Source: Rhodospirillales bacterium BBD 1991-14 (lineage in GTDB: Bacteria; Pseudomonadota; Alphaproteobacteria; Kiloniellales; Kiloniellaceae). From it: 64,000 nucleotides of DNA. Both the position numbers and the translations under genes were made by a program. The notes under the pieces were generated by a model. The model was not told the DNA's origin. It saw only the letters and a program-made list of their open reading frames with translations, and did not search any database. The DNA is taken from contig LYSY01000001.1 in the NCBI GenBank assembly GCA_001657395.1, positions 310,001 through 374,000 on the forward strand, written 5' to 3'. Shown piece by piece: positions 1 through 64,000 of the stretch (its first letter is position 1; every line of letters starts with the position of its first letter).

Positions 1-57
1 CGACCATGGCCGACCGCGCAAGTTTGCTTTTCCAGTGCTGCTCGCTTGTCTCGTCCG

Positions 58-1056
58 TCATAGCGCCGTTTCTGACCGCTCTGGATCATGGAGCGGCTCC
101 TCCGGCCAGACGATGTCCGCGGCCAGCCAGGGAAGCGCGATGAAAAGCTCCGGCAGGCAGCGCTCTTTCAGAATGCGGCGGATGGCTGCGGCCAGGACCT
201 CGGTGGTGCTGCCGAGATCGCCGTGGCGGGCGACCAGCGCGATGGGGCGGGAGAAGCGGCCGCGGGTCATGGGCTCCACCCTCAGGCGTTCCAGCCGGCC
301 ACGCTCCTGCAACAGGCAGAGCGGCGTCGAGAGCGACCAGCCCATGCCGTCGCCGACGGCAGTGAGCTGGCTGGCCGCCGTATCAAACTCGGCGCCGATG
401 GGCACGGACAGACGCAGGCGGTTCAGTTGCCCTTCAATCTGGCGGCCGATGGCCGAGCGCAGGGAGTAGCGCACGAAGGGCAAATCCGTCATCGCTTCCA
501 GCGGCTCCACCGGTCCCTGGTAGCTGGCCGGCAGCACCAGCACGAAGGGTTCGGTCAGAATCGGGAGGGATTCCAGGCCCTCAATCCCGTCCAGTTCGTC
601 GGTGGTGGTGACCACGGCGTCCACCGTGCGGTTCATGAGCGCCGCGTGATTGTCCGGGGAGATGCCGGCCCAGATGCGCCAGCGCCTGGCAAGCGCGCGC
701 TGTTCGGCCACCAGCGCCGGGCCCACCGCGTTGGCGAGGCTGTCGGCCATGGCGAGAGTGAGGCTGCTGAGCGGTTCCGACTGGCCCTCGCGCAGGCTGC
801 GCAGCAGGTCGCCGGCCTCGGCCAGCATCACCCGCCCGCGTTCGTAAAAGGTCGTGCCGGCGGCGGTCAGCGCCAGCGGCCGGACGGCGCGGTCGAAGAG
901 CGGCGTTCCGAGCGCGTCTTCCAGATTGCCGACGATCTGGGAGACGGTGGACTGGGTCAGGCCGAGCTGCTTGGCCGCCGGCGTCATGCCGCCGGTTTCC
1001 GCCACCATCACGAAGACGCGGATTGCCTTTAGATCAAAGCCTTGTGGAAGATCCAT
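58..1056 (-). CDS. LysR family transcriptional regulator
   Basis: A 332-aa LysR-type regulator. The N-terminal winged helix-turn-helix spans about residues 8-67 (AAKQLGLTQSTVSQIVGNLE, then LFDR), and the effector-binding periplasmic-type fold fills the rest. Family knowledge: LysR proteins bind near their own or a neighbouring promoter and respond to a pathway metabolite. It lies about 70 bases downstream of soxG on the same strand, so it may be the last gene of the sarcosine oxidase operon and regulate it; that link is inferred only from position. The start was chosen because the canonical LysR N-terminus (FDLKAIRVFVMVAE) begins a few residues later. Confidence 0.9.
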   Translation of the reverse strand: MDLPQGFDLKAIRVFVMVAETGGMTPAAKQLGLTQSTVSQIVGNLEDALGTPLFDRAVRPLALTAAGTTFYERGRVMLAEAGDLLRSLREGQSEPLSSLTLAMADSLANAVGPALVAEQRALARRWRIWAGISPDNHAALMNRTVDAVVTTTDELDGIEGLESLPILTEPFVLVLPASYQGPVEPLEAMTDLPFVRYSLRSAIGRQIEGQLNRLRLSVPIGAEFDTAASQLTAVGDGMGWSLSTPLCLLQERGRLERLRVEPMTRGRFSRPIALVARHGDLGSTTEVLAAAIRRILKERCLPELFIALPWLAADIVWPEEPLHDPERSETAL

Positions 1057-1124
1057 AAGAAAAAAGTCGAAGCGATTCCCGGGCCTTCGGGCCGCCTCGC
1101 GGCCATGCGGTTACACGCTGGCTC

Positions 1125-1739
1125 CTAGACCTTGGCGGGCGGATCGACGCGATAGCCTGTCTCGGCCGCCGCCTCGGTCAGCCAGTCCCAGGACGATAGC
1201 GCGAAGCCGCGGAAGACATAAAGGTCGAAGCTGTCACCAAAGCTGTCTGCCGAAACCCGCCGCACCAGCACGCCCACTTCGTGGATCGCCGACTGCGCGA
1301 CCTCCAGGGGCGGGAAGCGCAGCGGATCCAGATCGATGGCGAGGCCCTTGGCCAGCACCCAGGCTGCCTTCGGCCCGGCAACGCGTATCACACTGCGCGC
1401 ATGGCTGAGGTCGGTGACCGCACCCAGTGATGCGGGCATCACTTCTGCGATCTTGGCGGCAAGTGCCGGGTCCGTGCTTTCGATCAGGAAGCGCCCGGGG
1501 CCGATGGCCATAAGCACCGTGCCCTCCCGGGCGCTGGAGCCGGAGCTGCGCTGCGGCGGGGCGCAGTGGGTGAGGGAAGCCAGGGTGTCCTCCACCTGCG
1601 CCAGAGTGTCGGGCCAGGCCGCAACCTGCACCAGGCTGACGATGCGCCGCTCGGTCAGTACCACGCCCGCCTCGCCCTGGCCGGCGCCCACGATCCGGGG
1701 CTCGCTGTGTCCCTGCAGGGGGGAGAGCAGATCAGACAT
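1125..1739 (-). CDS. soxG: Sarcosine oxidase gamma subunit
   Basis: A 204-aa protein matching the gamma subunit of heterotetrameric sarcosine oxidase in length, position and sequence. The N-terminus contains LQGHSEPRIVGAGQGEAGVVL, typical of SoxG, and the C-terminus a GcvT/YgfZ-like half (LYVFRGFALSSWDWLTEAA). Gamma is non-catalytic in known enzymes and helps hold the alpha and beta subunits together. It overlaps the end of soxA by 8 bases and closes the order soxB-soxD-soxA-soxG, so translation is probably coupled. Confidence 0.93.
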   Translation of the reverse strand: MSDLLSPLQGHSEPRIVGAGQGEAGVVLTERRIVSLVQVAAWPDTLAQVEDTLASLTHCAPPQRSSGSSAREGTVLMAIGPGRFLIESTDPALAAKIAEVMPASLGAVTDLSHARSVIRVAGPKAAWVLAKGLAIDLDPLRFPPLEVAQSAIHEVGVLVRRVSADSFGDSFDLYVFRGFALSSWDWLTEAAAETGYRVDPPAKV

Positions 1740-4700
1740 GCATCCGGCTCCCTTCGGGATCGAAGAAGTGGGAGGACACGACCTCCACTTCGACTCTGTG
1801 GCCCTTCAGGGGATAGCTGGCGATCAGTTCCTGGCCGATGCGCTCGCGCCCGTCCTCCAGAAGGCCGAGGGCGATGTACTTCTCAAGCGCCGGGCTGTAG
1901 GTCGAGGACGTGACATGACCCAGGCTGCGCGGCGGGCTCTCGCTGTCGTCCGCGGAGACAAGATGAGAGCCTGAGCGCACCGGCTGGCCGTCGCGGGAGA
2001 CGAAGCCGACGAGCTTCAGGCGCTTGGGCTCGGTCAGTCCTTCGCGGCCCAGCATGGCGCTGCCGACATAGTCCTTCTTGCGCGAGGTCATGGCGGCCAG
2101 ACCCAGATCCTCCGCCGTGGTGCGGCCGTCCAGTTCCGGTCCGGCCACGTGACCCTTCTCGATGCGCAGCGTTCCCAGCGCTTCCAACCCATAGGCGACG
2201 ATGCCGTGGTCCTGGCCGGCCGCCAGGATCTTGCGCCAGACCGCCTCGCCGGAGTGCGCGCCGCAGTAGACCTCGTAGGCCAGTTCGCCGGAAAAGCTGA
2301 GCCGCGCCACGATCACCGGGATGCCGTCCAGGTGCCCCGCGCGCACGCCCATGAAGGGAAAGGCATCGTTGGTCATGTCGATGTCGTCGACGACTGCCGC
2401 CAGGACGTCGCGGGCTTTGGGGCCGGAGACCGCCATGGCGGTCCACTGCTCGGTGACGGAAGTGACCGCCACCCTCAGCTCCGGCCAGACCGCCGCCAGC
2501 AGAAACTCGAGCTGGGCGAGCACCGGGGCGGCGTTGGCGGTGGTGGTGGTCATCAGGAAGCGGTGCTCGCCGAGCCGCCAGGTGGTGCCGTCGTCCCAGA
2601 GGAAGCCGTCCTCCCGCAGCATCAGGCCGTAGCGCGCCTTGCCCTCCGGCAGCTTCAGGAAGCCGTTGGAGTAGACGCGGTTGAGGAACTCCGCCGCGTC
2701 CGGCCCCTGCACGTCGATCTTGCCGAGGGTGGAAACGTCGACGATGCCCACGCTTTCACGCACCTGCCGGGCCTCGCGGATGTAGGCCTGCTCGACGGTT
2801 TCGCCGGGCTTGCGGTAGACCCGTGGGCGCTGCCAGAGGCCGACCTCCATCATGTCTGCCCCTTCGGCCACGTGCCAGTCGTGCAGCGGCGTGCGCCTCA
2901 AAGGGCGGAAGTGGGCGCCGCGGGCCTGGCCCGCCAGGGCGCCGAGGCTGACCGGCGTGTAGGGTGGGCGGAAGCGGGTGGTGCCGACCTCCGGAATGGT
3001 CAGGCCGCGCTCGTGGGCCATCAGCGCCAGGCCCGCCATGTTGGAGGTCTTGCCCTGGTCGGTGGCCATGCCGAGAGTGGTGTAGCGCTTCAGGTGCTCG
3101 ACGGAGCGGAAGCCCTCCCGGTGGGCGAGGCTGACATCCGAGGCCGTGACGTCGTGCTGCAGATCGACGAAGGCCTTGCCCCCGCCGTTCGGCAGGCGGG
3201 CGTCCCAGAGTGGCAGGATGCCGTCGCAGACGAGTTGCTCCGTCACCGCCGGGATCGAGACCGGCGAAGGCGAGAAGCCGCAGGCGCGCGCCGCCTCGGC
3301 GCCGGCCCGGGCGCCGGCGGCCAGGCAGGCCGATGTCGCCATTTCGCCGTTGCAGGCACCGGCGGCGATCCAGGGCTGGGCCGGTTCGCCGGGCAGGAAG
3401 GCGGCCAGGGTGTCGTCCCAACGTGCCGGGCCGCTGGCCTGGCTGGCCAGGTGGATGGTCGGGGTCCAGCCGCCGCTGACCGCCAGGCAGTCGACCGCGA
3501 GGGTTCGGGCGGCCGGGCCTTTGACGCCCGCATCGGGGTCGTAGGCGGCCAGTTCGATGCCGGTCAGCCGCCGCCCGCCGAGGGCCCGTGTGACAACATG
3601 GCCGGTCAGGACCTCGGCGCCGGCCGCTTCCGCGGCGGCGCGGGCCGCCGTGCCGATCGACCGCCGCGGATCGACGACGGCTGTGACAGGAACATCCGCA
3701 GCGGCAAGGGCGTCCAGGGTGCGATAGGCGCCGTCGTGATTGGCGAAGAGGGCGACCCGGCGGCCCGGCGCGACCCCGTAGCGCTCGATGTAGACCCGTG
3801 CCGCATCGGCCAGCATGATCCCCGGGCGGTCGTTGTCGGCGAAGACCAGGGGACGTTCGATGGCGCCGGCGGCGATCACCAGACGCTTTGCGCGGATGGT
3901 CCAGTGGCGCTGGCGCGGCGCACCCTCCGGCGGCGCGGCCAGATGATCGGCGACCCGCTCCACCGCCCCGAAGGTGTTGTCGTCGTAGGTGCCGTAGACC
4001 GTGGTGCGGGGCAGCAGGGTGACGTTGGGCAGGGCCGCCAGCACCGCCAGGGCGGAGCGGCACCAGGCATCGCCCCCCACCTCACCCCCGACCTCGCCGA
4101 CCGGAAGGCCGCTGCCCAGCAGGCTGCCGCCCATCTCCGCCTGTTCGTCGGCCAGGATGACCCTTGCGCCGCTGCCGGCGGCGGCCATGGCCGCCATCAG
4201 GCCCGCCGGCCCCGCCCCGGCGATCAGCACGTCTGCAAAGGCGTTCATGTCCTCGTAGCGGTCCGGGTCCGCCAACAGCGTCCCGGCGCCCATACCCGCG
4301 GCCTTGCGGATGAAGTGCTCGTAGAGCATCCAGGCCTTGCGGGTCGGGCCCATGAAGGTTTTGTAGTAGAAGCCGGCGGAGAGCAGCGGCCCGGCCAGGC
4401 CGTTGACCGCCATGACGTCGAGGCCGAGGGAGGGCCAGCGGTTCTGGCTGGTCGCCTCCAGCCCCTCGAAGAGCTCCACGACCGGTGCCTTGCAGTTGGG
4501 CTCGCTCCGTGCGCCGCTGCGCAGGGTGACCAGCGCGTTGGGTTCCTCCACCCCGGCGGAGAAGAGGCCGCGCGGGCGGTGATACTTGAAGCTGCGCCCG
4601 TAGAGCTCGACCCCGTTGGCCAGCAGGGCCGAAGCCAGGCTGTCGCCGGCGAAGCCCTGGTAGCGCCTGCCGTCGAAGGTGAAGCTGAGCGGGCGGCTGC

Positions 4701-4740
4701 GGTCGACCAGGCCGCCAGTGGCGAGGCGGTAGCCGCTCAT
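1732..4740 (-). CDS. soxA: Sarcosine oxidase alpha subunit
   Basis: A 1002-aa protein of the usual SoxA length. The N-terminal ferredoxin-like fold has FTFDGRRYQGFAGDSLASAL and the FKYHRPRGLFSAG signature. An NAD-binding Rossmann fold follows at about residue 170 (DVLIAGAGPAGLMAAMAAA), and a GcvT-like tetrahydrofolate-binding domain occupies roughly the last 400 residues. In characterised enzymes sarcosine is oxidised in the beta subunit, and the alpha folate domain accepts the one-carbon unit as 5,10-methylene-THF, giving glycine and peroxide. The start overlaps the soxD stop by 4 bases. All subunit genes are intact, so a working cytoplasmic enzyme is expected. Confidence 0.97.
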   Translation of the reverse strand: MSGYRLATGGLVDRSRPLSFTFDGRRYQGFAGDSLASALLANGVELYGRSFKYHRPRGLFSAGVEEPNALVTLRSGARSEPNCKAPVVELFEGLEATSQNRWPSLGLDVMAVNGLAGPLLSAGFYYKTFMGPTRKAWMLYEHFIRKAAGMGAGTLLADPDRYEDMNAFADVLIAGAGPAGLMAAMAAAGSGARVILADEQAEMGGSLLGSGLPVGEVGGEVGGDAWCRSALAVLAALPNVTLLPRTTVYGTYDDNTFGAVERVADHLAAPPEGAPRQRHWTIRAKRLVIAAGAIERPLVFADNDRPGIMLADAARVYIERYGVAPGRRVALFANHDGAYRTLDALAAADVPVTAVVDPRRSIGTAARAAAEAAGAEVLTGHVVTRALGGRRLTGIELAAYDPDAGVKGPAARTLAVDCLAVSGGWTPTIHLASQASGPARWDDTLAAFLPGEPAQPWIAAGACNGEMATSACLAAGARAGAEAARACGFSPSPVSIPAVTEQLVCDGILPLWDARLPNGGGKAFVDLQHDVTASDVSLAHREGFRSVEHLKRYTTLGMATDQGKTSNMAGLALMAHERGLTIPEVGTTRFRPPYTPVSLGALAGQARGAHFRPLRRTPLHDWHVAEGADMMEVGLWQRPRVYRKPGETVEQAYIREARQVRESVGIVDVSTLGKIDVQGPDAAEFLNRVYSNGFLKLPEGKARYGLMLREDGFLWDDGTTWRLGEHRFLMTTTTANAAPVLAQLEFLLAAVWPELRVAVTSVTEQWTAMAVSGPKARDVLAAVVDDIDMTNDAFPFMGVRAGHLDGIPVIVARLSFSGELAYEVYCGAHSGEAVWRKILAAGQDHGIVAYGLEALGTLRIEKGHVAGPELDGRTTAEDLGLAAMTSRKKDYVGSAMLGREGLTEPKRLKLVGFVSRDGQPVRSGSHLVSADDSESPPRSLGHVTSSTYSPALEKYIALGLLEDGRERIGQELIASYPLKGHRVEVEVVSSHFFDPEGSRMHV

Positions 4741-5039
4741 GCCACGTCCTGGCCCTTGTCCCGCCGGCGCTCTGCCGCGCCGGCCCAGGGGCCGACGACC
4801 TCGGCGCTTTCAATCCTGTGGGTCGCGGTGTCCCGGCGCACCTTCAGCCAGAGCCGGCAGCCCTGGGTATGGTGCCAGTACTCCAGATGGGGGCCGCGCG
4901 GGTTCTCCCGCGCGAAGACGTAGTCGCACCACTCCGCCGCCGAAGTGCTTCCCGGATCGGGCCGCTCTTTGGTGGCGTCGCCGCCGTAGGTGAACTCGCC
5001 GACGTCGCGCGGGCCGCAGTGGGGACAGGGGATGAGCAT
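4737..5039 (-). CDS. soxD: Sarcosine oxidase delta subunit (zinc-binding)
   Basis: A 100-aa SoxD. The zinc ligands of the family are visible: a CPHC pair at residues 5 and 8 and the later HTQGC, giving His57 and Cys61. The N-terminal MLIPCPHCG is the family start, so the ATG at 5039 is used rather than upstream in-frame codons that would prepend unrelated arginine-rich sequence. It sits between soxB, 17 bases upstream, and soxA, with which it overlaps by 4 bases. Delta is structural in known heterotetrameric sarcosine oxidases. Confidence 0.95.
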   Translation of the reverse strand: MLIPCPHCGPRDVGEFTYGGDATKERPDPGSTSAAEWCDYVFARENPRGPHLEYWHHTQGCRLWLKVRRDTATHRIESAEVVGPWAGAAERRRDKGQDVA

Positions 5040-5056
5040 CGCTTCAGGTCCTGTTT

Positions 5057-6316
5057 CTAATGCAGCCGCGGCTGCGGGCCGGCGCCACGCTCGTCGATCA
5101 CGCGGCCCTGGCAGAAGCGCTCCAGGGTGAAGGCCGCGTTCAGTGCGTGGGCCTCGCCGTTGGCGATGGTCGAGGCGAAGCACCAGCCCGAGGCCGGGGT
5201 TGCCTTGAAGCCGCCGTAGCACCAGCCGGCGTTGATATAGAGCCCCTCGACTGGCCCCTTGCAGATGATGGGGCTGCCGTCCATGGACATGTCCATGATG
5301 CCGCCCCAGTGACGCACGAGGCGCAGGCGCGCCAGGTTGGGGAACATGGTGACCGCGGCGGCGGCCACGTGCTTGATGATCGGCAGGTTGCCGCGCTGGG
5401 CGTAGGAGTTGTAACCGTCGATGTCGCCGCCGAAGACCAGCCCGCCCTTGTCGGACTGGGAGATGTAAAGGTGTCCGGCGCCGTAGGTGACGACGCTGTC
5501 GATGAGGGGTTTCAGCGGCTCCGAGACGAAGGCCTGCAGCACGTGGCTTTCGATGGGCAGGCCGTTCAGGCCCGCCTTTTCAAGCACCACCGAGGAATTG
5601 CCGGCGACGGCCACCCCCACCTTGCCGGCGCGGATGGTGCCGCGGCTGGTCTCGACCCCGACGATGGCGCCGCCCTCGCGCAGGAAGCCGGTGACCTCGC
5701 AGTTCTCGATGATGTCGACGCCGCGGCTGTCGGCGCCGTAGGCATAGCCCCAGGCCACCGCGTCGTGGCGCGCCGTGCCGCCGCGCGGCTGCAGCAGGCC
5801 GCCCGCGATGGGAAAACGCGCGCTGCGGGACATGTCGAGGCCGGGGGCAAAGCGGGCGACCTGCTCACGGTCAAGCAGTTCGGCGTCGATGCCGTGCAGG
5901 CGCATCGCGTTGCCGCGCTGGGCATAGCTGTCCATCTGGCCCGGCGTGTGGGCCAGGTTCAGAACGCCGCGCTGGGAGAACATGACGTTGTAGTTCAGGT
6001 CCTGGGAAAGGCCCTCCCAGAGCTTCATGGAGTGCTCGTAGAAGCGGGCGTTGGGTTCCAGCAGGTAGTTGGAGCGCACGATGGTGGTGTTGCGGCCGAT
6101 GTTGCCGCTGCCCAGCCAGCCCTTTTCCAGCACCGCCACGTTGGTGATGCCGTGCTCCTTGGCCAGGTAGTAGGCCGTGGCCAGCCCGTGGCCGCCGCCG
6201 CCGACGATGACCACGTCGTAGGCCGGCTTCGGCTCGGGCGAGCGCCAGACCCGCTGCCATTTGCGGTTGCCCGTCAGGGCATTGCCGAGCAGGGAAAAGA
6301 TCGAATAGCGCGCCAT
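5057..6316 (-). CDS. soxB: Sarcosine oxidase beta subunit
   Basis: A 419-aa catalytic subunit with a DAO-type FAD fold. The dinucleotide-binding motif YDVVIVGGGGHGLATAYYLA lies at about residues 33-52. RGGTARHDAVAWG at 178-190 contains His184, which aligns with the histidine that covalently holds FMN in characterised SoxB proteins. It is the first gene of the soxBDAG operon. The start MARYSIFSLLGNALTGNRKW is the usual SoxB N-terminus. Function: oxidative demethylation of sarcosine, with electrons passing from FAD through FMN to oxygen. Confidence 0.96.
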   Translation of the reverse strand: MARYSIFSLLGNALTGNRKWQRVWRSPEPKPAYDVVIVGGGGHGLATAYYLAKEHGITNVAVLEKGWLGSGNIGRNTTIVRSNYLLEPNARFYEHSMKLWEGLSQDLNYNVMFSQRGVLNLAHTPGQMDSYAQRGNAMRLHGIDAELLDREQVARFAPGLDMSRSARFPIAGGLLQPRGGTARHDAVAWGYAYGADSRGVDIIENCEVTGFLREGGAIVGVETSRGTIRAGKVGVAVAGNSSVVLEKAGLNGLPIESHVLQAFVSEPLKPLIDSVVTYGAGHLYISQSDKGGLVFGGDIDGYNSYAQRGNLPIIKHVAAAAVTMFPNLARLRLVRHWGGIMDMSMDGSPIICKGPVEGLYINAGWCYGGFKATPASGWCFASTIANGEAHALNAAFTLERFCQGRVIDERGAGPQPRLH

Positions 6317-6500
6317 GGCTCCAGACTAGGGCTGTTCTCCCGGGCCCATTTGCACCGGCGCGACCGCCGCCGTCCAGAAAGCGCCCGCCCCATCGCGATT
6401 TCCGATGGGACGGATCGGCTGGGGTGATGGACATATGCTGGGCGATCTTGCGGGCAGCATTCTGTACACCGGACCGACTGCGGTCTAGCCTCCCAATGCT

Positions 6501-6920
6501 ATGAAGTTCGACATCAATCCCAGAATCGGGGCCGGGGGTTTGCGTCTTGGGATGACGCGCGGGGAGGCCCGGACGTGCTTCGATGAGAAGCCGGAGACGT
6601 TCCACCGCGGACAGGACCCCAATGAAACAGATTTCTTCGTTGGTGTGGGGGCCTTTGCCTACTATGACGATGCGGAAGTCGTTGAAGCGATAGAGCTAGC
6701 GGCGCCGGCACAGGCAGTTCTGCAAGGCCGGGACCTGCTCAAGATGACCTTTGCGGAAGCCAAGGCATTCCTGACCGGTCTGGATGCCGGCTTGGCTGTC
6801 GAGGTCGATGCCCTGACGGCCTATCGGCTGGGCGTTGCTGTCTGGGCGTCGCTCGCCAAGGACGACCCGGACGCGCCGATCGAGACGGCAATCGTCTTTC
6901 GCGACGGATACTACGATTGA
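6501..6920 (+). CDS. Conserved-looking hypothetical protein, 139 aa
   Basis: A 139-aa acidic soluble protein that I do not recognise. It has no signal peptide or membrane segment. The early glycine-rich GIGAGGLRLGMTRGEAR-type stretch (LRLGMTRGEA) recalls small proteins with a 'G.R.GMT..EV' opening of unknown function. It stands alone between the divergently oriented soxB and the convergent end of iolB, 180 bases from soxB. Codon use looks native and the reading frame is well bounded, so it is probably a real gene, but no role can be assigned from context. Confidence 0.6.
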   Translation: MKFDINPRIGAGGLRLGMTRGEARTCFDEKPETFHRGQDPNETDFFVGVGAFAYYDDAEVVEAIELAAPAQAVLQGRDLLKMTFAEAKAFLTGLDAGLAVEVDALTAYRLGVAVWASLAKDDPDAPIETAIVFRDGYYD

Positions 6921-6932
6921 GCCGGTCCAGCC

Positions 6933-7736
6933 CTACTTCTTCATGATCCAGTCGTGGGCCGGGTCGTTTTTGAAGTGCCATTGGCGGACCGGACCGGCCA
7001 TGACGTTCAGATAGTAGAGATCGTAGCCGTGGGGGGCGCCGACCGGGTGGTAGCCGCGCGGCACCATCACGCAATTGCCGTCTTCCACGGCCATGGTTTC
7101 GTCGATGGAGCGGTCGTCGGTGTAGACCCGCTGGAAGGCGAAGCCCTGGGGCGGGTTCAGATGGTGGTAGTAGGTCTCTTCCAGGCTCGACTCCGTCGGG
7201 ATGTCGTCGGTGTCGTGCTTGTGCGGCGGATAGCTCGACCAGTTGCCGTTGGGGGTGATGACCTCGACGACCAGCAGGCTGTCGGCGGGCTCGGTCTCCG
7301 GCAGGATGTTGTAGATCAGGCGCCGGTTGGTGCCGCTGCCGCGCTCCTCGAAGCCCACGTCCTCCGGCGCGATAAGGCGCACCGGGTGAGTGCCGACGCC
7401 CGGGGCCGAGCAGACGGCGAGTTCGACCTCTGTCCTGGCGGTGACGCTGTAGCGCTCGCCGTTGGGCACATAGACGGAGGAGGGGGCCTTGCCCTCGAAG
7501 ACCGACATGCGCTCACCCAGACCGGTAAAGCTCTGGCCGCCGGCCTCGATGTCGGCCTTGCCGGTCACCAGCACCAGGCAGACCTCCTGATCGCCGGTTT
7601 CGCGGGCCAGGCTCTGGCCGGGTTTCAGCTTGAAGACCTTGAAGCCGACATGGCGCCAGCCGGCAGACTCCGGCGAGACGGAGAGCACCTCGCCGTCGGC
7701 ATCGGGGGTTCGCGGTTTCACCAGAAGATTGGGCAT
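6933..7736 (-). CDS. iolB: 5-deoxy-glucuronate isomerase
   Basis: A 267-aa IolB/KduI-type cupin. It isomerises 5-deoxy-D-glucuronate to 2-deoxy-5-keto-D-gluconate, the step between IolD and IolC in myo-inositol breakdown. The C-terminal cupin has the metal-binding HKHD pair and the nearby TESSLEETYYHHLNPPQGF block, followed by AVEDGNCVMVPRGYHPV. The ATG at 7736 gives the family N-terminus MPNLLVKP and removes an unrelated upstream extension. It is the last gene of the leftward iolC-iolD-iolE-orf-iolB run. Confidence 0.95.
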   Translation of the reverse strand: MPNLLVKPRTPDADGEVLSVSPESAGWRHVGFKVFKLKPGQSLARETGDQEVCLVLVTGKADIEAGGQSFTGLGERMSVFEGKAPSSVYVPNGERYSVTARTEVELAVCSAPGVGTHPVRLIAPEDVGFEERGSGTNRRLIYNILPETEPADSLLVVEVITPNGNWSSYPPHKHDTDDIPTESSLEETYYHHLNPPQGFAFQRVYTDDRSIDETMAVEDGNCVMVPRGYHPVGAPHGYDLYYLNVMAGPVRQWHFKNDPAHDWIMKK

Positions 7737-7761
7737 AGTCGGTCTCTCGTGTTTTGAGGGG

Positions 7762-7968
7762 TCATCGCTCGCCGTTGCCGGGGCTGTCTTTCGGTGGTTC
7801 GTACTTCCACAGCAGCGCCCAGATGGCATAGGCCAGCACGGCAAAGGAGATGATCTGCCACAGCGGCTGTTCGCCGATGGTCTCCAGCACCAGCCAGAGG
7901 AAACAGACCGCGACGATCAGTACCCGGCGATAGAGCGGCCTGAACCAGGGGTGCGTGTTGTCGAGCAT
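7762..7968 (-). CDS. Small two-helix membrane protein within the iol operon
   Basis: A 68-aa protein with two predicted hydrophobic helices, about residues 14-31 (RVLIVAVCFLWLVLETIG) and 35-51 (PLWQIISFAVLAYAIWAL), and a charged C-terminal tail. Its ATG overlaps the stop of iolE as ATGA, and it lies 25 bases before iolB, so it should be translated with the inositol genes. I do not recognise a named family. Similar tiny membrane proteins occur as operon passengers in alphaproteobacteria; whether it supports transport or enzyme localisation is unknown. Confidence 0.75.
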   Translation of the reverse strand: MLDNTHPWFRPLYRRVLIVAVCFLWLVLETIGEQPLWQIISFAVLAYAIWALLWKYEPPKDSPGNGER

Positions 7969-8870
7969 CAGGCAGAGCTCTGGGCAAGGCCCGCCTCCGC
8001 CGCGAAGCGGGCGAGGTTTTTGTGGCCGAGGGCGGCGTAGTCGCCCGGGTTCGCCTTTGCCGGGTCCTGCTCGGCCTCCACCACCAGCCAGCCCTGGTAG
8101 CGCGGCGCGCGCAGGGCGCCGAGCACGCCGGCAAAGTCGACGCAGCCGTCGCCCGGGACGGTGAAGATCCCCGCGATCACGGCATCGAGGAAACTCAGAT
8201 CCTGGGCGTGCACCTGGCTCACAACCTCCGGGCGCAGGTCCTTGCAGTGGACGTGGGTGATGCGCGGTGCATAGCGGCGGGCGAGGGCCACGGGGTCGGC
8301 GCCGGCCAGAACGGCGTGCCCGGTGTCGAGCAGCAGGCCGACCGCCGCGCCGGCGGCCTCCATGAAGGCATCGGTCTCCGCTTCGGTCTCGACCACCGTG
8401 CCGGCGTGGTGGTGATAGGCGAGCTGCAGGCCGGCGTCGCGCACCCGTTCCGCCACCGCGCTGACGCGGCCGGCAAAGGCCGTCATCTCAGCGGGGGTGA
8501 GGCTCGGGCTCTGCGACAGCGGGATGTCCTGGCGGCCATGGATGGCGTTGCTGGTCTCGGCGAAGATGACCTGCTCGCAGCCCATGGCCGTCAGCAGGGC
8601 GAGGTGCGGGCCCATGGCATCGAATTCCGCTGCCGCGTCCCGCTCCAGCAGGTGGCCGGAGTACCAGCCGGACACCAGGGAGAGGCCGTGGCTTTGCAGC
8701 AGCGGCCCCAGCGTCGCCGCGTCGCGGGGAAACTTGTTGCCCATCTCGATGCCCTCGAAGCCGGCGGCACGGGCCTCGCGCAGGCAGGTCTCCAGCGGCG
8801 TTTCGCCGCCCAGGCTCTCCAGGTCGTCGTTCGACCAGGCGATGGGATTGGTACCGAGTCTGACCGTCAT
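7968..8870 (-). CDS. iolE: Myo-inosose-2 dehydratase
   Basis: A 300-aa AP-endonuclease-2/xylose isomerase-fold TIM barrel. The N-terminus MTVRLGTNPIAWSNDD is the IolE signature. Metal-site features include YHHHAGTVVETEAE and ITHVHCKDLR. It dehydrates 2-keto-myo-inositol to 3D-(3,5/4)-trihydroxycyclohexane-1,2-dione. The ATG at 8870 was preferred over an upstream in-frame start because the family sequence begins there and it sits 10 bases after the iolD stop. It is followed by an ATGA overlap with a small membrane-protein gene. Confidence 0.95.
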   Translation of the reverse strand: MTVRLGTNPIAWSNDDLESLGGETPLETCLREARAAGFEGIEMGNKFPRDAATLGPLLQSHGLSLVSGWYSGHLLERDAAAEFDAMGPHLALLTAMGCEQVIFAETSNAIHGRQDIPLSQSPSLTPAEMTAFAGRVSAVAERVRDAGLQLAYHHHAGTVVETEAETDAFMEAAGAAVGLLLDTGHAVLAGADPVALARRYAPRITHVHCKDLRPEVVSQVHAQDLSFLDAVIAGIFTVPGDGCVDFAGVLGALRAPRYQGWLVVEAEQDPAKANPGDYAALGHKNLARFAAEAGLAQSSA

Positions 8871-8880
8871 GGCTCGATCC

Positions 8881-10752
8881 TCAGTCCGCCAGGCGCTGCC
8901 GGGCCCGGGCGGCGGTGTAGGCCGCATGGGCTTCGCGCACCGGGCCGCGCTCGGAAACCTCCGGCACCGCAACGTCCCACCAGGTGCCGCCGGCCTCGGT
9001 GGTGATCATGGGGTCGGTGTCGATGACGATGGCCCGCGGCCCCTCGATGTCCCGATGCATCTGCAGCGCCGCTTCCAGGGCGTCGATCGAGTCGACCTTC
9101 ACCGCCTGGGCGCCGAGGCTGGCGGCATGGGCGCGGAAGTCGATCTCCGGCAGCTTCTCGTGGCGGGCATGCTGCAGCAGGTTGTTGAAGGACTCGCCAC
9201 CGGTGCCGCGCTGCAGCCGGTTGATGCAGCCGAAGCCGCGGTTGTCCAGCACTACGATGGTGAGGCGCAGACCCAGCATGGCGGCGGTGGCGATCTCCGA
9301 ATTCATCATCAGGTAGCTGCCGTCGCCGACCATGACGATGACCTCGCGGTCCGGCTGGGCCAGTTTGACGCCAATCCCGCCGGCGATCTCGTAACCCATG
9401 CAGGAATAGCCGTACTCCAGGTGATAGCCGCCGGGCGCGCTGCTGCGCCAGAGCTTGTGCAGTTCGCCCGGCAGGCCGCCGGCGGCGCAGACAACGATGG
9501 CGTCCGTATCGGCGCTGCGGTTCACCGCGCCGATCACCTGGGCGTCGCTGGGGAGGGCGTCGCTGGGAAGGCGCCCGTTTCCGAACCCTTCGTTGGCGCG
9601 GGCCGCCTCGGCGGCCTGGTTCCAGGCGCCGATGCGTACGCTGACTGCGTCCAGCCAGTCGGACGGGCTGCGGTACTGGGAGAGCTGGGCGCTCAGGGTT
9701 TCCAGCCCCTCGCGGGCGTCGGCCACCAGCGGCTCGGCCTGATGCTTGGCGGCGTCGAAGGGCGCGGTGTTAAGCTGGATCAACCGGCGCGCCGGGTTCT
9801 TGAAGAGCGCGCGCGAGCCCGTCGTGAAGTCCTGCAGGCGGGTGCCGACGGCGAGGATCACGTCGGCCTCCTCGGCGCTCTCGTTGGCCGCGGAGGTGCC
9901 GGTGACGCCAAGGGAGCCGAGGTTCAGCGGATGGTCCCAGGCAAGCGCGCTCTTTCCTGCCTGGGTCTCGGCGACCGGAATCCCGTGGCGCTCCGCAAAG
10001 CCGCGCAGGCTGTCGCCGGCGAGGCTGTAGTGCACGCCGCCGCCGGCAACGATCATCGGCTTGCTCGCTTGGCCCAGCAGCGCAGCGGCCCGCGTCAGTT
10101 CCTGTTGATCCGGCCGCGGCCGGCGGATGTGCCAGAGCGTCTCGGCAAAGAAGCTTTCCGGATAGTCGTAGGCCTCCGCCTGAACGTCCTGGCAGAGCGC
10201 CAGGGTGACAGGCCCGCAGTCTGCCGGGTCGGTCAGCACCGCCATGGCGCGGGGCAGGGACGTTAGGATCTGTTCCGGCCGGGTGATGCGGTCCCAGAAG
10301 CGCGACACCGGGCGGAAGCAGTCGTTGGCGCTGACGGTTGCGTCCTGGAAGCTTTCGATCTGCTGCAGCACCGGGTCGGGGCGCCGGTTGGCGAAGACGT
10401 CGCCCGGCAGCAGCAGCAGGGGCAGGCGATTGACATGGGCCACGGCGGCGGCGGTCACCATGTTGGTGGCGCCGGGGCCAATGGAGGTGGTGCAGGCCAT
10501 GGCCCGCCGGCGGTTGCTGGCCTTGGCATAGGCGATGGCGCTATGGGCCATGGCCTGTTCGTTTTGGGCGCGGTAGGTGGGCAGATGGTCCTGGACGCTG
10601 TAGAGCGCTTCGCCCAGACCGGCGACGTTGCCGTGGCCGAAGATCGCCCAGACCCCGCCGAAGAACGGCACCTCTTCACCGTTCGTCTCGATCTTCTGGG
10701 CCGCCAGGTAGCGGACCAGCGCCTGGGCCATGGTCAAGCGGAGGGTGGACAT
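8881..10752 (-). CDS. iolD: 3D-(3,5/4)-trihydroxycyclohexane-1,2-dione hydrolase
   Basis: A 623-aa thiamine diphosphate-dependent enzyme of the acetolactate-synthase superfamily. It opens the inositol-derived ring to 5-deoxy-glucuronate. The N-terminal pyrimidine-binding domain starts MSTLRLTMAQALVRYLAAQ. The C-terminal TPP-binding motif begins GDGSYLMMNSEIATA and ends at the downstream asparagine of VVLDNRGFGCINRLQ. The ATG at 10752 gives the family N-terminus. It lies between iolC, about 80 bases upstream, and iolE, in the expected pathway operon. Confidence 0.96.
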   Translation of the reverse strand: MSTLRLTMAQALVRYLAAQKIETNGEEVPFFGGVWAIFGHGNVAGLGEALYSVQDHLPTYRAQNEQAMAHSAIAYAKASNRRRAMACTTSIGPGATNMVTAAAVAHVNRLPLLLLPGDVFANRRPDPVLQQIESFQDATVSANDCFRPVSRFWDRITRPEQILTSLPRAMAVLTDPADCGPVTLALCQDVQAEAYDYPESFFAETLWHIRRPRPDQQELTRAAALLGQASKPMIVAGGGVHYSLAGDSLRGFAERHGIPVAETQAGKSALAWDHPLNLGSLGVTGTSAANESAEEADVILAVGTRLQDFTTGSRALFKNPARRLIQLNTAPFDAAKHQAEPLVADAREGLETLSAQLSQYRSPSDWLDAVSVRIGAWNQAAEAARANEGFGNGRLPSDALPSDAQVIGAVNRSADTDAIVVCAAGGLPGELHKLWRSSAPGGYHLEYGYSCMGYEIAGGIGVKLAQPDREVIVMVGDGSYLMMNSEIATAAMLGLRLTIVVLDNRGFGCINRLQRGTGGESFNNLLQHARHEKLPEIDFRAHAASLGAQAVKVDSIDALEAALQMHRDIEGPRAIVIDTDPMITTEAGGTWWDVAVPEVSERGPVREAHAAYTAARARQRLAD

Positions 10753-10834
10753 GGGACTTGCTCTCGCTCCCTTAGGTAACTCGGTCGAAGATCGTTCTCT
10801 ATGTAGTGATGCCCGAGCCGCCGCGCCGCTGCTT

Positions 10835-12814
10835 TTAGGCGGCCTGCTCCTCGGCGGCCCGCTGCCAGCCGGCGACCAGGGTGGCGAAGCGCTGCGCCAT
10901 GACATTGACCGCGTCGTCGTCGCCCATCTCACCCTTCAGCCAGGCCCGTGCAGGTTCGGCGAAGATGCTGCGGCCAACGGCAAAACCTTTCACCAGGGGG
11001 TGGCGTGCAGCGAGCAGGAAAGAACTGGTCAGTTCCTCCAGCGGCCGCTCCAGGCCAAGCAGAAGAATGCCGCGGCAATGGGGATCGCGGGCCTCTATGG
11101 TTTCGCAGACCGCGCGCCAGGCGGCATCGTCGGCCAGCGGCTCCAGCTTCCACCAGTCCGGCGCCACGCCCAGGTCATAGAATCGGGCAATGGCCCGCGC
11201 CAGGGTCGTCTCGTCGACAGCGCCGTGACGGCTGGCAATCACTTCCAGCAGCAGTTCGTGACCGCTGCGCCGGCAGGCATCGAACAGCCGCACCACCTGG
11301 TCCTCCTGGGCGAGACGCAGGTCTTCGGGATCGTCCGGGTGATAGAAGACCAGGCATTTCACACAGTTGGTCAGCGGCCATTCGGCGAGCGCGCCGCCCA
11401 GGTCCGGCCCCTCTTCGAAAGTCAGCGGACGGGACCCCGGCAGCTCGATGGGCCGGCCGACCCAGAGGTCGCCTTCCGCGGCCGCGTGCAGCGCTTCGCG
11501 GCCGAGGCGGTCGTCAATGAGGACGCCGAAGCCCTCGCGGCCGTCGGCGACCTGTCGGGCGGCCCGCAGGGCCAGGGTCTTGAATTGCCCGATGGCAGCC
11601 TGATCCCGGCCGCATTCGCGCGCCAGGTCTTCGAGCTGGCTGCGGTGATCGACGGCGAGGATGCAGAGGTTGTCGTAGTGCTGCGGCCGGGTGGTTGCCC
11701 AGTGGACCCGGTTCAGATCCGGATCCAGCCGCAGGGCGCGATGGTCGCTGCCGTGTGCGAAGTAGTAGCTGAGCTCGGTCCAGGAGGGCACCGCCGGCGC
11801 GCAGCCATGGCGGGAGACGGCGAAGGCGCCACAGGCGTTGGCGAACTTGCAGCAGGTCTCCAGCGGCTCGTCGCGCAGCCAGCCGCGCAGGAAGCCACTC
11901 ATGAAAGCATCGCCCGCGCCCAGCACGTTGTAGACCTCCACCGGGAAGCCCGGGCCGGAGACGCCGTCTTCCAGGGAGTCCGGAATGGCGCCGGGAAAGA
12001 CGACACAGCCCATGGGCCCGCGCTTGCAGACGATGGTGGCATCGCTCAGGCGGCGCACGGTGCGGATCGCCTCCAGCGTGTCGGTGGTGCCGCCGGCGAT
12101 GTGCAGCTCTTCTTCGGTGCCGACGATCAGGTCGCAGAGCGGCAGGATGGTCTGCAGGTGCTCGGAGACGGCAGCGTTCTCGACAAAGCGCTCCTCGCCC
12201 AGGCCATGGCCGGTGAGGCCCCAGAGCACCGGGCGATAGTCGATGTCGAGCACCACCTTGCGCCCGGCCTCCCGCGCCAGCCTTGCGGCCTTGCGCGAGG
12301 CCGCTTCGACGCCGGGGGCCGAGAAGTGGGTGCCGGTGACCACCACGGCCTTGGCCGAAGCGATGTAGCCGGCATCGATGTCGTCTTCGCTGATCGCCAT
12401 GTCGGCGCAGTTCTCGCGGTAGAAGATCAGCGGAAAGCTGTCTTCATCCCGGATACCGAGAATGACCAGGGCCGTCAGCCGCTCCGGGTCTGTCTTCAGG
12501 TGGCTGGTATCCACTCCTTCGGCTATGAGCGTTTCGCGGATGAAGCGCCCCATGTGCTCGTCGCCGACGCGGCTGAGGAAGCCCGCCTTCAGACCCAGGC
12601 GCGCGGAGCCGACCGCAATGTTGGCGGGGCAGCCGCCGATGTACTTGGCAAAGCTGCCCATGTCCTCCAACCGTCCGCCGACCTGTTGTCCGTAGAGGTC
12701 GACAGAACAGCGCCCGATGGTGATGAGGTCGAGCGCAGCGCCTTTATCTTCTGCGTCCCTGTCCAATGCGTCCCTGTTCACGGTGCCCGGGTCCAATGAG
12801 TCCTCGCCCATCAT
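10835..12814 (-). CDS. iolC: Bifunctional 5-dehydro-2-deoxygluconokinase / DUF2090 aldolase-type protein
   Basis: A 659-aa two-domain protein. Residues about 28-340 form a PfkB/ribokinase-type sugar kinase (LDLITIGRCSVDLYGQQVGG, and the catalytic anion-hole motif GAGDAFMSGFLRG). Residues about 345-655 form a DUF2090 domain, a class I aldolase-like TIM barrel. In proteobacteria this fusion replaces the separate IolC kinase and IolJ aldolase: it phosphorylates 2-deoxy-5-keto-gluconate and probably cleaves the product to DHAP and malonate semialdehyde. The first ~27 residues are extra and charged; a later start cannot be excluded. First gene of the leftward iol operon. Confidence 0.93.
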   Translation of the reverse strand: MMGEDSLDPGTVNRDALDRDAEDKGAALDLITIGRCSVDLYGQQVGGRLEDMGSFAKYIGGCPANIAVGSARLGLKAGFLSRVGDEHMGRFIRETLIAEGVDTSHLKTDPERLTALVILGIRDEDSFPLIFYRENCADMAISEDDIDAGYIASAKAVVVTGTHFSAPGVEAASRKAARLAREAGRKVVLDIDYRPVLWGLTGHGLGEERFVENAAVSEHLQTILPLCDLIVGTEEELHIAGGTTDTLEAIRTVRRLSDATIVCKRGPMGCVVFPGAIPDSLEDGVSGPGFPVEVYNVLGAGDAFMSGFLRGWLRDEPLETCCKFANACGAFAVSRHGCAPAVPSWTELSYYFAHGSDHRALRLDPDLNRVHWATTRPQHYDNLCILAVDHRSQLEDLARECGRDQAAIGQFKTLALRAARQVADGREGFGVLIDDRLGREALHAAAEGDLWVGRPIELPGSRPLTFEEGPDLGGALAEWPLTNCVKCLVFYHPDDPEDLRLAQEDQVVRLFDACRRSGHELLLEVIASRHGAVDETTLARAIARFYDLGVAPDWWKLEPLADDAAWRAVCETIEARDPHCRGILLLGLERPLEELTSSFLLAARHPLVKGFAVGRSIFAEPARAWLKGEMGDDDAVNVMAQRFATLVAGWQRAAEEQAA

Positions 12815-12871
12815 GCGGCCGTCTCCCCTGGTGCTGACACGAGGTCAGGATTTATTGAGAGCCGCGCTTCG

Positions 12872-12885
12872 TTCCGCGCTTGGAA
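12872..12885. promoter_or_regulatory. Inverted repeat TTCC-N6-GGAA in the iolC/iolG control region
   Basis: TTCCGCGCTTGGAA is a perfect 4+4 inverted repeat with a 6-base spacer in the 145-base region between the divergent iolC and iolG genes. It is the mirror arrangement of the GGAA-N6-TTCC operator reported for rhizobial IolR. It may be a second binding site or chance. Confidence 0.3.
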
Positions 12886-12919
12886 GAATGAAACATAACA
12901 TCTATTAATGGGTCAATGT

Positions 12920-12933
12920 GGAATTCAAATTCT
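12920..12933. promoter_or_regulatory. Candidate IolR (RpiR-family) operator, iolC-iolG intergenic
   Basis: GGAATTCAAATTCT is a near-match to the GGAA-N6-TTCC palindrome described for Sinorhizobium IolR, and contains the perfect inverted repeat GAATT-CA-AATTC. It lies between the divergent iolC and iolG genes, 27 bases before the iolG start. A sister site with the same GAATnnnnATTCTA core stands upstream of the ABC transporter operon (14977-14990), with the RpiR-family regulator gene between them. Confidence 0.5.
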
Positions 12934-12959
12934 ATTTTGCCGTAAGGGAAGGGAAGGCA

Positions 12960-13955
12960 ATGCTTCGGATCGGACTGCTCGGTGCGGGCCGCATCGGCCA
13001 GATTCACGGCCGCAACATCGCCGCTCATCCGGCTGCCGAGCTGGCGGGTATTGCCGATGCCTTGCCAGCGGTGGCCGAAACACTGGCGTCGGAGACCGGA
13101 GCCCCGGTGCAGGCGATGGACGCCTTGCTCGACGACCGCGGTATCGATGCCGTGGTGATCGCGGCACCGACCGATCTGCATGCCGACCTGATCGAAGCGG
13201 CGGTGCGCGCCGGCAAGGCCGTGTTCTGCGAGAAGCCTGTGGATCTCGACGCCGGGCGCATTCGCAGCTGCCTGGAGGTGGCCGCCGCAACCGGCCGGCC
13301 CCTGATGGTCGGATTCAACCGCCGTTTCGATCCCAGCTTTGCCGCCCTGAAGGCTCGGCTGGTGTCGGGCGAGATCGGCGCTGTGGAGATGATCACCATT
13401 CTCTCCCGCGATCCCGCGCCGCCGCCGGTTTCATACATTGAACGCTCCGGTGGCCTGTTCCGCGACATGATGATCCATGACTTCGACATGGCGCGCTTTC
13501 TCCTGGACGAGGAGCCAATGGAGATCTTCGCCACGGCCTCCTGCCTCGTCGATCCGGCGATCGGTGCGGCCGGCGATGTGGATACGGCGGCGGTTACCTT
13601 GAAGACGGCGGGCGGGCGGATCGTGCAGATCTCAAACTCGCGCCGGGCCCCTTACGGCTACGACCAGCGTATCGAAGTGCATGGCCAGAAGGGCCTGCTG
13701 CGGGCCGGAAACAGGCATGCGACGACCGTCGAGGCGGCCACGGCGGACGGCTACCGGCGCGACCCCGCCCTGGATTTCTTTCTCGAAAGATACCGCGAAG
13801 CCTATCAGGCCGAACTCGACGCCTTCGTGGAGGGGGTTACGAAGGGACGACCCTTGACGCCGTCCGGCGAAGACGGGTTGCGCGCGCAGGTGCTGGCGGA
13901 CGCAGCCAGCGAGTCCTGGAGGACGGGCAGGCCTGTCCGGCTTCAGGCCGAATAG
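12960..13955 (+). CDS. iolG: Inositol 2-dehydrogenase
   Basis: A 331-aa Gfo/Idh/MocA oxidoreductase. The NAD-binding motif is LLGAGRIGQIHGRNIAAHP at residues about 6-24. The EKP motif (FCEKPVDLDAGR) and the catalytic MIHDFDMARF block follow. It oxidises myo-inositol to 2-keto-myo-inositol, the first catabolic step. The ATG at 12960 was chosen because it follows a strong purine-rich ribosome site (AGGGAAGGGAAGG) and starts directly at the Rossmann strand; an in-frame ATG at 12918 would add 14 atypical residues. Divergent from iolC. Confidence 0.93.
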   Translation: MLRIGLLGAGRIGQIHGRNIAAHPAAELAGIADALPAVAETLASETGAPVQAMDALLDDRGIDAVVIAAPTDLHADLIEAAVRAGKAVFCEKPVDLDAGRIRSCLEVAAATGRPLMVGFNRRFDPSFAALKARLVSGEIGAVEMITILSRDPAPPPVSYIERSGGLFRDMMIHDFDMARFLLDEEPMEIFATASCLVDPAIGAAGDVDTAAVTLKTAGGRIVQISNSRRAPYGYDQRIEVHGQKGLLRAGNRHATTVEAATADGYRRDPALDFFLERYREAYQAELDAFVEGVTKGRPLTPSGEDGLRAQVLADAASESWRTGRPVRLQAE

Positions 13956-13986
13956 GGTTCACAACGGAAGAGACCCCCGGTCCGCT

Positions 13987-14874
13987 CTACCGACCGCGGC
14001 GCTGTTCGGCGATCGAGACTGAGAGGGCCATTGCCAGGCAGAAGGAAGCGGAAAGGGAGCGAAAGGCGGCGAAGTCGGCTTCGACGACTTCGAACCAGAC
14101 ATCGGCCTGCTCGGTCAGAGGGCTGAAGGGGCTGTCCGTGATCGCGACCAAGGGCACGCCGCGCGCGGCGGTGGACCCCGTCAGTTCGATGGTTGCGGGC
14201 GCGTAGGGGGTGAAAGAGATCGAGATGAGTGCGTCGCCCGTGCCGGCAAAGGCCGCTTGTTCCTGGCTCAGCGTTCCAACGTTGTCGATCAGCAGACTCT
14301 TTACCCCGAGTTTGCCCAAGGCGTACGCCATGTAGGCCGTGATCGGAAAGGCCCGGCGCTGACCCAGCAGATAGATCGTATCGGCCGCAGCCAGAAGCTT
14401 TGAAGCCTTGCTCAGGTGATCCGCATCGATGCTGTCGCGCAGGCGCATAAGGGATGTCATGCCGGCCTGGGCAAAGCCGTCGAGCAGGTCCGGCACGCCG
14501 TCCTGTCCGCGTTCCTGGTGACTGAGCTTTTCGAGGCGCTCCTCATAGTCCGGCCAGCGCTCACGCAGGCGCGCCCGAAAGATCTCCTGCAGGTCCGAGA
14601 AGCCCTGATAGCCGATGGTCTGCGCGAAGCGCACCAGGGTCGATGGTTGTACGGCGGCCTGCTGGGCAATGCTGGCCGCGGTGCCAAAGGCCATCTCATC
14701 CGGATGCGCAACTGCAAAGCGCGCCACCTGGGCAAGCCGCTTGGGTAGGTTTGCGTGGCGCTCCATCAGTAGCGTGCGCAGGCCGGTGAAGTCACGCGGC
14801 GGTACCGGGAGGTGGCCCTCCGGCTCTGCACGCGCGCCAGGCGTCCCATTCGCCATGCTGTCGACTTTGGCCAT
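13987..14874 (-). CDS. iolR: RpiR family transcriptional regulator, probable iol repressor
   Basis: A 295-aa RpiR-type regulator with an N-terminal HTH_6 domain (about residues 30-105, with AASIAQQAAVQPSTLVRFAQ) and a C-terminal SIS sugar-binding domain (about 135-265, with IYLLGQRRAFPITAYMAYAL and DALISISFTPYAPATIELT). Rhizobial IolR is of this family and binds GGAA-N6-TTCC palindromes. Comparable palindromes lie in the two control regions flanking this gene's neighbours. It is convergent with iolG and divergent from the ABC operon. The symbol is assigned by family and context. Confidence 0.82.
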   Translation of the reverse strand: MAKVDSMANGTPGARAEPEGHLPVPPRDFTGLRTLLMERHANLPKRLAQVARFAVAHPDEMAFGTAASIAQQAAVQPSTLVRFAQTIGYQGFSDLQEIFRARLRERWPDYEERLEKLSHQERGQDGVPDLLDGFAQAGMTSLMRLRDSIDADHLSKASKLLAAADTIYLLGQRRAFPITAYMAYALGKLGVKSLLIDNVGTLSQEQAAFAGTGDALISISFTPYAPATIELTGSTAARGVPLVAITDSPFSPLTEQADVWFEVVEADFAAFRSLSASFCLAMALSVSIAEQRRGR

Positions 14875-15338
14875 GTCCCCGCCTTGCTCCGCAACGGTAA
14901 CGCCGTCCGGGCACCGAAAGGCCCGATGCTTTTGGCTGCACGGAGCTCTGTCTAATTCCCATAGTGAAGCAAAAGGAGAATAAAAATTCTAGAAAAATCG
15001 GATCGGTCGGTTTATTCTGCGTCCAGCGACAATCTGAGCCAATCAGAGTGAGCCCGGGTCCAAGGCCCGGATTCTTGCCTAGGGAAGGCGATATGCCCCG
15101 ATGGACGAAGGCCGGCGGATTCCCGATTCGGACCGCGGGCCCAAGACATCACAGCAGTCATAGCCGCCGCCGGGCCAGGCAGGCCCCGGCCCCGGATGCC
15201 CTTTCCCTTGTGCTGTGGTCCGCCCGGCGGGTGTGCGTCTCTGCCGGCCAGACTTCGGTCGGCCGGAGCCCGCTTCCGACAGCTGATTGCCATGGGTCGC
15301 TGGATCAAAGCGCAGAACCTTTGCAAGGGGAGGATTGA
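14875..15338. other. Divergent control region, rpiR regulator / inositol ABC transporter
   Basis: A 464-base intergenic region without a convincing gene. It holds the candidate IolR operator at 14977-14990 in an A/T-rich patch unusual for this genome, which probably marks the promoter area. About 300 further bases are GC-rich and show nothing I can identify before the ribosome site (GCAAGGGGAGG) at about 15324-15334. Confidence 0.6.
14977..14990. promoter_or_regulatory. Candidate IolR operator upstream of the ABC transporter
   Basis: AGAATAAAAATTCT shares the GAATnnnnATTCTA core with the site at 12920-12933 and fits a relaxed RGAA-N6-TTCY palindrome. It overlaps the flanking TTCTAGAA palindrome and lies between the divergent regulator and substrate-binding-protein genes, about 100 bases from the regulator start. 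Confidence 0.45.
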
Positions 15339-16271
15339 ATGAAAGCTTTGCATCGTCTTGCGGCAGCCGCCGCGTTTCTCGGTGCGGCCGGTGCCGCGCA
15401 GGCACAGGACGTCAACATCATCGTCGTCAGCCACGGTCAGGCCAACGATCCCTTTTGGTCGGTGGTGAAGAACGGCGTCGATGCCGCGGCCAAGGATATG
15501 GGCGTCAACGTCGATTACCGCGCCCCGGAAACCTTCGACATGGTGGTCATGTCCCAGCTTATTGACGCGGCGGTGAATCAGGAGCCGGACGGCCTCGTCG
15601 TCTCCATTCCCGATGCGGACGCTCTTGGGCCTTCCATCGAGAAGGCTGTTGCAGCCGGCATTCCCGTGGTCTCCATGAACTCCGGCTCCGACGTTTCGAA
15701 GACGCTGGGCGCCTTGCTGCACGTCGGTCAGGAGGAATATGACGCCGGCAAGGCGGCTGGCGAGAAGATGGCCGCCCTCGGCGGCAGCAGCGCCATCTGC
15801 ATCAACCAGGAAGTCGGCAACGTTGCCCTGGATCTGCGGTGTCAGGGCTTTGCCGACGGCTTCGGCGGCGCCTCCAAGGTGCTGCCGGTCTCGCAGGACC
15901 CGTCCGAAGTGAAGGCGAAGGTCAAGGCCGCTCTGGAGTCCGACGATTCCGTTGATACCGTCATGGCGCTGGGTGCCAGCACAGCGGGCGAGCCCGCCCT
16001 GGCCGCCGCCGATGAAGCCGGCAAGGGTGAGTCGGTCATGATCGGCACCTTCGATCTCTCCTCCGACTTCCTGAAGGCGATTGCCGACGGCAAAGCGGCC
16101 TTCGCCATCGATCAGCAGCAGTACCTGCAGGGTTATCTGCCGGTCGTGTTCCTGGCGAACCATGCCAAGTTCGGGCTGATTCCCGGCGGCAACGTGCCGT
16201 CTGGTCCCAACCTGATCACCCAGGACAAGGCATCCCAGGTGGTCGAGCTTTCGGCCCAGGGCATTCGTTGA
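15339..16271 (+). CDS. CUT2-type sugar ABC transporter substrate-binding protein (inositol candidate)
   Basis: A 310-aa periplasmic binding protein of the ribose/galactose type. A signal peptide covers residues 1-22 (hydrophobic core LAAAAAFLGAAGAAQA, cleaved before QDVNI). The mature fold opens IIVVSHGQANDPFWSVVKNGVDAA. It is followed by a large hairpin and then the permease and ATPase genes. Between iolG/iolR and another dehydrogenase the likely ligand is myo-inositol or a stereoisomer, an inference from context; fructose or a related sugar is possible because the partner ATPase resembles FrcA. Confidence 0.85.
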   Translation: MKALHRLAAAAAFLGAAGAAQAQDVNIIVVSHGQANDPFWSVVKNGVDAAAKDMGVNVDYRAPETFDMVVMSQLIDAAVNQEPDGLVVSIPDADALGPSIEKAVAAGIPVVSMNSGSDVSKTLGALLHVGQEEYDAGKAAGEKMAALGGSSAICINQEVGNVALDLRCQGFADGFGGASKVLPVSQDPSEVKAKVKAALESDDSVDTVMALGASTAGEPALAAADEAGKGESVMIGTFDLSSDFLKAIADGKAAFAIDQQQYLQGYLPVVFLANHAKFGLIPGGNVPSGPNLITQDKASQVVELSAQGIR

Positions 16272-16276
16272 TATCC

Positions 16277-16312
16277 GGCGGGTTCGGGCGTCTTCCGGCG
16301 CCCGGACCCGCC
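16277..16312 (+). terminator. Strong hairpin after the binding-protein gene (attenuator or mRNA stabiliser)
   Basis: A 14-base stem (16277-16290 with 16299-16312, one G-U-type mismatch) and an 8-base loop begins 6 bases after the stop codon. There is no U-run, so it is more likely an mRNA-stabilising or partial-attenuation element that keeps binding-protein transcript in excess over the permease, as known in many ABC operons. Confidence 0.6.
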
Positions 16313-16435
16313 GCTCCAATCGCTCGTCAGGTAGGAAACGAGGGGATCTAGCACTCGGCGGACCGCGCGAGCGGCAAGCGCGAACCGGCGCAAGACCGGT
16401 CAAGCCTGAAAGCGGTACCGTCAGGGAGGATGAAG

Positions 16436-17587
16436 ATGGTTGAAAAGACGCTAGACGGTGGCAGCGAGGCGGCCGCCGAACCTCCAGAGACGGCAGCCGC
16501 GAAGGCCGACGAGCGCCTGCGCGAAGTCTCAACCATGACCAAGCTGATGCGGCGGCCCGAACTCGGCGCTGTCGCCGGTCTGATCCTGGTCACCGTCTTC
16601 TTCCTCTTTACGGCCAACGCCAACATGTTCACCCTTGCGGGGATCATGAACTTCATGGCGCCCGCCGCGCAGCTTGGCATCCTGGCGATCGGCGCCGCGC
16701 TGCTGATGGTCGGCGGCGAGTTCGACCTTTCGGTCGGCTCCATGGTCGCCTTTGCGGGCCTGATCTTCGGGGCCTGTCTGGTGGTCCTGGGCCTGCCGCT
16801 GCCGCTTGCCATTCTGGTCACTTTTATCCTCGCGGCCGCCATGGGGGCGTTGAACGGGCAGATCGTCCTGCGCACCGGGCTGCCGTCCTTCATCGTTACT
16901 CTGGCCTTCCTGTTCATTCTACGCGGCATGACATTGGTGGGCCTGAAGCTCGCGACCGGCGGCTCGACGCAGCTGCGCGGCGTCAAGGACGCGGTCGAAG
17001 GATCCTGGGTTGCGGGGCTCTTTTCCGGCGATGCCTTTGAGGGGCTGTTCGCCTGGTTCGCCTCCATGGGCTGGATCGACACCTTCAAGAACGGCCTGCC
17101 CAAGGTTCAGGGCGTTCCTGTCGAGGTGATCTGGTTCGTCCTCTTCGCTGCCATCGCCACCTGGGTTCTGGTGCGCACCCGCTTCGGCAACTGGATCTTC
17201 GCCTCCGGCGGCGATGCCAATGCGGCCCGCAACTCGGGTGTCGCGGTCAACCGGGTCAAGACGATCCTCTTCATGCTGACGGCCTGCTGCGCCGCGCTTG
17301 TCGCCATTCTCACCGTGCTCGACGCCGGCTCCACCGACGCGCGCCGCGGCTTCCAGAAAGAATTCGAGGCGATCATCGCAGCGGTGATCGGCGGCTGCCT
17401 GCTGACCGGCGGCTACGGCTCGGCCATCGGCGCGGCGATCGGTGCTGTCATTTTCGGCATGGTGCTGATCGGCCTGACCTACACCACCATCGACCAGGAC
17501 TGGTACCTGGTTTTCCTGGGCGGCATGCTGCTGACCGCGGTGTTGTTCAACAACTACATCCGCAAGCGCGCGACGGGGGAGCGGTAA
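16436..17587 (+). CDS. CUT2-type sugar ABC transporter permease
   Basis: A roughly 383-aa inner-membrane permease of the RbsC/FrcC family with about 8-10 hydrophobic segments and the family landmarks [19 protein letters not shown] and [16 protein letters not shown] ribosome site (GGGAGG at 16424-16429) gives 6-base spacing to the ATG at 16436; the ATG at 16430 would have no spacing. The stop is one base before the ATPase start, so the genes are coupled. Substrate as for the binding protein: probably inositol, by context. Confidence 0.88.
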
Positions 17588-17588
17588 G

Positions 17589-18416
17589 ATGACAGACGCA
17601 AGCTCCAACGGCACAAGCACCAACGGCACAGGCAATGGCGCCGACGTTCTCATCGACGTCCGCAACGTGGTGAAGCATTTCGGGTCGGTGATCGCCCTTG
17701 CCGGCGTTTCCATGACCGTCAGGCGCGGGCAGGTGCTCTGCCTGCTGGGCGACAACGGGGCCGGCAAGTCGACCCTGATCAAGACCCTGGCCGGCGTACA
17801 CAAGCCCACCGACGGCGAGTTCCTGGTGGCGGGTGAGCACGTCGACTTCGATTCGCCGCGCGACGCCCTGGATGCGGGCATCGCCACGGTCTACCAGGAC
17901 CTGGCGATGATCCCGCTGATGTCGGTGACCCGCAACTTCTTCATGGGCCGGGAGCCGGTGAAGAAGCTCGGGCCCATCCGCTTCATCAACTTCGACGAAG
18001 CCGACCGGGTGACCCGGGAGGAGATGCACCGCATCGGCATCGACGTGCGCGACCCGCAGCAGGCGGTGGGGACGCTTTCCGGCGGTGAGCGGCAGTGCGT
18101 CGCCATCGCCCGGGCCGTCTACTTCGGTGCCAAGGTGCTGATCCTGGACGAGCCGACCTCGGCGCTTGGCGTCGCGCAGACCTCCATGGTGCTGAAGTAC
18201 GTCGACCAGGTGCGCTCCAAGGGCCTCGGCGTCATCTTCATCACCCACAACGTGCGTCACGCCATGGCGGTGGGCGACCGCTTCACCGTGCTCAACCGCG
18301 GCAAGACCCTGGGCAATTTCGCCAAGGACGAGATCACCATGGACGAACTGCAGAACCTGATGGCCGGCGGCAAGGAGCTGCAGCAGCTTTCCGCTTCCTT
18401 GGGCGGCACGGTTTAG
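17589..18416 (+). CDS. CUT2-type sugar ABC transporter ATP-binding protein, single-domain
   Basis: A 275-aa ABC ATPase. Walker A is GDNGAGKST at about residues 54-62, the signature is [20 protein letters not shown], and Walker B is [12 protein letters not shown]. Ribose- and xylose-type ATPases usually have two fused nucleotide-binding domains of ~500 aa; this one has one, as in rhizobial FrcA. The Asn/Thr/Ser/Gly-rich N-terminus precedes the fold at [13 protein letters not shown]. It starts right after the permease stop and is the last transporter gene. Confidence 0.88.
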
Positions 18417-18423
18417 GGTAGAA

Positions 18424-18447
18424 GGCGACCTCGGTTTTCAGGTCGCC
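18424..18447 (+). terminator. Hairpin after the ABC transporter ATPase gene
   Basis: GGCGACCT (18424-18431) and AGGTCGCC (18440-18447) form an 8-base perfect stem with an 8-base loop, 7 bases after the stop codon. It is not followed by a U-run, so termination would be weak or factor-dependent. Confidence 0.4.
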
Positions 18448-18494
18448 CCCACCAGATCCGGGCAGATCCGGGCGGGTCCGGGCGGCAGCAGGGG

Positions 18495-19628
18495 ATGACG
18501 CGCTTGGAATCAGTCGGGGTCGGCCTCATCGGCACGGGCTACATGGGCAAGTGCCACGCCATTGCCTATACCGCCGTCGCTACGGTCTTCGGGCTGCCGC
18601 GCCCGCGCCTGGAGCTGCTCTGCGAGGTGGACGAGGCGCTGGCGGCCGAAAAGGCCGCCGCCTTCGGCTTCGCCCGCTCGACCGCCGACTGGCGTGCCCT
18701 GGTCAGCGATCCCGCGGTTGACGTGGTCTCCATCACCACGCCGAACGCCCTGCACCCCGCCATGGCCATCGAGGCGGCGCGCAACGGCAAACACGTCTAC
18801 TGCGAAAAGCCTCTGGCGCTGACCTTGGAGGAAGCCGAGGCCATGGCCGCGGCGGTGCGCGAGGCCGGGGTCCGGTCGCTGGTCGGCTACAACTACACAA
18901 AGAACCCCGCCGTCGCCCATGCCCGGCGCCTGGTGGAGGAGGGCGCCATCGGCCGTCTCGTCCACTTCCGTGGCGTTTTCGACGAGGACTATCTGGCCGA
19001 CCCGGAGCTGCCGCACAGTTGGCGCATGGAAAGAGCCAAGGCCGGCTCCGGAACCCTGGGAGATCTGGCCAGCCATCTCATCAACATGGCGCAGTTTCTC
19101 TGCGGCCCCATCGAGGCCGTCATGGCGGAGCTCACCACCATGCATGCCGAACGGCCCTTGCCGGACGGCGCGGCGGGCGCCACCGGGCGGGTGGAGAACG
19201 ACGATACTGTCTCGGCGCTGCTGCGCTTTCGCGACGGATTCTCCGGCAGCCTGGCCTCCAGCCGCATTGCCTGGGGCCGCAAATCGCGCTTCGCCTGGGA
19301 GCTGCACGGCAGCGCCGGCATGATCGCCTTCGATCAGGAGCGCATGAACGAACTTCAGCTCTATCAGGCCCGGGGCCCGAAAGCCGAGCAGGGGTTCAAG
19401 ACCATTCTCAGCGGCCCGGCCCATCCGCCCTTCGGGCTTTTCGTGCCGGCACCGGGCCACAGCCTCGGCTTCAACGACATGAAGGCCGTCGAGGTGGCGC
19501 ACCTGTTGCGCGGGCTTGCGGGCGAGGAGACGCTCTATCCGACCTTTGAGGACGCGCTGGCCACCGAGCGGGCTATGCACGCTGTGCTGCGCTCTGCCGA
19601 GGAGGCGCGCTGGGTCGCTCTGGATTAG
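18495..19628 (+). CDS. Gfo/Idh/MocA family oxidoreductase
   Basis: A 377-aa NAD(P)-dependent dehydrogenase. The dinucleotide motif is VGLIGTGYMGKCHAIAYTAV at the N-terminus, the EKP motif is YCEKPLALTLEEAE, and a C-terminal substrate-binding alpha/beta domain contains GDLASHLINMAQFL. It lies 78 bases after the transporter genes on the same strand. It is distinct from iolG and may handle another inositol isomer (scyllo- or D-chiro-) or a ring-modified derivative; that is inferred from position. The family covers many substrates, so no symbol is given. Confidence 0.82.
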   Translation: MTRLESVGVGLIGTGYMGKCHAIAYTAVATVFGLPRPRLELLCEVDEALAAEKAAAFGFARSTADWRALVSDPAVDVVSITTPNALHPAMAIEAARNGKHVYCEKPLALTLEEAEAMAAAVREAGVRSLVGYNYTKNPAVAHARRLVEEGAIGRLVHFRGVFDEDYLADPELPHSWRMERAKAGSGTLGDLASHLINMAQFLCGPIEAVMAELTTMHAERPLPDGAAGATGRVENDDTVSALLRFRDGFSGSLASSRIAWGRKSRFAWELHGSAGMIAFDQERMNELQLYQARGPKAEQGFKTILSGPAHPPFGLFVPAPGHSLGFNDMKAVEVAHLLRGLAGEETLYPTFEDALATERAMHAVLRSAEEARWVALD

Positions 19629-19655
19629 AGGAAATCTCTCCGTTATAGTGGAGCG

Positions 19656-20264
19656 ATGACGGATCAGCTTCCCCTGGATGCAGGCCCTTTGGACGCGGAA
19701 AGCATCGTTTCGCGCGTCGCCGAGACGCTGCGCGCGGTGCGCAAGGAACAGCAGCTTACCCTGGACGACCTGGCCCAGCGCTCCGGCGTGTCCCGCTCCA
19801 TGCTGTCCCAGATCGAACGCGGCGAAAGCAACCCGACCCTGGCGACCCTGTGGAACCTGACCCAGGCTCTGGGGGTCGACTTCGCGGGCCTGCTCGGCAA
19901 GCAGCCCGTGGCGGCGGCGGCCAGCGGCGAGGTGGAGCGTCTGCCGGCGGAGCGTACCCCCACTATTGACAGCCGCGGCGAGCGCTGCCGCCTCAGGATT
20001 CTGAGCCCGCCGAACCTCGCCGGCAGCGTCGAGTGGTACGAACTGCGCTTGGACGCCGGCGGCGCCCTGATCAGCGATGCCCATGCCCCCGGCTGCCGCG
20101 AGCACCTGACGGTGCTGGACGGCCGCATCGCCGTGCAGTCCGGCCTGCGCGAGGAAGAGGGGACGGCCGGCGATACGCTGCGCTACCGCGCCGACGTGGC
20201 GCACAGAATCGCCGCTCTGGATGGCAAGCCCGCCAGCGCGCTGCTGGTGGTGTTGAGCGGCTAG
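19656..20264 (+). CDS. XRE family regulator with C-terminal cupin domain
   Basis: A 202-aa regulator. The HTH_3 domain is at about residues 20-78 (LDDLAQRSGVSRSMLSQIER, then NPTLATLWNLTQALGVDF). A cupin_2 sensor is at about 125-195 (SVEWYELRLDAGG, HLTVLDGRIAVQSG). This domain pair is common in regulators of amino acid and amine catabolism. It lies 110 bases upstream of kbl-tdh on the same strand and 27 bases after the oxidoreductase, so the threonine genes are the most likely target. Confidence 0.85.
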   Translation: MTDQLPLDAGPLDAESIVSRVAETLRAVRKEQQLTLDDLAQRSGVSRSMLSQIERGESNPTLATLWNLTQALGVDFAGLLGKQPVAAAASGEVERLPAERTPTIDSRGERCRLRILSPPNLAGSVEWYELRLDAGGALISDAHAPGCREHLTVLDGRIAVQSGLREEEGTAGDTLRYRADVAHRIAALDGKPASALLVVLSG

Positions 20265-20374
20265 GTCCGCTGATTTTCAGGATCGGGTTGAAAAATCCGT
20301 CATAACGGAATACTGTCCACTATCACGTAGCCGCTCTGGGTATCAGAAACCGGAGCGAGACAGGGACCAGAGCC

Positions 20375-21562
<1,188 letters not shown>

Positions 21563-21601
21563 ACGCCGCACCATTCAAGCAGACGGCCCAAGGAGGCGTC
21601 C

Positions 21602-22630
21602 ATGAAAGCCCTGATCAAGGAAAGGCCCGAGCCGGGTATCTGGCTGGGTGAGCAGCCTGAGCCCAAGGTCGGTCCCGACGAGGTGCTGATCAAAATCCGC
21701 AAGACCGCGATCTGCGGCACCGACGTCCACATCTACAACTGGGATGCCTGGGCGGCGAAGACCGTGCCGGTGCCGCTGACCATCGGCCACGAGTATTGCG
21801 GCGAGATTGCCGAACTCGGCGCCAACGTGCGCGATCTCACGGTCGGACAGCGGGTCTCCGGCGAAGGCCACATCATCGGCGGACGCAGCCGCAACGCCCG
21901 GGCCGGACGCTTCCACCTCGACCCCGACACCCGCGGCGTCGGGGTGAACCTGCCGGGCGCCTTTGCCGAATACCTCGTGCTGCCGGCGTTCAACGTGGTG
22001 CCGCTGCCGGACCATCTCTCCGATGACATCGGCGCCATCCTCGACCCGCTGGGCAACGCGGTCCACACGGCCCTGACCTTCGATCTAGTGGGCGAAGACG
22101 TCCTGATCACCGGCGCCGGGCCGATCGGAATCATGGCCGCCGCCATCGCGCGGCACGTCGGCGCCCGCAACATCGTCCTGACCGATGTCAACGAGTACCG
22201 GCTCTCCCTGGCGCAGCAGATCACCGATCTGCGGCCCGTCAACGTCGCCAAGGAGGATCTGCGCGACGTCATGGCCGAGTTGAAGATGAAAGAGGGCTTC
22301 GATGTCGGCTTCGAGATGTCGGGCGTTCCCACGGCCTTCGACCAGATGATCGACCTGATGATGATGGGCGGACGGATCGCGTTGCTAGGCATCCCGGCGG
22401 AGGCCCGGCCCTTCGACTGGAACCCCGTGATCTTCAAGGCCCTGACCATCAAGGCGATCTATGGTCGGGAGATGTTCGAGACCTGGTACAAGATGATCGC
22501 GATGTTGGAATCCGGCCTCGCGGTCGACCGCATCGTCACCCACAGCTTCCCGGTGAGCGACTTCCAGGAGGCCTTTACGGTCATGCGCTCCGGCCAGAGC
22601 GGCAAGGTGGTGCTGGACTGGGCCGCCTAA
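21602..22630 (+). CDS. tdh: L-threonine 3-dehydrogenase lacking the structural-zinc cysteines
   Basis: A 342-aa medium-chain dehydrogenase of the Tdh family. The catalytic zinc site is present: Cys38 in [13 protein letters not shown], and His63/Glu64 in TIGHEYCGE. The Rossmann motif is [20 protein letters not shown]. It oxidises L-threonine to 2-amino-3-ketobutyrate with NAD+. The lobe that in E. coli Tdh carries Cys93, 96, 99 and 107 for structural zinc reads [17 protein letters not shown] here, so the four positions are Gly, Ser, Ala and Asp. The rest of the alignment, including VSGEGH before and GVGVN after, is preserved. Second gene of the kbl-tdh pair. Confidence 0.95.
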
Positions 22631-22652
22631 GGTGCGGCAGAGCGGCCCGGCG

Positions 22653-23384
22653 TCAGAGCTGGGTGATGCCGTGGAGTTCCAGCAGCTCGACCAGCATGGC
22701 GCCGGCCCGGCGGCGGTGCTGATGATGCAGCCGGCGCGCGGCCTCGCCGTCCTGCCGCTCTATGGCATCCACCACGGCCGCGTGGTCCTTGTTTGAGTCC
22801 ACCGGCTTGGGCCGGAGGCGCAACGTTGCCATGCGGGCCCGGTGCGCCTGATCGCGGCAGGTGTTCACCCAGACGCGCAGCCGTTCGTTGCCGCTGTACT
22901 CCACCAGCAGGTTGTGAAAGCGTTCGTCGGCCTCGGCCCAGGCTTTCAGATCGTCCGCGGCCAGGGCGCTGTCCATGTCGTCCACTGCCTGCCGCAGGAC
23001 GGCAAGGCGGTCGGGATCGAGCCCGCGCTCCGCGACGATCTCAGCCGCCGTCGATTCAAGACCGGTCAGGATTTCATAGATCTCCCGCATGTCGGCCACC
23101 GAAATCGGCAGGATGCGCATGCCGTGGCGCGGGCGGACCTCGACGATCCCTTCCTTGGCCAGGCGGATCAGGGCCTCGCGCACCGGGGTCCGGCTCATGC
23201 CGAGCAGCTCAGCCAGTTCCTGCTCCAGCGCCTGGAACCCGGCGGGCATCTCGTTGTCCAGGATGCGCCGCTTCAACTCCTGATAGGCCCGTTCCGACTG
23301 CGACAGGCGTTGGCTGCCGTCAGCCGCAGCGGTCTTGGTGCCCGCCTTGGCGGCGGGCGGGCGGGATTTGTCCAGACTGGTCAT
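22653..23384 (-). CDS. GntR family transcriptional regulator (FCD domain)
   Basis: A 243-aa FadR/VanR-type GntR regulator. The winged helix spans about residues 25-92 (AYQELKRRILDNEMPAG, LLGMSRTPVREALIRLAKEG). The all-helical FCD ligand domain follows (about 100-225), with a metal/ligand-binding Asp/His pattern in DDLKAWAEADERFHNLLVE. It is the last gene of a leftward group after a Gfo/Idh and a LeuB-like dehydrogenase, and is a plausible regulator of the 23495-28069 sugar-acid cluster. Paired ATGCATA repeats in the 25655-25860 intergenic region are candidate operators. Confidence 0.9.
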   Translation of the reverse strand: MTSLDKSRPPAAKAGTKTAAADGSQRLSQSERAYQELKRRILDNEMPAGFQALEQELAELLGMSRTPVREALIRLAKEGIVEVRPRHGMRILPISVADMREIYEILTGLESTAAEIVAERGLDPDRLAVLRQAVDDMDSALAADDLKAWAEADERFHNLLVEYSGNERLRVWVNTCRDQAHRARMATLRLRPKPVDSNKDHAAVVDAIERQDGEAARRLHHQHRRRAGAMLVELLELHGITQL

Positions 23385-23494
23385 TTCTTTCGCGCGCGTT
23401 GATCCCTTTGGATTGCTGCAACACCCGTGAGTCTAGCCCACCGGGCGGGTCGAGCGCCACAGGGCCGCCCACCGGGGCCGCCCATCCGGGCCAC

Positions 23495-24511
23495 CTAAAG
23501 CGGAACCCGGCAACCCAGGCGGTCGGACTCATAGACCGCTTCCTCGATGCGCAGGTTGGCCAGGTAGTCCCGGCCGGAATTCATCACCGCACTGCCGGTG
23601 AGCAGGTGGTCGACCACGTGGCGCTGCAGGCGGAACACACAGTCCCCGCCGAAGCCTTTGTTCTCCCAGGGATAGGTGATCACCTCCTCTGTATTGCCGC
23701 CAAAGGGGCGGAGGTAGAGCCGTCCGTCCCCATCCAACCTCAGGCTGCCTTCGGAGCCTTCGATCACCATCTCGCCCATGGTCAGGCGGCGGTTTTCCGC
23801 CGCGTGATCAGCCAGCCGGTTGCCGTCGAACAGCCCGCGGGCGCCGTCTTCGAAGTCCAGCAGGATGAAACCGGCATCTTCGCCGGCAATCGCCGGGTTG
23901 AGCCGGCGCAGCGCGGCGTAGACCCCTGTAGCCTCGCCCAGCAGAAAGCGAAAGACGTCGATCAGGTGGATTGCCGTCTCGTGCACGAGAAAGCGCTCCA
24001 TCTTCTGGAAGTAGGGCTGGCGGTCCAGGTAAGCCTCGGGCCCCTGGCCGTCGCCGGGGCGCAGGCGAAAACCGGCCTGGTAGATCCGGCCCAGGCGGCC
24101 GTCCTCGATCAGCGCGCGGGCCTTCTGGTGCCAGGGCTGGAAGCGGAAGTTCTCGTGGACCACCAGCAGGACGCCGGCTTCCTCGCAGAGGGCAACGGCT
24201 TGCTCGGCTTCCGCGAGGGTTCGGCAAAAGGGTTTCTGGCAGACAATGGCCACCTTGCGGGCCGCCGCCTGCCGGATCAGGTCCAGGTGGGCCGGCGGCG
24301 GGGCGATGATGTCCAGCAGATCCAGATTCTCCTGCGCCAGCATTTCCGCCAGGCTGACGAATGGGGTGGCACCATGCATCTCGGCCATCTTGTGGGCGCC
24401 GGCGGCATCGCGGTCGCAGACGCCGGCCAGCTTGGTCTCGGCGATGCGGGCCCAGCCGTCGTAGTGAAACTGGCTGAAGTAGCCGGTGCCGACGGTCCCC
24501 AGTTTCAACAC
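23495..24511 (-). CDS. Gfo/Idh/MocA family oxidoreductase
   Basis: A 338-aa NAD(P)-dependent dehydrogenase. The N-terminus is KLGTVGTGYFSQFHYDGWAR, with the EKP position replaced by CQKPFCRTLAEAEQ, so the usual glutamate is glutamine. The C-terminal domain contains HETAIHLIDVFRFLLGEA with the family's catalytic-type His/Asp. It lies 27 bases downstream of the LeuB-type gene and 110 bases upstream of the GntR gene, all leftward. Its substrate is unknown; a sugar acid or its lactone fits the neighbours. Confidence 0.82.
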   Translation of the reverse strand: MLKLGTVGTGYFSQFHYDGWARIAETKLAGVCDRDAAGAHKMAEMHGATPFVSLAEMLAQENLDLLDIIAPPPAHLDLIRQAAARKVAIVCQKPFCRTLAEAEQAVALCEEAGVLLVVHENFRFQPWHQKARALIEDGRLGRIYQAGFRLRPGDGQGPEAYLDRQPYFQKMERFLVHETAIHLIDVFRFLLGEATGVYAALRRLNPAIAGEDAGFILLDFEDGARGLFDGNRLADHAAENRRLTMGEMVIEGSEGSLRLDGDGRLYLRPFGGNTEEVITYPWENKGFGGDCVFRLQRHVVDHLLTGSAVMNSGRDYLANLRIEEAVYESDRLGCRVPL

Positions 24512-24538
24512 GTTCTGCTTCCTCCGGCCGCGGCCGTG

Positions 24539-25654
24539 TCAGCCCGCGGCCGCGGCCTCGGGGTCGTGGAGGGCTGCCATCACCGCCTCGCTGACGGCAT
24601 GGGTGCCGGAGGAACCGCCGAGATCGAAGGGTACCACTCTGCCGGAAGCGAAGACGCGGTCCACCGCCGTGCGGATCATTGCGGCGGCCTGCGCGCAGGC
24701 AGGCAGGCTTTCGCGCACCGCCAGCCAGTCCAGCATCATGGCGGCGGAGAGGAACATGGCTGTCGGGTTTGCCTTGCCCTGTCCGGCGATGTCGGGCGCG
24801 CTGCCGTGGCAGGGCTGGAAGACCGCATGGTCGTCGCCGATGTCGGCGGAGGGCGCCATGCCCATGCCGCCGATCAGCCCGGCGCCGAGGTCGGAGAGGA
24901 TGTCGCCGAACATGTTTTCGGTCACCAGAACGTCGAAGTCCCAGGGGTGGCGGACCATGTTCAGCGCGGTTGCGTCGATGTAGGCATGGTCGGCACCGAT
25001 GTCCGGATGCAGCGCCGCGCGCTCGTCGAAAACCTTGCGGAAGAAGGCGAAGGAGGTGAACACGTTCGCCTTGTCGACGCAGGTCACGCGCCCGGGCCGT
25101 CCCGCCGCCTTGCGCTCGCCGGCCAGCCTGAAGGCGAAGTCGAACAGCCGCTCGCAGACGGCGCGCGTGATGACCTGGGTGTCGCGGGCTTCGCTGTCGT
25201 TCTCGACACTTCCCTTGCCGCGGGCGGCGAAGAGGCCCTCGGTCGACTCCCGGATCAGCACGAAGTCGAGACCGGCCGCGCGCGGGTCCGCCAGGACCGA
25301 CGGCGTGCCGGCGACGCTGCGCACGGGCCTGACACCGGCGTAGAGACCGAACTCAAAGCGCAGATCCAACTGTGGCGCCACCTCGGTCCCATCGGGATAG
25401 CGGATGTCGGGCAAGCCCATGGCGGCCAGCAGGATGGCATCAGCCTCGCGGGCGGCCCGCAGCGAGTCCGGCGGCAACGCGGTTCCCTCCCGGCTGTAGG
25501 TGCCGGCACCGGCGGGCAGGGACTTGAACGTGAGGTCGAAACCGCCCACAGTCTCGGTGACGGCCGACAGGAGGTCGAGGCATGGCTGCGTGATTTCGGT
25601 GCCGATGCCGTCACCCTCAAAGACCGCGATTTCGAGGCTCTTCTTCCCGTTCAT
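24539..25654 (-). CDS. Isocitrate/isopropylmalate dehydrogenase family protein
   Basis: A roughly 371-aa metal- and NAD-dependent beta-decarboxylating dehydrogenase. The family landmarks are IAVFEGDGIGTEI at the N-terminus, the substrate-phosphate/acid loop IRESTEGLFAARG, the catalytic lysine in VTCVDKANVF, and the Asp-rich metal site with VTENMFGDILSDLGAGLIGG. The cluster lacks leucine-pathway genes and contains sugar-acid kinase and decarboxylase genes, so tartrate, D-malate or a related hydroxy acid is a likelier substrate than isopropylmalate. The ATG at 25654 precedes the fold directly; a GTG at 25675 is the alternative. Confidence 0.85.
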   Translation of the reverse strand: MNGKKSLEIAVFEGDGIGTEITQPCLDLLSAVTETVGGFDLTFKSLPAGAGTYSREGTALPPDSLRAAREADAILLAAMGLPDIRYPDGTEVAPQLDLRFEFGLYAGVRPVRSVAGTPSVLADPRAAGLDFVLIRESTEGLFAARGKGSVENDSEARDTQVITRAVCERLFDFAFRLAGERKAAGRPGRVTCVDKANVFTSFAFFRKVFDERAALHPDIGADHAYIDATALNMVRHPWDFDVLVTENMFGDILSDLGAGLIGGMGMAPSADIGDDHAVFQPCHGSAPDIAGQGKANPTAMFLSAAMMLDWLAVRESLPACAQAAAMIRTAVDRVFASGRVVPFDLGGSSGTHAVSEAVMAALHDPEAAAAG

Positions 25655-25733
25655 GTCTATTCCATCTGCTCCCACAGGCGTCGCTCAGCGCGGCGCGTAG
25701 ACCCAGCCACAACCTTGCAATCTCACAGAAGAT

Positions 25734-25760
25734 AATGCATACATTAAAGCATGCATATGT
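25734..25760. promoter_or_regulatory. Paired ATGCATA repeats in a divergent promoter region, possible GntR operators
   Basis: ATGCATA occurs at 25735-25741 and again at 25751-25757, each within a small inverted repeat (AATG-N4-CATT and CATGCATATG). The patch is A/T-rich and lies between the divergent LeuB-type and DUF1537 genes. FadR-type GntR regulators often bind short A/T-rich palindromes of this kind. Confidence 0.35.
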
Positions 25761-25860
25761 GCCAGCGCCAATCGTTTCCTCTCATTTTCGATGGACTTGG
25801 GCAAGGGCGGGGACGGTTGCCCGTGCTGCGCCACGGTTCGCGTAGAGGCTGAGGCGCCAT

Positions 25861-27126
25861 ATGCTGCTGGGTTGCATTGCCGATGATCTGACGGGCGCCA
25901 CCGATCTGGCTCTGATGCTGGTGCGTGGCGGCATGCGGACGGTTCAGGTTATCGGCGTGCCCGATGATCCGGGCAGTCTGCCGCAGGCCGATGCCATCGT
26001 CGTGGCGCTGAAGTCCCGCACCATTCCAGCCGAGGAGGCGGTCGCCCAGTCGCTTGCCAGCGCGGAGGCGCTGCTGGCCGCCGGCGCGCGCCAGTTCTTC
26101 TTCAAATACTGCTCGACCTTCGATTCCACGGACCGCGGCAACATCGGGCCGGTGACCGAGGCGCTGATGGAGCGCCTGGACTGTCCTTTCACGCTGGCCT
26201 GCCCGGCCTTTCCCGCGACGGGACGCACGGTCTATCTGGGGCACCTCTTCGTCGGCAACCTTCTGCTCTCCGACAGTCCTTTGAAGGATCACCCGCTGAC
26301 ACCGATGCGGGACCCCAACCTGGTTTCCGTGCTGAGCCGCCAGACAGGGCGCGCGGTGGGGCTGGTGCCCTTTGACGTCGTCGACCGCGGCGCGGACGCG
26401 CTGAGCGCGGCCTTTCGCGAGGCGGAAGAGGCGGGGACGGCCATCGCCATCGTCGACGCGGTCAGTGACCGTCACCTTCACACCATCGGCGAGGCGGCTG
26501 CCGACCTGCCGCTCATCACCGGCGGCTCCGGGGTGGCCATCGGCCTGCCGGAGAGCTTCCGCCGCCGCGGCCAGATCGCTTCCGGCGATCCGGTGGCCGG
26601 GTTTGCCCCGCCCGGGGGCCGCGCGGCCATCCTGGCCGGCTCTTGCTCGGCGGCGACACAAGAACAGGTGGCTGAGGCGCGGGCGGCGGGCATTCCCGCG
26701 TTTCGGGTCGATCCGCAAGACCTCGCGTCCGGGCAGACCGGCGTGGCCGAGGTCCTGGCCTGGGCGGCGGAGCAGGGCGGCGAGGGACCGCTGCTTGTTT
26801 ACTCGACGGCCACGCCGGAAACCGTGCGCAGTGTCCAGGACCGCTTGGGCCGGGATGCAGCCGGTGCCCTCGTCGAAAAGACCTTGGCGGAGGTCGCCTG
26901 CGGCCTTGTCGAGCAGGGCGTGCGGCGCCTGATCGTTGCCGGCGGCGAAACCTCCGGCGCCGTTGTCCAGGCGCTCGGTGTCCGGGTGCTGGAGATCGGG
27001 CCGGAGATCGATCCGGGTGTTCCCTGGACCGTCGCCGCGGGCGCGCCGTCCGTGGCGCTGGCCCTGAAGTCCGGAAACTTCGGCGCGCCGGACTTTTTTG
27101 TGAAGGCGTGGGACCTTCTGGCATGA
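25861..27126 (+). CDS. otnK: Four-carbon acid sugar kinase family protein (DUF1537)
   Basis: A 421-aa protein with the two-domain DUF1537 kinase fold. The N-terminal substrate domain opens LLGCIADDLTGATDLALMLV. The C-terminal nucleotide-binding domain has LIVAGGETSGAVVQALGV and later GVPWTVAAGAPSVALALKSGNFG. Characterised members phosphorylate four-carbon sugar acids such as 3-oxo-tetronate (OtnK) or D-threonate/D-erythronate (DtnK). The overlapping downstream gene is a class II aldolase-family decarboxylase, the OtnC partner, which favours OtnK. Divergent from the LeuB-type gene. Confidence 0.85.
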   Translation: MLLGCIADDLTGATDLALMLVRGGMRTVQVIGVPDDPGSLPQADAIVVALKSRTIPAEEAVAQSLASAEALLAAGARQFFFKYCSTFDSTDRGNIGPVTEALMERLDCPFTLACPAFPATGRTVYLGHLFVGNLLLSDSPLKDHPLTPMRDPNLVSVLSRQTGRAVGLVPFDVVDRGADALSAAFREAEEAGTAIAIVDAVSDRHLHTIGEAAADLPLITGGSGVAIGLPESFRRRGQIASGDPVAGFAPPGGRAAILAGSCSAATQEQVAEARAAGIPAFRVDPQDLASGQTGVAEVLAWAAEQGGEGPLLVYSTATPETVRSVQDRLGRDAAGALVEKTLAEVACGLVEQGVRRLIVAGGETSGAVVQALGVRVLEIGPEIDPGVPWTVAAGAPSVALALKSGNFGAPDFFVKAWDLLA

Positions 27127-27758
27127 GTGAGGATGCCCGCCTGCGCGAGGCGATCTGCGCGACCGGCCGGTCCCTCTACGACCGCGGCCTGACCTTCGGC
27201 AGCACCGGCAACATCAGCCAACGTCTGCCGGACGGCGGCTGGCTGATGACCCCGACCAACGCCTCCCTGGGGGCGCTCGATCCAGCCAGCCTGTCGCGCC
27301 TGGACGCGGAGGGGCAATGGATCTCCGGCGACAAGCCGACGAAGGAGACCTTTCTGCATATCGCCATGTACCGGGAGCGCGCAGATGCCGCCGCCGTGGT
27401 CCATCTTCATTCGACCCATTCGGTGGCAGTGAGCTGCCTCGACGGCATCGACCCGGAGGACGTGCTGCCGCCCATCACCGGCTACTACGTGATGAGGGTC
27501 GGGCGCCTGCCGCTCGTGCCCTATTTCCCGCCCGGCGATCAGGATCTGGCCAAGGCCGTCGGCAAGCTGGCGGGCAAGCACCACGCGGTTCTGCTGGCCA
27601 ACCATGGGCCGGTGGTCGCCGGCACCAGCCTGGAGGCGGCGCTCTATGCCACCGAGGAGTTGGAAGAGACCGCCAAGCTGTTCCTGCTGCTGAGGGGGGC
27701 AGCCGTGCGTGTCTTGACGCAGGAGCAGGTGGAGGAACTCAGAAAGCGGTTCGGATAG
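27123..27758 (+). CDS. otnC: Class II aldolase/adducin family protein, probable 3-oxo-tetronate 4-phosphate decarboxylase
   Basis: A 211-aa class II aldolase-fold protein. The substrate-phosphate loop is FGSTGNISQRLPDGGWLMTP, the catalytic acid is in KPTKETFLHIAMY, and the metal histidines are in VVHLHSTHSVAVS plus the later LLANHGPVVAG. OtnC enzymes decarboxylate 3-oxo-tetronate 4-phosphate to dihydroxyacetone phosphate. The ATG overlaps the kinase stop as ATGA, which sets the start and indicates translational coupling. Confidence 0.87.
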   Translation: MSEDARLREAICATGRSLYDRGLTFGSTGNISQRLPDGGWLMTPTNASLGALDPASLSRLDAEGQWISGDKPTKETFLHIAMYRERADAAAVVHLHSTHSVAVSCLDGIDPEDVLPPITGYYVMRVGRLPLVPYFPPGDQDLAKAVGKLAGKHHAVLLANHGPVVAGTSLEAALYATEELEETAKLFLLLRGAAVRVLTQEQVEELRKRFG

Positions 27759-27769
27759 GGGCAGGGGAC

Positions 27770-28069
27770 ATGTTTGTTGTGACGGTCGTCTTCGAGGTGA
27801 AGCCGGACTTCGCGGAAGACTTCCGCGCCGCGGTCCTCCGCCAGGCCGAGGTCTCCCTCAGCCGCGAGGACGCCTGTCATCGCTTCGACGTCTGCAGAGA
27901 CGAAAGTGCCGGTACGCGCTTTTTCCTCTACGAGATCTACGAAGACCGGGCGGCTTTCGACCTCCACCTCGCCAGCGATCACTTCGCGGACTTCGACGGC
28001 AAGGTCGGCCCCTGGGTGACCGGGAAGACGGTTGAGTGCTGGCTTCTGGACCGGGGCGAAGCGGACTGA
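27770..28069 (+). CDS. Antibiotic biosynthesis monooxygenase (ABM) domain protein
   Basis: A 99-aa ferredoxin-like alpha/beta protein of the ABM/YgiN type: FVVTVVFEVKPDFAEDFRAA opens the first strand and helix, then FDVCRDESAGTRFFLYEIYE and FDLHLASDHFADF. Such small dimeric proteins range from quinol monooxygenases to non-catalytic helpers in sugar-acid operons. It lies 11 bases after otnC with its own ribosome site (GCAGGGG), so it belongs to this operon. The exact reaction is unknown. Confidence 0.85.
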   Translation: MFVVTVVFEVKPDFAEDFRAAVLRQAEVSLSREDACHRFDVCRDESAGTRFFLYEIYEDRAAFDLHLASDHFADFDGKVGPWVTGKTVECWLLDRGEAD

Positions 28070-28104
28070 TCCGGCCATATCCACGGGAATAAAGGCGGAC
28101 GCCG

Positions 28105-28147
28105 GGAGGTCCATCTTCCCAGGAGGTCCATCTTCCCAGGAGGTCCA
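28105..28147. repeat. 17-base tandem repeat, 2.5 copies
   Basis: The unit GGAGGTCCATCTTCCCA occurs twice in full at 28105-28121 and 28122-28138, with a partial third copy at 28139-28147. It lies in the 170-base gap between the ABM-domain gene and the arylsulfotransferase-like gene. Each unit includes a GGAGG core and a small inverted element. The copies are identical, so it may vary in number. Confidence 0.9.
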
Positions 28148-28239
28148 ACCCGTGCAGCTTGCCCGATCTTTGATCCTCGCCCTTTGGCCGAAAGGCCGCC
28201 ACGACTCTTGCGTCACGCAATCAAGAGAAAGAGCGGACC

Positions 28240-29685
28240 TTGGCTAGCGGTTCGATGGCGGAGTCCTCTCCCGTGCGGCGGGAGAGAAGCGACCACCGGC
28301 AGGGGCCGGACCTGCGTCCGCTGCCGCCGCCGCTGATCGATCGCATCGCCCTGCCGGCCTTCGTCATCGCCCTGCTGTTTCTCAGTTTTCTGGGAGGCGC
28401 GATGGTGATGCTCACCAACGTGTTCCCGGCCGGGCCCCTGAGCGACGCCTATCGCGGCGGCAAGGCGCTGATCGACAAGACGCGCGCCTCGCGCGATCCC
28501 CTGACATCGGACTTCTGGATGCCCGAACGCCGCCCCGACCAGGGGGTGACGATCCACGATCCCGCGAGCGCCTTTCCGGGCTACACGCTCTACACCTCCG
28601 GCCATGGCAGCGAGGCCTTTCTGTTCTCCATGGAAGGCAGGCTGATCCATTCCTGGCAACTGCCCTTCAGCGCCATCTGGTCCGCTGAGGACTCGCCGAT
28701 TGCCGAGCCGCAGCCGGATCCTTTCCTCTACTGGCGCAAAGCGATGATGCAGCCGAACGGCGATCTGCTGGCGCTTTTCGTCGCGACGGGGGACACGCCC
28801 TGGGGCTATGGCCTCGTGAAGCTCGACAGCGAGTCCAATGTGCTCTGGTCCTATCTCGGTCAGACGCATCACGACCTGGACATCGCCGACGACGGGCGGG
28901 TCTACACGCTGATTCACAAGATGCGCCGCACGACCTACGAGGACTTTCCCCAGTTGACCGTGCCGCGGCTGGACGACTTTGTGGTGGTGCTTTCGCCGGA
29001 TGGGGAGGAGGAAAAGCGGGTCTCCATCCTCGATGCCCTGGTCAATTCCGACTATGCGCGCCTGCTGCACCGGGTGACCTGGTTCAACAAGCACGACTTC
29101 ATCCATACCAACAACATCGACTACATCGACGCGGAGATGGCCGCGGTGCTGCCCTTTGCGGAAGAGGGGCAGGTGCTGCTGTCGTTCCGCGACATTGACA
29201 GCATTGCGGTCCTCGACCTGGAGCAGGAGAAGATCGTCTGGGCGCTGCGCGGCACTTGGTTGGGCCAGCACGATCCCGATGTGCTGCCGAACGGCAACAT
29301 CCTGCTGTTCGACAACATCGGCCATTTCGGTCCGGGCGGCGAGTCGCGGGTGATCGAGATCGATCCCCTGACCGGGGAGGAGGTCTGGGTCTACGCCGGC
29401 AGCGTCGAGCAGCCCTTCGAAAGCCGTGTCCGTGCCGCCCAGCAGCGCCTGCCCAACGGCACCACGCTGATCACCGAATCGACCGGCGGCCGGCTTTTCG
29501 AAGTCACCCGGGACGGCCGCATCGTCTGGGAGTTCATCAACCCCATCCGCGCCCGACACCCTGACGACCCGGACCAGGTCATTCTGCCGGTGGTGTCCTG
29601 GGGGCAGCGGATCGCTGCAGAGGGTCTGCAACCGGCCTTTCGAGAGGCCCTTCAGAGAAAGGAAGAGGAGAGGAGCGCGCAATGA
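28240..29685 (+). CDS. Arylsulfotransferase (ASST)-like membrane-anchored protein
   Basis: A 481-aa protein with one N-terminal membrane helix at about residues 40-62 (FVIALLFLSFLGGAMVM) and a long exported domain built of repeated beta-propeller blades. Repeats include LSPDGEEEKRVSILDALV, VLWSYLGQTHHDLDIADDGR, WALRGTWLGQHDPDVLPNGN and LFEVTRDGRIVWEFINPI, as in the arylsulfotransferase family PF14269. Family members are suggested or shown to move sulfate or related groups outside the cytoplasm. The start is a TTG at 28240 after a purine-rich stretch; an ATG at 28255 is an alternative. First of four clustered genes including a true sulfotransferase. Confidence 0.78.
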   Translation: MASGSMAESSPVRRERSDHRQGPDLRPLPPPLIDRIALPAFVIALLFLSFLGGAMVMLTNVFPAGPLSDAYRGGKALIDKTRASRDPLTSDFWMPERRPDQGVTIHDPASAFPGYTLYTSGHGSEAFLFSMEGRLIHSWQLPFSAIWSAEDSPIAEPQPDPFLYWRKAMMQPNGDLLALFVATGDTPWGYGLVKLDSESNVLWSYLGQTHHDLDIADDGRVYTLIHKMRRTTYEDFPQLTVPRLDDFVVVLSPDGEEEKRVSILDALVNSDYARLLHRVTWFNKHDFIHTNNIDYIDAEMAAVLPFAEEGQVLLSFRDIDSIAVLDLEQEKIVWALRGTWLGQHDPDVLPNGNILLFDNIGHFGPGGESRVIEIDPLTGEEVWVYAGSVEQPFESRVRAAQQRLPNGTTLITESTGGRLFEVTRDGRIVWEFINPIRARHPDDPDQVILPVVSWGQRIAAEGLQPAFREALQRKEEERSAQ

Positions 29686-29966
29686 ACCGGAATCCACTCG
29701 CGGCGGCCGGCCTGGCTCTCGCCCTGTCGCTGGCCTGGACAGCACCGGCGCTCGCCTACATCGGCCCCGGTGCGGGACTGTCACTGCTTGGGGCGCTCTG
29801 GGGTGTCGTGGCGGCTGTCGCGGCGGCTCTGCTGTTCCTTCTGATCTGGCCCCTGCGACGCCTGATGAAGCGCCGCCGCACGGCCCCAGCAGCTTCGAGC
29901 ACGGCTGCCTCGGCGGCCCAGCGCAACCCAGAGGCCAAGGGCGGGGAGAAGACCTACTACGACTGA
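29682..29966 (+). CDS. Small secreted/membrane protein with YIGPGAG motif
   Basis: A 94-aa protein. A signal-like segment (LALALSLAWTAPALA) is followed by YIGPGAGLSLLGALWGVV, a second membrane helix (about residues 35-60) and a basic, Ala-rich tail. The YIGPGAG junction is a recognisable feature of a widespread family of small proteins of unknown function found next to phosphodiesterase or sulfotransferase-type genes. It overlaps the stop of the upstream gene by 4 bases, so the two are cotranslated. Confidence 0.82.
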   Translation: MNRNPLAAAGLALALSLAWTAPALAYIGPGAGLSLLGALWGVVAAVAAALLFLLIWPLRRLMKRRRTAPAASSTAASAAQRNPEAKGGEKTYYD

Positions 29967-30051
29967 CGCAGCAGGCAGAGGGTCGAGGGTGGTCCTCCGG
30001 GCCTTGGGCCGCCTCGCCGCGCAAGCATCGGATCGCTGAGACGCCGCCTCT

Positions 30052-30828
30052 ATGACCGGACTGTTCGATCTTACATCGCCTCTGCTGTCGACGCTGGATC
30101 AGGGCCTTTCACCCTTGCTGGCCCCGGCCTGGCGGGTGGCGGTCTGGGGTTTGGTGGCGGCCTGCATCTCCATGGCCCTCTATGCGCTGCTTTCGCCGCA
30201 GGGGCGCCTGCGGCACGTCAAGGCCGGGGCGGAAGACGCCCGCCGCGCGCTGGACAGCCACGAGGGCAGCCTTGGCGAGGCCATGCCGCTGATCGCCGCC
30301 ATGCTGCGCCGCGCGCTGGCGCAGCTGGGCCTGGTGCTGGGGCCCGCCGTGCTCGCCTCCCTGCCGGTGCTTTTCGTGATCGTCTGGATGAGCGGTGCCT
30401 TCGGCCACTTCATTCCATCCTCGCTTACTGCTGTTCCGCTCTCCGTGGAGCCGCAGGGGCTGGCGGCCCGCTGGATCGAGCCCCAGCAGAGCGGTGGCAC
30501 CCCGGCCGGCGATGCGGCCGTCCGGGCCGCGCCCGAAGCGCCGCGCGCCCTGATCGAAGTGATCGATGCCCAGGAACGCGTGGTGGATTCCATTGCCTTC
30601 TCGGAACCGGTCACGAGTGTGCACAAGCGCCATTGGTGGAACCTCCTGATCGCCAACCCCTTAGGCTATCTGCCGGCGGAGGGGGCGCTGGAGCGTGTCG
30701 AGATCGCCCTGCCGCGCCAGGAGATCATCGGCCTGGGGCCGGACTGGCTGCGCGGCTGGGAGGTTCTCTTCTTTACCGCACTGGTCGCCGCCTCCCTGGC
30801 GATCAAGCTGGTCTTCCGGCTGGTCTAG
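30052..30828 (+). CDS. Membrane protein of unknown function
   Basis: A 258-aa protein with three hydrophobic helices: about residues 25-45 (VAVWGLVAACISMALYALL), 100-122 (LVLGPAVLASLPVLFVIVW) and the C-terminal 235-256 (FTALVAASLAIKLVFRLV). A region of about 110 residues between the second and third helix probably lies in the periplasm. The general layout recalls YidC/Oxa-type or DUF106-like membrane proteins, but I see no decisive motif. It lies 85 bases after the YIGPGAG gene and 8 bases before the sulfotransferase. Confidence 0.75.
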   Translation: MTGLFDLTSPLLSTLDQGLSPLLAPAWRVAVWGLVAACISMALYALLSPQGRLRHVKAGAEDARRALDSHEGSLGEAMPLIAAMLRRALAQLGLVLGPAVLASLPVLFVIVWMSGAFGHFIPSSLTAVPLSVEPQGLAARWIEPQQSGGTPAGDAAVRAAPEAPRALIEVIDAQERVVDSIAFSEPVTSVHKRHWWNLLIANPLGYLPAEGALERVEIALPRQEIIGLGPDWLRGWEVLFFTALVAASLAIKLVFRLV

Positions 30829-30835
30829 GCGCGCG

Positions 30836-31978
30836 ATGGCGGAGACCAAGAGCGGAACGGACAGCCGCTACGCCGGCTTTCGGGTGACGCCCTGGGTGCA
30901 TCACTGCGGCGGCCTCGTGGCACGCAACCGCGACTTCTGGATCCGCATCGGCGATGGCGAGACACGGCTGCGCGCCGAGGAGATTGCCGAGACCAGGATC
31001 GAGGCGCCGGTCTTCGTCTCCGGGCTCGCCCGCTCAGGCACCACCATCCTGCTGGAGGTGCTGGCCCGCCATCCCCGGGTCGCAAGCCACCGCTACAAGG
31101 ACTATCCGTTTCTCTTTACCCCGTTTCTCTGGAACCGCTTCCTGAGCTTCGTGCCCCAGGGCCGCCAGGCCGCGCAGGAGCGCAGCCATGGCGACGGCAT
31201 CGCCGTCTCGCCCGACAGCCCGGAGGCATTCGAGGAGGTGCTCTGGATGGCCTTCTTCGACAGCCTGCACGACCCCCAGGTCAGCAACGTTCTGGACGGG
31301 GGGACAAGCCACCCCGCCTTCGAGCGGTTTTACGCCGATCATCTGCGCAAGCTGCTGCAGGTGCGCGGGCGCAGCCGCTATCTGGCCAAGGCAAACTACA
31401 ACGTGACCCGCCTGGAGTACCTGCTGAAGGTTTTCCCCGATGCCCGCTTTGTCCTGCCGCTGCGCGCGCCGGTGGGGCAGATCGCCTCTTTGGTGAAACA
31501 GCACCGCCTTTTCTGCGAGGGCGAGCGCCGCCACCCCCGGGCCCTGGACCACATGCGCCGCATCGGCCATTTCGAGTTCGGGCTCGACCGGCGTCCGGTC
31601 AACGTCGGCGACGGCGCCATGCCCGCCATCCTGACAGCCTGGGAGAAGGGCGCAGAGGTGGAAGGCTGGGCCCGCTACTGGGCCAGCCTCTACGGCTACC
31701 TCGCCGGACGCCTGGCGCAGAACCCGAAGCTGGCCGAGGCGGTGCTGGTCGTCCGCTTCGAGGAACTCTGTACAAAGCCGTCGGAGATCCTGAGCCGGGT
31801 CTGCGATCACTGCCGCCTGCCCGGCAGCGCCCGTCTGGTGGCCGAGGCGGCGGAGCTCATGCGGATGCCGGCCTATTATCGCCCCGATTTCTCCCAGGCG
31901 GAACTGGCCACCATCGAGCGTCTGGCCGGGACTGTGGCCGGCGCCTTCGGCTATACCGACAGCCGAGGGGGCCTCTGA
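30836..31978 (+). CDS. P-loop sulfotransferase family protein
   Basis: A 380-aa PAPS-type sulfotransferase. The 5'-phosphosulfate loop is VSGLARSGTTILLEVLARHP at residues 61-80, and a 3'-phosphate-binding region is likely in FVLPLRAPVGQIASLVKQHR. Later ELCTKPSEILSRVCDHCRLP resembles the usual C-terminal signature. The acceptor cannot be read from sequence. The ATG at 30836 follows the upstream stop by 7 bases; upstream in-frame codons would overlap the preceding gene. With the ASST-like gene it suggests sulfation of a surface glycan or lipid. Confidence 0.88.
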   Translation: MAETKSGTDSRYAGFRVTPWVHHCGGLVARNRDFWIRIGDGETRLRAEEIAETRIEAPVFVSGLARSGTTILLEVLARHPRVASHRYKDYPFLFTPFLWNRFLSFVPQGRQAAQERSHGDGIAVSPDSPEAFEEVLWMAFFDSLHDPQVSNVLDGGTSHPAFERFYADHLRKLLQVRGRSRYLAKANYNVTRLEYLLKVFPDARFVLPLRAPVGQIASLVKQHRLFCEGERRHPRALDHMRRIGHFEFGLDRRPVNVGDGAMPAILTAWEKGAEVEGWARYWASLYGYLAGRLAQNPKLAEAVLVVRFEELCTKPSEILSRVCDHCRLPGSARLVAEAAELMRMPAYYRPDFSQAELATIERLAGTVAGAFGYTDSRGGL

Positions 31979-32224
31979 CCGGTTCTGGGAAACCACAGCC
32001 TGTCGCATGCTGGCCTGAAAGCGCGCAGAACCGCCGCCTAATCTCATTTGCAAGCGAACCGGGCGAACCGCCGCCGGCTTTGGCATCATCCACCGTGATC
32101 CCCGCTATTGAAATCTTCGATGCCGGGAGGTCAGCATGGACGGGCCCCGGCGGCAGGGGGCAAGTAGCCAGGGGGCAAGAAGCTCCGACGCCCGGGAAAT
32201 CCTCTTGCGCACAGGGATCGGCAG

Positions 32225-34639
32225 ATGAAGTCTCATACCCAGGTTGTCGTCATCGGCGGCGGTGTCGTCGGCTGCAGCGTGCTCTATCACCTGACCAAGG
32301 CCGGCTGGAAAGACGTCGTTCTTCTGGAACGCGACGAGCTGACCTCCGGCTCGACCTGGCATGCGGCCGGCGGCATGCACACCCTCAACGGGGACCCCAA
32401 CGTGGCCAAGCTGCAGCGCTACACCATCGATCTCTACAAGGAGATCGAGGAGATTTCCGGCCAGTCCTGCGGCGTCCATATGACCGGCGGTCTGATGCTG
32501 GCCAACACCGAGAGCTGGCTCGACTACCTGAAGGTCGCGCAGGGGCGCTCGCGGGTGCTGGGCCTGGACAACGAGTTCGTTTCCATGGCCGAGGCCAAGG
32601 CGATGCACCCCCTGCTGAACGAGGAGCGCTTCGTCGGCGCCCTCTACGATCCGCTCGAAGGGCATATCGACCCCTCCGGCGTCACCCATGCCTACGCCAA
32701 GGCCGCCAGGGTCGGCGGGGCGGAGATCGAACGCTTCACCCGGGTCACCGACCTGCAGCCGCGCCCCGACGGCGGCTGGGAGGTGATCACCGACAAGGGC
32801 ACCATCCAGGCCGAGCACGTGGTCAACGCCGGTGGTCTCTGGGCGCGGGAGGTCGGTCGCATGGTGGGCCTGGAACTGCCGATCCTGGCGATGGAGCACC
32901 AGTATCTGGTCACCGACGAGATCCCCGAGGTTGCCGCGCGCGAGACCGAGCTGCCGCACTGCATCGATTTCGGCGGCGAGATCTACATGCGCCAGGAGCG
33001 CAGCGGCCTTGTCATGGGCACCTACGAGAAGGGGGGCGTGCCCTGGTCCGAGCGCCAGACGCCCTGGGACTTCGGCCACGAACTGCTGCAGCCGGACCTG
33101 GACCGCATCTCCGACAATCTGGAGGTCGCCTTCGATCACTTCCCGGTGCTGGGCGAGGCCGGCATCAAGCAGGTGATCAACGGCCCCTTTACCTTCGCCC
33201 CCGACGGCAATCCGCTGGTCGGCCCGGTGCGTGGCCTCAGGAACTTCTGGGTCGCCTGCGGCGTGATGGCCGGCTTCAGCCAGGGGGGCGGGGTCGGCCT
33301 GGCGCTGTCGAGCTGGATGATCGACGGCGATCCCGGCCTCGACATCTTCGCCATGGACGTCGCCCGCTTCGGCGATTTCGCCACCATGGCCTATACCAAC
33401 GCAAAGGTGCGCGAGAACTACGGGCGCCGCTTCAAGATCACCTTTCCCAACGAGGAACTGCCGGCGGCGCGGCCCCTGCGGACCACGCCGGTCTACGAGC
33501 GCTTCAAGGCGCAGAACGCGGTCTTCGGGGCCGGCTATGGGCTGGAAACGCCGCTGTGGTTCGCGCCCGAGGGGGCCGAGCCCCTCGAAACGCCGAGCTA
33601 CCGCCGCTCCAACGCCTTTGAGCCGGTGAAGGCCGAATGCCATGCGGTGCGGGAGGCCGTCGGCCTCATCGAAACCTCGGGCTTCGCCAAGTACGAGGTC
33701 AGCGGCGCAGGGGCCGAGGGCTGGTTGGGCGAAATCCTGGCCAACCGCATGCCGCGCCAGGGCCGCATCGTGCTGTCGCCCATGCTGAACCACGAGGGCA
33801 AGCTGATCGGCGACTTCACGGTAGCCAAGGCCGGCCCGGAGCAGTTCTTCATCTTCGGCTCCGGCATTGCCGAGGACTACCACCTGCGCTGGTTCGAACG
33901 GCAGATGGCGGAAGAGGGGGTAGCCCTCCGCTCCCTGCGCAATGAGATGGTCGGCTTCTCCATCGCCGGGCCGAAGGCGCGCGATCTGCTGGCGCGGCTG
34001 ACGGCCGAAGACGTCTCCAACGAAGCTTTCCCCTTCATGGCCTTCCGCCGCATGGCGCTGGGCCTGGTGCCTGCCTGGGTGGGGCGCATTTCCTTCACAG
34101 GCGACCTCGGCTACGAGATCTGGGTGTCGCCGGACTATCAGCTCCGGCTCTACGACGACCTGATGGCGGCGGGTGCTGACCTGGGTCTCAGGCACTTCGG
34201 CCTGCGGGCGCTCGACTCCCTGCGCCTGGAAAAAGGCTTCGGCACCTGGGCGCGGGAGTTCCGGCCGATCTACACGCCCGATGAAGCGGGGCTCGACCGC
34301 TTCGTCGATCTGCGCAAGAACGCCTTCGTCGGCCGCGATGCGGTCCTCCAGGACCGGGAGCAGGGGCCGAAGGTCCGCCTGGTGACCCTGACCGTCGATG
34401 CCGAGGCTGCCGACGTCAGCGGCGACGAGGCCGTCTGGCACGATGGTGCGGTGGTCGGCTGGGTGACCTCGGGCGGCTACGCCCATACCGTCGACCGCTC
34501 CGTTGCGCTTGCTTACGTGCCAAGTGAGCTGGCCGCAGAGAATGGCAGCTTCGAGGTGGAGATCATCGGTGACCGGCGGGCCGCGCAGCTTCAGCCGGAG
34601 CCGCTGTTCGATCCCGGCCGCGAACGCATGCTGGGGTAG
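32225..34639 (+). CDS. FAD-dependent oxidoreductase with GcvT domain (dimethylglycine/sarcosine dehydrogenase-like)
   Basis: An 804-aa protein of the DMGDH/SARDH type. The N-terminal DAO fold has VVVIGGGVVGCSVLYHLTKA, then STWHAAGGMHTLNGDPNVAK, whose His aligns with the covalent-FAD histidine of mammalian dimethylglycine dehydrogenase. A FAO_M linker domain and a C-terminal GcvT folate-binding domain (about residues 430-800) follow. These enzymes demethylate dimethylglycine or sarcosine and pass the carbon to tetrahydrofolate. It stands alone about 250 bases after the sulfotransferase gene. Substrate is not certain; related proteins act on other N-methyl amines. Confidence 0.9.
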   Translation: MKSHTQVVVIGGGVVGCSVLYHLTKAGWKDVVLLERDELTSGSTWHAAGGMHTLNGDPNVAKLQRYTIDLYKEIEEISGQSCGVHMTGGLMLANTESWLDYLKVAQGRSRVLGLDNEFVSMAEAKAMHPLLNEERFVGALYDPLEGHIDPSGVTHAYAKAARVGGAEIERFTRVTDLQPRPDGGWEVITDKGTIQAEHVVNAGGLWAREVGRMVGLELPILAMEHQYLVTDEIPEVAARETELPHCIDFGGEIYMRQERSGLVMGTYEKGGVPWSERQTPWDFGHELLQPDLDRISDNLEVAFDHFPVLGEAGIKQVINGPFTFAPDGNPLVGPVRGLRNFWVACGVMAGFSQGGGVGLALSSWMIDGDPGLDIFAMDVARFGDFATMAYTNAKVRENYGRRFKITFPNEELPAARPLRTTPVYERFKAQNAVFGAGYGLETPLWFAPEGAEPLETPSYRRSNAFEPVKAECHAVREAVGLIETSGFAKYEVSGAGAEGWLGEILANRMPRQGRIVLSPMLNHEGKLIGDFTVAKAGPEQFFIFGSGIAEDYHLRWFERQMAEEGVALRSLRNEMVGFSIAGPKARDLLARLTAEDVSNEAFPFMAFRRMALGLVPAWVGRISFTGDLGYEIWVSPDYQLRLYDDLMAAGADLGLRHFGLRALDSLRLEKGFGTWAREFRPIYTPDEAGLDRFVDLRKNAFVGRDAVLQDREQGPKVRLVTLTVDAEAADVSGDEAVWHDGAVVGWVTSGGYAHTVDRSVALAYVPSELAAENGSFEVEIIGDRRAAQLQPEPLFDPGRERMLG

Positions 34640-34662
34640 GGACGCCGGGACAGGGTCGAGGG

Positions 34663-36240
34663 CTAGAACTCGCTGAGCAGGGCGAGCAGCAGGGCCACCG
34701 AGCCACCGATGCAGACCCAGTAGACGCCCTTGATCACGGGGTTCAGCCGTGCGCCGGCCCGCTTCATCAGCACCCAGCCGGCGGCGGGCCAGCCGAGCAT
34801 GACGATTATGACGGCAAGGATCGAGAGGGTTTCGAAAGAGGCCGGGATCAGAATCATGCCGGCGAAGACCCAGGCGACGCAGGCTCCGACGTCTGACCAT
34901 TTGACGGAGGAGCCCGTGACGGGTTTGGCGGCGGCCGTGGCTGTCCGCGTGCCTCTCGACGGTTGCCCGGCCTGATCGCTTGCGGACGGATCGTCAGCCG
35001 GTTTGCCTTCGGCACGGGCTGCGGCGGGCCAAAGAGATTCCGGCTTCTGACCGTCTTTCTTCGTCGCTTCCGATCGCGGTTTCACCCTGGCCGCAAACCC
35101 CGAAGCCATTCCCAGTCCGGACTCCAGTCCATCCTTGAAGCCGGACCCCAGACCAGTCCACGAGCTGGTTTGTTTGTTAGGCTCGGGCTCGGGCTCGGGC
35201 TCGGGCTTTGGCGCGGTGTCGGGTTCGGACTTCGGCTCCGGTTTGGCCGCGGGCCCGGGGGCATCGTCGGGCTGCACCTGCAGCCAGGCCGTCAGGAAAT
35301 CGCCGATACGAAGGTTCGGGTCCAGGACCCGGTCGAGCAGCGCGTCGTAGCGCGCCGCCGCACCTTGGCGGGTTTCCTGGAAGGACAGGTTTGAAGTCTC
35401 CAGGGCCTTGGTGAACACCATGTCCGGCAGCACGCCCTGATCCGCCATGGCGAAGAGGCGGGCGCGGACCGCCGCCCGTCGGGCCTCGCGCGGCTTGTGG
35501 CTGCTTTGCGCGATCACCATCTCGCCCTGGACGTTCAGGTTCCATTTCATGGGGACCTGGTGGCTTTCTGCAATCACTTCCCGGTGCACGTAGTCGTAAA
35601 GCTCGTTCATGGTGACGATGCCGTCGCCATCGACATCGGCAGCCCCGCGGATGCCGTCGATCAGGTGCTTGGTGAAGATGCCGAAGCCGTCACGGATCTC
35701 CTCGCGCGCCGTCTGCACGTCGGTGGCGGCGGTCATGATGAAGGTGCCGCGGCCGCCGGCCATGAGGTTCAACTGATCTTCGACATCGCCGCGCAGGAAG
35801 GTCTTCTCGATGGCGCCGCTGTAACAGCAGTCCAGGATCAGAGCCACCTTTGTGGTGCGCGCATTGTCGATCAGGGAGCGAATGCGCTGAGCGGGGATCG
35901 ACGTGGTCTCCAGCTCGTCGCTGACGGTCTCGGTGGTGGCGAGATGGAGTTTCCCGGCAAGGTCCGTCTTGCCGTGGCCGGCGTAGTAGATCAGGACGAA
36001 GTCGTCCCGCCCCGCCTTGCGCAGCACCTGATGGACCTTGCGCAGCGCGGCGTGGCTGGGCTCGTTCTTGACCACCAGCAGTTCGGAGAAGCCGCCGATG
36101 GCCTCGTCGCTCAGCACCTGCTGCAGGCCGTCGACGTCGTTCTCGGGACAGGCGAGGTCACTCAGCTTGGGCTCGTCGGGGAACCTGCTGCTGGCGATCA
36201 GCACGCCATAGCGTTTGGGCTGGTTTGCGTCCGCGCTCAT
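34663..36240 (-). CDS. Membrane-anchored caspase family (C14) protease
   Basis: A 525-aa protein. The caspase fold covers about residues 8-245, with the catalytic His89 in LIYYAGHGKTDL and Cys139 in LILDCCYSGAIE. A canonical EF-hand-type loop DVDGDGIVTMNE lies at 202-213. A helical region (about 255-325) leads to a Pro/Glu repeat linker (330-365) and, at the C-terminus, about three membrane helices (VAWVFAGMILIPASF, LSILAVIIVMLGWPAAGW, GVYWVCIGGSVALLLALL). Both catalytic residues are intact. It follows a small EACC1-like membrane protein by 21 bases, so the two form an operon. A stress- or infection-activated protease is the inferred role. Confidence 0.9.
   Translation of the reverse strand: MSADANQPKRYGVLIASSRFPDEPKLSDLACPENDVDGLQQVLSDEAIGGFSELLVVKNEPSHAALRKVHQVLRKAGRDDFVLIYYAGHGKTDLAGKLHLATTETVSDELETTSIPAQRIRSLIDNARTTKVALILDCCYSGAIEKTFLRGDVEDQLNLMAGGRGTFIMTAATDVQTAREEIRDGFGIFTKHLIDGIRGAADVDGDGIVTMNELYDYVHREVIAESHQVPMKWNLNVQGEMVIAQSSHKPREARRAAVRARLFAMADQGVLPDMVFTKALETSNLSFQETRQGAAARYDALLDRVLDPNLRIGDFLTAWLQVQPDDAPGPAAKPEPKSEPDTAPKPEPEPEPEPNKQTSSWTGLGSGFKDGLESGLGMASGFAARVKPRSEATKKDGQKPESLWPAAARAEGKPADDPSASDQAGQPSRGTRTATAAAKPVTGSSVKWSDVGACVAWVFAGMILIPASFETLSILAVIIVMLGWPAAGWVLMKRAGARLNPVIKGVYWVCIGGSVALLLALLSEF
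35181..35207. repeat. Hexanucleotide microsatellite (GCTCGG)n in the caspase gene
   Basis: Four and a half tandem copies of GCTCGG encode the Glu-Pro repeats of the linker between the protease and the membrane helices. Because the unit is 6 bases, copy-number slippage would change linker length without a frameshift. Confidence 0.85.
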
Positions 36241-36261
36241 CGGGCCGCCTTCCGGCTGCGC

Positions 36262-36636
36262 TCAGCCGCTTTGCTCACCGAAGAACGCCTGGGCCATCGC
36301 AATCGTCTCGTCGATGCGCTCGGCGCTCATGTTCTCGGCCTTGATGGTCAGTTTGCGCCCCTCCGGGCCCTCAAAGGCCATCTCCAGGCTCTCGTCCCGT
36401 TCGAAGTAGGCTTTGATGACCTGAAACAGGGCAACCGCGGTGCCGCTGGTGATCACGCTGAGCACAATGGCTCCGAGCGTGATCGGATCGCCGCGCTCGC
36501 CGGCGCGCGTCGCGCCGCTCGGCAGGCTCGCCTGCGCCGCCGTGTGGCGGTTGATACTGCCGGCCAGTTCCCGCGCCATGGCCTGAACTTCTGCTGGCTC
36601 CAGCTGGCCGGACTTCAGAACAAGATTCTGGTTCAT
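36262..36636 (-). CDS. Small membrane protein resembling EACC1 (effector-associated constant component)
   Basis: A 124-aa protein. An N-terminal helical part (about residues 1-50) is followed by one membrane helix (about 52-75, LGAIVLSVITSGTAVALFQV) and then a short strand pair ending with LEMAFEGPEGRKLTIKAENM. A single helix followed by a beta-hairpin with 'GPxGRxxxI' is how I recall the EACC1 component of NTP/caspase conflict systems in the literature; the match is from memory and not tested. It is the first gene of a two-gene operon with the caspase-like protease. The ATG at 36636 excludes a long unlikely N-terminal extension. Confidence 0.7.
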   Translation of the reverse strand: MNQNLVLKSGQLEPAEVQAMARELAGSINRHTAAQASLPSGATRAGERGDPITLGAIVLSVITSGTAVALFQVIKAYFERDESLEMAFEGPEGRKLTIKAENMSAERIDETIAMAQAFFGEQSG

Positions 36637-37520
36637 GACAGGAGCGCCACCTCTTCGCCGCTGTCCGAATGGCGGTACAGGGAACGGTCGGCCAATGGAA
36701 AATCCCGCGAAGCGGATCCGCTGCTGTGGGTCCTGTGCCGGCCGTCTCCGACACTGACCAACGACCCTAGCAGTTTCGCTTACAGGCGCATAGCTGCTCC
36801 CCGGGGGTACCGCTACCGCGTCCGCCGCTTCGCCTTTTGGGGAGGGAGCCAGTGAGGGGAGGGCCCACCACGGCCAGCGGCCACGCATTCGCGCAAGCGT
36901 GATTTGGACTTGCAGGCCGGCTGTGGCCTAGTATCCGGGCTGATCGATGGCGGCGGGAAGGTTGTGACGCGCCGCTGGCGGCAAGCTTCGCTGGCAAGTG
37001 GTATGCTGGGCAAACCATTGAGTTGCCGAATTTTTTTGGTGATCGGCGGCACTCGATGTGCATAATGGAAATCGTTTCCGGGATGTGGTAGCTGCGGGCT
37101 CTTTCGGGAGTCCGGCCGGGAGTTTTAAAGAAGGCTGCGGAAAGCAGCTCAAGGGATTGAACAACAGGGAGGTTCGCGGAGCGGGGGCCGTCGTCGGCCG
37201 GCAGCAGGCCGGCTCGCGTGTTGCCACCCGGGCTCCTCACACTTCATGATACAGGCGACGGCGCCGCGCCGAATCCTTCAGCCGGTCTGGAGGCTGCGGC
37301 CCGTGTTCGCATATGAGCGCGGCTTGCTGCCCGGCTTCGGCGCCACCGAGCAGCGATCCGCGGCAATGCCGGCCTTAAGGTCGGCAACCTTGGGTTTGTG
37401 AGGGCGAGCCTGTCCCCGGGCAGCGCGCAAGAGAATTGGGGGAAGGACATCGTGCGTAGATCGGAAGCCCGTAAGGCTTCCGGAGCAATGGACCAACAAG
37501 GCCAACGAGGGAGGAAACTC
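36637..37520. other. Long intergenic region, divergent EACC1-caspase and TRAP transporter
   Basis: About 880 bases with no convincing gene on either strand. Open frames here show no family resemblance and unnatural Arg/Pro-rich composition. The part at 37010-37130 is slightly less GC-rich and contains an A/T run (GAATTTTTTTGG at about 37028-37039), which may belong to a promoter. The region must contain the promoters of both divergent operons. Confidence 0.55.
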
Positions 37521-38657
37521 GTGAAGAAGGATACTCAGAGCAAGAAGGTTACACGCCGCAAGCTGCTGAAGGGTGGCACCCTTGCCGCCGGTGCGGCAGC
37601 CGGCGCCATCGCCATGCCGCAGGTATCGCGGGCGGAGACCGTTACCCTGAAGATGCAGGGTTCCTGGGGTGCCGCGTCGATCTTCAGCGACATGGCCAAG
37701 CAGTACACTGAGCGCGTCGAGAAGATGTCCGGCGGGCGCCTGAAGATCGACTACCTGCCGGCCGGCGCGGTTGTGAAGGCCTTTCAGGTACAGGATGCCT
37801 GCCATGACGGCATTCTGGACGCCGCCCACACGGTGACCGCCTATTGGTACGGCAAGAACAAGTCGGCCTCGCTCTTCGGAACCGGGCCGGTGTTCGGCGC
37901 CAATGCCTCGCAGATCCTCGCCTGGATCCACTACGGCGGCGGTAAGGAGCTCTATCAGGAACTTGTCCAGGACATCCTGGGTCTGGATCTGGTCGGCTTT
38001 TTCGCCATGCCCATGCCGACCCAGCCGCTTGGCTGGTTCAAGGAGCACGTCAAGTCAGCCGAAGACATGCAGGGGCTGAAGTACCGCACGGTCGGCCTGG
38101 CAACCGACATCATGCAGGGCATGGGCCTGAAGGTGACCCAGCTTCCGGGCGGTGAAATCGTTCCGGCCCTGGAGCGTGGCGTGATCGAAGCCTTCGAGTT
38201 CAACAACCCGACCGCGGACAGCCAGTTCGGTGCGCAGGACGTCTCGAAGCACTATCACATGGGCTCCTACCACCAGGCGGCCGAGTTCTTCGAGATCATC
38301 TTCAACAAGCGCCGCTTCGATTCCCTGGCGGACGAACAGAAGGCGATCCTGGAGTACGCCGCCGAGGCGACCAACACCGCCAACTATGGCTTCGCCATGG
38401 ACAACTACTCCCGCGATCTGCAGAAGCTGATCAACGAGGACGGTGTGAACGTCTACCGGACCGACAGCACGATCATGAAGGCGCAGCTCGAGTCCTGGGA
38501 CAAGGTGCTCGAGGGACTGGTGGAAGATCCCTTCTTCAAGAAGGTCGTCGACAGCCAGAAGGCCTGGGCGGAGCGGGTCGCTTTCTACGACCTGATGAAC
38601 TCGGCCGACTACAAGCTGGCCTACCAGCACTATTTCCCGGGCAAGATCAACTTCTAA
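37521..38657 (+). CDS. dctP: TRAP transporter substrate-binding protein, TakP-like
   Basis: A roughly 378-aa periplasmic binding protein with a Tat signal (TRRKLLKGGTLAAGAAAGAI, cleaved near VSRAE). The start is the GTG at 37521, preceded by GAGGGAGGAAACTC; upstream in-frame codons have no ribosome site. The mature sequence has TLKMQGSWGAASIFSDMAKQ and later MPMPTQPLGWFK, typical of the DctP group that includes TakP, which binds 2-oxo acids. A perfect 10-base hairpin follows, then dctQ, dctM and an amidase gene. The ligand is probably a carboxylate or amide-containing acid. Confidence 0.9.
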   Translation: MKKDTQSKKVTRRKLLKGGTLAAGAAAGAIAMPQVSRAETVTLKMQGSWGAASIFSDMAKQYTERVEKMSGGRLKIDYLPAGAVVKAFQVQDACHDGILDAAHTVTAYWYGKNKSASLFGTGPVFGANASQILAWIHYGGGKELYQELVQDILGLDLVGFFAMPMPTQPLGWFKEHVKSAEDMQGLKYRTVGLATDIMQGMGLKVTQLPGGEIVPALERGVIEAFEFNNPTADSQFGAQDVSKHYHMGSYHQAAEFFEIIFNKRRFDSLADEQKAILEYAAEATNTANYGFAMDNYSRDLQKLINEDGVNVYRTDSTIMKAQLESWDKVLEGLVEDPFFKKVVDSQKAWAERVAFYDLMNSADYKLAYQHYFPGKINF

Positions 38658-38686
38658 GGGAAGTGATCGAGGCCAGACTGTGGAAG

Positions 38687-38710
38687 GGGCGGCACGCCAG
38701 CGTGCCGCCC
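38687..38710 (+). terminator. Perfect hairpin between dctP and dctQ
   Basis: GGGCGGCACG (38687-38696) pairs fully with CGTGCCGCCC (38701-38710) around a 4-base loop, 30 bases after the dctP stop. There is no U-run, which suggests partial termination or 3'-end protection that keeps the binding protein in excess over the permeases. Confidence 0.7.
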
Positions 38711-38759
38711 TTGCCGCAGGGCGCCGACATGGTTGCTGACATCACATCTGAGGCACGGC

Positions 38760-39410
38760 ATGGAGAGCTACATACGTTTCGCCGATAAGGTTTCCGCTTG
38801 GTTCGGCAAGGCCTTTGCCTGGTTGATCCTGGTGATGACCTTCGGTGTCGGCTACGAGGTTTTTGTGCGCTACGTGCTGCGCGATCCGACCTCCTGGGCC
38901 TTCGATGTCAGCTACATGATGTACGGCACTCTGTTCATGATGGCCGGCGCTTACACTCTGTCGCGCGATGGGCATGTGCGTGGCGATTTCGTCTATCGCC
39001 TGCTGAAGCCGAAGACCCAGGCGACCATCGAGCTGGTGCTGTATTTCATTTTCTTCTTTCCCGGAATCATCGCGCTCATCCTGGCCGGGTGGAAGTACGC
39101 CGCGCGCTCCTGGCGCTTCACCGAGGTCAGCGTCATGAGCCCGGCCAATGTGCCGATCTTCCAGTTCAAGACCGTTATCATCATTGCCGGAATTCTGCTC
39201 CTGATACAGGGCATCGCCCAGGTTTTCCGCTGCGTCATCTGCATGCGAACCGGCGTATGGCCCAAGCATATGGAGGAAGATGTCGAAGAGATGGAGGATG
39301 TCCTCTTGCGGGAACACGAAAAGGAAGTTCTGAAGCATTCCTCCGAAGCCATCGACATCGTGACACCTGTGGACCGGGGCGGCAAAGCGGGGGAGCGGCG
39401 CGATGACTGA
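38760..39410 (+). CDS. dctQ: TRAP transporter small permease
   Basis: A roughly 216-aa membrane protein with the four helices of DctQ proteins: FAWLILVMTFGVGYEVFVRY, the SYMMYGTLFMMAGAYTLSRD region, ELVLYFIFFFPGIIALILAG and TVIIIAGILLLIQGIAQVFR. The acidic C-terminal tail (EEDVEEMEDVLLREHEKEV) is longer than usual. The ATG at 38760 has a GAGG ribosome site at 6-base spacing. It overlaps dctM by 8 bases. Confidence 0.88.
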   Translation: MESYIRFADKVSAWFGKAFAWLILVMTFGVGYEVFVRYVLRDPTSWAFDVSYMMYGTLFMMAGAYTLSRDGHVRGDFVYRLLKPKTQATIELVLYFIFFFPGIIALILAGWKYAARSWRFTEVSVMSPANVPIFQFKTVIIIAGILLLIQGIAQVFRCVICMRTGVWPKHMEEDVEEMEDVLLREHEKEVLKHSSEAIDIVTPVDRGGKAGERRDD

Positions 39411-40758
39411 CCCTCAAATCGCGGTGATGATGCTCGGCATCTTCATCCTCGTCATCCTGCTGGGTTTCCCGATCGCCTTTACCCTGATGGCCATGGCCGT
39501 CGGTTTCGGCTACTACGCCTATTACGACCCGGAGCGGATGCGCAGCATCTTCGACAACCGGGTCTTCGACCTCTTCGTCAATCAGACCTATTCGGTCATG
39601 GCGAACGACGTGCTGACGGCAGTACCCCTGTTTCTCTTTATGGGGTACATCGTCGAACGCGCGAACATCGTCGACCGATTGTTCCATACCCTCTACATCG
39701 CCTCACGGCGCATTCCCGGCTCCATGGCCGTGGCGGCCCTCGCGACCTGCGCCATGTTCGCTACGGCGACCGGGATCATCGGCGCGGTGGTGACCTTGAT
39801 GGGCATGCTGGCCTTCCCGGCCATGCTGAAGGCGCGTTACGACACCAGCTTCGCTTCCGGCGTTATCTGCGCCGGCGGCTGCCTCGGTATCCTGATCCCG
39901 CCGAGCATCATGCTGATCGTCTATGCGGCGACCTCCAACGTTTCCATCGTCAAGCTCTACGCCGGCGCCATCATTCCGGGCTTCATGCTTGCGGGCCTCT
40001 ACATGCTGTACGTGGTCGGGCGTGCCGTCGTGAATCCTTCGCTGGCGCCCAAGCCGCGCGAGGACGAGGTGGAGGATGTCTCCGTCGGCCAGGTGGCCGT
40101 GATGCTGCTCACCTCGTTCTTTCCGCTGGCGTTCCTCATTCTGTCGGTCCTCGGCGCGATCCTTCTCGGCCTCGCGACACCGTCGGAGGCCGCGTCCATC
40201 GGTGCCTTGGGCGGGCTGGTGCTGGCGGCCGCATACCGCGCCCTGACCTGGCAGCGGCTGCGCGAGTCCGTCTACCTCACGGTGCGCACTTCGGCCATGG
40301 TCTGCTGGCTTTTTGTCGGCTCCTGGACCTTTTCTTCTGTTTTCTCCTATCTCGGCGGCGAGCAGCTCATCAGTGAGTTCGTGCTGGGACTCAATCTCTC
40401 GCCCCTGGCCTTCCTGCTGATGGCGCAGCTCATCATCTTCCTGCTTGGATGGCCGCTTGAGTGGTCGGAGATCATCATCATCTTCGTGCCGATCTTTCTC
40501 CCTCTGCTGCCTTTCTTCGGCATCGACCCGCTGTTCTTCGGTATCCTGGTGGCGCTCAACCTGCAGACCTCGTTCCTGACGCCGCCGATGGCGATGGCGG
40601 CCTATTACCTGAAAGGCGTGTCTCCCCCCCATGTGCAGTTGATGCAGATCTTCAAGGGGGTGATGCCCTTCCTGGTGATGATCCTGATCGCCATGATCAT
40701 CATGTACAACTTCCCGGGCGTCGCCCTGTTCCTGCCCGAGTACTTCTACGGGAACTGA
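39403..40758 (+). CDS. dctM: TRAP transporter large permease
   Basis: A 451-aa permease with 11-12 hydrophobic segments typical of DctM. Landmarks are ILLGFPIAFTLMAMAVGFG, the NDVLTAVPLFLFMGYIVERA block, and GGCLGILIPPSIMLIVYA. It carries out sodium-coupled uptake together with dctQ and dctP. The N-terminus overlaps the dctQ end, and the amidase gene starts 13 bases after its stop. Confidence 0.93.
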   Translation: MTDPQIAVMMLGIFILVILLGFPIAFTLMAMAVGFGYYAYYDPERMRSIFDNRVFDLFVNQTYSVMANDVLTAVPLFLFMGYIVERANIVDRLFHTLYIASRRIPGSMAVAALATCAMFATATGIIGAVVTLMGMLAFPAMLKARYDTSFASGVICAGGCLGILIPPSIMLIVYAATSNVSIVKLYAGAIIPGFMLAGLYMLYVVGRAVVNPSLAPKPREDEVEDVSVGQVAVMLLTSFFPLAFLILSVLGAILLGLATPSEAASIGALGGLVLAAAYRALTWQRLRESVYLTVRTSAMVCWLFVGSWTFSSVFSYLGGEQLISEFVLGLNLSPLAFLLMAQLIIFLLGWPLEWSEIIIIFVPIFLPLLPFFGIDPLFFGILVALNLQTSFLTPPMAMAAYYLKGVSPPHVQLMQIFKGVMPFLVMILIAMIIMYNFPGVALFLPEYFYGN

Positions 40759-40771
40759 CGGGAAAGGCCGG

Positions 40772-42121
40772 GTGGTGGATCAGATGGTGACCGAACGCCT
40801 GCCGGGAGCAGCCGAAGCCGCAGCAGCCATCGCGGAGGGCAGCCTGCGCTCCGAGGAACTGGTGCGCGCCTGTCTCGAGCGGATCGAGGCAAGCGAGGAG
40901 GCGGTTCAGGCCTGGACCTTCCTGGATCCGGACTACGCGCTGAAGCAGGCCCGCGAGCGTGACGCCTTTCGCGGCTCCGGCCGGCCCGTGGGCCCGCTGC
41001 ACGGCGTGCCTGTCGGCCTGAAGGACATCATCGACACCGCGGACATGCCGACGGAAAACGGAACGGTGCTGGACGCAGGCCGGCGGCCGCGCGAGGACGC
41101 GACCATGGTCGCCCGCCTGCGGGCCGCCGGGGCCGTCGTATTGGGCAAGACGGTGTCGACCGAGCTGGCCTTCTATGGCCCCGGGAAGACCCGGAATCCG
41201 CACGATGCCAGCCGCACACCGGGCGGCTCGTCCAGCGGTTCGGCTGCGGCGGTGGCTGCCGGGCACGTGCCTGTCGCGGTCGGCTCGCAGACCAATGGCT
41301 CCACCATTCGTCCGGCTTCTTTCTGCGGCGTGGTCGGCTTCAAGCCGAGCCACGGCCTGATCCCGCGGACCGGCATGCTGACGCAGGCGCCGCTGCTCGA
41401 CGCGGTCGGGATCTTCGCGAACTCGGTGGAAGATGCCGGACTTCTGGCCGATGCCATGGCCGGTCACGATCCTGCCGACGGCGAGACCTTGCACCTGGCG
41501 CATCCGCAGCTGCAAAGGACCGCGGCGGCCGCGCCCCCCGTCAAACCCGCTTTCGCCCTGGTGAAGGGGCCGACCTGGGATGCTGCCGCCTGCGATACGC
41601 GTGAGGGGCTTGAGGAGCTGCAGGGGTTTCTGGGCGACGCCTGCGACGAGGTGGCCCTGCCGTCGGCCTTTGAGCGGGCGCACGAGCTGCACCGTCTGCT
41701 GATGATGGCCGGCTTCGCCAAGAACTTTTCGTCCTACTACGAGCGTGGGGCGCCGCAACTGAGCGCTGTGATGCGCGATGCGATCGAAGAAGGGCGCCGG
41801 GTTCTGGCTGTCGACCACGCTCTCGCAGAGGAATGGCGCGCCGTTTTGAATGCCGGGCTGGCGGAGATCTTCGAGCGCTACGATGCCGTGATCACGCCGT
41901 CGGCCATCGGCGAAGCGCCGGAGGGTCTTTCTGCAACGGGCGATCCGACCTTCTGCACGCTCTGGACGTTTTGCGGGACGCCGGCGCTTTCGCTGCCCTT
42001 GCTGCAGGGCTCGGCGGGGCTGCCGATTGGCGTCCAGCTTGTCGGGCCGTGCGGCGATGACGCGCGCCTGCTGCGGACCGCCCGCTGGCTCACGGAGCAG
42101 CTTGTGGAGCCCGGGGAATGA
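40772..42121 (+). CDS. Amidase signature family protein
   Basis: A 449-aa amidase. The Ser-cisSer-Lys centre is readable: the lysine in PVGLKDIIDTADMPTENG, the cis-serine block GGSSSGSAAAVAAGHVPVAV, and the nucleophile serine in GSQTNGSTIRPASFCGVVGF. Start codons GTG at 40772 or 40775 and ATG at 40784 are possible; GGAAAGG at 40761-40767 fits the GTGs best. It is cotranscribed with the TRAP transporter, which suggests that the imported compound is an amide or carbamoyl-containing acid that is hydrolysed in the cytoplasm. Confidence 0.9.
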   Translation: MVDQMVTERLPGAAEAAAAIAEGSLRSEELVRACLERIEASEEAVQAWTFLDPDYALKQARERDAFRGSGRPVGPLHGVPVGLKDIIDTADMPTENGTVLDAGRRPREDATMVARLRAAGAVVLGKTVSTELAFYGPGKTRNPHDASRTPGGSSSGSAAAVAAGHVPVAVGSQTNGSTIRPASFCGVVGFKPSHGLIPRTGMLTQAPLLDAVGIFANSVEDAGLLADAMAGHDPADGETLHLAHPQLQRTAAAAPPVKPAFALVKGPTWDAAACDTREGLEELQGFLGDACDEVALPSAFERAHELHRLLMMAGFAKNFSSYYERGAPQLSAVMRDAIEEGRRVLAVDHALAEEWRAVLNAGLAEIFERYDAVITPSAIGEAPEGLSATGDPTFCTLWTFCGTPALSLPLLQGSAGLPIGVQLVGPCGDDARLLRTARWLTEQLVEPGE

Positions 42122-42188
42122 TGTTTCCGGGAATGATGTATACTGTCTTCATGCAGCCGCGCAGGGCGGCGCAAAGGAAGGATGCCCA

Positions 42189-42377
42189 ATGCCCCTGATC
42201 GACAAGGTTCTGGCAGTGCTCTCCATGGCGCTTTTCGTCGCCTTTCTGGGTATCCTGGTCTGGTGGGTGCGCGAGCCGGACCTGATCATCGTGGTTGCCG
42301 TCGTCAGCGCCATGGCCGTGTATGACTTCTGGAAGGGTGCGGGGCACGGCGAAACGATCAAGATGCACAGAGACTGA
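42189..42377 (+). CDS. Small two-helix membrane protein
   Basis: A 62-aa protein with two hydrophobic helices (KVLAVLSMALFVAFLGILVW at residues 6-25, then DLIIVVAVVSAMAVYDFW) and a charged end. It has an AGGAAGG ribosome site at 8-base spacing. It lies 67 bases after the amidase gene, which has the same direction, so it may belong to that operon. It has no recognised function; tiny membrane proteins of this form are common next to transporter operons. Confidence 0.72.
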   Translation: MPLIDKVLAVLSMALFVAFLGILVWWVREPDLIIVVAVVSAMAVYDFWKGAGHGETIKMHRD

Positions 42378-42484
42378 CGGCCCTTCCGATGTCGTGCGGC
42401 CTCCCGGATACGCAAGCTGGCGGAACGCAGTGGCGTGACGAAAGGGCGCGACGAAGGGGCGGCTAGGGTGCGGCGGAAAACCCC

Positions 42485-42778
42485 ATGACGCCGGCAGAGA
42501 TGCGCGCCGCCTTTCAGGCCGACCTGGCGCGTCGCATTGCGATGATGGAGAGGTTGCTCGATCAGCTTGAGGCCCGACCCTGCGGCGGGGCGGAGATTGC
42601 CGACGCCCTGGCCGCACATCTCCATGATATCAAGGGAACCGGCCGGCCTTTCGGCGTGCCGGAAGCCACCGATCTGGCGCGCAGTTTCGAGCATAGGTTG
42701 AAACAGGACGGAGGTCCGGCGGCATTGGATCCGGCAGCGCTTCGGGAGCTGCTGGGGAAGCTCAAAGCATTGTGTTGA
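42485..42778 (+). CDS. Hpt-domain-like small protein
   Basis: A 97-aa all-helical protein. The central HLHDIKGTGRPFGVPEATDL (residues about 45-64) fits the Hpt consensus in which the phospho-accepting histidine is followed by x-x-K-G and a glycine two turns later. The following SFEHRLKQDGG fits the next helix. If correct, it is a histidine phosphotransfer protein working with a hybrid kinase elsewhere and perhaps with the response regulator 470 bases downstream. The short length and single domain fit stand-alone Hpt proteins. Function is inferred. Confidence 0.65.
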   Translation: MTPAEMRAAFQADLARRIAMMERLLDQLEARPCGGAEIADALAAHLHDIKGTGRPFGVPEATDLARSFEHRLKQDGGPAALDPAALRELLGKLKALC

Positions 42779-43250
42779 CGCCAAGTCACGGTGTGGATTT
42801 GCTTTTTTGGCGATCACAGCGACGTTCTTGGGTTGATCCTTTAGATCACAATTACGCGTGCTGTGATCAATGCAGCGAAAGGGCCTATACGCCACTCATC
42901 TATGCCGCTATCATCAGAGTTCGGGGTTGATTGCAAGTCGTACTATTCAGAGTGGTAATTTTGCCAAAGTAAATCCTTTTGTTTGTTCTCTGGGGGGTTC
43001 TCTCAGCACTCTCGGGTGTAGCCGCATTTGGGGCCCCAAAAGGCAGTTTGATACTGCAAAGGACAAGAGGTCTGAAAGTGCGCGCCAGGGGCGTCCCAAG
43101 CAGGGGCGCGGAGACTGGGCGGAGACTGAAAACCGAAAGGTTTACTCCTTCCTGTTCGCTTGGTGCTGCATCGGGTTCAGTGGGGTTCACGCGCCTGCAA
43201 TTTAGCTCCGCTAGGTTGAGTTCATCACGGTCGTGGGAGAGGGAAGACCG
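42779..43250. promoter_or_regulatory. AT-richer control region upstream of a response regulator
   Basis: A 472-base region without a convincing gene. It is clearly less GC-rich than the rest of the window. It contains the inverted repeat GATCACA-N11-TGTGATC (42844-42850 and 42862-42868) and the perfect 14-base palindrome TTTGGGGCCCCAAA (43027-43040). Either could be an operator or, for the second, part of a transcript end. The region probably carries the promoter of the LuxR-type regulator. Confidence 0.5.
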
Positions 43251-43973
43251 ATGAGAATTGCCCTGGCAGACGATCATGAGCTTTTCCGGGCTGGTCTCGG
43301 TTCGGCACTGAAGGACGCCTTCGGTCCAGGAGCAGAGGTCCTGGAAGCCTGTGATCGTGCGAGCTTGGCTAAGATCATTGAAGCGGAACGCGACCTGGAT
43401 CTGGTCATCTGCGATCTGCGGATGCCGGGCATGGAGGCCGCCGACTGCATAGCGCAGCTGGTCCGTCTGAACCCGGCGGTTCCCTTCGCCATGGTTTCTG
43501 CCTCCGACGATCCTGCCGATGCCTGCAGGGCCATCAAGCAGGGTGCCAAAGGCTATATCCTGAAGAGCGATAGCCTGGCGGTTTTGCAGCACGCCCTGGA
43601 ACTGATCCTGGCCGGTGGAACCTACGCTCCGGTCCAGGCGCTCATTTCGGACACCCCGGCACCCTGCGGGCAGCGGCGGCCCTTGCCGGCTCTGCCGGCT
43701 TTGAGCAACCGCCAGCTTATGATCTTCGAGCGCCTGGCCGACGGTAAATCCAACAAGATCATCGCCCGGGAACTGGGGATCGCGGAGGGTACGGTCAAGG
43801 CACAGCTTCGCACCGTGTTCCGCAAGCTGGGCGTTGCCAACCGGGTGCAGGCCGCGCTGGTGGCCGCAGAAGTCCTGAATGCGTCGGCTGTGTCGGCGGA
43901 GGCCGACAAACCGCACGCGTCCGGCGGCGGCACGGTCGAAGAAAACGTCTATCCCTTCCCGAACCAGGCCTGA
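43251..43973 (+). CDS. Response regulator, NarL/FixJ family (REC-LuxR HTH)
   Basis: A 240-aa response regulator. The receiver domain spans about residues 1-118, with the phospho-acceptor Asp in DLVICDLRMPGMEAAD, the acidic pair in ALADDHELF and the lysine in YILKSDSLA. The LuxR HTH spans about 150-212 (LSNRQLMIFERLADGKSNKI, then GIAEGTVKAQLRTVFRKLG). It has no paired kinase in the window. It lies directly upstream of the amyloid-like locus, so it may participate in its control. ATG at 43251 after GGGAAGACCG. Confidence 0.92.
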   Translation: MRIALADDHELFRAGLGSALKDAFGPGAEVLEACDRASLAKIIEAERDLDLVICDLRMPGMEAADCIAQLVRLNPAVPFAMVSASDDPADACRAIKQGAKGYILKSDSLAVLQHALELILAGGTYAPVQALISDTPAPCGQRRPLPALPALSNRQLMIFERLADGKSNKIIARELGIAEGTVKAQLRTVFRKLGVANRVQAALVAAEVLNASAVSAEADKPHASGGGTVEENVYPFPNQA

Positions 43974-44038
43974 GCCCGCTGAGCCCACGAAGTTCGCTGA
44001 GGACACCGGGCCCAGGATACCCGTCCATCCGCTGAGGC

Positions 44039-44047
44039 TGACGGCAC
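44039..44047 (+). promoter_or_regulatory. TGACGGCAC motif, candidate upstream activating half-site
   Basis: TGACGGCAC lies 115 bases upstream of the sigma-54 promoter at 44162. The same nine bases occur at 44826-44834, 75 bases upstream of the second sigma-54 promoter, as part of a palindrome. This distance is normal for enhancer-binding activators. Confidence 0.3.
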
Positions 44048-44161
44048 ATTGCATCGGCGCGGTGCGGGGAGCGCCGGGGCGTTGTGCTCCTGACAGCGCG
44101 ATCAAATCGACGGCGCGGCAGTCCCCCCGCAGCCGAGAAACCTCCGCCGACCTTCCTGCGA

Positions 44162-44177
44162 TGGCATGTCGCTTGCT
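44162..44177 (+). promoter_or_regulatory. Sigma-54 promoter (-24/-12)
   Basis: TGGCAT-GTCGC-TTGCT fits the sigma-54 consensus TGGCAY-N5-TTGCW at every position, with GG and GC separated by exactly 10 bases. It lies 74 bases upstream of the small secreted protein gene at 44252, giving a predicted transcript start near 44189. A sigma-54 activator gene is encoded 6.7 kb away at the other end of the locus. Confidence 0.85.
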
Positions 44178-44251
44178 TAACTTTGGGGCGAGTGGCCGTG
44201 GTAACGGTGCGGTGCTCGAGACCGGTCGCTCGGACCTGGGCGGGGGATGTG

Positions 44252-44563
44252 ATGAACATAAAGGTTGTTGGATCGCTCCTGGCCGTCAGCGCAGCTTTGC
44301 TTTTCTTTGCGGTGAGGGCGGGATCGGAGGATTTGCCGAGCGTGGCCGTTGCGTTTCTGGACGGTGAGACGGCAGCAGTCAGTGAAAACGAGTTGGACCG
44401 CCAGCAGGCAAAGGGCCTTTCGGATCAGGGATTTGAAGCGCCCGGCTCCGGCGGTGACTGGGGGGTCATTCTGTGGGACGAGGCAAGGCCGCCAAAGCCC
44501 GGTGCGCCGCCTGCGCCTCAGCCGGGCCAGGGACAGAGTTCCATTTCGACAAGCACGCGGTGA
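44252..44563 (+). CDS. Small secreted protein at the head of the amyloid-like locus
   Basis: A 103-aa protein. The signal peptide is residues 1-24 (KVVGSLLAVSAALLFFAVRA). The mature part is acidic and includes VSENELDRQQAKGLSDQGFE, then a Pro/Gly/Gln-rich tail. The segment around residues 43-55 resembles similar pieces in two other small secreted proteins of the locus (LSEERGKAF and EEEILEEQRGGF). It is directly under a sigma-54 promoter. A role as accessory subunit, cargo or chaperone of the fibre system is inferred from position. FapA occupies the first position in Pseudomonas, but I see no sequence resemblance. Confidence 0.75.
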   Translation: MNIKVVGSLLAVSAALLFFAVRAGSEDLPSVAVAFLDGETAAVSENELDRQQAKGLSDQGFEAPGSGGDWGVILWDEARPPKPGAPPAPQPGQGQSSISTSTR

Positions 44564-44795
44564 TGTCAGCCGGTGGCCCTGGCCGCATGGGTGACCGCGA
44601 AGCGACGGCGTTACAATCCTGAACGGGTGTAACGTCCCTGTAACACTCGCGGCAAGGACGCCGTGGGTCGCCTCGACCGCGGTCCGGTTCCCGGCAATTA
44701 AGGGGTAGAGCGGCTGACCCGAGGCCGGCCAGCGCGCGCGTGGTGTCGGCTGCCGGTGCCATCTGTTTCGTCGGGCATACAAAGCGTAAAGCAGA

Positions 44796-44834
44796 TGTAC
44801 GGCCTGTACAGCCGTCACCGCAGCGTGACGGCAC
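44796..44834. promoter_or_regulatory. Adjacent palindromes, candidate enhancer site for the sigma-54 activator
   Basis: TGTAC-N5-GTACA at 44796-44810 directly abuts GCCGTCAC-N6-GTGACGGC at 44811-44832. They lie 75-115 bases upstream of the sigma-54 promoter at 44909, the usual place for activator binding. The TGACGGCAC end also occurs upstream of the other sigma-54 promoter (44039-44047). The second palindrome could alternatively form a transcript-end hairpin for the upstream gene. Confidence 0.4.
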
Positions 44835-44908
44835 CTCGCTTCGACCCAACCTCCAGAAAAACACCCCAACACCCTGGGATTCATGGATTTCGGGCTGTGG
44901 CCCCGATG

Positions 44909-44924
44909 TGGCATGGCGGTTGCT
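44909..44924 (+). promoter_or_regulatory. Sigma-54 promoter (-24/-12) of the repeat-protein gene
   Basis: TGGCAT-GGCGG-TTGCT fits TGGCAY-N5-TTGCW fully, with 10 bases between GG and GC. It predicts transcription from about 44936, 160 bases before the repeat-protein start codon. It is the second such site within 750 bases in the same direction. Confidence 0.85.
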
Positions 44925-45096
44925 GTAAGGGTGGCAGGGGTGCGTGCGATGGACGGACTCCTGACCGGAAGGTCCCGTAGAGGTCGATCCCGGGGGCAAC
45001 CCAGGGAGCAAAGGTCCGTCGGGGTCGGCTTCCGGGGTACCAAACCCCCAGGGACGGGGGCAAAGGAACCGGATGAAGCATCAAGAGGAGAAAACC

Positions 45097-47418
45097 ATGA
45101 AGAAGTCTCTCATTGCGGGGGCCTCCGTCTTCGCACTGGTGGCGGGCTTTGGTTCTTCGGCCTATGCCGACGACATTAATGTCGCGGTTGGGCTGAATAC
45201 CCTGAATTCCACGGTTACCAACACGGCGACCGTTGAGGAAGACGGGGGTGAAAACCAGGGCATCGGTGGCGGTGGCCAGGAGTCTTTGAACAACAACTTC
45301 GGTGACAACACCTACGAGGACCAGGTTCTCAACCAGAACAACATCGACTCCGGCATCAACTCCGCTCAGCAGGGCGGCAATGCTGCGGCGATCGCGGTTG
45401 ACCAGGATGGTGTCGGTTTTGACATCGATCCGCCTGAATTCGACGCGAATCTGTCGATTGCCGGCAACATCGCTGACCAGGACGTCACCAACTCGGCGAC
45501 CGTGAATGCGGACGACGACAATCCGGATGATGACGGTGAAGAGTTCAACGGCATTGCCGGTGATGCGAACAACTCGCTGAACAACAATTTTGGTAGTGAC
45601 ACCTTCGACAAGCAGGTCATCAACCAGAACAACATCAACTCCGGCATCAATTCCGCCCAGCAGGGTGGCAATGCTGCCGCGTTGTCGGTTGATCTGGACG
45701 GCTCGGAAGATGAGCTGAGTGTCAACGCTGCCTTCTCGGGCAACTATCTGACCCAGGACGCAGAGAACGATGCCATTGTCAGTGATGCCGGCAACAACGG
45801 CGTCAACGAAGACAACGACGCGATCGCTGGTGAGGTCGATGACTCCCTGAGGAACACCTTCGGGACTCAGACTTTCGAGAACCAAGTTATCAATCAGAAC
45901 AACATCAATGCCGGTATCAACTCTGCTCAGCAGGGTGCGAACACGACCTCCATCGCAGCCAGTATCGGCGATCCCAACATCGATCTCGGTCCGGGCGACC
46001 CGGATCCTGAGACCGATGACGCGATTTCCGATGCCATTGATGCGATTGAGGACGCCCTGGCTTTCGACGTCGGTGGTGGCGGAATCGGCAATGTCGGGTC
46101 TGATGTCGAGGCCTTCGAAGGCAATGTCGCGGCTGCACGCTCGCAGGGTGAGCAGATCGTCGACAACAATGCCTTCAACAGCGGTGAAGGCGACGGCGGC
46201 GAAGAGGACAGCGGCATCGGCGGTGATCCGGAGCGTTCGTTGCACAACAACTTCGGCGACGACACCTTCCGGGCTCAGGCGATCAACCAGAACAACATCA
46301 ATTCTGGTATCAACTCGGCCCAGCAGGGTGCCAACACAACGGCCCTCGCAGTCGACACCGATGGTTCCTTCAACATTCTTGACGTGAACATCGCCGTCAC
46401 GGACTCGAATCAGTCGCAGGACTTCACGAACAACGCAGAAGCAAACGACAAAGAGAATGACGGTGTTGGCGGTTTCGATACCGACGGCAATCCGGTTCCG
46501 ACCGACTCGCTGTTCAATCTGTTTGGTGACAACACCTTCAAGGATCAAGTTATCAATCAGAACAACATCAATGCCGGTATCAACTCTGCTCAGCAGGGCA
46601 TGAACACGACATCGATGGCGATTGACGACTCGGGCAGCATTGCCGACATTAATGCAGCCTGGGCGAGCACCACGGGTTATCAGGTTGGTGACAACACCGC
46701 GACCGATGAGTCCGAAACCGCTGTCTTTGATGACACCGGCCTAGGCATTGGTGGCAATCCCTCCGATAACAACCTGAATAATGTTTTCGGGGAGTACACC
46801 TTCCAGGATCAGGCGATCAATCAGAACAACATCAACGCTGGCATCAATAACGCTCAACAGGGCGGAAACACCTCTGCTCTTGCGGTGGCCGACAACGTCA
46901 GCTTTGTGGATCTTAACCTGAGCGTCGCGTCGACCGATCTGGAGCAGGACGTGACCAACACGGCCTCTGTTAATGCTGACGACAGCGGTGGCGTTGGTGG
47001 CAACGCTGTCAGTGAGGGTGGCAACGGTCCGCTCAGCAATCACTTCGGCGACTACACCTTCCAGAACCAGGTGATGAACCAGAACAACATCAATTCTGGC
47101 ATCAACTCGGCTCAGCAGGGCGCCAACACGACTGCCCTGTCGCTGGACCTTGGAGGCCCGGGCGGCGTCGACCTGAATGGCGCAGTCAGCCTGGCGTCGT
47201 TGTCGCAGACGGTGACCAACTCGGCCTCTGCCATGGGCACCAACAATGGTGGTGTCGGCGGCGGTGCTGTGGGTGCGCTGAACAACAACTTCGGCAACTA
47301 TACCTTCCAGAACCAGGTGATGAACCAGAACAATATCAACTCTGGCATCAACTCGGCTCAGCAAGGCTCCAACACGGTTGCGATGGCCGTCAGCGGCGGC
47401 ACCTTCCCAGGGCCGTGA
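45097..47418 (+). CDS. Secreted Asn/Gln-rich repeat protein, candidate functional amyloid (FapC-like)
   Basis: A 773-aa protein with a signal peptide at residues 1-24 (cleaved after SSAYA) and no cysteine. Eight copies of a block like TFENQVINQNNINSGINSAQ followed by QGANTTALAV alternate with acidic, variable linkers rich in Asp, Gly and Thr. The final copy lies at the very C-terminus. Repeat spacing is 246-393 bases. Fap-type amyloids also combine several Asn/Gln-containing repeats with variable linkers, a C39 protease and an outer-membrane FapF, all present here. The start has AGAGGAG at 6-base spacing. Base composition is less GC-rich than the neighbours. Extracellular fibre subunit is the inferred role. 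Confidence 0.82.
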   Translation: MKKSLIAGASVFALVAGFGSSAYADDINVAVGLNTLNSTVTNTATVEEDGGENQGIGGGGQESLNNNFGDNTYEDQVLNQNNIDSGINSAQQGGNAAAIAVDQDGVGFDIDPPEFDANLSIAGNIADQDVTNSATVNADDDNPDDDGEEFNGIAGDANNSLNNNFGSDTFDKQVINQNNINSGINSAQQGGNAAALSVDLDGSEDELSVNAAFSGNYLTQDAENDAIVSDAGNNGVNEDNDAIAGEVDDSLRNTFGTQTFENQVINQNNINAGINSAQQGANTTSIAASIGDPNIDLGPGDPDPETDDAISDAIDAIEDALAFDVGGGGIGNVGSDVEAFEGNVAAARSQGEQIVDNNAFNSGEGDGGEEDSGIGGDPERSLHNNFGDDTFRAQAINQNNINSGINSAQQGANTTALAVDTDGSFNILDVNIAVTDSNQSQDFTNNAEANDKENDGVGGFDTDGNPVPTDSLFNLFGDNTFKDQVINQNNINAGINSAQQGMNTTSMAIDDSGSIADINAAWASTTGYQVGDNTATDESETAVFDDTGLGIGGNPSDNNLNNVFGEYTFQDQAINQNNINAGINNAQQGGNTSALAVADNVSFVDLNLSVASTDLEQDVTNTASVNADDSGGVGGNAVSEGGNGPLSNHFGDYTFQNQVMNQNNINSGINSAQQGANTTALSLDLGGPGGVDLNGAVSLASLSQTVTNSASAMGTNNGGVGGGAVGALNNNFGNYTFQNQVMNQNNINSGINSAQQGSNTVAMAVSGGTFPGP
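45280..47415 (+). repeat. Eight coding repeats of the Asn/Gln motif
   Basis: Units begin at about 45280, 45571, 45841, 46234, 46504, 46767, 47025 and 47271. Each encodes about 40 residues: L-x-N-x-F-G, then T-F-x-x-Q-x-x-N-Q-N-N-I, N-x-G-I-N-x-A-Q-Q-G-x-N-T. The core nucleotides (AACCAGAACAACATCAA) are almost invariant, and the linkers differ in length and sequence, so recombination or slippage between units is likely. Confidence 0.9.
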
Positions 47419-47455
47419 GGGGAGAATCCTGCGCTTAGTGTCTAAGTGCTCGGAT

Positions 47456-47483
47456 GGTGGGCGTTCCGATAGGAACGTCCACC
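47456..47483 (+). terminator. Hairpin between the repeat-protein gene and downstream genes
   Basis: A 12-base stem (GGTGGGCGTTCC with GGAACGTCCACC, one G-U pair) and a GATA loop lies 38 bases after the repeat-protein stop. It is followed by GC-rich sequence without a U-run, so it is likely a partial terminator or an RNA-stabilising element that gives more of the major subunit than of downstream gene products. Confidence 0.65.
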
Positions 47484-47526
47484 GCCCTGGCCCCAAAACA
47501 GTAAGCAAGCCTTGGGAGGCGTTGCT

Positions 47527-47907
47527 ATGAAGTACAGAAACCGAGTTCTCAGCCTTTCGGCCGCAGTCGTCGGCATCAGTTCTTTGCTGGGGGCGGTGCC
47601 GGCCCTGGCCGAAGATCTCTTTGACGGTTTGGGTGCCGTGACCCCGGAGGCCCTGTCCGAAGAACGAGGCAAGGCTTTCGAGATCGACGAAGATTCCCTG
47701 GCCACGGCGATCGGCGCGCAGTATCAGCACGTGACCTTCGACGGCATGGCGGCGGTCGGTTCCGGCGGCGAGATCCATCTGGGCAGCAACACCTTTGCCG
47801 ACCAGGTCATGTCGCTCAACGTCATGAATACCGGAAACAATGTCGCTCTGCAGAATCAGAACGTTGTTGCGGTGACCGTCATCGAAAGCAGTGTGAGCTT
47901 GCCATGA
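47527..47907 (+). CDS. Secreted protein with one amyloid-type motif (FapB-like minor subunit candidate)
   Basis: A 126-aa protein. The signal peptide is residues 1-28 (SLSAAVVGISSLLGAVPALA). Residues 89-118 (TFADQVMSLNVMNTGNNVAL, then QNQNVVAVTV) align without gaps to the eight repeats of the upstream 773-aa protein: T-F-x-x-Q-V-M-x-x-N-x-x-N-x-G-x-N-x-A-x-Q-x-x-N-x-V-A. The N-terminal part contains LSEERGKAF, similar to segments in two other locus proteins. It has a GGGAGG ribosome site at 7-base spacing and overlaps the protease gene by 4 bases. A nucleator or capping subunit is the inferred role. Confidence 0.78.
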   Translation: MKYRNRVLSLSAAVVGISSLLGAVPALAEDLFDGLGAVTPEALSEERGKAFEIDEDSLATAIGAQYQHVTFDGMAAVGSGGEIHLGSNTFADQVMSLNVMNTGNNVALQNQNVVAVTVIESSVSLP

Positions 47908-48647
47908 CCGTCGTTTCACATCCGCTGCAAAGCCGCTTCCGGCGGGGCTTCTTGGCTCTTGCTTGTGCGCTTCCCATCGTGGGGGCGCTTTGCCTGGTCA
48001 ATGCCTCCGCCGAAGCCGGTGAAACCCGCTTCGTTTCGGCGGGCGGGATGGCCTTCAATCTGAAGGTCAAGAGCGTAAAGGAACGTAAGTGGGAGTCCGT
48101 TGTCCGGCAGGAGCGCGACTTCTCCTGCGGATCGGCGGCGGTTGCGACCCTTTTGACCTATCACTACGACCGCCCGACCGAGGAGGTCGAGGTCTTCGAA
48201 GCCATGTTCGCTGTCGGTGACCGGCAGAAGATCATGGCGCAGGGCTTTTCCCTCCTGGACATGAAGCGCTTTCTCGATGCCCGCGGTTTCACGGCCGATG
48301 GTTTCCGCGTTTCCATGGACAAGTTGGCGGAGGTCGGCGTGCCGGCCATCGTGTTGCTCGACATTCGCGGCTACAAGCACTTCGTGGTCGTCAAGGGCGT
48401 GACGCCGCATCACGTTCTGGTGGGCGATCCGTCGCGCGGCATTCAGCGATACAAGCGCCGCGATTTCGAGAAGCTGCTGGCCAACGACATCGTCTTTGTC
48501 GTCCGTACCCAGGTGGAACTCGCGAAAGCGAACTTCAATCTGGAGGACGAATGGAGTGCTCATCCTCAGGCGCCTCTGGGGCCGGCGGTGAGCTCCAGCA
48601 ACCTGGCCAACATCACCATCTACCTGCCGGGTACGGGCGCCCGATAA
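47904..48647 (+). CDS. C39 family cysteine peptidase (FapD-like)
   Basis: A 247-aa exported peptidase. An N-terminal signal or anchor spans about residues 14-36 (GFLALACALPIVGALCLVN). The C39 domain spans about 60-190, with catalytic Cys75 in RDFSCGSAAVATLLTYHY, His159 in YKHFVVVKGV and Asp175 in VLVGDPSRG. Fap operons include such a protease, FapD, needed for export of the amyloid subunits; the position beside the subunit genes fits. Unlike bacteriocin exporters it is not fused to an ABC transporter. The ATG overlaps the upstream stop as ATGA. Confidence 0.9.
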   Translation: MTVVSHPLQSRFRRGFLALACALPIVGALCLVNASAEAGETRFVSAGGMAFNLKVKSVKERKWESVVRQERDFSCGSAAVATLLTYHYDRPTEEVEVFEAMFAVGDRQKIMAQGFSLLDMKRFLDARGFTADGFRVSMDKLAEVGVPAIVLLDIRGYKHFVVVKGVTPHHVLVGDPSRGIQRYKRRDFEKLLANDIVFVVRTQVELAKANFNLEDEWSAHPQAPLGPAVSSSNLANITIYLPGTGAR

Positions 48648-48659
48648 GGGAGACATCCG

Positions 48660-49286
48660 ATGACGACACTCATTGCTGTATCAGCGATCAGACGGTTCAG
48701 TATGGATGCCGCCGCTGTTCTGCGGAGCGTTGCGGCGGTCGTCGGTCTGGCCATGGCCACCGCAGCCTGCTCCGGTACGGGTGCGATCACCCAAGCCGGC
48801 CAGCCGTTTGGGGAGGGAAGCGGGAACGTATTGATGGCCATGGCGACAGGAAAGGCCATCGACCCGCAGGAGGTTGTCGAAGAAGAGATTCTCGAGGAAC
48901 AGCGCGGCGGCTTTCTGACCGTTGGCGGACTTCAGGTCAACTTTGGCTTTGAGTTCACCACCTTGGTGAACGGAACGCCTCAACTCACTTCGGTGCTGAC
49001 TTTGAACGATATCGTGAGTGGCAACGGCGTTGTTCCCAGCTTGAACAACATCTCAATCTCCGGTGCGGATGGCGGTATTACGGAGATCATCCATGCGGCC
49101 GGGCCGGACGGCATCAGCGCCACCATTCTCAACTCACAAAACGGAATCGATATCGAGAACATTTCAACGCTCGCAATCGACATCATTGGACTGCGCAACG
49201 TACACAAGGGCGGGCGCGCGCTCGGCAATGGCCGGCGTATGCCCATGGAGATGCAACAGGCCCTGATTCGCGGTCTATCGAGGTGA
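48660..49286 (+). CDS. Secreted protein with RGGF motif (FapE-position)
   Basis: A 208-aa protein. A membrane-targeting segment at about residues 17-36 ends with ATAACSG, possibly a weak lipobox. EEEILEEQRGGFLTVGGLQV (residues 74-93) resembles a double-glycine leader and the widespread '..L..RGGF...G' motif of small secreted proteins. The rest is beta-rich and rich in Asn/Ile/Gly (LNNISISGADGGITEIIHAA, NGIDIENISTLAIDIIGL). It has a GGGAGA ribosome site and follows the protease by 12 bases. It takes the place of FapE in Pseudomonas, but similarity is not established. Confidence 0.75.
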   Translation: MTTLIAVSAIRRFSMDAAAVLRSVAAVVGLAMATAACSGTGAITQAGQPFGEGSGNVLMAMATGKAIDPQEVVEEEILEEQRGGFLTVGGLQVNFGFEFTTLVNGTPQLTSVLTLNDIVSGNGVVPSLNNISISGADGGITEIIHAAGPDGISATILNSQNGIDIENISTLAIDIIGLRNVHKGGRALGNGRRMPMEMQQALIRGLSR

Positions 49287-49339
49287 GTGGAGGCTAGAAC
49301 GCGCAGGATGCGCTCATTCGTTAGGTTCTATTGTTCGAT

Positions 49340-49372
49340 GAAAAAGGGGCCCCTCGGGGCCCCTTTCTTTTG
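49340..49372. terminator. Bidirectional Rho-independent terminator
   Basis: AAAAAGGGGCC...GGCCCCTTTCTTTT forms a strong GC stem flanked by an A-run and a T-run on both sides. It stands between the convergent ends of the rightward fibre genes (stop at 49286) and the leftward porin gene (stop at 49417), so it can end transcription in both directions. Confidence 0.9.
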
Positions 49373-49416
49373 TTCGGTCGACGCTGTCTTCGCGACGGCG
49401 CCGCAGGCGCGCTTGC

Positions 49417-50805
49417 TCAGTCGAAGGCGTTGCCCAGATCGAAGGTGACCGGCGTCCGTAGGGTCAGCACCACATCCGGGGCGTCGTCGGTGACGCCAAC
49501 CTGGGTGTTCAGATTGAGGTTGATCTGGTCCGTGAGGGCGTAGGAAAAGCCGAGGCTGAGGCGGCCGACGTCGAAGTCTTCCGACTCCACCGTCACTCCG
49601 TCGATTTCCTGTTCGGTCTCGAAGACAAAGTCGTGCGCATAGCCGACGCTGAAAGAGGCGCGTTCGTTCAGGGCAAAGCCCATGCCGAAGCCGAAACCGA
49701 CGACATCGCCCGGCTGCACGTCGCCGATCTCCGATCCGCCGATGGTTTCGTCCACGTCCTTTCCGAAGCTGTGCGTGTAGCTGACGCTTCCGAAGAAGAC
49801 GACGGGGTCGGAGGGATAGATCACCGTCAGTCCGGGTTGCACAGCCCAGAAGCCGGAGCCGGTCGACAGCTCGGTTTCGAGTCCATCGTCGTCTCGGTCC
49901 ACGTCAAAGGGACCCTGGCCGCTGTCCGATTTCACCCGGGCGTTGGCGACGAAAATCGGCCAGTCATCCAGTCCGTCGTTGATCTGGTAGCGGCCGCTGA
50001 ACTCGATATCGCCCAGATTGGCCGCATCGGGGCTGCTGCTCACCGCGCCGCCGGCGCCGATAACTTCTTGCGTGATCTCATCACTGCGGTAGACGAAGGG
50101 AACCTTCAGCTCGACCTCGGCCCGGTTGGTGATGCCGTAGCGCAGAGTGCCGGCAGCCGTAATCGTCTGGCGCTCGGCATCCGAAACCTCGATATCGCCG
50201 ACCAGGACCGTTTCGATGATTTCGACGCCGTCGAAAAAGAAGCGGGTGCTGTCCGTGCTCTCGAACTCGATCGAGGGCTCGAACACAAGGTTGCCCTTTC
50301 GGGTCAGCACGCCGCCGACGTCCTGGACCCCGGAGACATCGATCCGCCGCCGCTGCGCGTCGGGGTCTTCCTCGCCCACCGGCCGGTCCGGCGCGCCCTG
50401 ATTCTGTGGTGCGCCCTGGCCCTGCGGCTGACCCTGCTGTCCTTGGGACTGTCCCTGGTTCTGGCCCTGCTGGGCGACCTGGCCGGGTTGTCCCTGGTAG
50501 TCGGCATAGCTGTAGTTGGGGGATCCGGGCTGGTAACCCGGCTGTCCCACGCCGGCGATGCCGCGGATTGCATTCTCCAGCTGGTCGATCCGGCGCTGCT
50601 GCGCCTCGATCTGTGCGCGCTGAACCTGGATAAGATCGAAGAGCTGCTCAACGGTCACCGGCGCCGTGGGCTGTGTCGCTGTGGACTGTCCGGTTTCCTG
50701 TGCGTAGGAAGCGCTGCTCATCAGAGCAACACAGAGCCCGACGCCGCTCCCCAAAACGACGCGCTTGAGCGCCGATGTCTCAGATGACGATGGCACGAAT
50801 CCCAT
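49417..50805 (-). CDS. Outer-membrane protein with N-terminal coiled coil (FapF-like)
   Basis: A roughly 462-aa exported protein. After the signal peptide (VVLGSGVGLCVALMSSASYA) comes a coiled coil at about residues 45-75 (EQLFDLIQVQRAQIEAQQRR), then a Gly/Gln/Pro-rich linker. A C-terminal domain of alternating strands follows (NLVFEPSIEFESTDSTRFFF, TLRYGITNRAEVELKVPF), ending VVLTLRTPVTFDLGNAFD with a terminal aromatic region. FapF, the amyloid-exporting trimeric porin, has this architecture. The ATG at 50805 is favoured over a GTG at 50829 because the latter lacks a ribosome site. It lies convergent to the fibre genes and 138 bases after the activator gene on the same strand. Confidence 0.82.
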   Translation of the reverse strand: MGFVPSSSETSALKRVVLGSGVGLCVALMSSASYAQETGQSTATQPTAPVTVEQLFDLIQVQRAQIEAQQRRIDQLENAIRGIAGVGQPGYQPGSPNYSYADYQGQPGQVAQQGQNQGQSQGQQGQPQGQGAPQNQGAPDRPVGEEDPDAQRRRIDVSGVQDVGGVLTRKGNLVFEPSIEFESTDSTRFFFDGVEIIETVLVGDIEVSDAERQTITAAGTLRYGITNRAEVELKVPFVYRSDEITQEVIGAGGAVSSSPDAANLGDIEFSGRYQINDGLDDWPIFVANARVKSDSGQGPFDVDRDDDGLETELSTGSGFWAVQPGLTVIYPSDPVVFFGSVSYTHSFGKDVDETIGGSEIGDVQPGDVVGFGFGMGFALNERASFSVGYAHDFVFETEQEIDGVTVESEDFDVGRLSLGFSYALTDQINLNLNTQVGVTDDAPDVVLTLRTPVTFDLGNAFD

Positions 50806-50943
50806 AAGCTGACTCGGCTCCCCCCTCACTCATGCGCCACTATCACCGCGAAATCGGCACAAATCAAGGCTCAGGTGAGGGTCTTCAGGTTCGAAATGCG
50901 GCCGCGGTGCGTTTGCGCAAGCGGGCGCTCCAAGGGCGGCCGG

Positions 50944-52233
50944 TTAGTGTGCAGAGGGGGCACCCTGTCCGCGGATGCTGTACTTTTCGATCAAGCGATA
51001 GAGCGTGACCCTTGAAACCCCAAGGTCACGTGCGGCGACAGTGATGTTGTGCGCGTGCTTGCCCAGCGCATCACGCACCAGCTTCTCTTCGATCTTGGCC
51101 TTTGCCTGTTCCAGCGTCGTTGCGGATTCCGATGCAGCCGCAAGCTCGGCGCAAGGCTCCGGAGCGCGCGAGACCCGGGTTGCCGCAGCAATTCCGCCAA
51201 GATCGATCTGCGGCAACGAATCGACACCAGCCGCCGCGCGGCTTGGGGTCTCCGCCGCGGCCCCGGGCCCGGTCGCGAGACCCAGATCCTCCGCCGTCAG
51301 CCGGTCGCTGTCCGTCATCACCACGGCGCGGCGCACCTTGCTGATCAGTTCGCGGACGTTCCCCGGCCAGTGATAGCGCTGCATCGCCGAGAGAGCGTCT
51401 TCGGAAAGGAAGCGGTTCTCGACCTGCATCTCCGCCGCAAAGCGTTTGGCGAAGAACGCACCCACGAGGGTGATGTCCTCGCCGCGTTCGCGCAGCGGCG
51501 GCAGGTTGAGGGTGAGGCAGTTCAGCCGATGGAAAAGGTCTTCGCGGAACTGTTCCTTGCGGATCATGCGATCCAGGTTCCGGTTCGTCGCCGCTATCAC
51601 GCGGCAGTTCAGGAGGATCGGCGTGTTGCTGCCCACTCTCTCGATCGTTTGCTCCTGCAGGAACCGCAGCAGGTGGGGCTGCAATTCCAGGGGCATGTCG
51701 CCGATCTCGTCCAGGAACAGCGTGCCGCCGTTTGCCGCTTCCAGTTTGCCGATCTTGCGCTGGTGCGCACCGGTAAAGGCGCCTTTCTCGTGACCGAAGA
51801 GTTCCGAGGCCACGAGAGAGGCCGGGAGGCCGCCGCAGTTGATGGCAACGAAGGGCCCATCGGCATAGGCCGATCGCTCGTGGATTGCCAGAGCAGCGAG
51901 CTCTTTTCCGGTTCCGCTTTCTCCCTGAATTAGGACCGGCGCGCGGGGCAGGGCAAATCTGCGGATTGTGTTGAAGACGGTCTGCATGGCCGGGCTTTCG
52001 CCCACCATATGCGGTTCGACGGGTTCCGCCACGGTGGCGGCAGCGGGGAGAGACCGCGCCTTTGCGCATCGTGGCTGTGGGGCGTCGCCGGAAGCCGGTT
52101 TCGCAGCCGGTAACAGGGCGCGAATCAACTGAGCAAGCCCCGCGTCACTGCGGCCGAGCTTCACGACCAGCTCCGCAAGGGCCTGGTGATCTCGGCTCAA
52201 CACCTCATCGCGGGTGAGTTCTCGGTCGGTCAT
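50944..52233 (-). CDS. Sigma-54-dependent transcriptional activator
   Basis: A 429-aa activator. The AAA+ domain spans about residues 76-310, with Walker A GESGTGKE at 104-111, the sigma-54-contacting GAFTGA loop at 151-156, Walker B GGTLFLDEIGD at 169-179 and the FREDLFHRLN sensor. A C-terminal Fis-type HTH (HNITVAARDLGVSRVTLYRL) completes it. The N-terminal ~70 residues form no known receiver, PAS or GAF domain, so input is unclear; the nearby response regulator may act instead. Two perfect sigma-54 promoters in the neighbouring locus are obvious targets. Confidence 0.93.
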   Translation of the reverse strand: MTDRELTRDEVLSRDHQALAELVVKLGRSDAGLAQLIRALLPAAKPASGDAPQPRCAKARSLPAAATVAEPVEPHMVGESPAMQTVFNTIRRFALPRAPVLIQGESGTGKELAALAIHERSAYADGPFVAINCGGLPASLVASELFGHEKGAFTGAHQRKIGKLEAANGGTLFLDEIGDMPLELQPHLLRFLQEQTIERVGSNTPILLNCRVIAATNRNLDRMIRKEQFREDLFHRLNCLTLNLPPLRERGEDITLVGAFFAKRFAAEMQVENRFLSEDALSAMQRYHWPGNVRELISKVRRAVVMTDSDRLTAEDLGLATGPGAAAETPSRAAAGVDSLPQIDLGGIAAATRVSRAPEPCAELAAASESATTLEQAKAKIEEKLVRDALGKHAHNITVAARDLGVSRVTLYRLIEKYSIRGQGAPSAH

Positions 52234-52709
52234 CTTGACCTCTCCGAAAGCAACGGCGGCATTTCCTTGACCCCCTTGACGCTTTCACCGGGACCTAGCT
52301 CATGGTCTCAGCCTGTGCCCGGGCAACCTTCTCGCGGGCGCCTTCCGGATCCTCAAGGGCATACTGTGGTACACAGCCCCCTTAATCTCCGAAAACGAGT
52401 CTAGCGGGGCTCGCATCGGGGGGGCCAGGGTGCATAAGCGCTATGATCTGATCGCTTCGGGCCGAATGGCCGGATTGCATAAACCAAAGGCATAATCCCC
52501 GCGGGTCAATGCGGGAAATCAAGCACTTAGTTCGTGGAAAAGGTGTAGTCCGAGCCCCGCTTGCTAGCCCCAAATCTTCTCTCGGCGCCCCGGTCTCCGG
52601 AGCCGTCGGGCGCCGTTCACATCCTGCTCGCGCGTCTTTGAATTCACTTTTCCCTCTCGCGGTCGATTTCTACCGGACAGGCCTTTTTGAACCTGCGTGG
52701 GAGTTGTTG
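52234..52709. other. Intergenic region, divergent activator and DUF547 genes
   Basis: About 475 bases. An open frame extends upstream of the DUF547 gene, but its translation is low-complexity and lacks a ribosome site, so I treat it as leader. I see no clear promoter, hairpin or gene here. Confidence 0.45.
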
Positions 52710-53591
52710 ATGAGAGAGCCCTGGGCTTTGCCAATCGGAAGAAGGCTCGGCCGCGTTGTCCTGGCTGCCGTTGTGGTTCTGCCTCTTGCCGCCTTCACCT
52801 CGGCGGAGCGCTTGTTTGCTCCTTCTTCAGACCTTTGGCCACGCTGGGAGCAGCACGACCCTGCAAGCGCGGCGGTGATCGATTTCACGGCCTGGGACGC
52901 CTTTCTGAAGGTCCATGTGCAGGTGGGTGATGATGGTGTGCACCGGCTGGACTACGGAAACCTCGCCGCGGGCCAACGGGACACCCTCGCGCAGATCGTC
53001 GCTGACCTTGCCGCGGTGCCGATCAGCACCTACGGGCGGCGCGAGCAGTTTGCCTATTGGGTCAATCTCTACAACGTGGTCACGGTCAAGCTGATTGCGG
53101 ACCACCATCCGGTCGAGTCGATCCGTGACATCGACATTTCACCCGGCCTCTTCGCCAGTGGGCCCTGGGACAAGGACCTGGTGACGGTGGAAGGCGAAGC
53201 GCTGACGCTGAACGATATCGAGCACCGCATTCTGCGGCCGATCTGGAATGATCCGCGAATACACTACGCGGTCAACTGCGCCTCCATTGGCTGCCCCAAT
53301 CTGGCGGTCGACGCCTTTACGGGCGCCGGCCTGGAAGAACAGCTCGAGGCCGCTGCACGCAGCTACATCAACGACCCGCGCGGCGTCACCGTGGCCAATG
53401 GGGAGGTCACGGTCTCAAAGATCTATGACTGGTTCTTCGAGGACTTCGGCGAGTCGGTGTCTCTGCTGCTGCAGCACCTGAAGCGCTATGCGGAGCCGCC
53501 GCTTGCAGCCCAGCTCGAGGACATTGGAACCATCAACGGCACCGCCTACGACTGGAGCCTCAACAACACCGGCACCGCGGCAGGCGGTTGA
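52710..53591 (+). CDS. DUF547 domain-containing secreted protein
   Basis: A 293-aa protein with an N-terminal signal or anchor (GRVVLAAVVVLPLAAFTSAE, residues 13-32) and a DUF547 domain at about 120-260. Family landmarks are REQFAYWVNLYNVVTVKLIA, NDIEHRILRPIWNDPRIHYA and NCASIGCPNLAVDAFTGAGL. The function of DUF547 is not established; the conserved Cys/His residues suggest an enzyme-like fold. The ATG at 52710 has a GGGAG ribosome site. It is convergent with the type I secretion operon. Confidence 0.85.
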   Translation: MREPWALPIGRRLGRVVLAAVVVLPLAAFTSAERLFAPSSDLWPRWEQHDPASAAVIDFTAWDAFLKVHVQVGDDGVHRLDYGNLAAGQRDTLAQIVADLAAVPISTYGRREQFAYWVNLYNVVTVKLIADHHPVESIRDIDISPGLFASGPWDKDLVTVEGEALTLNDIEHRILRPIWNDPRIHYAVNCASIGCPNLAVDAFTGAGLEEQLEAAARSYINDPRGVTVANGEVTVSKIYDWFFEDFGESVSLLLQHLKRYAEPPLAAQLEDIGTINGTAYDWSLNNTGTAAGG

Positions 53592-53618
53592 AGGGCGAGG
53601 GCTTGGGCCGTCCGATCC

Positions 53619-54938
53619 TCAGTTTTCCCGCCAAGCCTTGGTGATGCTGTCTTGCAGGGGCTGGACCAGGTAGTCCAGGGCGGTCCGTTCGCCGGTCTTG
53701 ATCATCACGTCGGCGGGCATGCCCGGGCGTAGAACCCGCTCTTCGCCGAGGCGCGCGACCTCCTCTTCGGGGATCGAGATGCGGGCTAGGTAATAGGCTT
53801 CGCCGCTGCGCTCGTCCTCGAAGCGGTCGGCGGAGAAATAGGCAACGCTGCCGATCAGCTTCGGCGTGGTCCGCTGCGAAAAGGCGGTGAACATCACATC
53901 GGCTTCGAGACCGAGCGCCAGGCTGTCGACGTCGAAGGGCAGGACCCGCGCCTCGACGATCAGGTCGTCGTCGACCGGCACCAGCTCCAGGATCGTCGCG
54001 CCGGGCTGCACCACCTGACCCGGCGCATAGACCTGCAGACCGACCACCACGCCGTCTTCTGGGGCGCGTATCTCCAGGTTGTCCAGAACGAACTGGGAGG
54101 CGGCGACCCGCTCTCTCAGATCGAAGACTTCCGTACGCAGATCGCGCAGTTCCAGTTCGACCTTTTCGCGGCTGTCCTTGCGGAGCTGGAGGATTTCCAG
54201 TTCGGCCTGGCTGATCGAGGTCTTGGCCGCCGCGATTTCCGCGATGTGCTCGCCCCGCTCGCCGCCGAGGCGGGCCGCCTCCCGCTCCAGGGCCAGGACC
54301 TTGTTCTTCTCCGCAAAGCCCTTCTCGAGGAGCTTGCGCAGCCCGTCCAGTTCCTCGCCGATCAGCGCAATCTGGCGTTCCTTGGCCTCCTGCTGGGCGC
54401 GCAGGCCGCGGATCTGTTCCCCGACCTGGCCGATCCGCTCCTCATAGATCCTGATCTCCCCCTGCAAGGTGTCGCGCCGCGCCGCGAAGAGGCTTTGCTG
54501 ACCCCGCAGGCTGTCGCCCAGCTGGGGCTCGTCCTGCCGCGCCAGGAGCTCCGCCGGGAAAACGATGGTCTCTGCCTCGTCGCGCTCCGCCATCAGGCGC
54601 GCTTCGTTCGCCTGCGCCTCGTCCAGCTTGGCCTTGAGGATGACGAGCGAGGCCTGGGCGCGGGTCTCGTCGAGCCGCACCAGCAGCGCATCCCGCTCGA
54701 CGGCGTCGCCATTGCGCACCAGGATCTGCTTCACGATCCCGCCCTCCATGTGCTGGATGGCCTTGCGGTTGCTGTCTACCGTCACCTTGCCGGAGGCGAT
54801 GACGGCGGAAGAGAGTTCGGCGGTCGCGGCCCAGCCGAAGAAGCCGGCGAAGGTCAGGGTGACGACGGTAATCCCGGCGATGACGATCGGCAGCACGCGG
54901 GTCGGCGCCGCCTTTGGTGGGGTGGCAGGCTGTGTCAT
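53619..54938 (-). CDS. HlyD family type I secretion periplasmic adaptor
   Basis: A 439-aa membrane-fusion protein. One N-terminal helix spans about residues 14-34 (IVIAGITVVTLTFAGFFGWA). The lipoyl-type half-motif SGKVTVDSNRKAIQHMEGGI is followed by long coiled-coil stretches (about 95-290) and ends with a second lipoyl half (APEDGVVVGLQVYAPGQVVQ) and a beta-barrel. It connects the inner-membrane ATPase to an outer-membrane TolC protein, which is not in this window. It overlaps the ATPase gene by 4 bases and is last in the operon. Confidence 0.94.
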   Translation of the reverse strand: MTQPATPPKAAPTRVLPIVIAGITVVTLTFAGFFGWAATAELSSAVIASGKVTVDSNRKAIQHMEGGIVKQILVRNGDAVERDALLVRLDETRAQASLVILKAKLDEAQANEARLMAERDEAETIVFPAELLARQDEPQLGDSLRGQQSLFAARRDTLQGEIRIYEERIGQVGEQIRGLRAQQEAKERQIALIGEELDGLRKLLEKGFAEKNKVLALEREAARLGGERGEHIAEIAAAKTSISQAELEILQLRKDSREKVELELRDLRTEVFDLRERVAASQFVLDNLEIRAPEDGVVVGLQVYAPGQVVQPGATILELVPVDDDLIVEARVLPFDVDSLALGLEADVMFTAFSQRTTPKLIGSVAYFSADRFEDERSGEAYYLARISIPEEEVARLGEERVLRPGMPADVMIKTGERTALDYLVQPLQDSITKAWREN

Positions 54939-56701
54939 GACGATACTGCCTCGGCTGCGGCGGCAGCCTTGCTTCTGGCGTCCGCAGCCGCATCTCTCGG
55001 TGCCGCCTTGGGTACAGCCTTGGTGACCTTGGGCATGACCTCCTCGCGCGGTCCGAACTGTTCGATCAGGCCGTCGCGCAGGACCAGGAGCTTGTCCATG
55101 CCGGCCAGGACCGAGGGGCGGTGCGCGATCACCACCAGGGTCGTGCCGCCTGCCTTGAGTTCGGCGACGGCCTTGCGCAAAGCCTCTTCGCCGTCGCCGT
55201 CGAGGTTGGAATTGGGTTCGTCGAGCACGATGAAGGCGGGCTCGCCGTAGAGTGCGCGGGCCAGGCCGATACGCTGGCGCTGGCCGCCGGAAAGCGCCGC
55301 GCCGCCCTGTCCGATGACCGTGTCGTAGCCCTGCGGCAGGCGCAGGATCATCTCGTGGACGTTGGCCCGTTGGGCGGCGCGCACGATCTTCTCCGGGTCG
55401 CCCGCCCCGAAACGGGCGATGTTTTCAGCGACCGTCCCGTCGAAGAGCTCAACGTCCTGGGGCAGGTAGCCGAGGGCGGGCCCCAGCAGCACGTGATCCC
55501 AGTCGCTGATGTCGGCGCCGTCCAGCCTTACGTTTCCCGCCGCAGGCGCCCAGACGCCGATGAGCAGCCGGGCGAGGGTCGACTTGCCAGCGGCGCTCGG
55601 CCCGATCACGCCGAGGCTCTCGCCGGGGCTGAGCGCAAAGGAAATGCCCTTGATAACCGGCTTGTCGAGGCCCGGCGGCGCGGCGACGAGGCGTTCCACC
55701 GCCAGGGCGCCTTTGGGCCGCGGCAAGGGCAGGCACTCTTCAGGTTGCTTTTCCTGGGCGAGAAAGCCTTTGAGGCGGCCGTGGGCGCTGCGCGCCAGAA
55801 TGAAGCTGCGCCAATGGCCGATGGCACCCTCGACCGGCGCCAGCGCGCGGCCCATGATGATCGAGGCGGCGATCATCACACCGGGCGTGATGATCTGCTG
55901 CAGCGCCAGATAGGCACCGGTCCCGAGAATGGCGACCTGGAGAGCCGGGCGGACGAACTTGGCCGCGGCGGTGAGCAGTCCGCCGCGGTCGCTGGCTTGC
56001 GCTTGTGCCGCCAGGGCGGCCTGGTGGCGCTGCCGCCAGCGCTGCCGCAGGGCCGGCATCATGCCCATGGCCTCGATCACCTCAGCATTGCGCAGCGTGT
56101 TCTCCGTGAAGCTATGGGCGGCAGCGCTGTCCGCAGAGGCATCGCGCAGCGGACCCCGGGTCGTCAGCTCGCTGATCACGGCCAGCGTGAAGAGGATCAC
56201 CGCTCCGCCCAGGGCGACCAGCCCCAGCAGGGGATGCAGCAGGAAGATGATGGCCAGGAAGAGGGGAGTCCAGGGTGCATCGAAGAAGGAGATCAGGCCG
56301 TTTCCGGTCAGGAAGCCGCGCAGGCTTTCCAGGTCGCGCAGGGGCTGGGCTTCGCCACCCTCGTTCTGCCGCAGGCGCCGGCGCAGCAGGCCGCTGAACA
56401 GCGTGTCGCTGAGCGAGCTGTCCAGCCGCGACCCGATGCGCACCAGAATGCGGGCCCGCACGAATTCCAGCAGAGCACTGGTCAGAATCATGCCGATGGC
56501 GACCACCGTCAGCATAATCAGGGTGTAGCGGCTGCCGGAGCTCAGCACGCGGTCGTAGACCTGCAGCATGTAAAGCGGGCCGGTCAGCATCAGCAGATTG
56601 ATGAAGAAGCTGAAGAAGCCCACCGAAAAGAACGTGCTGCGCACGCGCTGGAGCGCCTCTGAGAGGGGGTTCTGGCCCTGTTTTCGTACCGCTTTGGTCA
56701 T
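54935..56701 (-). CDS. Type I secretion permease/ATPase (PrtD family)
   Basis: A 588-aa fused permease-ATPase. The membrane domain covers about residues 20-310. In the nucleotide-binding domain Walker A is GPSAAGKSTLARLLIG, the signature is LSGGQRQRIGLARALYGEPA, and Walker B reads FIVLDEPNSNLD. It lacks the C39-like N-terminus, so it is the PrtD/RTX-protease exporter type and suits a large RTX cargo. The cargo, the 1710-aa nuclease, is encoded 98 bases upstream. The C-terminal ~30 residues are Ala/Lys-rich. Confidence 0.95.
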   Translation of the reverse strand: MTKAVRKQGQNPLSEALQRVRSTFFSVGFFSFFINLLMLTGPLYMLQVYDRVLSSGSRYTLIMLTVVAIGMILTSALLEFVRARILVRIGSRLDSSLSDTLFSGLLRRRLRQNEGGEAQPLRDLESLRGFLTGNGLISFFDAPWTPLFLAIIFLLHPLLGLVALGGAVILFTLAVISELTTRGPLRDASADSAAAHSFTENTLRNAEVIEAMGMMPALRQRWRQRHQAALAAQAQASDRGGLLTAAAKFVRPALQVAILGTGAYLALQQIITPGVMIAASIIMGRALAPVEGAIGHWRSFILARSAHGRLKGFLAQEKQPEECLPLPRPKGALAVERLVAAPPGLDKPVIKGISFALSPGESLGVIGPSAAGKSTLARLLIGVWAPAAGNVRLDGADISDWDHVLLGPALGYLPQDVELFDGTVAENIARFGAGDPEKIVRAAQRANVHEMILRLPQGYDTVIGQGGAALSGGQRQRIGLARALYGEPAFIVLDEPNSNLDGDGEEALRKAVAELKAGGTTLVVIAHRPSVLAGMDKLLVLRDGLIEQFGPREEVMPKVTKAVPKAAPRDAAADARSKAAAAAEAVSS

Positions 56702-56798
56702 TCCTTAGCCTGAGACTCTGCCGGTTCTTGAAAAGCTGCAAGGCGGCGGCGCCATCCGGCACCGCCGCCCCGCTGGGGTCTGCTGGTTTTCGGGTTGA

Positions 56799-59700
56799 TC
56801 AGACACCGGTGATCATGAAGTCGTCGGAAGATAGGTCTTCCTCGTTCACGCCCACCAGGCGGATCTCGTCGCCGGCCGCCTCGTCGAGGGTGATGATCAC
56901 GTCGTCGCCGTCGTTCACCGCCGCATCCAGCAGGTCGTCGAAATCGGCGATCGAGAAGCCGTCGAGCTTGATCAGGTCGTCGCCCGGTTCGAAGTCCTTG
57001 ATGACGTCGCTGCCGCTGCCGGGATTGTAGATAAAGACATCGTCGCCGCGGTCCCCTTCCAGCGTATCGTCGCCTTCGCCGCCTTCCAGCGTGTCGTCGC
57101 CGCGGCCGCCCTCGATGACGTCGTCGCCTGCACCGCCGGCGATCTCATCGTCGCCGCGGCCGCCGTCGATGACATCGTCATCCTCGCCGCCGTCGATGGT
57201 ATCTTCGCCGCGGCCGCCGTCGATGGTGTCGTCGCCGGCGCCGCCCAGAATCAGGTCCTCATCGCGGCCGCCGTCGATGACGTCGTCGTCGTCGCCGCCG
57301 TCTATGGTGTCGTCACCGCGGTCGCCCTCAATGGTGTCGTTGCCCGCGCCACCGTCGATCTCGTCGTCGTCGCGGCCGCCGTCGACCAGGTCGTCGCCGG
57401 AGCCGGCTTCGATGGTGTCCTCGCCACGGTCACCGTCGATGGTGTCGTCGCCCGGTCCGCCATCGATCAGATCATCGTCACGGCCGCCGTCCAGTTCGTC
57501 GTTGCCGCCACCGCCGTTCAGGGTGTCGTCGCCGCGGCCGCCGCCCAGCGTATCGTTGCCGGCGGTGCCGTCCTGGAGGTCATCGCCACGGGTGCCGTTG
57601 TCGCTGATCGGGTCCGGCAGGCCGTCGAGCACAGTGTCGCTGCGCTCGTTCAGGTTTTGGATGCGGGTGTCGTCGGCCGCGTCCGTGTCTGCCTCGCCGA
57701 AGGGCGTGGTCGAGAAGTTGGCCAGCAGGAACTCCGCCAGCGCGTCCTGCTCGCTGCCCGGCTCGGCAAAGTCGGAGGCCCCGGCATCGCTCAGAACGTC
57801 CTTGAGCTGCACCACGTCGGCGAAGCCCGGATCGGCTGCGGCGAAGTCCGGGAAGGGGTAGCTGTCGCCGCCCAGGTTGGCCAGGAAGTCGAGGGTCACG
57901 ATGCGGATCGGCGTATCCGGGTTGACCGCCAGTTCGCCGTTCTCGACCAGCGCCATGACCGGATTGCCGTCCTCGTCGATGATGGCGGCCGACTGGATGC
58001 GCGCGCCCGGCGCGGCGTCCGGATCGAAGCTGAAGGAAACACCGCCGACCTGGGGGAACTGCCCGGGGGTCTCGCCCGGCCCGGTGGCGGCGACGCCGTG
58101 CTCCAGAACTTCCAGAAGCTGTGCGGCGGTCAGGGTCTGCAGCGTCAGGCCGTTGTTGAACTTGAGAGTGTTCTCGACGTCGAGCTGGGAGACCTCGCCG
58201 GCCTGCTTGCCCGAGGCCGGGTTGTCCTGGGGCGGCAGCTCGACGAAGTTGCCGGAGCCCGGGGGCTGTTCCTCGATCACGCCGATGGGGGCACGGATGC
58301 CGCCGCCGTTCTTGATCGAGACCATGACGCTGTCGTCAAACTCCTGGGCCAAGGCCAGGTTGGCGTCGGCGGTGAGGTTGCCGAAGTTGGTTTCCTCGGT
58401 CCGCACGTCGTCGCGGCGGCCCTCCAGATAAACGTCGGTCCGACCCAGGATGACACCGTCTTTGGCGATCACGATATCTTCCACCGCGTCGGTCAGGGTC
58501 TTCACCTGACCGCCTTTGGTGCCCTCGGCGAAAGCGTCGTTGTTGCCCCAGAAGGCCTCGACCTGCTCGTCCGTCGTGGCAAAGGCGCCGCTGACGTCTT
58601 CGTCGGTCGCCTCGCCGTTCTCGGTGATGAGAACGCCGTTTTCGTCGAACTCGATCACCAGGCGCCCGACGTAGGAGTACTCGCCGTCGGTGCTGACGAT
58701 GACCGCGGGATCGCCGTCCTTGTTGAACGTATTGAAGGGATAGTCCTCGTCCGCCGTATCGCCTTCGTTCAGACCGCGGTCGATGTCTTCCTGGTCAGCC
58801 TGCAGAGTGTCGGAGCCGCCGGCGATGATCACGTCGACGCCGCTCAGCTTGCCGATCAACTCTTTTTCCAGGCTGATCTGCTGCAGGTGAGTGACCAGCA
58901 CGATCTTGTTGACGCCCTGGGCGATCACGTCGTCGATGATCGGCTGCAGGACGGCTGCCAGGGCGTCCATGTCGTCCGGGTTATCGCCGTCGATCACGGT
59001 GGTGTCGCCCGGCGAGGAGATATTGGCAAGATTCGGCGTGGTGGCGCCGATCACACCGATCTTCTCGCCGCCTTCCTCCAGGATCGTAGCCTGGGCGATC
59101 TTGGGCGAAGGTGTGCTGGTCGCCGACTGCTCCGGCCCGGTCTGGAAGTCGGTGTTGGGCAGGATCTGATCGGTGAAGAGGTCGGCCAGGTTATCGTCGT
59201 TGGAGAAGTCCAGGTTGGCCGCCAGGTAGGGGAACTGGGCGCCGACCCAGCGGTCGTCGGCCACGCCGTCGTCGTTGCGGAACTGCGGGGCGATGATGTC
59301 CGCCAGCGTCGCGGTGCCCAGGTCGAATTCGTGGTTGCCCAGGGCCGAGGCATCGAAGCCGATGGCGTTCATGATCGAGATGTCGACCCGGCCGCCGCCC
59401 TCGCGCAGGCTCTCGTAGAGCTCGTCCGGCGCTTCCAGGCCGAAGAAGTCGTTGTAGAAGTCGTTGAAGACGCCCTGGTCGCGGAACACGTCGCGGTCGT
59501 CGGCGGCGCTGAAGAAGGGGCCGCTGAGGAAGTTGTCGCCCGCCGAGAGGGTGATGGAATTCGCGTGGGTGTCTTCCAGGAAGTCGACAATGGCGGCGAA
59601 GTTGCCTGCGCGCTCCACCGCTTCGACGCCGCCCTCCAGGTCGGAGGCGTGGAGGATCTGCAGCTTGAAGGTCTCCGGCTGCGATTCCAGGGCGATGCGG

Positions 59701-61931
59701 CCGACGATCGGCTCGTGGTCGCTGCCTGTCTCCGAACCGCTGCGCGCGCCGTCATCGAAGTCGACGTTCACGTGGACGATGTCGAACTCGGTGTCGTCGG
59801 CAAGGTTCTCGGTCACCAGGAAGTGGTCGAGAACCTGGGAGTTGCCCTCGAAATTGAAGGTGTAGACCTCGTCGTCGGTCAGCTCGTCGATCTGGTTGAA
59901 GAGAACCTGATCGCCATCGGACTCACCGGTCAGGATGGGTTCCGGCGTGGCGAACTGGAAGTCGTTCAGGTCGCCCAGCACGATGACATTGGCGTCCGGG
60001 TCGGCCGCCTTCAGGCCGTCGACGTAGTCGTTGATGGCCTGGGCCTGGGCCTCCCGCTCATCAAGGCCAGCATCGACAAAGGGCTGCTGAGAGCCGTAGA
60101 CCGGCGTCGAGCCGAACTTCGAGGAGAAGTGGTTGTTGATGACGGTGACCTCGTTGCCCTCGAACTCGAACTGCGCCTTGAGGGGAATGCGGCTGCCTTC
60201 GAAGGCCTCGAAATCGAGCGCCTGGACCGAGCCCTCCAGCAGGTCGACGCGGTCCGGGTTGTAGAGATAGGCAACGCGGATGTTGCCGCCCGGCTGTCCG
60301 CCCTGGCTGCCGTCCTCCGGCGCAACATCGAAGAACTCATAGGTCGGCCCGCCGGCGGCCGCGATGGCATCCACAAGTTCCTGCAGCGTCTGCGAGGCGT
60401 CGGTGGTGCCGTCGTTGGTGGTGCCGTTGTTGTCCTGGATCTCCTGCAGGGCGATGATATCAGGGCTCTGCAGGTTGTTGACGATCTGCTGGCCGAGGAT
60501 GTCCCGCTGGGCATCGTCGCTGGAGGCGGCCGAGAGGTTCAGAACGTTGTAGCTGGCCACGGTCAACTGGTTGGCCGTGCCGGTCAGGTCCGTGGTTTCC
60601 GCTTCCAGGCCTGCATCGTTGACGACCGCGACCGGAGTGTCGGGCAGGACCTCGAAATTGCCGAAGCTGTAGCCCAGAATGCCGGTGACGTCGCCCAGGC
60701 CGTCGCCCACGTCGACGCCGTCCCCGGAGCTGCCCTGGATCTGGATGCGCTCGGGATTGATGTCGTCGGCTTCCAGGTCGATGCCGCCGCGTGGATTGAG
60801 GCCCTCCGGCCCGACATTGGCGCCGCCGTCGGCCACAACCCAGGTTTCGCCGAAGCGGCTGGTGGCCGAGGTGGCCACGGCATCGGGCACGGTGACCCGC
60901 ATGCCTTCCAGGCTCTCGAAGTAATCGAGGCCGTCGGTTGTGGGATCGAAGGAGCCGAAGGCATCGTCTTCCACCACCTGCTGCGGGGGAACGCGCCCGC
61001 CGGCGCCCAGGACCGTAGCTGCGGGCAGCGCGTTGCCGCTGCTCTGCACGGTGACAGCCGGGTCGCCGCCGATCTGGGTGAAAGTGAGATCGTTCAGGCG
61101 GCCGCCCGGCACCACCTCGCCGACGATGCCGGTCACTTCAACGGCGTCGCCGACGGCCACGGAGTCGCCGGAGGCGATGAAGATCGCATCCGAGGTCGCG
61201 ATGTCGCCGTCGCCGGTGGGATCCTGAATGTAGAACCCGCCGTTGCCGAAAGCGGTCACGATGCCGGTGGTGGTCACCGCTTGGAGGAAGAAGGGCGAAG
61301 TGTGGCCGGCGCCCTGGATTTCCATGATGGTGCGGGCAACCGGTGCGCCGACTTCGACCTGCACATTGCTGCTGCCGGGTGTGTTCAGGGCTTCCTCGTC
61401 CCGCGGGGAGCCGGTGCCGGGGACGGGGGTCGAGAAGTCATTGCGCACCCAGTCGGCCGGGGTGTCGGTATCCGTACCGTCAGGAATGCGCGAAGCGCCG
61501 CCGACGGTGAAGCCATTGCCGTCAAAGCCTTGCGCCAATTCGGTGGCTGCATAGGTGAGGTCGTCGACGCCGTTGTCCCGCACCGCCACGGAGTCGACAA
61601 CGGAGGTCCAGGGCGCGCTCTCCGGCGTACCGTCGTCGTCCAGATCCAGGTCGTCGCCGACGCTGCCTGTGAAGTCCTCGACCAGCAGCAGTGTGACCGT
61701 GCCGTTCTCGAAGGTGTTGTTGAGGAAGCCGGTGGTCCAGAAGCCGTCGGCATCGGTGCTGCCGACCTGGATTGCGGAGTCGATGGTGCCCTCGTTGGAG
61801 TTGGCGTCCCCTTCGATCTGAATCAGCCAGAGATTCGAATAGTCCGTATTGGGATCGCCGAGGATCTCGACGAACTCGCCGGCGTCGCTGCCGCTGTGAT
61901 TGAAGACAAACTCGTTGATGACCGCCGACAT
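56799..61931 (-). CDS. ExeM-like nuclease / 5'-nucleotidase fusion with RTX repeats
   Basis: A 1710-aa secreted protein with, in order: a lamin-tail-type domain (about 1-120, INEFVFNHSGSDAGEFVEIL); an OB-type nuclease-associated domain (about 205-430); an endonuclease/exonuclease/phosphatase domain (about 455-790, with LTVASYNVLNL, IIALQEIQD, VINNHFSS, VIVLGDLNDF, SDHEPIVG); and a calcineurin-type 5'-nucleotidase (about 795-1410, with LQILHASDLEGG, LSAGDNFLSG, SALGNHEFDLG, IKNGGGIRAPIG). Twenty-one RTX units follow, then an acidic C-terminal secretion region. There is no signal peptide. DNA and nucleotide hydrolysis outside the cell would release nucleosides and phosphate. First gene of the T1SS operon. 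Confidence 0.94.
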   Translation of the reverse strand: MSAVINEFVFNHSGSDAGEFVEILGDPNTDYSNLWLIQIEGDANSNEGTIDSAIQVGSTDADGFWTTGFLNNTFENGTVTLLLVEDFTGSVGDDLDLDDDGTPESAPWTSVVDSVAVRDNGVDDLTYAATELAQGFDGNGFTVGGASRIPDGTDTDTPADWVRNDFSTPVPGTGSPRDEEALNTPGSSNVQVEVGAPVARTIMEIQGAGHTSPFFLQAVTTTGIVTAFGNGGFYIQDPTGDGDIATSDAIFIASGDSVAVGDAVEVTGIVGEVVPGGRLNDLTFTQIGGDPAVTVQSSGNALPAATVLGAGGRVPPQQVVEDDAFGSFDPTTDGLDYFESLEGMRVTVPDAVATSATSRFGETWVVADGGANVGPEGLNPRGGIDLEADDINPERIQIQGSSGDGVDVGDGLGDVTGILGYSFGNFEVLPDTPVAVVNDAGLEAETTDLTGTANQLTVASYNVLNLSAASSDDAQRDILGQQIVNNLQSPDIIALQEIQDNNGTTNDGTTDASQTLQELVDAIAAAGGPTYEFFDVAPEDGSQGGQPGGNIRVAYLYNPDRVDLLEGSVQALDFEAFEGSRIPLKAQFEFEGNEVTVINNHFSSKFGSTPVYGSQQPFVDAGLDEREAQAQAINDYVDGLKAADPDANVIVLGDLNDFQFATPEPILTGESDGDQVLFNQIDELTDDEVYTFNFEGNSQVLDHFLVTENLADDTEFDIVHVNVDFDDGARSGSETGSDHEPIVGRIALESQPETFKLQILHASDLEGGVEAVERAGNFAAIVDFLEDTHANSITLSAGDNFLSGPFFSAADDRDVFRDQGVFNDFYNDFFGLEAPDELYESLREGGGRVDISIMNAIGFDASALGNHEFDLGTATLADIIAPQFRNDDGVADDRWVGAQFPYLAANLDFSNDDNLADLFTDQILPNTDFQTGPEQSATSTPSPKIAQATILEEGGEKIGVIGATTPNLANISSPGDTTVIDGDNPDDMDALAAVLQPIIDDVIAQGVNKIVLVTHLQQISLEKELIGKLSGVDVIIAGGSDTLQADQEDIDRGLNEGDTADEDYPFNTFNKDGDPAVIVSTDGEYSYVGRLVIEFDENGVLITENGEATDEDVSGAFATTDEQVEAFWGNNDAFAEGTKGGQVKTLTDAVEDIVIAKDGVILGRTDVYLEGRRDDVRTEETNFGNLTADANLALAQEFDDSVMVSIKNGGGIRAPIGVIEEQPPGSGNFVELPPQDNPASGKQAGEVSQLDVENTLKFNNGLTLQTLTAAQLLEVLEHGVAATGPGETPGQFPQVGGVSFSFDPDAAPGARIQSAAIIDEDGNPVMALVENGELAVNPDTPIRIVTLDFLANLGGDSYPFPDFAAADPGFADVVQLKDVLSDAGASDFAEPGSEQDALAEFLLANFSTTPFGEADTDAADDTRIQNLNERSDTVLDGLPDPISDNGTRGDDLQDGTAGNDTLGGGRGDDTLNGGGGNDELDGGRDDDLIDGGPGDDTIDGDRGEDTIEAGSGDDLVDGGRDDDEIDGGAGNDTIEGDRGDDTIDGGDDDDVIDGGRDEDLILGGAGDDTIDGGRGEDTIDGGEDDDVIDGGRGDDEIAGGAGDDVIEGGRGDDTLEGGEGDDTLEGDRGDDVFIYNPGSGSDVIKDFEPGDDLIKLDGFSIADFDDLLDAAVNDGDDVIITLDEAAGDEIRLVGVNEEDLSSDDFMITGV
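57030..57596 (-). repeat. RTX calcium-binding repeats, 21 nonapeptide units
   Basis: Residues 1446-1634 of the nuclease are 21 successive nine-residue units of the type G-G-x-G-D-D-x-[IL]-x. Several units replace the third glycine with Asp or Glu, making the block very acidic. At DNA level it is a 27-base imperfect tandem array rich in GTCGTC and CCGCCG. Such repeats fold when they bind Ca2+ outside the cell. Confidence 0.95.
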
Positions 61932-62262
61932 ATTGGCTCCCCTTCGTATGTCGTTCGCAGGTTCAGACCTTGAGAGCAGCCGACCCGGTTCCCTTGCGCC
62001 TCAACGGCGGCCGGTCAGCGCTGTGGTCGCGATGTGCAAGAACTAATGCAGACAGTGCCTCTGAAGATTTTCACGGGCTGCAGACAGCCTTCTTTTTGGT
62101 TAAGCGGGCGCAGCGAAAGTCTCGCGAAGCCATGAAGGTCGCGTGACACACAGTCGAAATTTTTTTGAAACCAAGCTGCAGGTTGGCTGCGCCGCGGGCG
62201 CGCTCGCCTGTGTCAGAAAAGAGGCGGCATTTCAGAAATCAGCCGAGCAAGACGAGGGGACG
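61932..62262. other. Intergenic region upstream of the nuclease operon
   Basis: About 330 bases with no gene recognised, presumably containing the promoter of the leftward nuclease-T1SS operon. A short hairpin followed by a T-run (GGCTG-CAGA-CAGCC at 62076-62089, then TTCTTTTT) reads as a rightward terminator, although no rightward gene is visible. The sequence is less GC-rich than the coding regions. Confidence 0.5.
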
Positions 62263-63027
62263 CTATGTGTCGCCGTGCACATTCTCGCTCGCTGATGGAG
62301 TGCGTGACAGCGCTTTCCGTTGCGGGAGTTTACCCGTCTGTCCTGTTGGCCGTTCGGACCTGTAGAGGCGTGCCAGGACGTCGGGCGGCACACCCAGGTA
62401 GTACAGCAGGTGGATCAGCAGCCAGCCGGCGACGATTCGCGGCGGCCAGCGGCCTTCGAATCGGCGCGAGGACGTCGTCACAGGCGGTTCGGCAATGCAG
62501 ACGGTCTTGCCGCTGCGTTCGAGCCGGCGGCAGAGGTCGTAGTCTTCCATCAGGGCGATGGGCCTGAGACCGCCCATATGCTGCAGCGCTTCGCGCCTTA
62601 CGAAGATCGCGGAGTCGCCGTAATAGAGTCCGAAGCGCCGGAACCAGGCGTAAAACCGGGTCAGCCAGCGGTCGAAAGGACTGTTGCCGTCGAAGAGAAT
62701 GCGGAAGTTGCCGCCGACCACATGCGGGTCGGCCAGCGCCGCACGGATGGCGTCGAGGCTCCCGCTGCCCAGCCTGCTGTCGGCATGCAGGAACAGGAAG
62801 ATGTCGCCCTCGGCAACCTCCGCGCCGAGGGCCAGTTGCTGGCCGCGTCCACGCGCGCCGCGGATCGCCCGTGCCCCGGCTTTCAGGGCGACGGTCACAG
62901 TGCCGTCGGTGCTGCCGCCGTCGATTACCAGAATGTCGCTGCCCGCATCCTCCCGCCGCAGCCGGTCGATCAATGCCGGTATGCGCCCGGCCTCGTTCAA
63001 TGTGGGGATGATGATGGAGAGTTTCAT
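62263..63027 (-). CDS. Family 2 glycosyltransferase (TIGR04283-like)
   Basis: A 254-aa GT-A glycosyltransferase. The N-terminus is MKLSIIIPTLNEAGRIPALI. The nucleotide-sugar region contains ILVIDGGSTDGT, and the acceptor/metal region contains FLFLHADSRLG, the variant DXD of this family. YGDSAIFVRREAL and ALMEDYDLCRRLERSG follow. The TIGR04283 group is often clustered with genes of unusual small-molecule pathways. The ATG at 63027 overlaps the upstream stop as ATGA; upstream in-frame codons are antisense-type extension. Confidence 0.9.
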   Translation of the reverse strand: MKLSIIIPTLNEAGRIPALIDRLRREDAGSDILVIDGGSTDGTVTVALKAGARAIRGARGRGQQLALGAEVAEGDIFLFLHADSRLGSGSLDAIRAALADPHVVGGNFRILFDGNSPFDRWLTRFYAWFRRFGLYYGDSAIFVRREALQHMGGLRPIALMEDYDLCRRLERSGKTVCIAEPPVTTSSRRFEGRWPPRIVAGWLLIHLLYYLGVPPDVLARLYRSERPTGQTGKLPQRKALSRTPSASENVHGDT

Positions 63028-63839
63028 GGTGCAGGATCGTTTGCCGCGTGCGTGGGATGCGTCGCGGAGGGGCTGATGCCGAGGAGTGCGAGCTGCGCTT
63101 CCCAGTGCGACCAGCGCCGCGCCGCCCAAGCCCGCGCCCAATGACGTGCCAGGGGGCCGCTGGCCCAGGGCAGGGCGCCGACCTGCGGCAGCCTTTCCAT
63201 GCAAGCGAACCACAGCCCGCGTAACCAGCTATGGATCTCGGCCCGCTCTCTTCGCGTCAGATGCTGCAAGGCGTTCGGCAGATAGACCCGCCCGAAGGCC
63301 ACGTGGCGCGCTTCGTCGCGTGCGATGGTATGCGAAAGGGCATCAAAGCGATGGCAGTGTGTAAAGCGGCGGGCGGTTTCCTGAAAGGCGAGGGCTTCTC
63401 CCTCGATGATGACCTGGACGGCGAGCAGCACGGCTTCCGGCGGGCCCCGCCAGGCCAGGATGGCGTCGCGGGCCGGGCTCAGAAGACCGGGTCCGACTTC
63501 GCTGGCCGGGTCATAGCCCACGCCTCCAACGGTGCTCTTGCTCCCGCTCTTGGCCAAGTAGCGCCGGTAAAGCTCCGCATGGCGATGCTCTTCCTCGGCC
63601 TGAAGCGCAAGGCAATCGCGTGCGAGAGCATGGGGAAGCCGGGTGGCCAAGGCTTCGCAGACCACTGCCGTGGTCTCTTCCCCGGCCAGGAACTGACCGG
63701 CGAGAGTCCGGGCCAGCCGATCCTCCCCCGCGGGACCGCGGTCGGCAATGTCCTGCCAGAGACTCTCCAACGGAAAGGCGAGGGTTTCCTGTCCTTTATC
63801 CAGCAGCAGGGTAAGGACCTGCGTGCGGGGGTCCGTCAT
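63024..63839 (-). CDS. Ferritin-like diiron protein of unknown substrate
   Basis: A 271-aa helical protein. The diiron pattern is visible: Glu residues in FLAGEETTAV (near 54), the EEEHRHAEL block (82-90), EGEALAF (near 147) and DEARHVAF (near 173). This suits a four-helix diiron oxygenase/oxidase fold. Relatives include AurF-like N-oxygenases and other ferritin-like enzymes, but no specific match can be claimed. It is overlapped on both sides by ATGA junctions with the glycosyltransferase and the upstream gene, so all three are cotranslated. Confidence 0.8.
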   Translation of the reverse strand: MTDPRTQVLTLLLDKGQETLAFPLESLWQDIADRGPAGEDRLARTLAGQFLAGEETTAVVCEALATRLPHALARDCLALQAEEEHRHAELYRRYLAKSGSKSTVGGVGYDPASEVGPGLLSPARDAILAWRGPPEAVLLAVQVIIEGEALAFQETARRFTHCHRFDALSHTIARDEARHVAFGRVYLPNALQHLTRRERAEIHSWLRGLWFACMERLPQVGALPWASGPLARHWARAWAARRWSHWEAQLALLGISPSATHPTHAANDPAP

Positions 63840-64000
63840 GGACGGCCCGCCCAGAGCTCCAAAGGCTGTCCTTGCTGCAGCGAGGGTTGCAGGGAGGCAC
63901 GATCCTCGAGGCTCCAGCGCAGATGCTTGATCTTGGCCAGCGACATGCCGCCCATGTCGTCGGTGTCGGCGGAAATGGCGATGTAGAGGCGCTGTGGCGG
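63836..64000 (-). CDS. Partial protein, C-terminal 54 residues (runs off the window)
   Basis: The 3' end of a leftward gene. The visible reading frame is uninterrupted for 54 codons and contains LYIAISADTDDMGGMSLAKI and later HLRWSLEDRASLQPS, ending WAGRP. Its stop overlaps the diiron-protein ATG (ATGA), so it is the upstream member of the same operon. I do not recognise the family from this fragment. Confidence 0.7.
   Translation of the reverse strand, partial: PPQRLYIAISADTDDMGGMSLAKIKHLRWSLEDRASLQPSLQQGQPLELWAGRP

Follow-up and report, generated by a model that had tools for sequence, protein, structure and literature searches.

A probable sister-branch Fap functional-amyloid locus, with a predicted leader-cleavage site for FapD

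The locus at 44162-52233 of the window (the whole 64-kb stretch of DNA that was analyzed), from a marine bacterium, probably falls within a branch that is sister to the canonical Fap functional-amyloid system, for which an export mechanism is proposed below from sequence comparisons. The original prediction had placed a fibre-assembly system of Fap logic here, and all the genes that it listed were confirmed (Table 1); the homology of two products to FapD and FapF, together with a major and a minor repeat subunit, bears out that reading. The breadth of the sister clade, the leader motif and the FapE-like nature of the 208-aa protein go beyond that prediction. In many genera the FapD and FapF homologues are kept together with the eight-repeat major and one-repeat minor subunits, the FapE-like protein and the activator, and the gene order in the window, with the FapB-like gene directly before fapD and the FapE-like gene directly after it, fits the sister branch. 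A single fapABCDEF operon was not found at the window locus, where fapF is convergent. Secretion signals of the locus proteins were read by eye.

Table 1. Features of the Fap-like locus and its upstream region, in window coordinates.
Feature	Position	Strand	Database match
NarL/LuxR-type response regulator, upstream	43233..43973	+	Pfam Response_reg + GerE
Sigma-54-like promoter site TGGCATGTCGCTTGC, one mismatch, before 103-aa gene	44162..44176	+	
103-aa secreted protein; leader-like ELDRQQAKG, GVILWDE motif	44252..44563	+	
Second sigma-54-like site TGGCATGGCGGTTGC, before major subunit gene	44909..44923	+	
Major subunit (FapC-like), 773 aa, eight Asn/Gln repeats; signal peptide by eye	45097..47418	+	
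Span of eight 38-residue repeat cores (starts 45286, 45577, 45847, 46240, 46510, 46774, 47032, 47278)	45286..47391	+	
Minor subunit (FapB-like), 126 aa, one repeat; leader-like ALSEERGKA at 47650-47676	47527..47907	+	
FapD-like secreted C39 peptidase; Cys75, His159, Asp175	47904..48647	+	NCBIfam FapD
FapE-like protein, 208 aa, lipobox-like N-terminus; leader ILEEQRGGF at 48888-48914	48660..49286	+	
FapF-like outer-membrane exporter, convergent; coiled coil, Q/G-rich linker, barrel	49417..50829	-	NCBIfam FapF, PDB 5o67
Sigma-54 enhancer-binding protein, placed like BrfA of Pseudomonas	50944..52233	-	Pfam PF00158, E 2.8e-68

Like the Fap system of Pseudomonas, which exports the amyloid fibres of biofilms, the locus encodes FapD and FapF homologues, two repeat subunits (one major, one minor), a FapE-like protein whose leader is similar, and a sigma-54 activator in reverse orientation downstream. 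It differs in that the major subunit gene comes before the minor one, the major subunit has eight repeats, not three, and of a different sequence, the minor subunit has one repeat, no FapA is seen, fapF is convergent, the FapE-like leader reads RGG rather than RGR or RGK, and FapD and FapF fall in separate clades. The stand-alone C39 protease had been predicted to have an intact Cys/His/Asp triad, and these residues were found invariant in an alignment of 18 sequences that includes the window protein, which lacks an ABC transporter part and matches NCBIfam FapD at E 4.5e-48 (163 bits, far under the family cut-off of 330). The barrel protein (470 aa; 462 if translation starts at an inner ATG) has the expected coiled-coil segment and low-complexity linker before the barrel (by eye), and matches NCBIfam FapF at E 3.3e-49 (168 bits, far under the family cut-off of 700) as well as the solved FapF structure, PDB 5o67, at E 7e-36 over residues 165-462, as its proposed likeness to FapF would have it. 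Lower-scoring matches were obtained to FilB (C39 protein, E 6.5e-34) and FilC (barrel, E 7.5e-21) of a putative pilus system in NCBIfam, a comparison that covers these two Fil proteins.

The major subunit, of which N and Q make up 22%, gave no credible match in Pfam, NCBIfam or PDB. Its eight predicted copies were confirmed, while the 30-residue motif first taken for the repeat turned out to be the conserved core (here 38 residues) of a longer unit, with starts 82-131 residues apart. The claim of a different repeat sequence held: the window repeat proteins did not match the NCBIfam FapB/FapC models at E 1, the canonical FapE model did not match either, the published minimal Fap repeat pattern X15GX4NX3GX6NX7 was absent from them, and in profile comparisons the window repeats reached a non-significant 2.5% against the canonical Fap repeat profile and 0.9% against the FapB-like core profile. 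The minor subunit is related to the major one (34.3 bits, against 3.2 for the best of 200 composition shuffles), and its family profile matches canonical FapB (92.4%, E 5.3e-7; reversed control 0.0%), so that the window repeats appear to be tied to Fap repeats indirectly, through the window's own minor subunit. An AlphaFold2 model of the mature major subunit with one relative placed strands in every unit at low confidence (mean pLDDT 43.4) and was set aside as evidence.

These comparisons bear on the strongest alternative, that a FapD-FapF-type exporter here secretes an adhesin or a surface layer that is not amyloid, with a repeat protein that is soluble or filamentous and not cross-beta. It would agree with the missing direct match between window and Fap repeats, and with the high diversity of the major proteins of the sister loci, which include Gly-rich chains in Oxalobacteraceae and Halomonadaceae (with tails that are repeat-like by eye only and get no score from the repeat profile) and, in other loci, proteins with between 1 and at least 14 repeats. 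We nevertheless regard it as rather unlikely, given that the FapB-like core and the repeats of canonical Fap align in register (75.9%, E 2.3e-5; 33.0% under another alignment setting), that the window's minor-subunit copy is related to the major repeats, and that regular Asn/Gln-rich repeats suit amyloid cores.

The relatives scan took in 80 of at least 590 relatives. In the C39 tree (114 rows) the window falls in a sister clade of 94 rows (support 100/98), which also holds two Acidithiobacillus rows, while all 17 canonical rows are set apart by a branch with support 100/99; a quick FapF tree shows the same split (16 canonical rows vs 86). The clade occurs in alpha-, beta- and gammaproteobacteria and in Geobacteraceae, and of its 94 non-redundant loci, 89 were assigned a FapB-like and 93 a FapE-like gene. 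Because the FapB-like and FapE-like family profiles, iterated on the same fetched loci, cross-hit each other, these two names rest on position and on separate profile comparisons. An ordinary canonical operon that changed by sequence drift only would have much the same components, and a 2013 survey did put like-looking systems of Acidithiobacillus and Vibrio under Fap (PMC3792158). Such drift is improbable, however, in view of the well-supported separate clades in both trees, of two Halomonadaceae loci (L071 and L093) in which canonical and sister types stand side by side, of one congener (G003, L027) with a canonical-type operon instead of the sister type, and of the NCBIfam Fap models, which matched 0/48 FapE-like proteins (of 93) and 0/35 FapB-like proteins (of 89) scanned at E 0.01.

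The form had been thought undescribed, and as far as searched this is so for the branch as such, but not for three of the traits that were to set it apart. A detached fapF was found in 4/16 genera of the 2013 survey, which also reported FapC with 4-16 repeats and FapB with one or two in Acidithiobacillus and Vibrio (PMC3792158); those variants were published as Fap deviations and not as a branch, and differ from the window in repeat sequence and lineage. A Vibrio plasmid carries FapB-, FapD-, FapE- and FapF-like genes of the sister type. The third trait, a sigma-54 control of its own, is likewise known: an activator homologue adjoins 11/13 of the canonical regions fetched (and was found in 69/103 related sources), and P. 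fluorescens fap is controlled by RpoN and brfA, a reverse gene downstream (PMC9207406).

An aromatic-degradation-type uptake porin that lies beside a bacteriocin-type peptidase, with a coincidental repeat protein, would account for the barrel exceeding the Pfam Phenol_MetA_deg cut-off (E 3.7e-5, 24.3 bits, cut-off 22) but is largely refuted already at sequence level by the far stronger FapF matches, by a C39 protein with no ABC transporter part and by a FapF-like gene that adjoins the C39 gene in 94/103 sources, FapF itself being known to resemble such channels (PMC6173800). As an aside, the PTG gate motif of FapF is mixed among the porins, its pattern missing 43/86 of them and DSG occurring in two.

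The FapE-like 208-aa protein did not match NCBIfam FapE; it carries ATAAC, which we take to be lipobox-like. RGG was present in 82/93 FapE-like proteins (shuffled mean 13.4, maximum 21), and in their untrimmed alignment the R and the two G were among the four most conserved columns (98, 96 and 92%). These figures are fairer than the RGG invariance of a smaller alignment (48 of 66 listed proteins), which is biased because the Halomonas proteins with RAG were among those left out. Canonical FapE reads [RH]-G-[RK] in 17/17 sequences, with E at -8 in 16/17 (Val in L137); the set consists of 12 found by profile in 13 canonical regions, two more, and L132, L134 and L137. By profile, the L153 and L160 regions had no FapE; that of the L153 genome is L137, and the match in the L160 genome has an internal stop and was left out of the count. 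The leader regions of FapE-like and FapE proteins correspond (88% over 31 columns) and are the sole link between them, as the cores after the leader reached 0.6% in the profile comparison. AlphaFold2 (mean pLDDT 69.8) ends a helix (residues 12-19) at RGG (19-21), and Foldseek returned 0 matches for the model in PDB at E 0.001.

Double-glycine leaders of C39 substrates have E at -8, L or M at -7, a hydrophobic residue at -4 and G at -2 and -1 before the cut. The sister-branch leader shows a like pattern at family level; in the window, Leu-7, Gly-2 and Gly-1 fit, and Ile at -8 and Gln at -4 deviate. Since the leader resembles those that C39 peptidases cut, it is a predicted cleavage site for FapD, and since the sister-branch RGG is the plain form of this site, it suggests RGR or RGK as the corresponding site of canonical FapE. 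Its conservation in FapE-like proteins and recurrence in canonical FapE is new, as far as searched. In contrast to C39 transporters, the FapD-like peptidase is secreted and has no ABC transporter, and the proteins that it would cut start with Sec signals. According to a 2018 review, the FapD substrate was yet to be determined (PMC6173800). A 2017 paper on UK4 reports no canonical C39 site but has FapE as the suspected substrate; its candidate sites are GG/GA motifs of FapE and FapF, it saw no peptides from the first ~70 residues of FapE, and it reports no processing of FapB and FapC (PMC5557850). The motif in the L150 FapE predicts a loss of ~40 residues, shorter than that gap.

In the proposed mechanism the activator, with RpoN, would turn on both sigma-54 sites, and Sec would carry the secreted proteins across the inner membrane. 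Periplasmic FapD would cleave the FapE-like protein after its R-G-G-like leader, as cytosolic C39 peptidases do on double-glycine leaders, and perhaps also the minor subunit (which reads RGK, not RGG) and the 103-aa protein (AKG); the major subunit has no such leader. Cleavage would free the FapE-like protein (in this genus from a lipid anchor, provided that the lipobox is genuine) and permit export via FapF. Outside, the major subunit would fold into an amyloid-like fibre on the cell surface, one layer per repeat, with the one-repeat protein and the FapE-like protein as its seeds or anchors. The broader proposal has about an even chance of being right: that a second, separately evolving Fap system across Proteobacteria exports very different major proteins (Asn/Gln repeats, Gly-rich), and that both FapDs are periplasmic double-glycine-leader peptidases cutting FapE (in the sister branch also the minor subunit and the 103-aa family) after R-G-[GRK]. 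The sister branch qualifies the view of Fap as fixed at three repeats (PMC12822426) and could be a source of natural designs for long repeat fibres.

The predicted sigma-54 activator was confirmed by its interaction domain (Table 1). Two sigma-54-like sites were found by consensus in the window, which by count is chance level (shuffled mean 1.5); in favour of those at 44162 and 44909 are their position and their recurrence at like places upstream in four congeners. Upstream sites on the operon strand occurred at 35/76 loci, against 3 on the opposite strand and an expectation of 2.6, and none was found in 8/14 canonical stretches searched. A FapA identity of the 103-aa protein was rejected on comparison with the canonical regions L148, L149 and L150, in which the gene that precedes fapB has a different sequence. 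Absence of fapA is a known deviation of Fap operons (PMC3792158), and the 103-aa family is also present in some canonical fap regions. We are unsure whether the upstream response regulator is part of the system; its homologues lie near the locus in four congeners (L029, L030, L031 and L032) at E 3.4e-73 or better.

On the forward strand of the window, a response regulator gene is followed by genes for the 103-aa secreted protein, the 773-aa major repeat subunit (FapC-like), the 126-aa one-repeat subunit (FapB-like), the C39 peptidase (FapD-like) and the 208-aa FapE-like protein; after the last of these, the reverse strand carries the gene of the FapF-like barrel protein and then that of the sigma-54 activator. 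The C39 protein matched the NCBIfam models for FapD (E 4.5e-48, 163 bits, cut-off 330) and FilB (E 6.5e-34), and the barrel those for FapF (E 3.3e-49, 168 bits, cut-off 700) and FilC (E 7.5e-21). The barrel also matched solved FapF chains (phmmer, E 7e-36) and passed the Pfam Phenol_MetA_deg cut-off (24.3 bits). Judged from their sequences, the two proteins count as FapD and FapF relatives rather than equivalogs. Pfam and NCBIfam gave no credible match for the 773-, 126- and 208-aa proteins, nor did the PDB for the 773-aa protein.

The rows for canonical (Pseudomonas-type) Fap come from 13 regions, fetched from genomes that the FapE model matched (18 of 349 within the phylum, two of these 18 alphaproteobacterial), together with the operon of the congener G003 and the second copies present in L071 and L093. 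In the C39 tree (114 rows), 17 canonical FapD rows shared one side of a 100/99 branch, and 94 rows including the window formed a clade with support 100/98. A quick FapF tree (105 rows) likewise set 16 canonical rows (100) against 86 (99), and the same three rows (L026, L041, L040) stood apart from both groups in the two trees. The sister C39 clade includes two Acidithiobacillus rows and one from a Photobacterium plasmid, and a Vibrio plasmid carries FapB-, FapD-, FapE- and FapF-like genes, all of sister type. In L071 and in L093, some 7 kb separates two C39 genes, and both have activator genes next to them; the L093 pair scored 284 and 131 bits with the FapD model. Near the distant pairs of L026 and L041 lie genes for RTX-like Gly/Asp repeat proteins, and FapB-like and FapE-like profiles gave zero matches there; these pairs may represent a third kind of C39-barrel exporter. 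We infer the whole account of the locus and its branch from sequence.

Features of the window and of the compared loci
Feature	Location	Remark
103-aa secreted protein family	window 44252-44563; L093:14616-15146; L158:8001-8444 and 12269-12703; L160:7757-8251	
Long Gly-rich secreted chains upstream of the FapB-like gene	L045, L062, L071, L077, L093, L104, L111, L124	Fap-repeat-like tail by eye, unscored by the repeat profile
Canonical-type fap operon of congener G003	L027 (G003:C98), 247-7313	sister type in four further genomes of this genus
Canonical fap set, seen only as fragments	L102:14809-16838	103-aa-family gene, 97-aa barrel piece, activator; next to a sister-type locus
Two tandem canonical fap gene sets	L158 (G142:C78)	third, short FapE-model match
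Distant second FapD/FapF-like pair, genome G000	G000:C1 about 79900-82100 (L026:8914-11088, -)	
Distant second FapD/FapF-like pair, congener G002	L041:9046-11238	
C39 frame of the Vibrio locus	L171 (NZ_CP071844.1), 8914-9592	divided between two ORFs
Clustered FapE-like profile matches	G473:C4:94386-97102	four in one alphaproteobacterial genome
HlyD-like adaptor and ABC transporter	window 53619-56701 (-)	downstream, beyond a DUF547 gene; type I secretion look, named by eye
Sigma-54-like sites	window 44162 and 44909	at most one mismatch

The 773-aa protein contains eight repeats with 38-residue cores, whose starts lie 82-131 residues apart. The locus is present with the same repeat count in three congeners (G001, G002, G006) and with one repeat in G004; the FapD model found no match in G005 and G007, and G003 has the canonical-type operon in its place, with FapC and FapE matching NCBIfam models, both under cut-off. 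The repeat protein of L048, a contig of 'Pelagibius sp. isolate PL25a_bin.83', aligned end to end with that of the window (68% identity). The profile counts 14 copies in L042, whose frame is broken off by the end of the contig, 8 in L046 and 4 in each of the two Acidithiobacillus loci; in many other loci it finds a single copy or no copy. In 14 of 17 hand-picked loci, inspection by eye showed a long chain rich in Gly or in Asn/Ser that ends in a repeat-like tail; for the Halomonadaceae and Oxalobacteraceae among them, the profile gives that tail no score. In profile comparisons the 126-aa family matched canonical FapB (92.4%, E 5.3e-7; reversed control 0.0%) and, in register, the canonical repeats (75.9%, or 33.0% under another alignment setting). 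As the window repeats matched the 126-aa protein (34.3 bits; shuffles reach 3.2) but gave no match with the profile of canonical repeats (2.5%) or with that of the FapB-like core (0.9%), the major repeats would be homologous to Fap repeats by an indirect link.

RGG was found in 82/93 FapE-like proteins (shuffled mean 13.4, maximum 21) and a looser hydrophobic-x-x-x-R-[GA]-x motif in 90/93 (shuffled mean 21.4). When all 93 were aligned without trimming, the R and the two G of the motif (98%, 96% and 92%) ranked among the four best-conserved columns, flanked by Leu (83%) and Phe (78%); such shuffle-controlled and untrimmed-alignment counts are the fairer ones. In control sets the looser motif occurred in 34/96 porins (shuffled 24.9), 18/76 activators (34.6) and 4/94 C39 proteins (23.7). 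In the 126-aa family a looser form of the leader could be anchored in 84/89, a count that the anchor favours, and plain RGG was present in 19/89 (shuffled mean 5.8, maximum 14). All 14 anchored canonical FapE had D-10, E-8, L/M-7, R/H-3, G-2, R/K-1 and F/Y+1, and three more (L132, L134, L137) concurred, save for Val at -8 in L137. The leader of the window's FapE-like protein, EEILEEQRGGF, has Leu -7 and RGG, yet Ile -8 and Gln -4. Double-glycine leaders follow LSxxELxxIxGG, to which the FapE-type pattern appears similar. For the window's FapE-like protein, AlphaFold2 modelled, with moderate confidence, a helix running to the motif and strands beyond it. The 103-aa family is marked by a motif like [VI]xLWDE and by a leader-like stretch (RGRY or close to it), and occurs near fapB in several canonical regions; its L093 member had no match in an NCBIfam search. 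It is a possible further fap gene.

According to PMC5557850, FapC secretion requires the active-site Cys of FapD, canonical C39 sites are absent from Fap proteins, GG and GA motifs of FapE and FapF are candidate sites, no processing is seen for FapA-D, and only FapE lacks N-terminal peptides; PMC6173800 states that the substrate is yet to be determined. FapE as FapD substrate is thus an earlier suggestion. New here is the R-G-[GRK] leader as a predicted FapD site; its position in L150 predicts roughly 40 residues, which the gap of about 70 residues in PMC5557850 exceeds.

The FapD model matched 17 of the 58 genomes searched, the window's own included, two of them weakly in 726- and 742-aa frames. 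A scan of genome contigs with the C39 alignment gave at least 590 relatives; the best 80 of these, 22 fetched regions and the window made up 103 sources (five duplicates), all chosen by a C39 or FapD match alone. Among these sources, with the scanned part limited to the best 80 of at least 590, some contigs stopping early and many start codons of fetched loci unsure, FapB-like and FapE-like profiles each matched in 101, a FapF-like gene was present in 94 and an activator gene in 69. Within Alphaproteobacteria, 10/385 genomes (own genome counted) matched the FapE-like profile.

A 2013 survey (PMC3792158) confined Fap to beta-, gamma- and deltaproteobacteria and singled out Acidithiobacillus and Vibrio for 4-16 FapC and one or two FapB repeats; both of these high-repeat genera have sister-type genes here. 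Later papers note five more phyla with fapD-fapF pairs (PMC6173800), three repeats in nearly all fap (PMC12822426, PMC12392863) and fap in many Pseudomonadota families (PMC12822426); the hits of PMC12822426 and PMC12392863 may include sister-branch members. The open-licence PMC literature searched yielded no paper naming the sister branch, no alphaproteobacterial Fap locus built like this one and no report of an R-G-[GRK] FapD site.

P. fluorescens fap is described in PMC9207406 as controlled by RpoN and BrfA, with brfA a reverse gene downstream. The two sigma-54-like sites of the window are at chance level by count alone (shuffled mean 1.5), and counterparts lie at like places in four congeners. 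A later paper reportedly terms BrfA a c-di-GMP-sensing activator. No such site was found at any place in 8/14 canonical stretches checked. At least 1.5 kb of upstream sequence was available for 76/94 loci, and 35 of these 76 had a site on the operon strand and 3 on the opposite one, with 2.6 expected.
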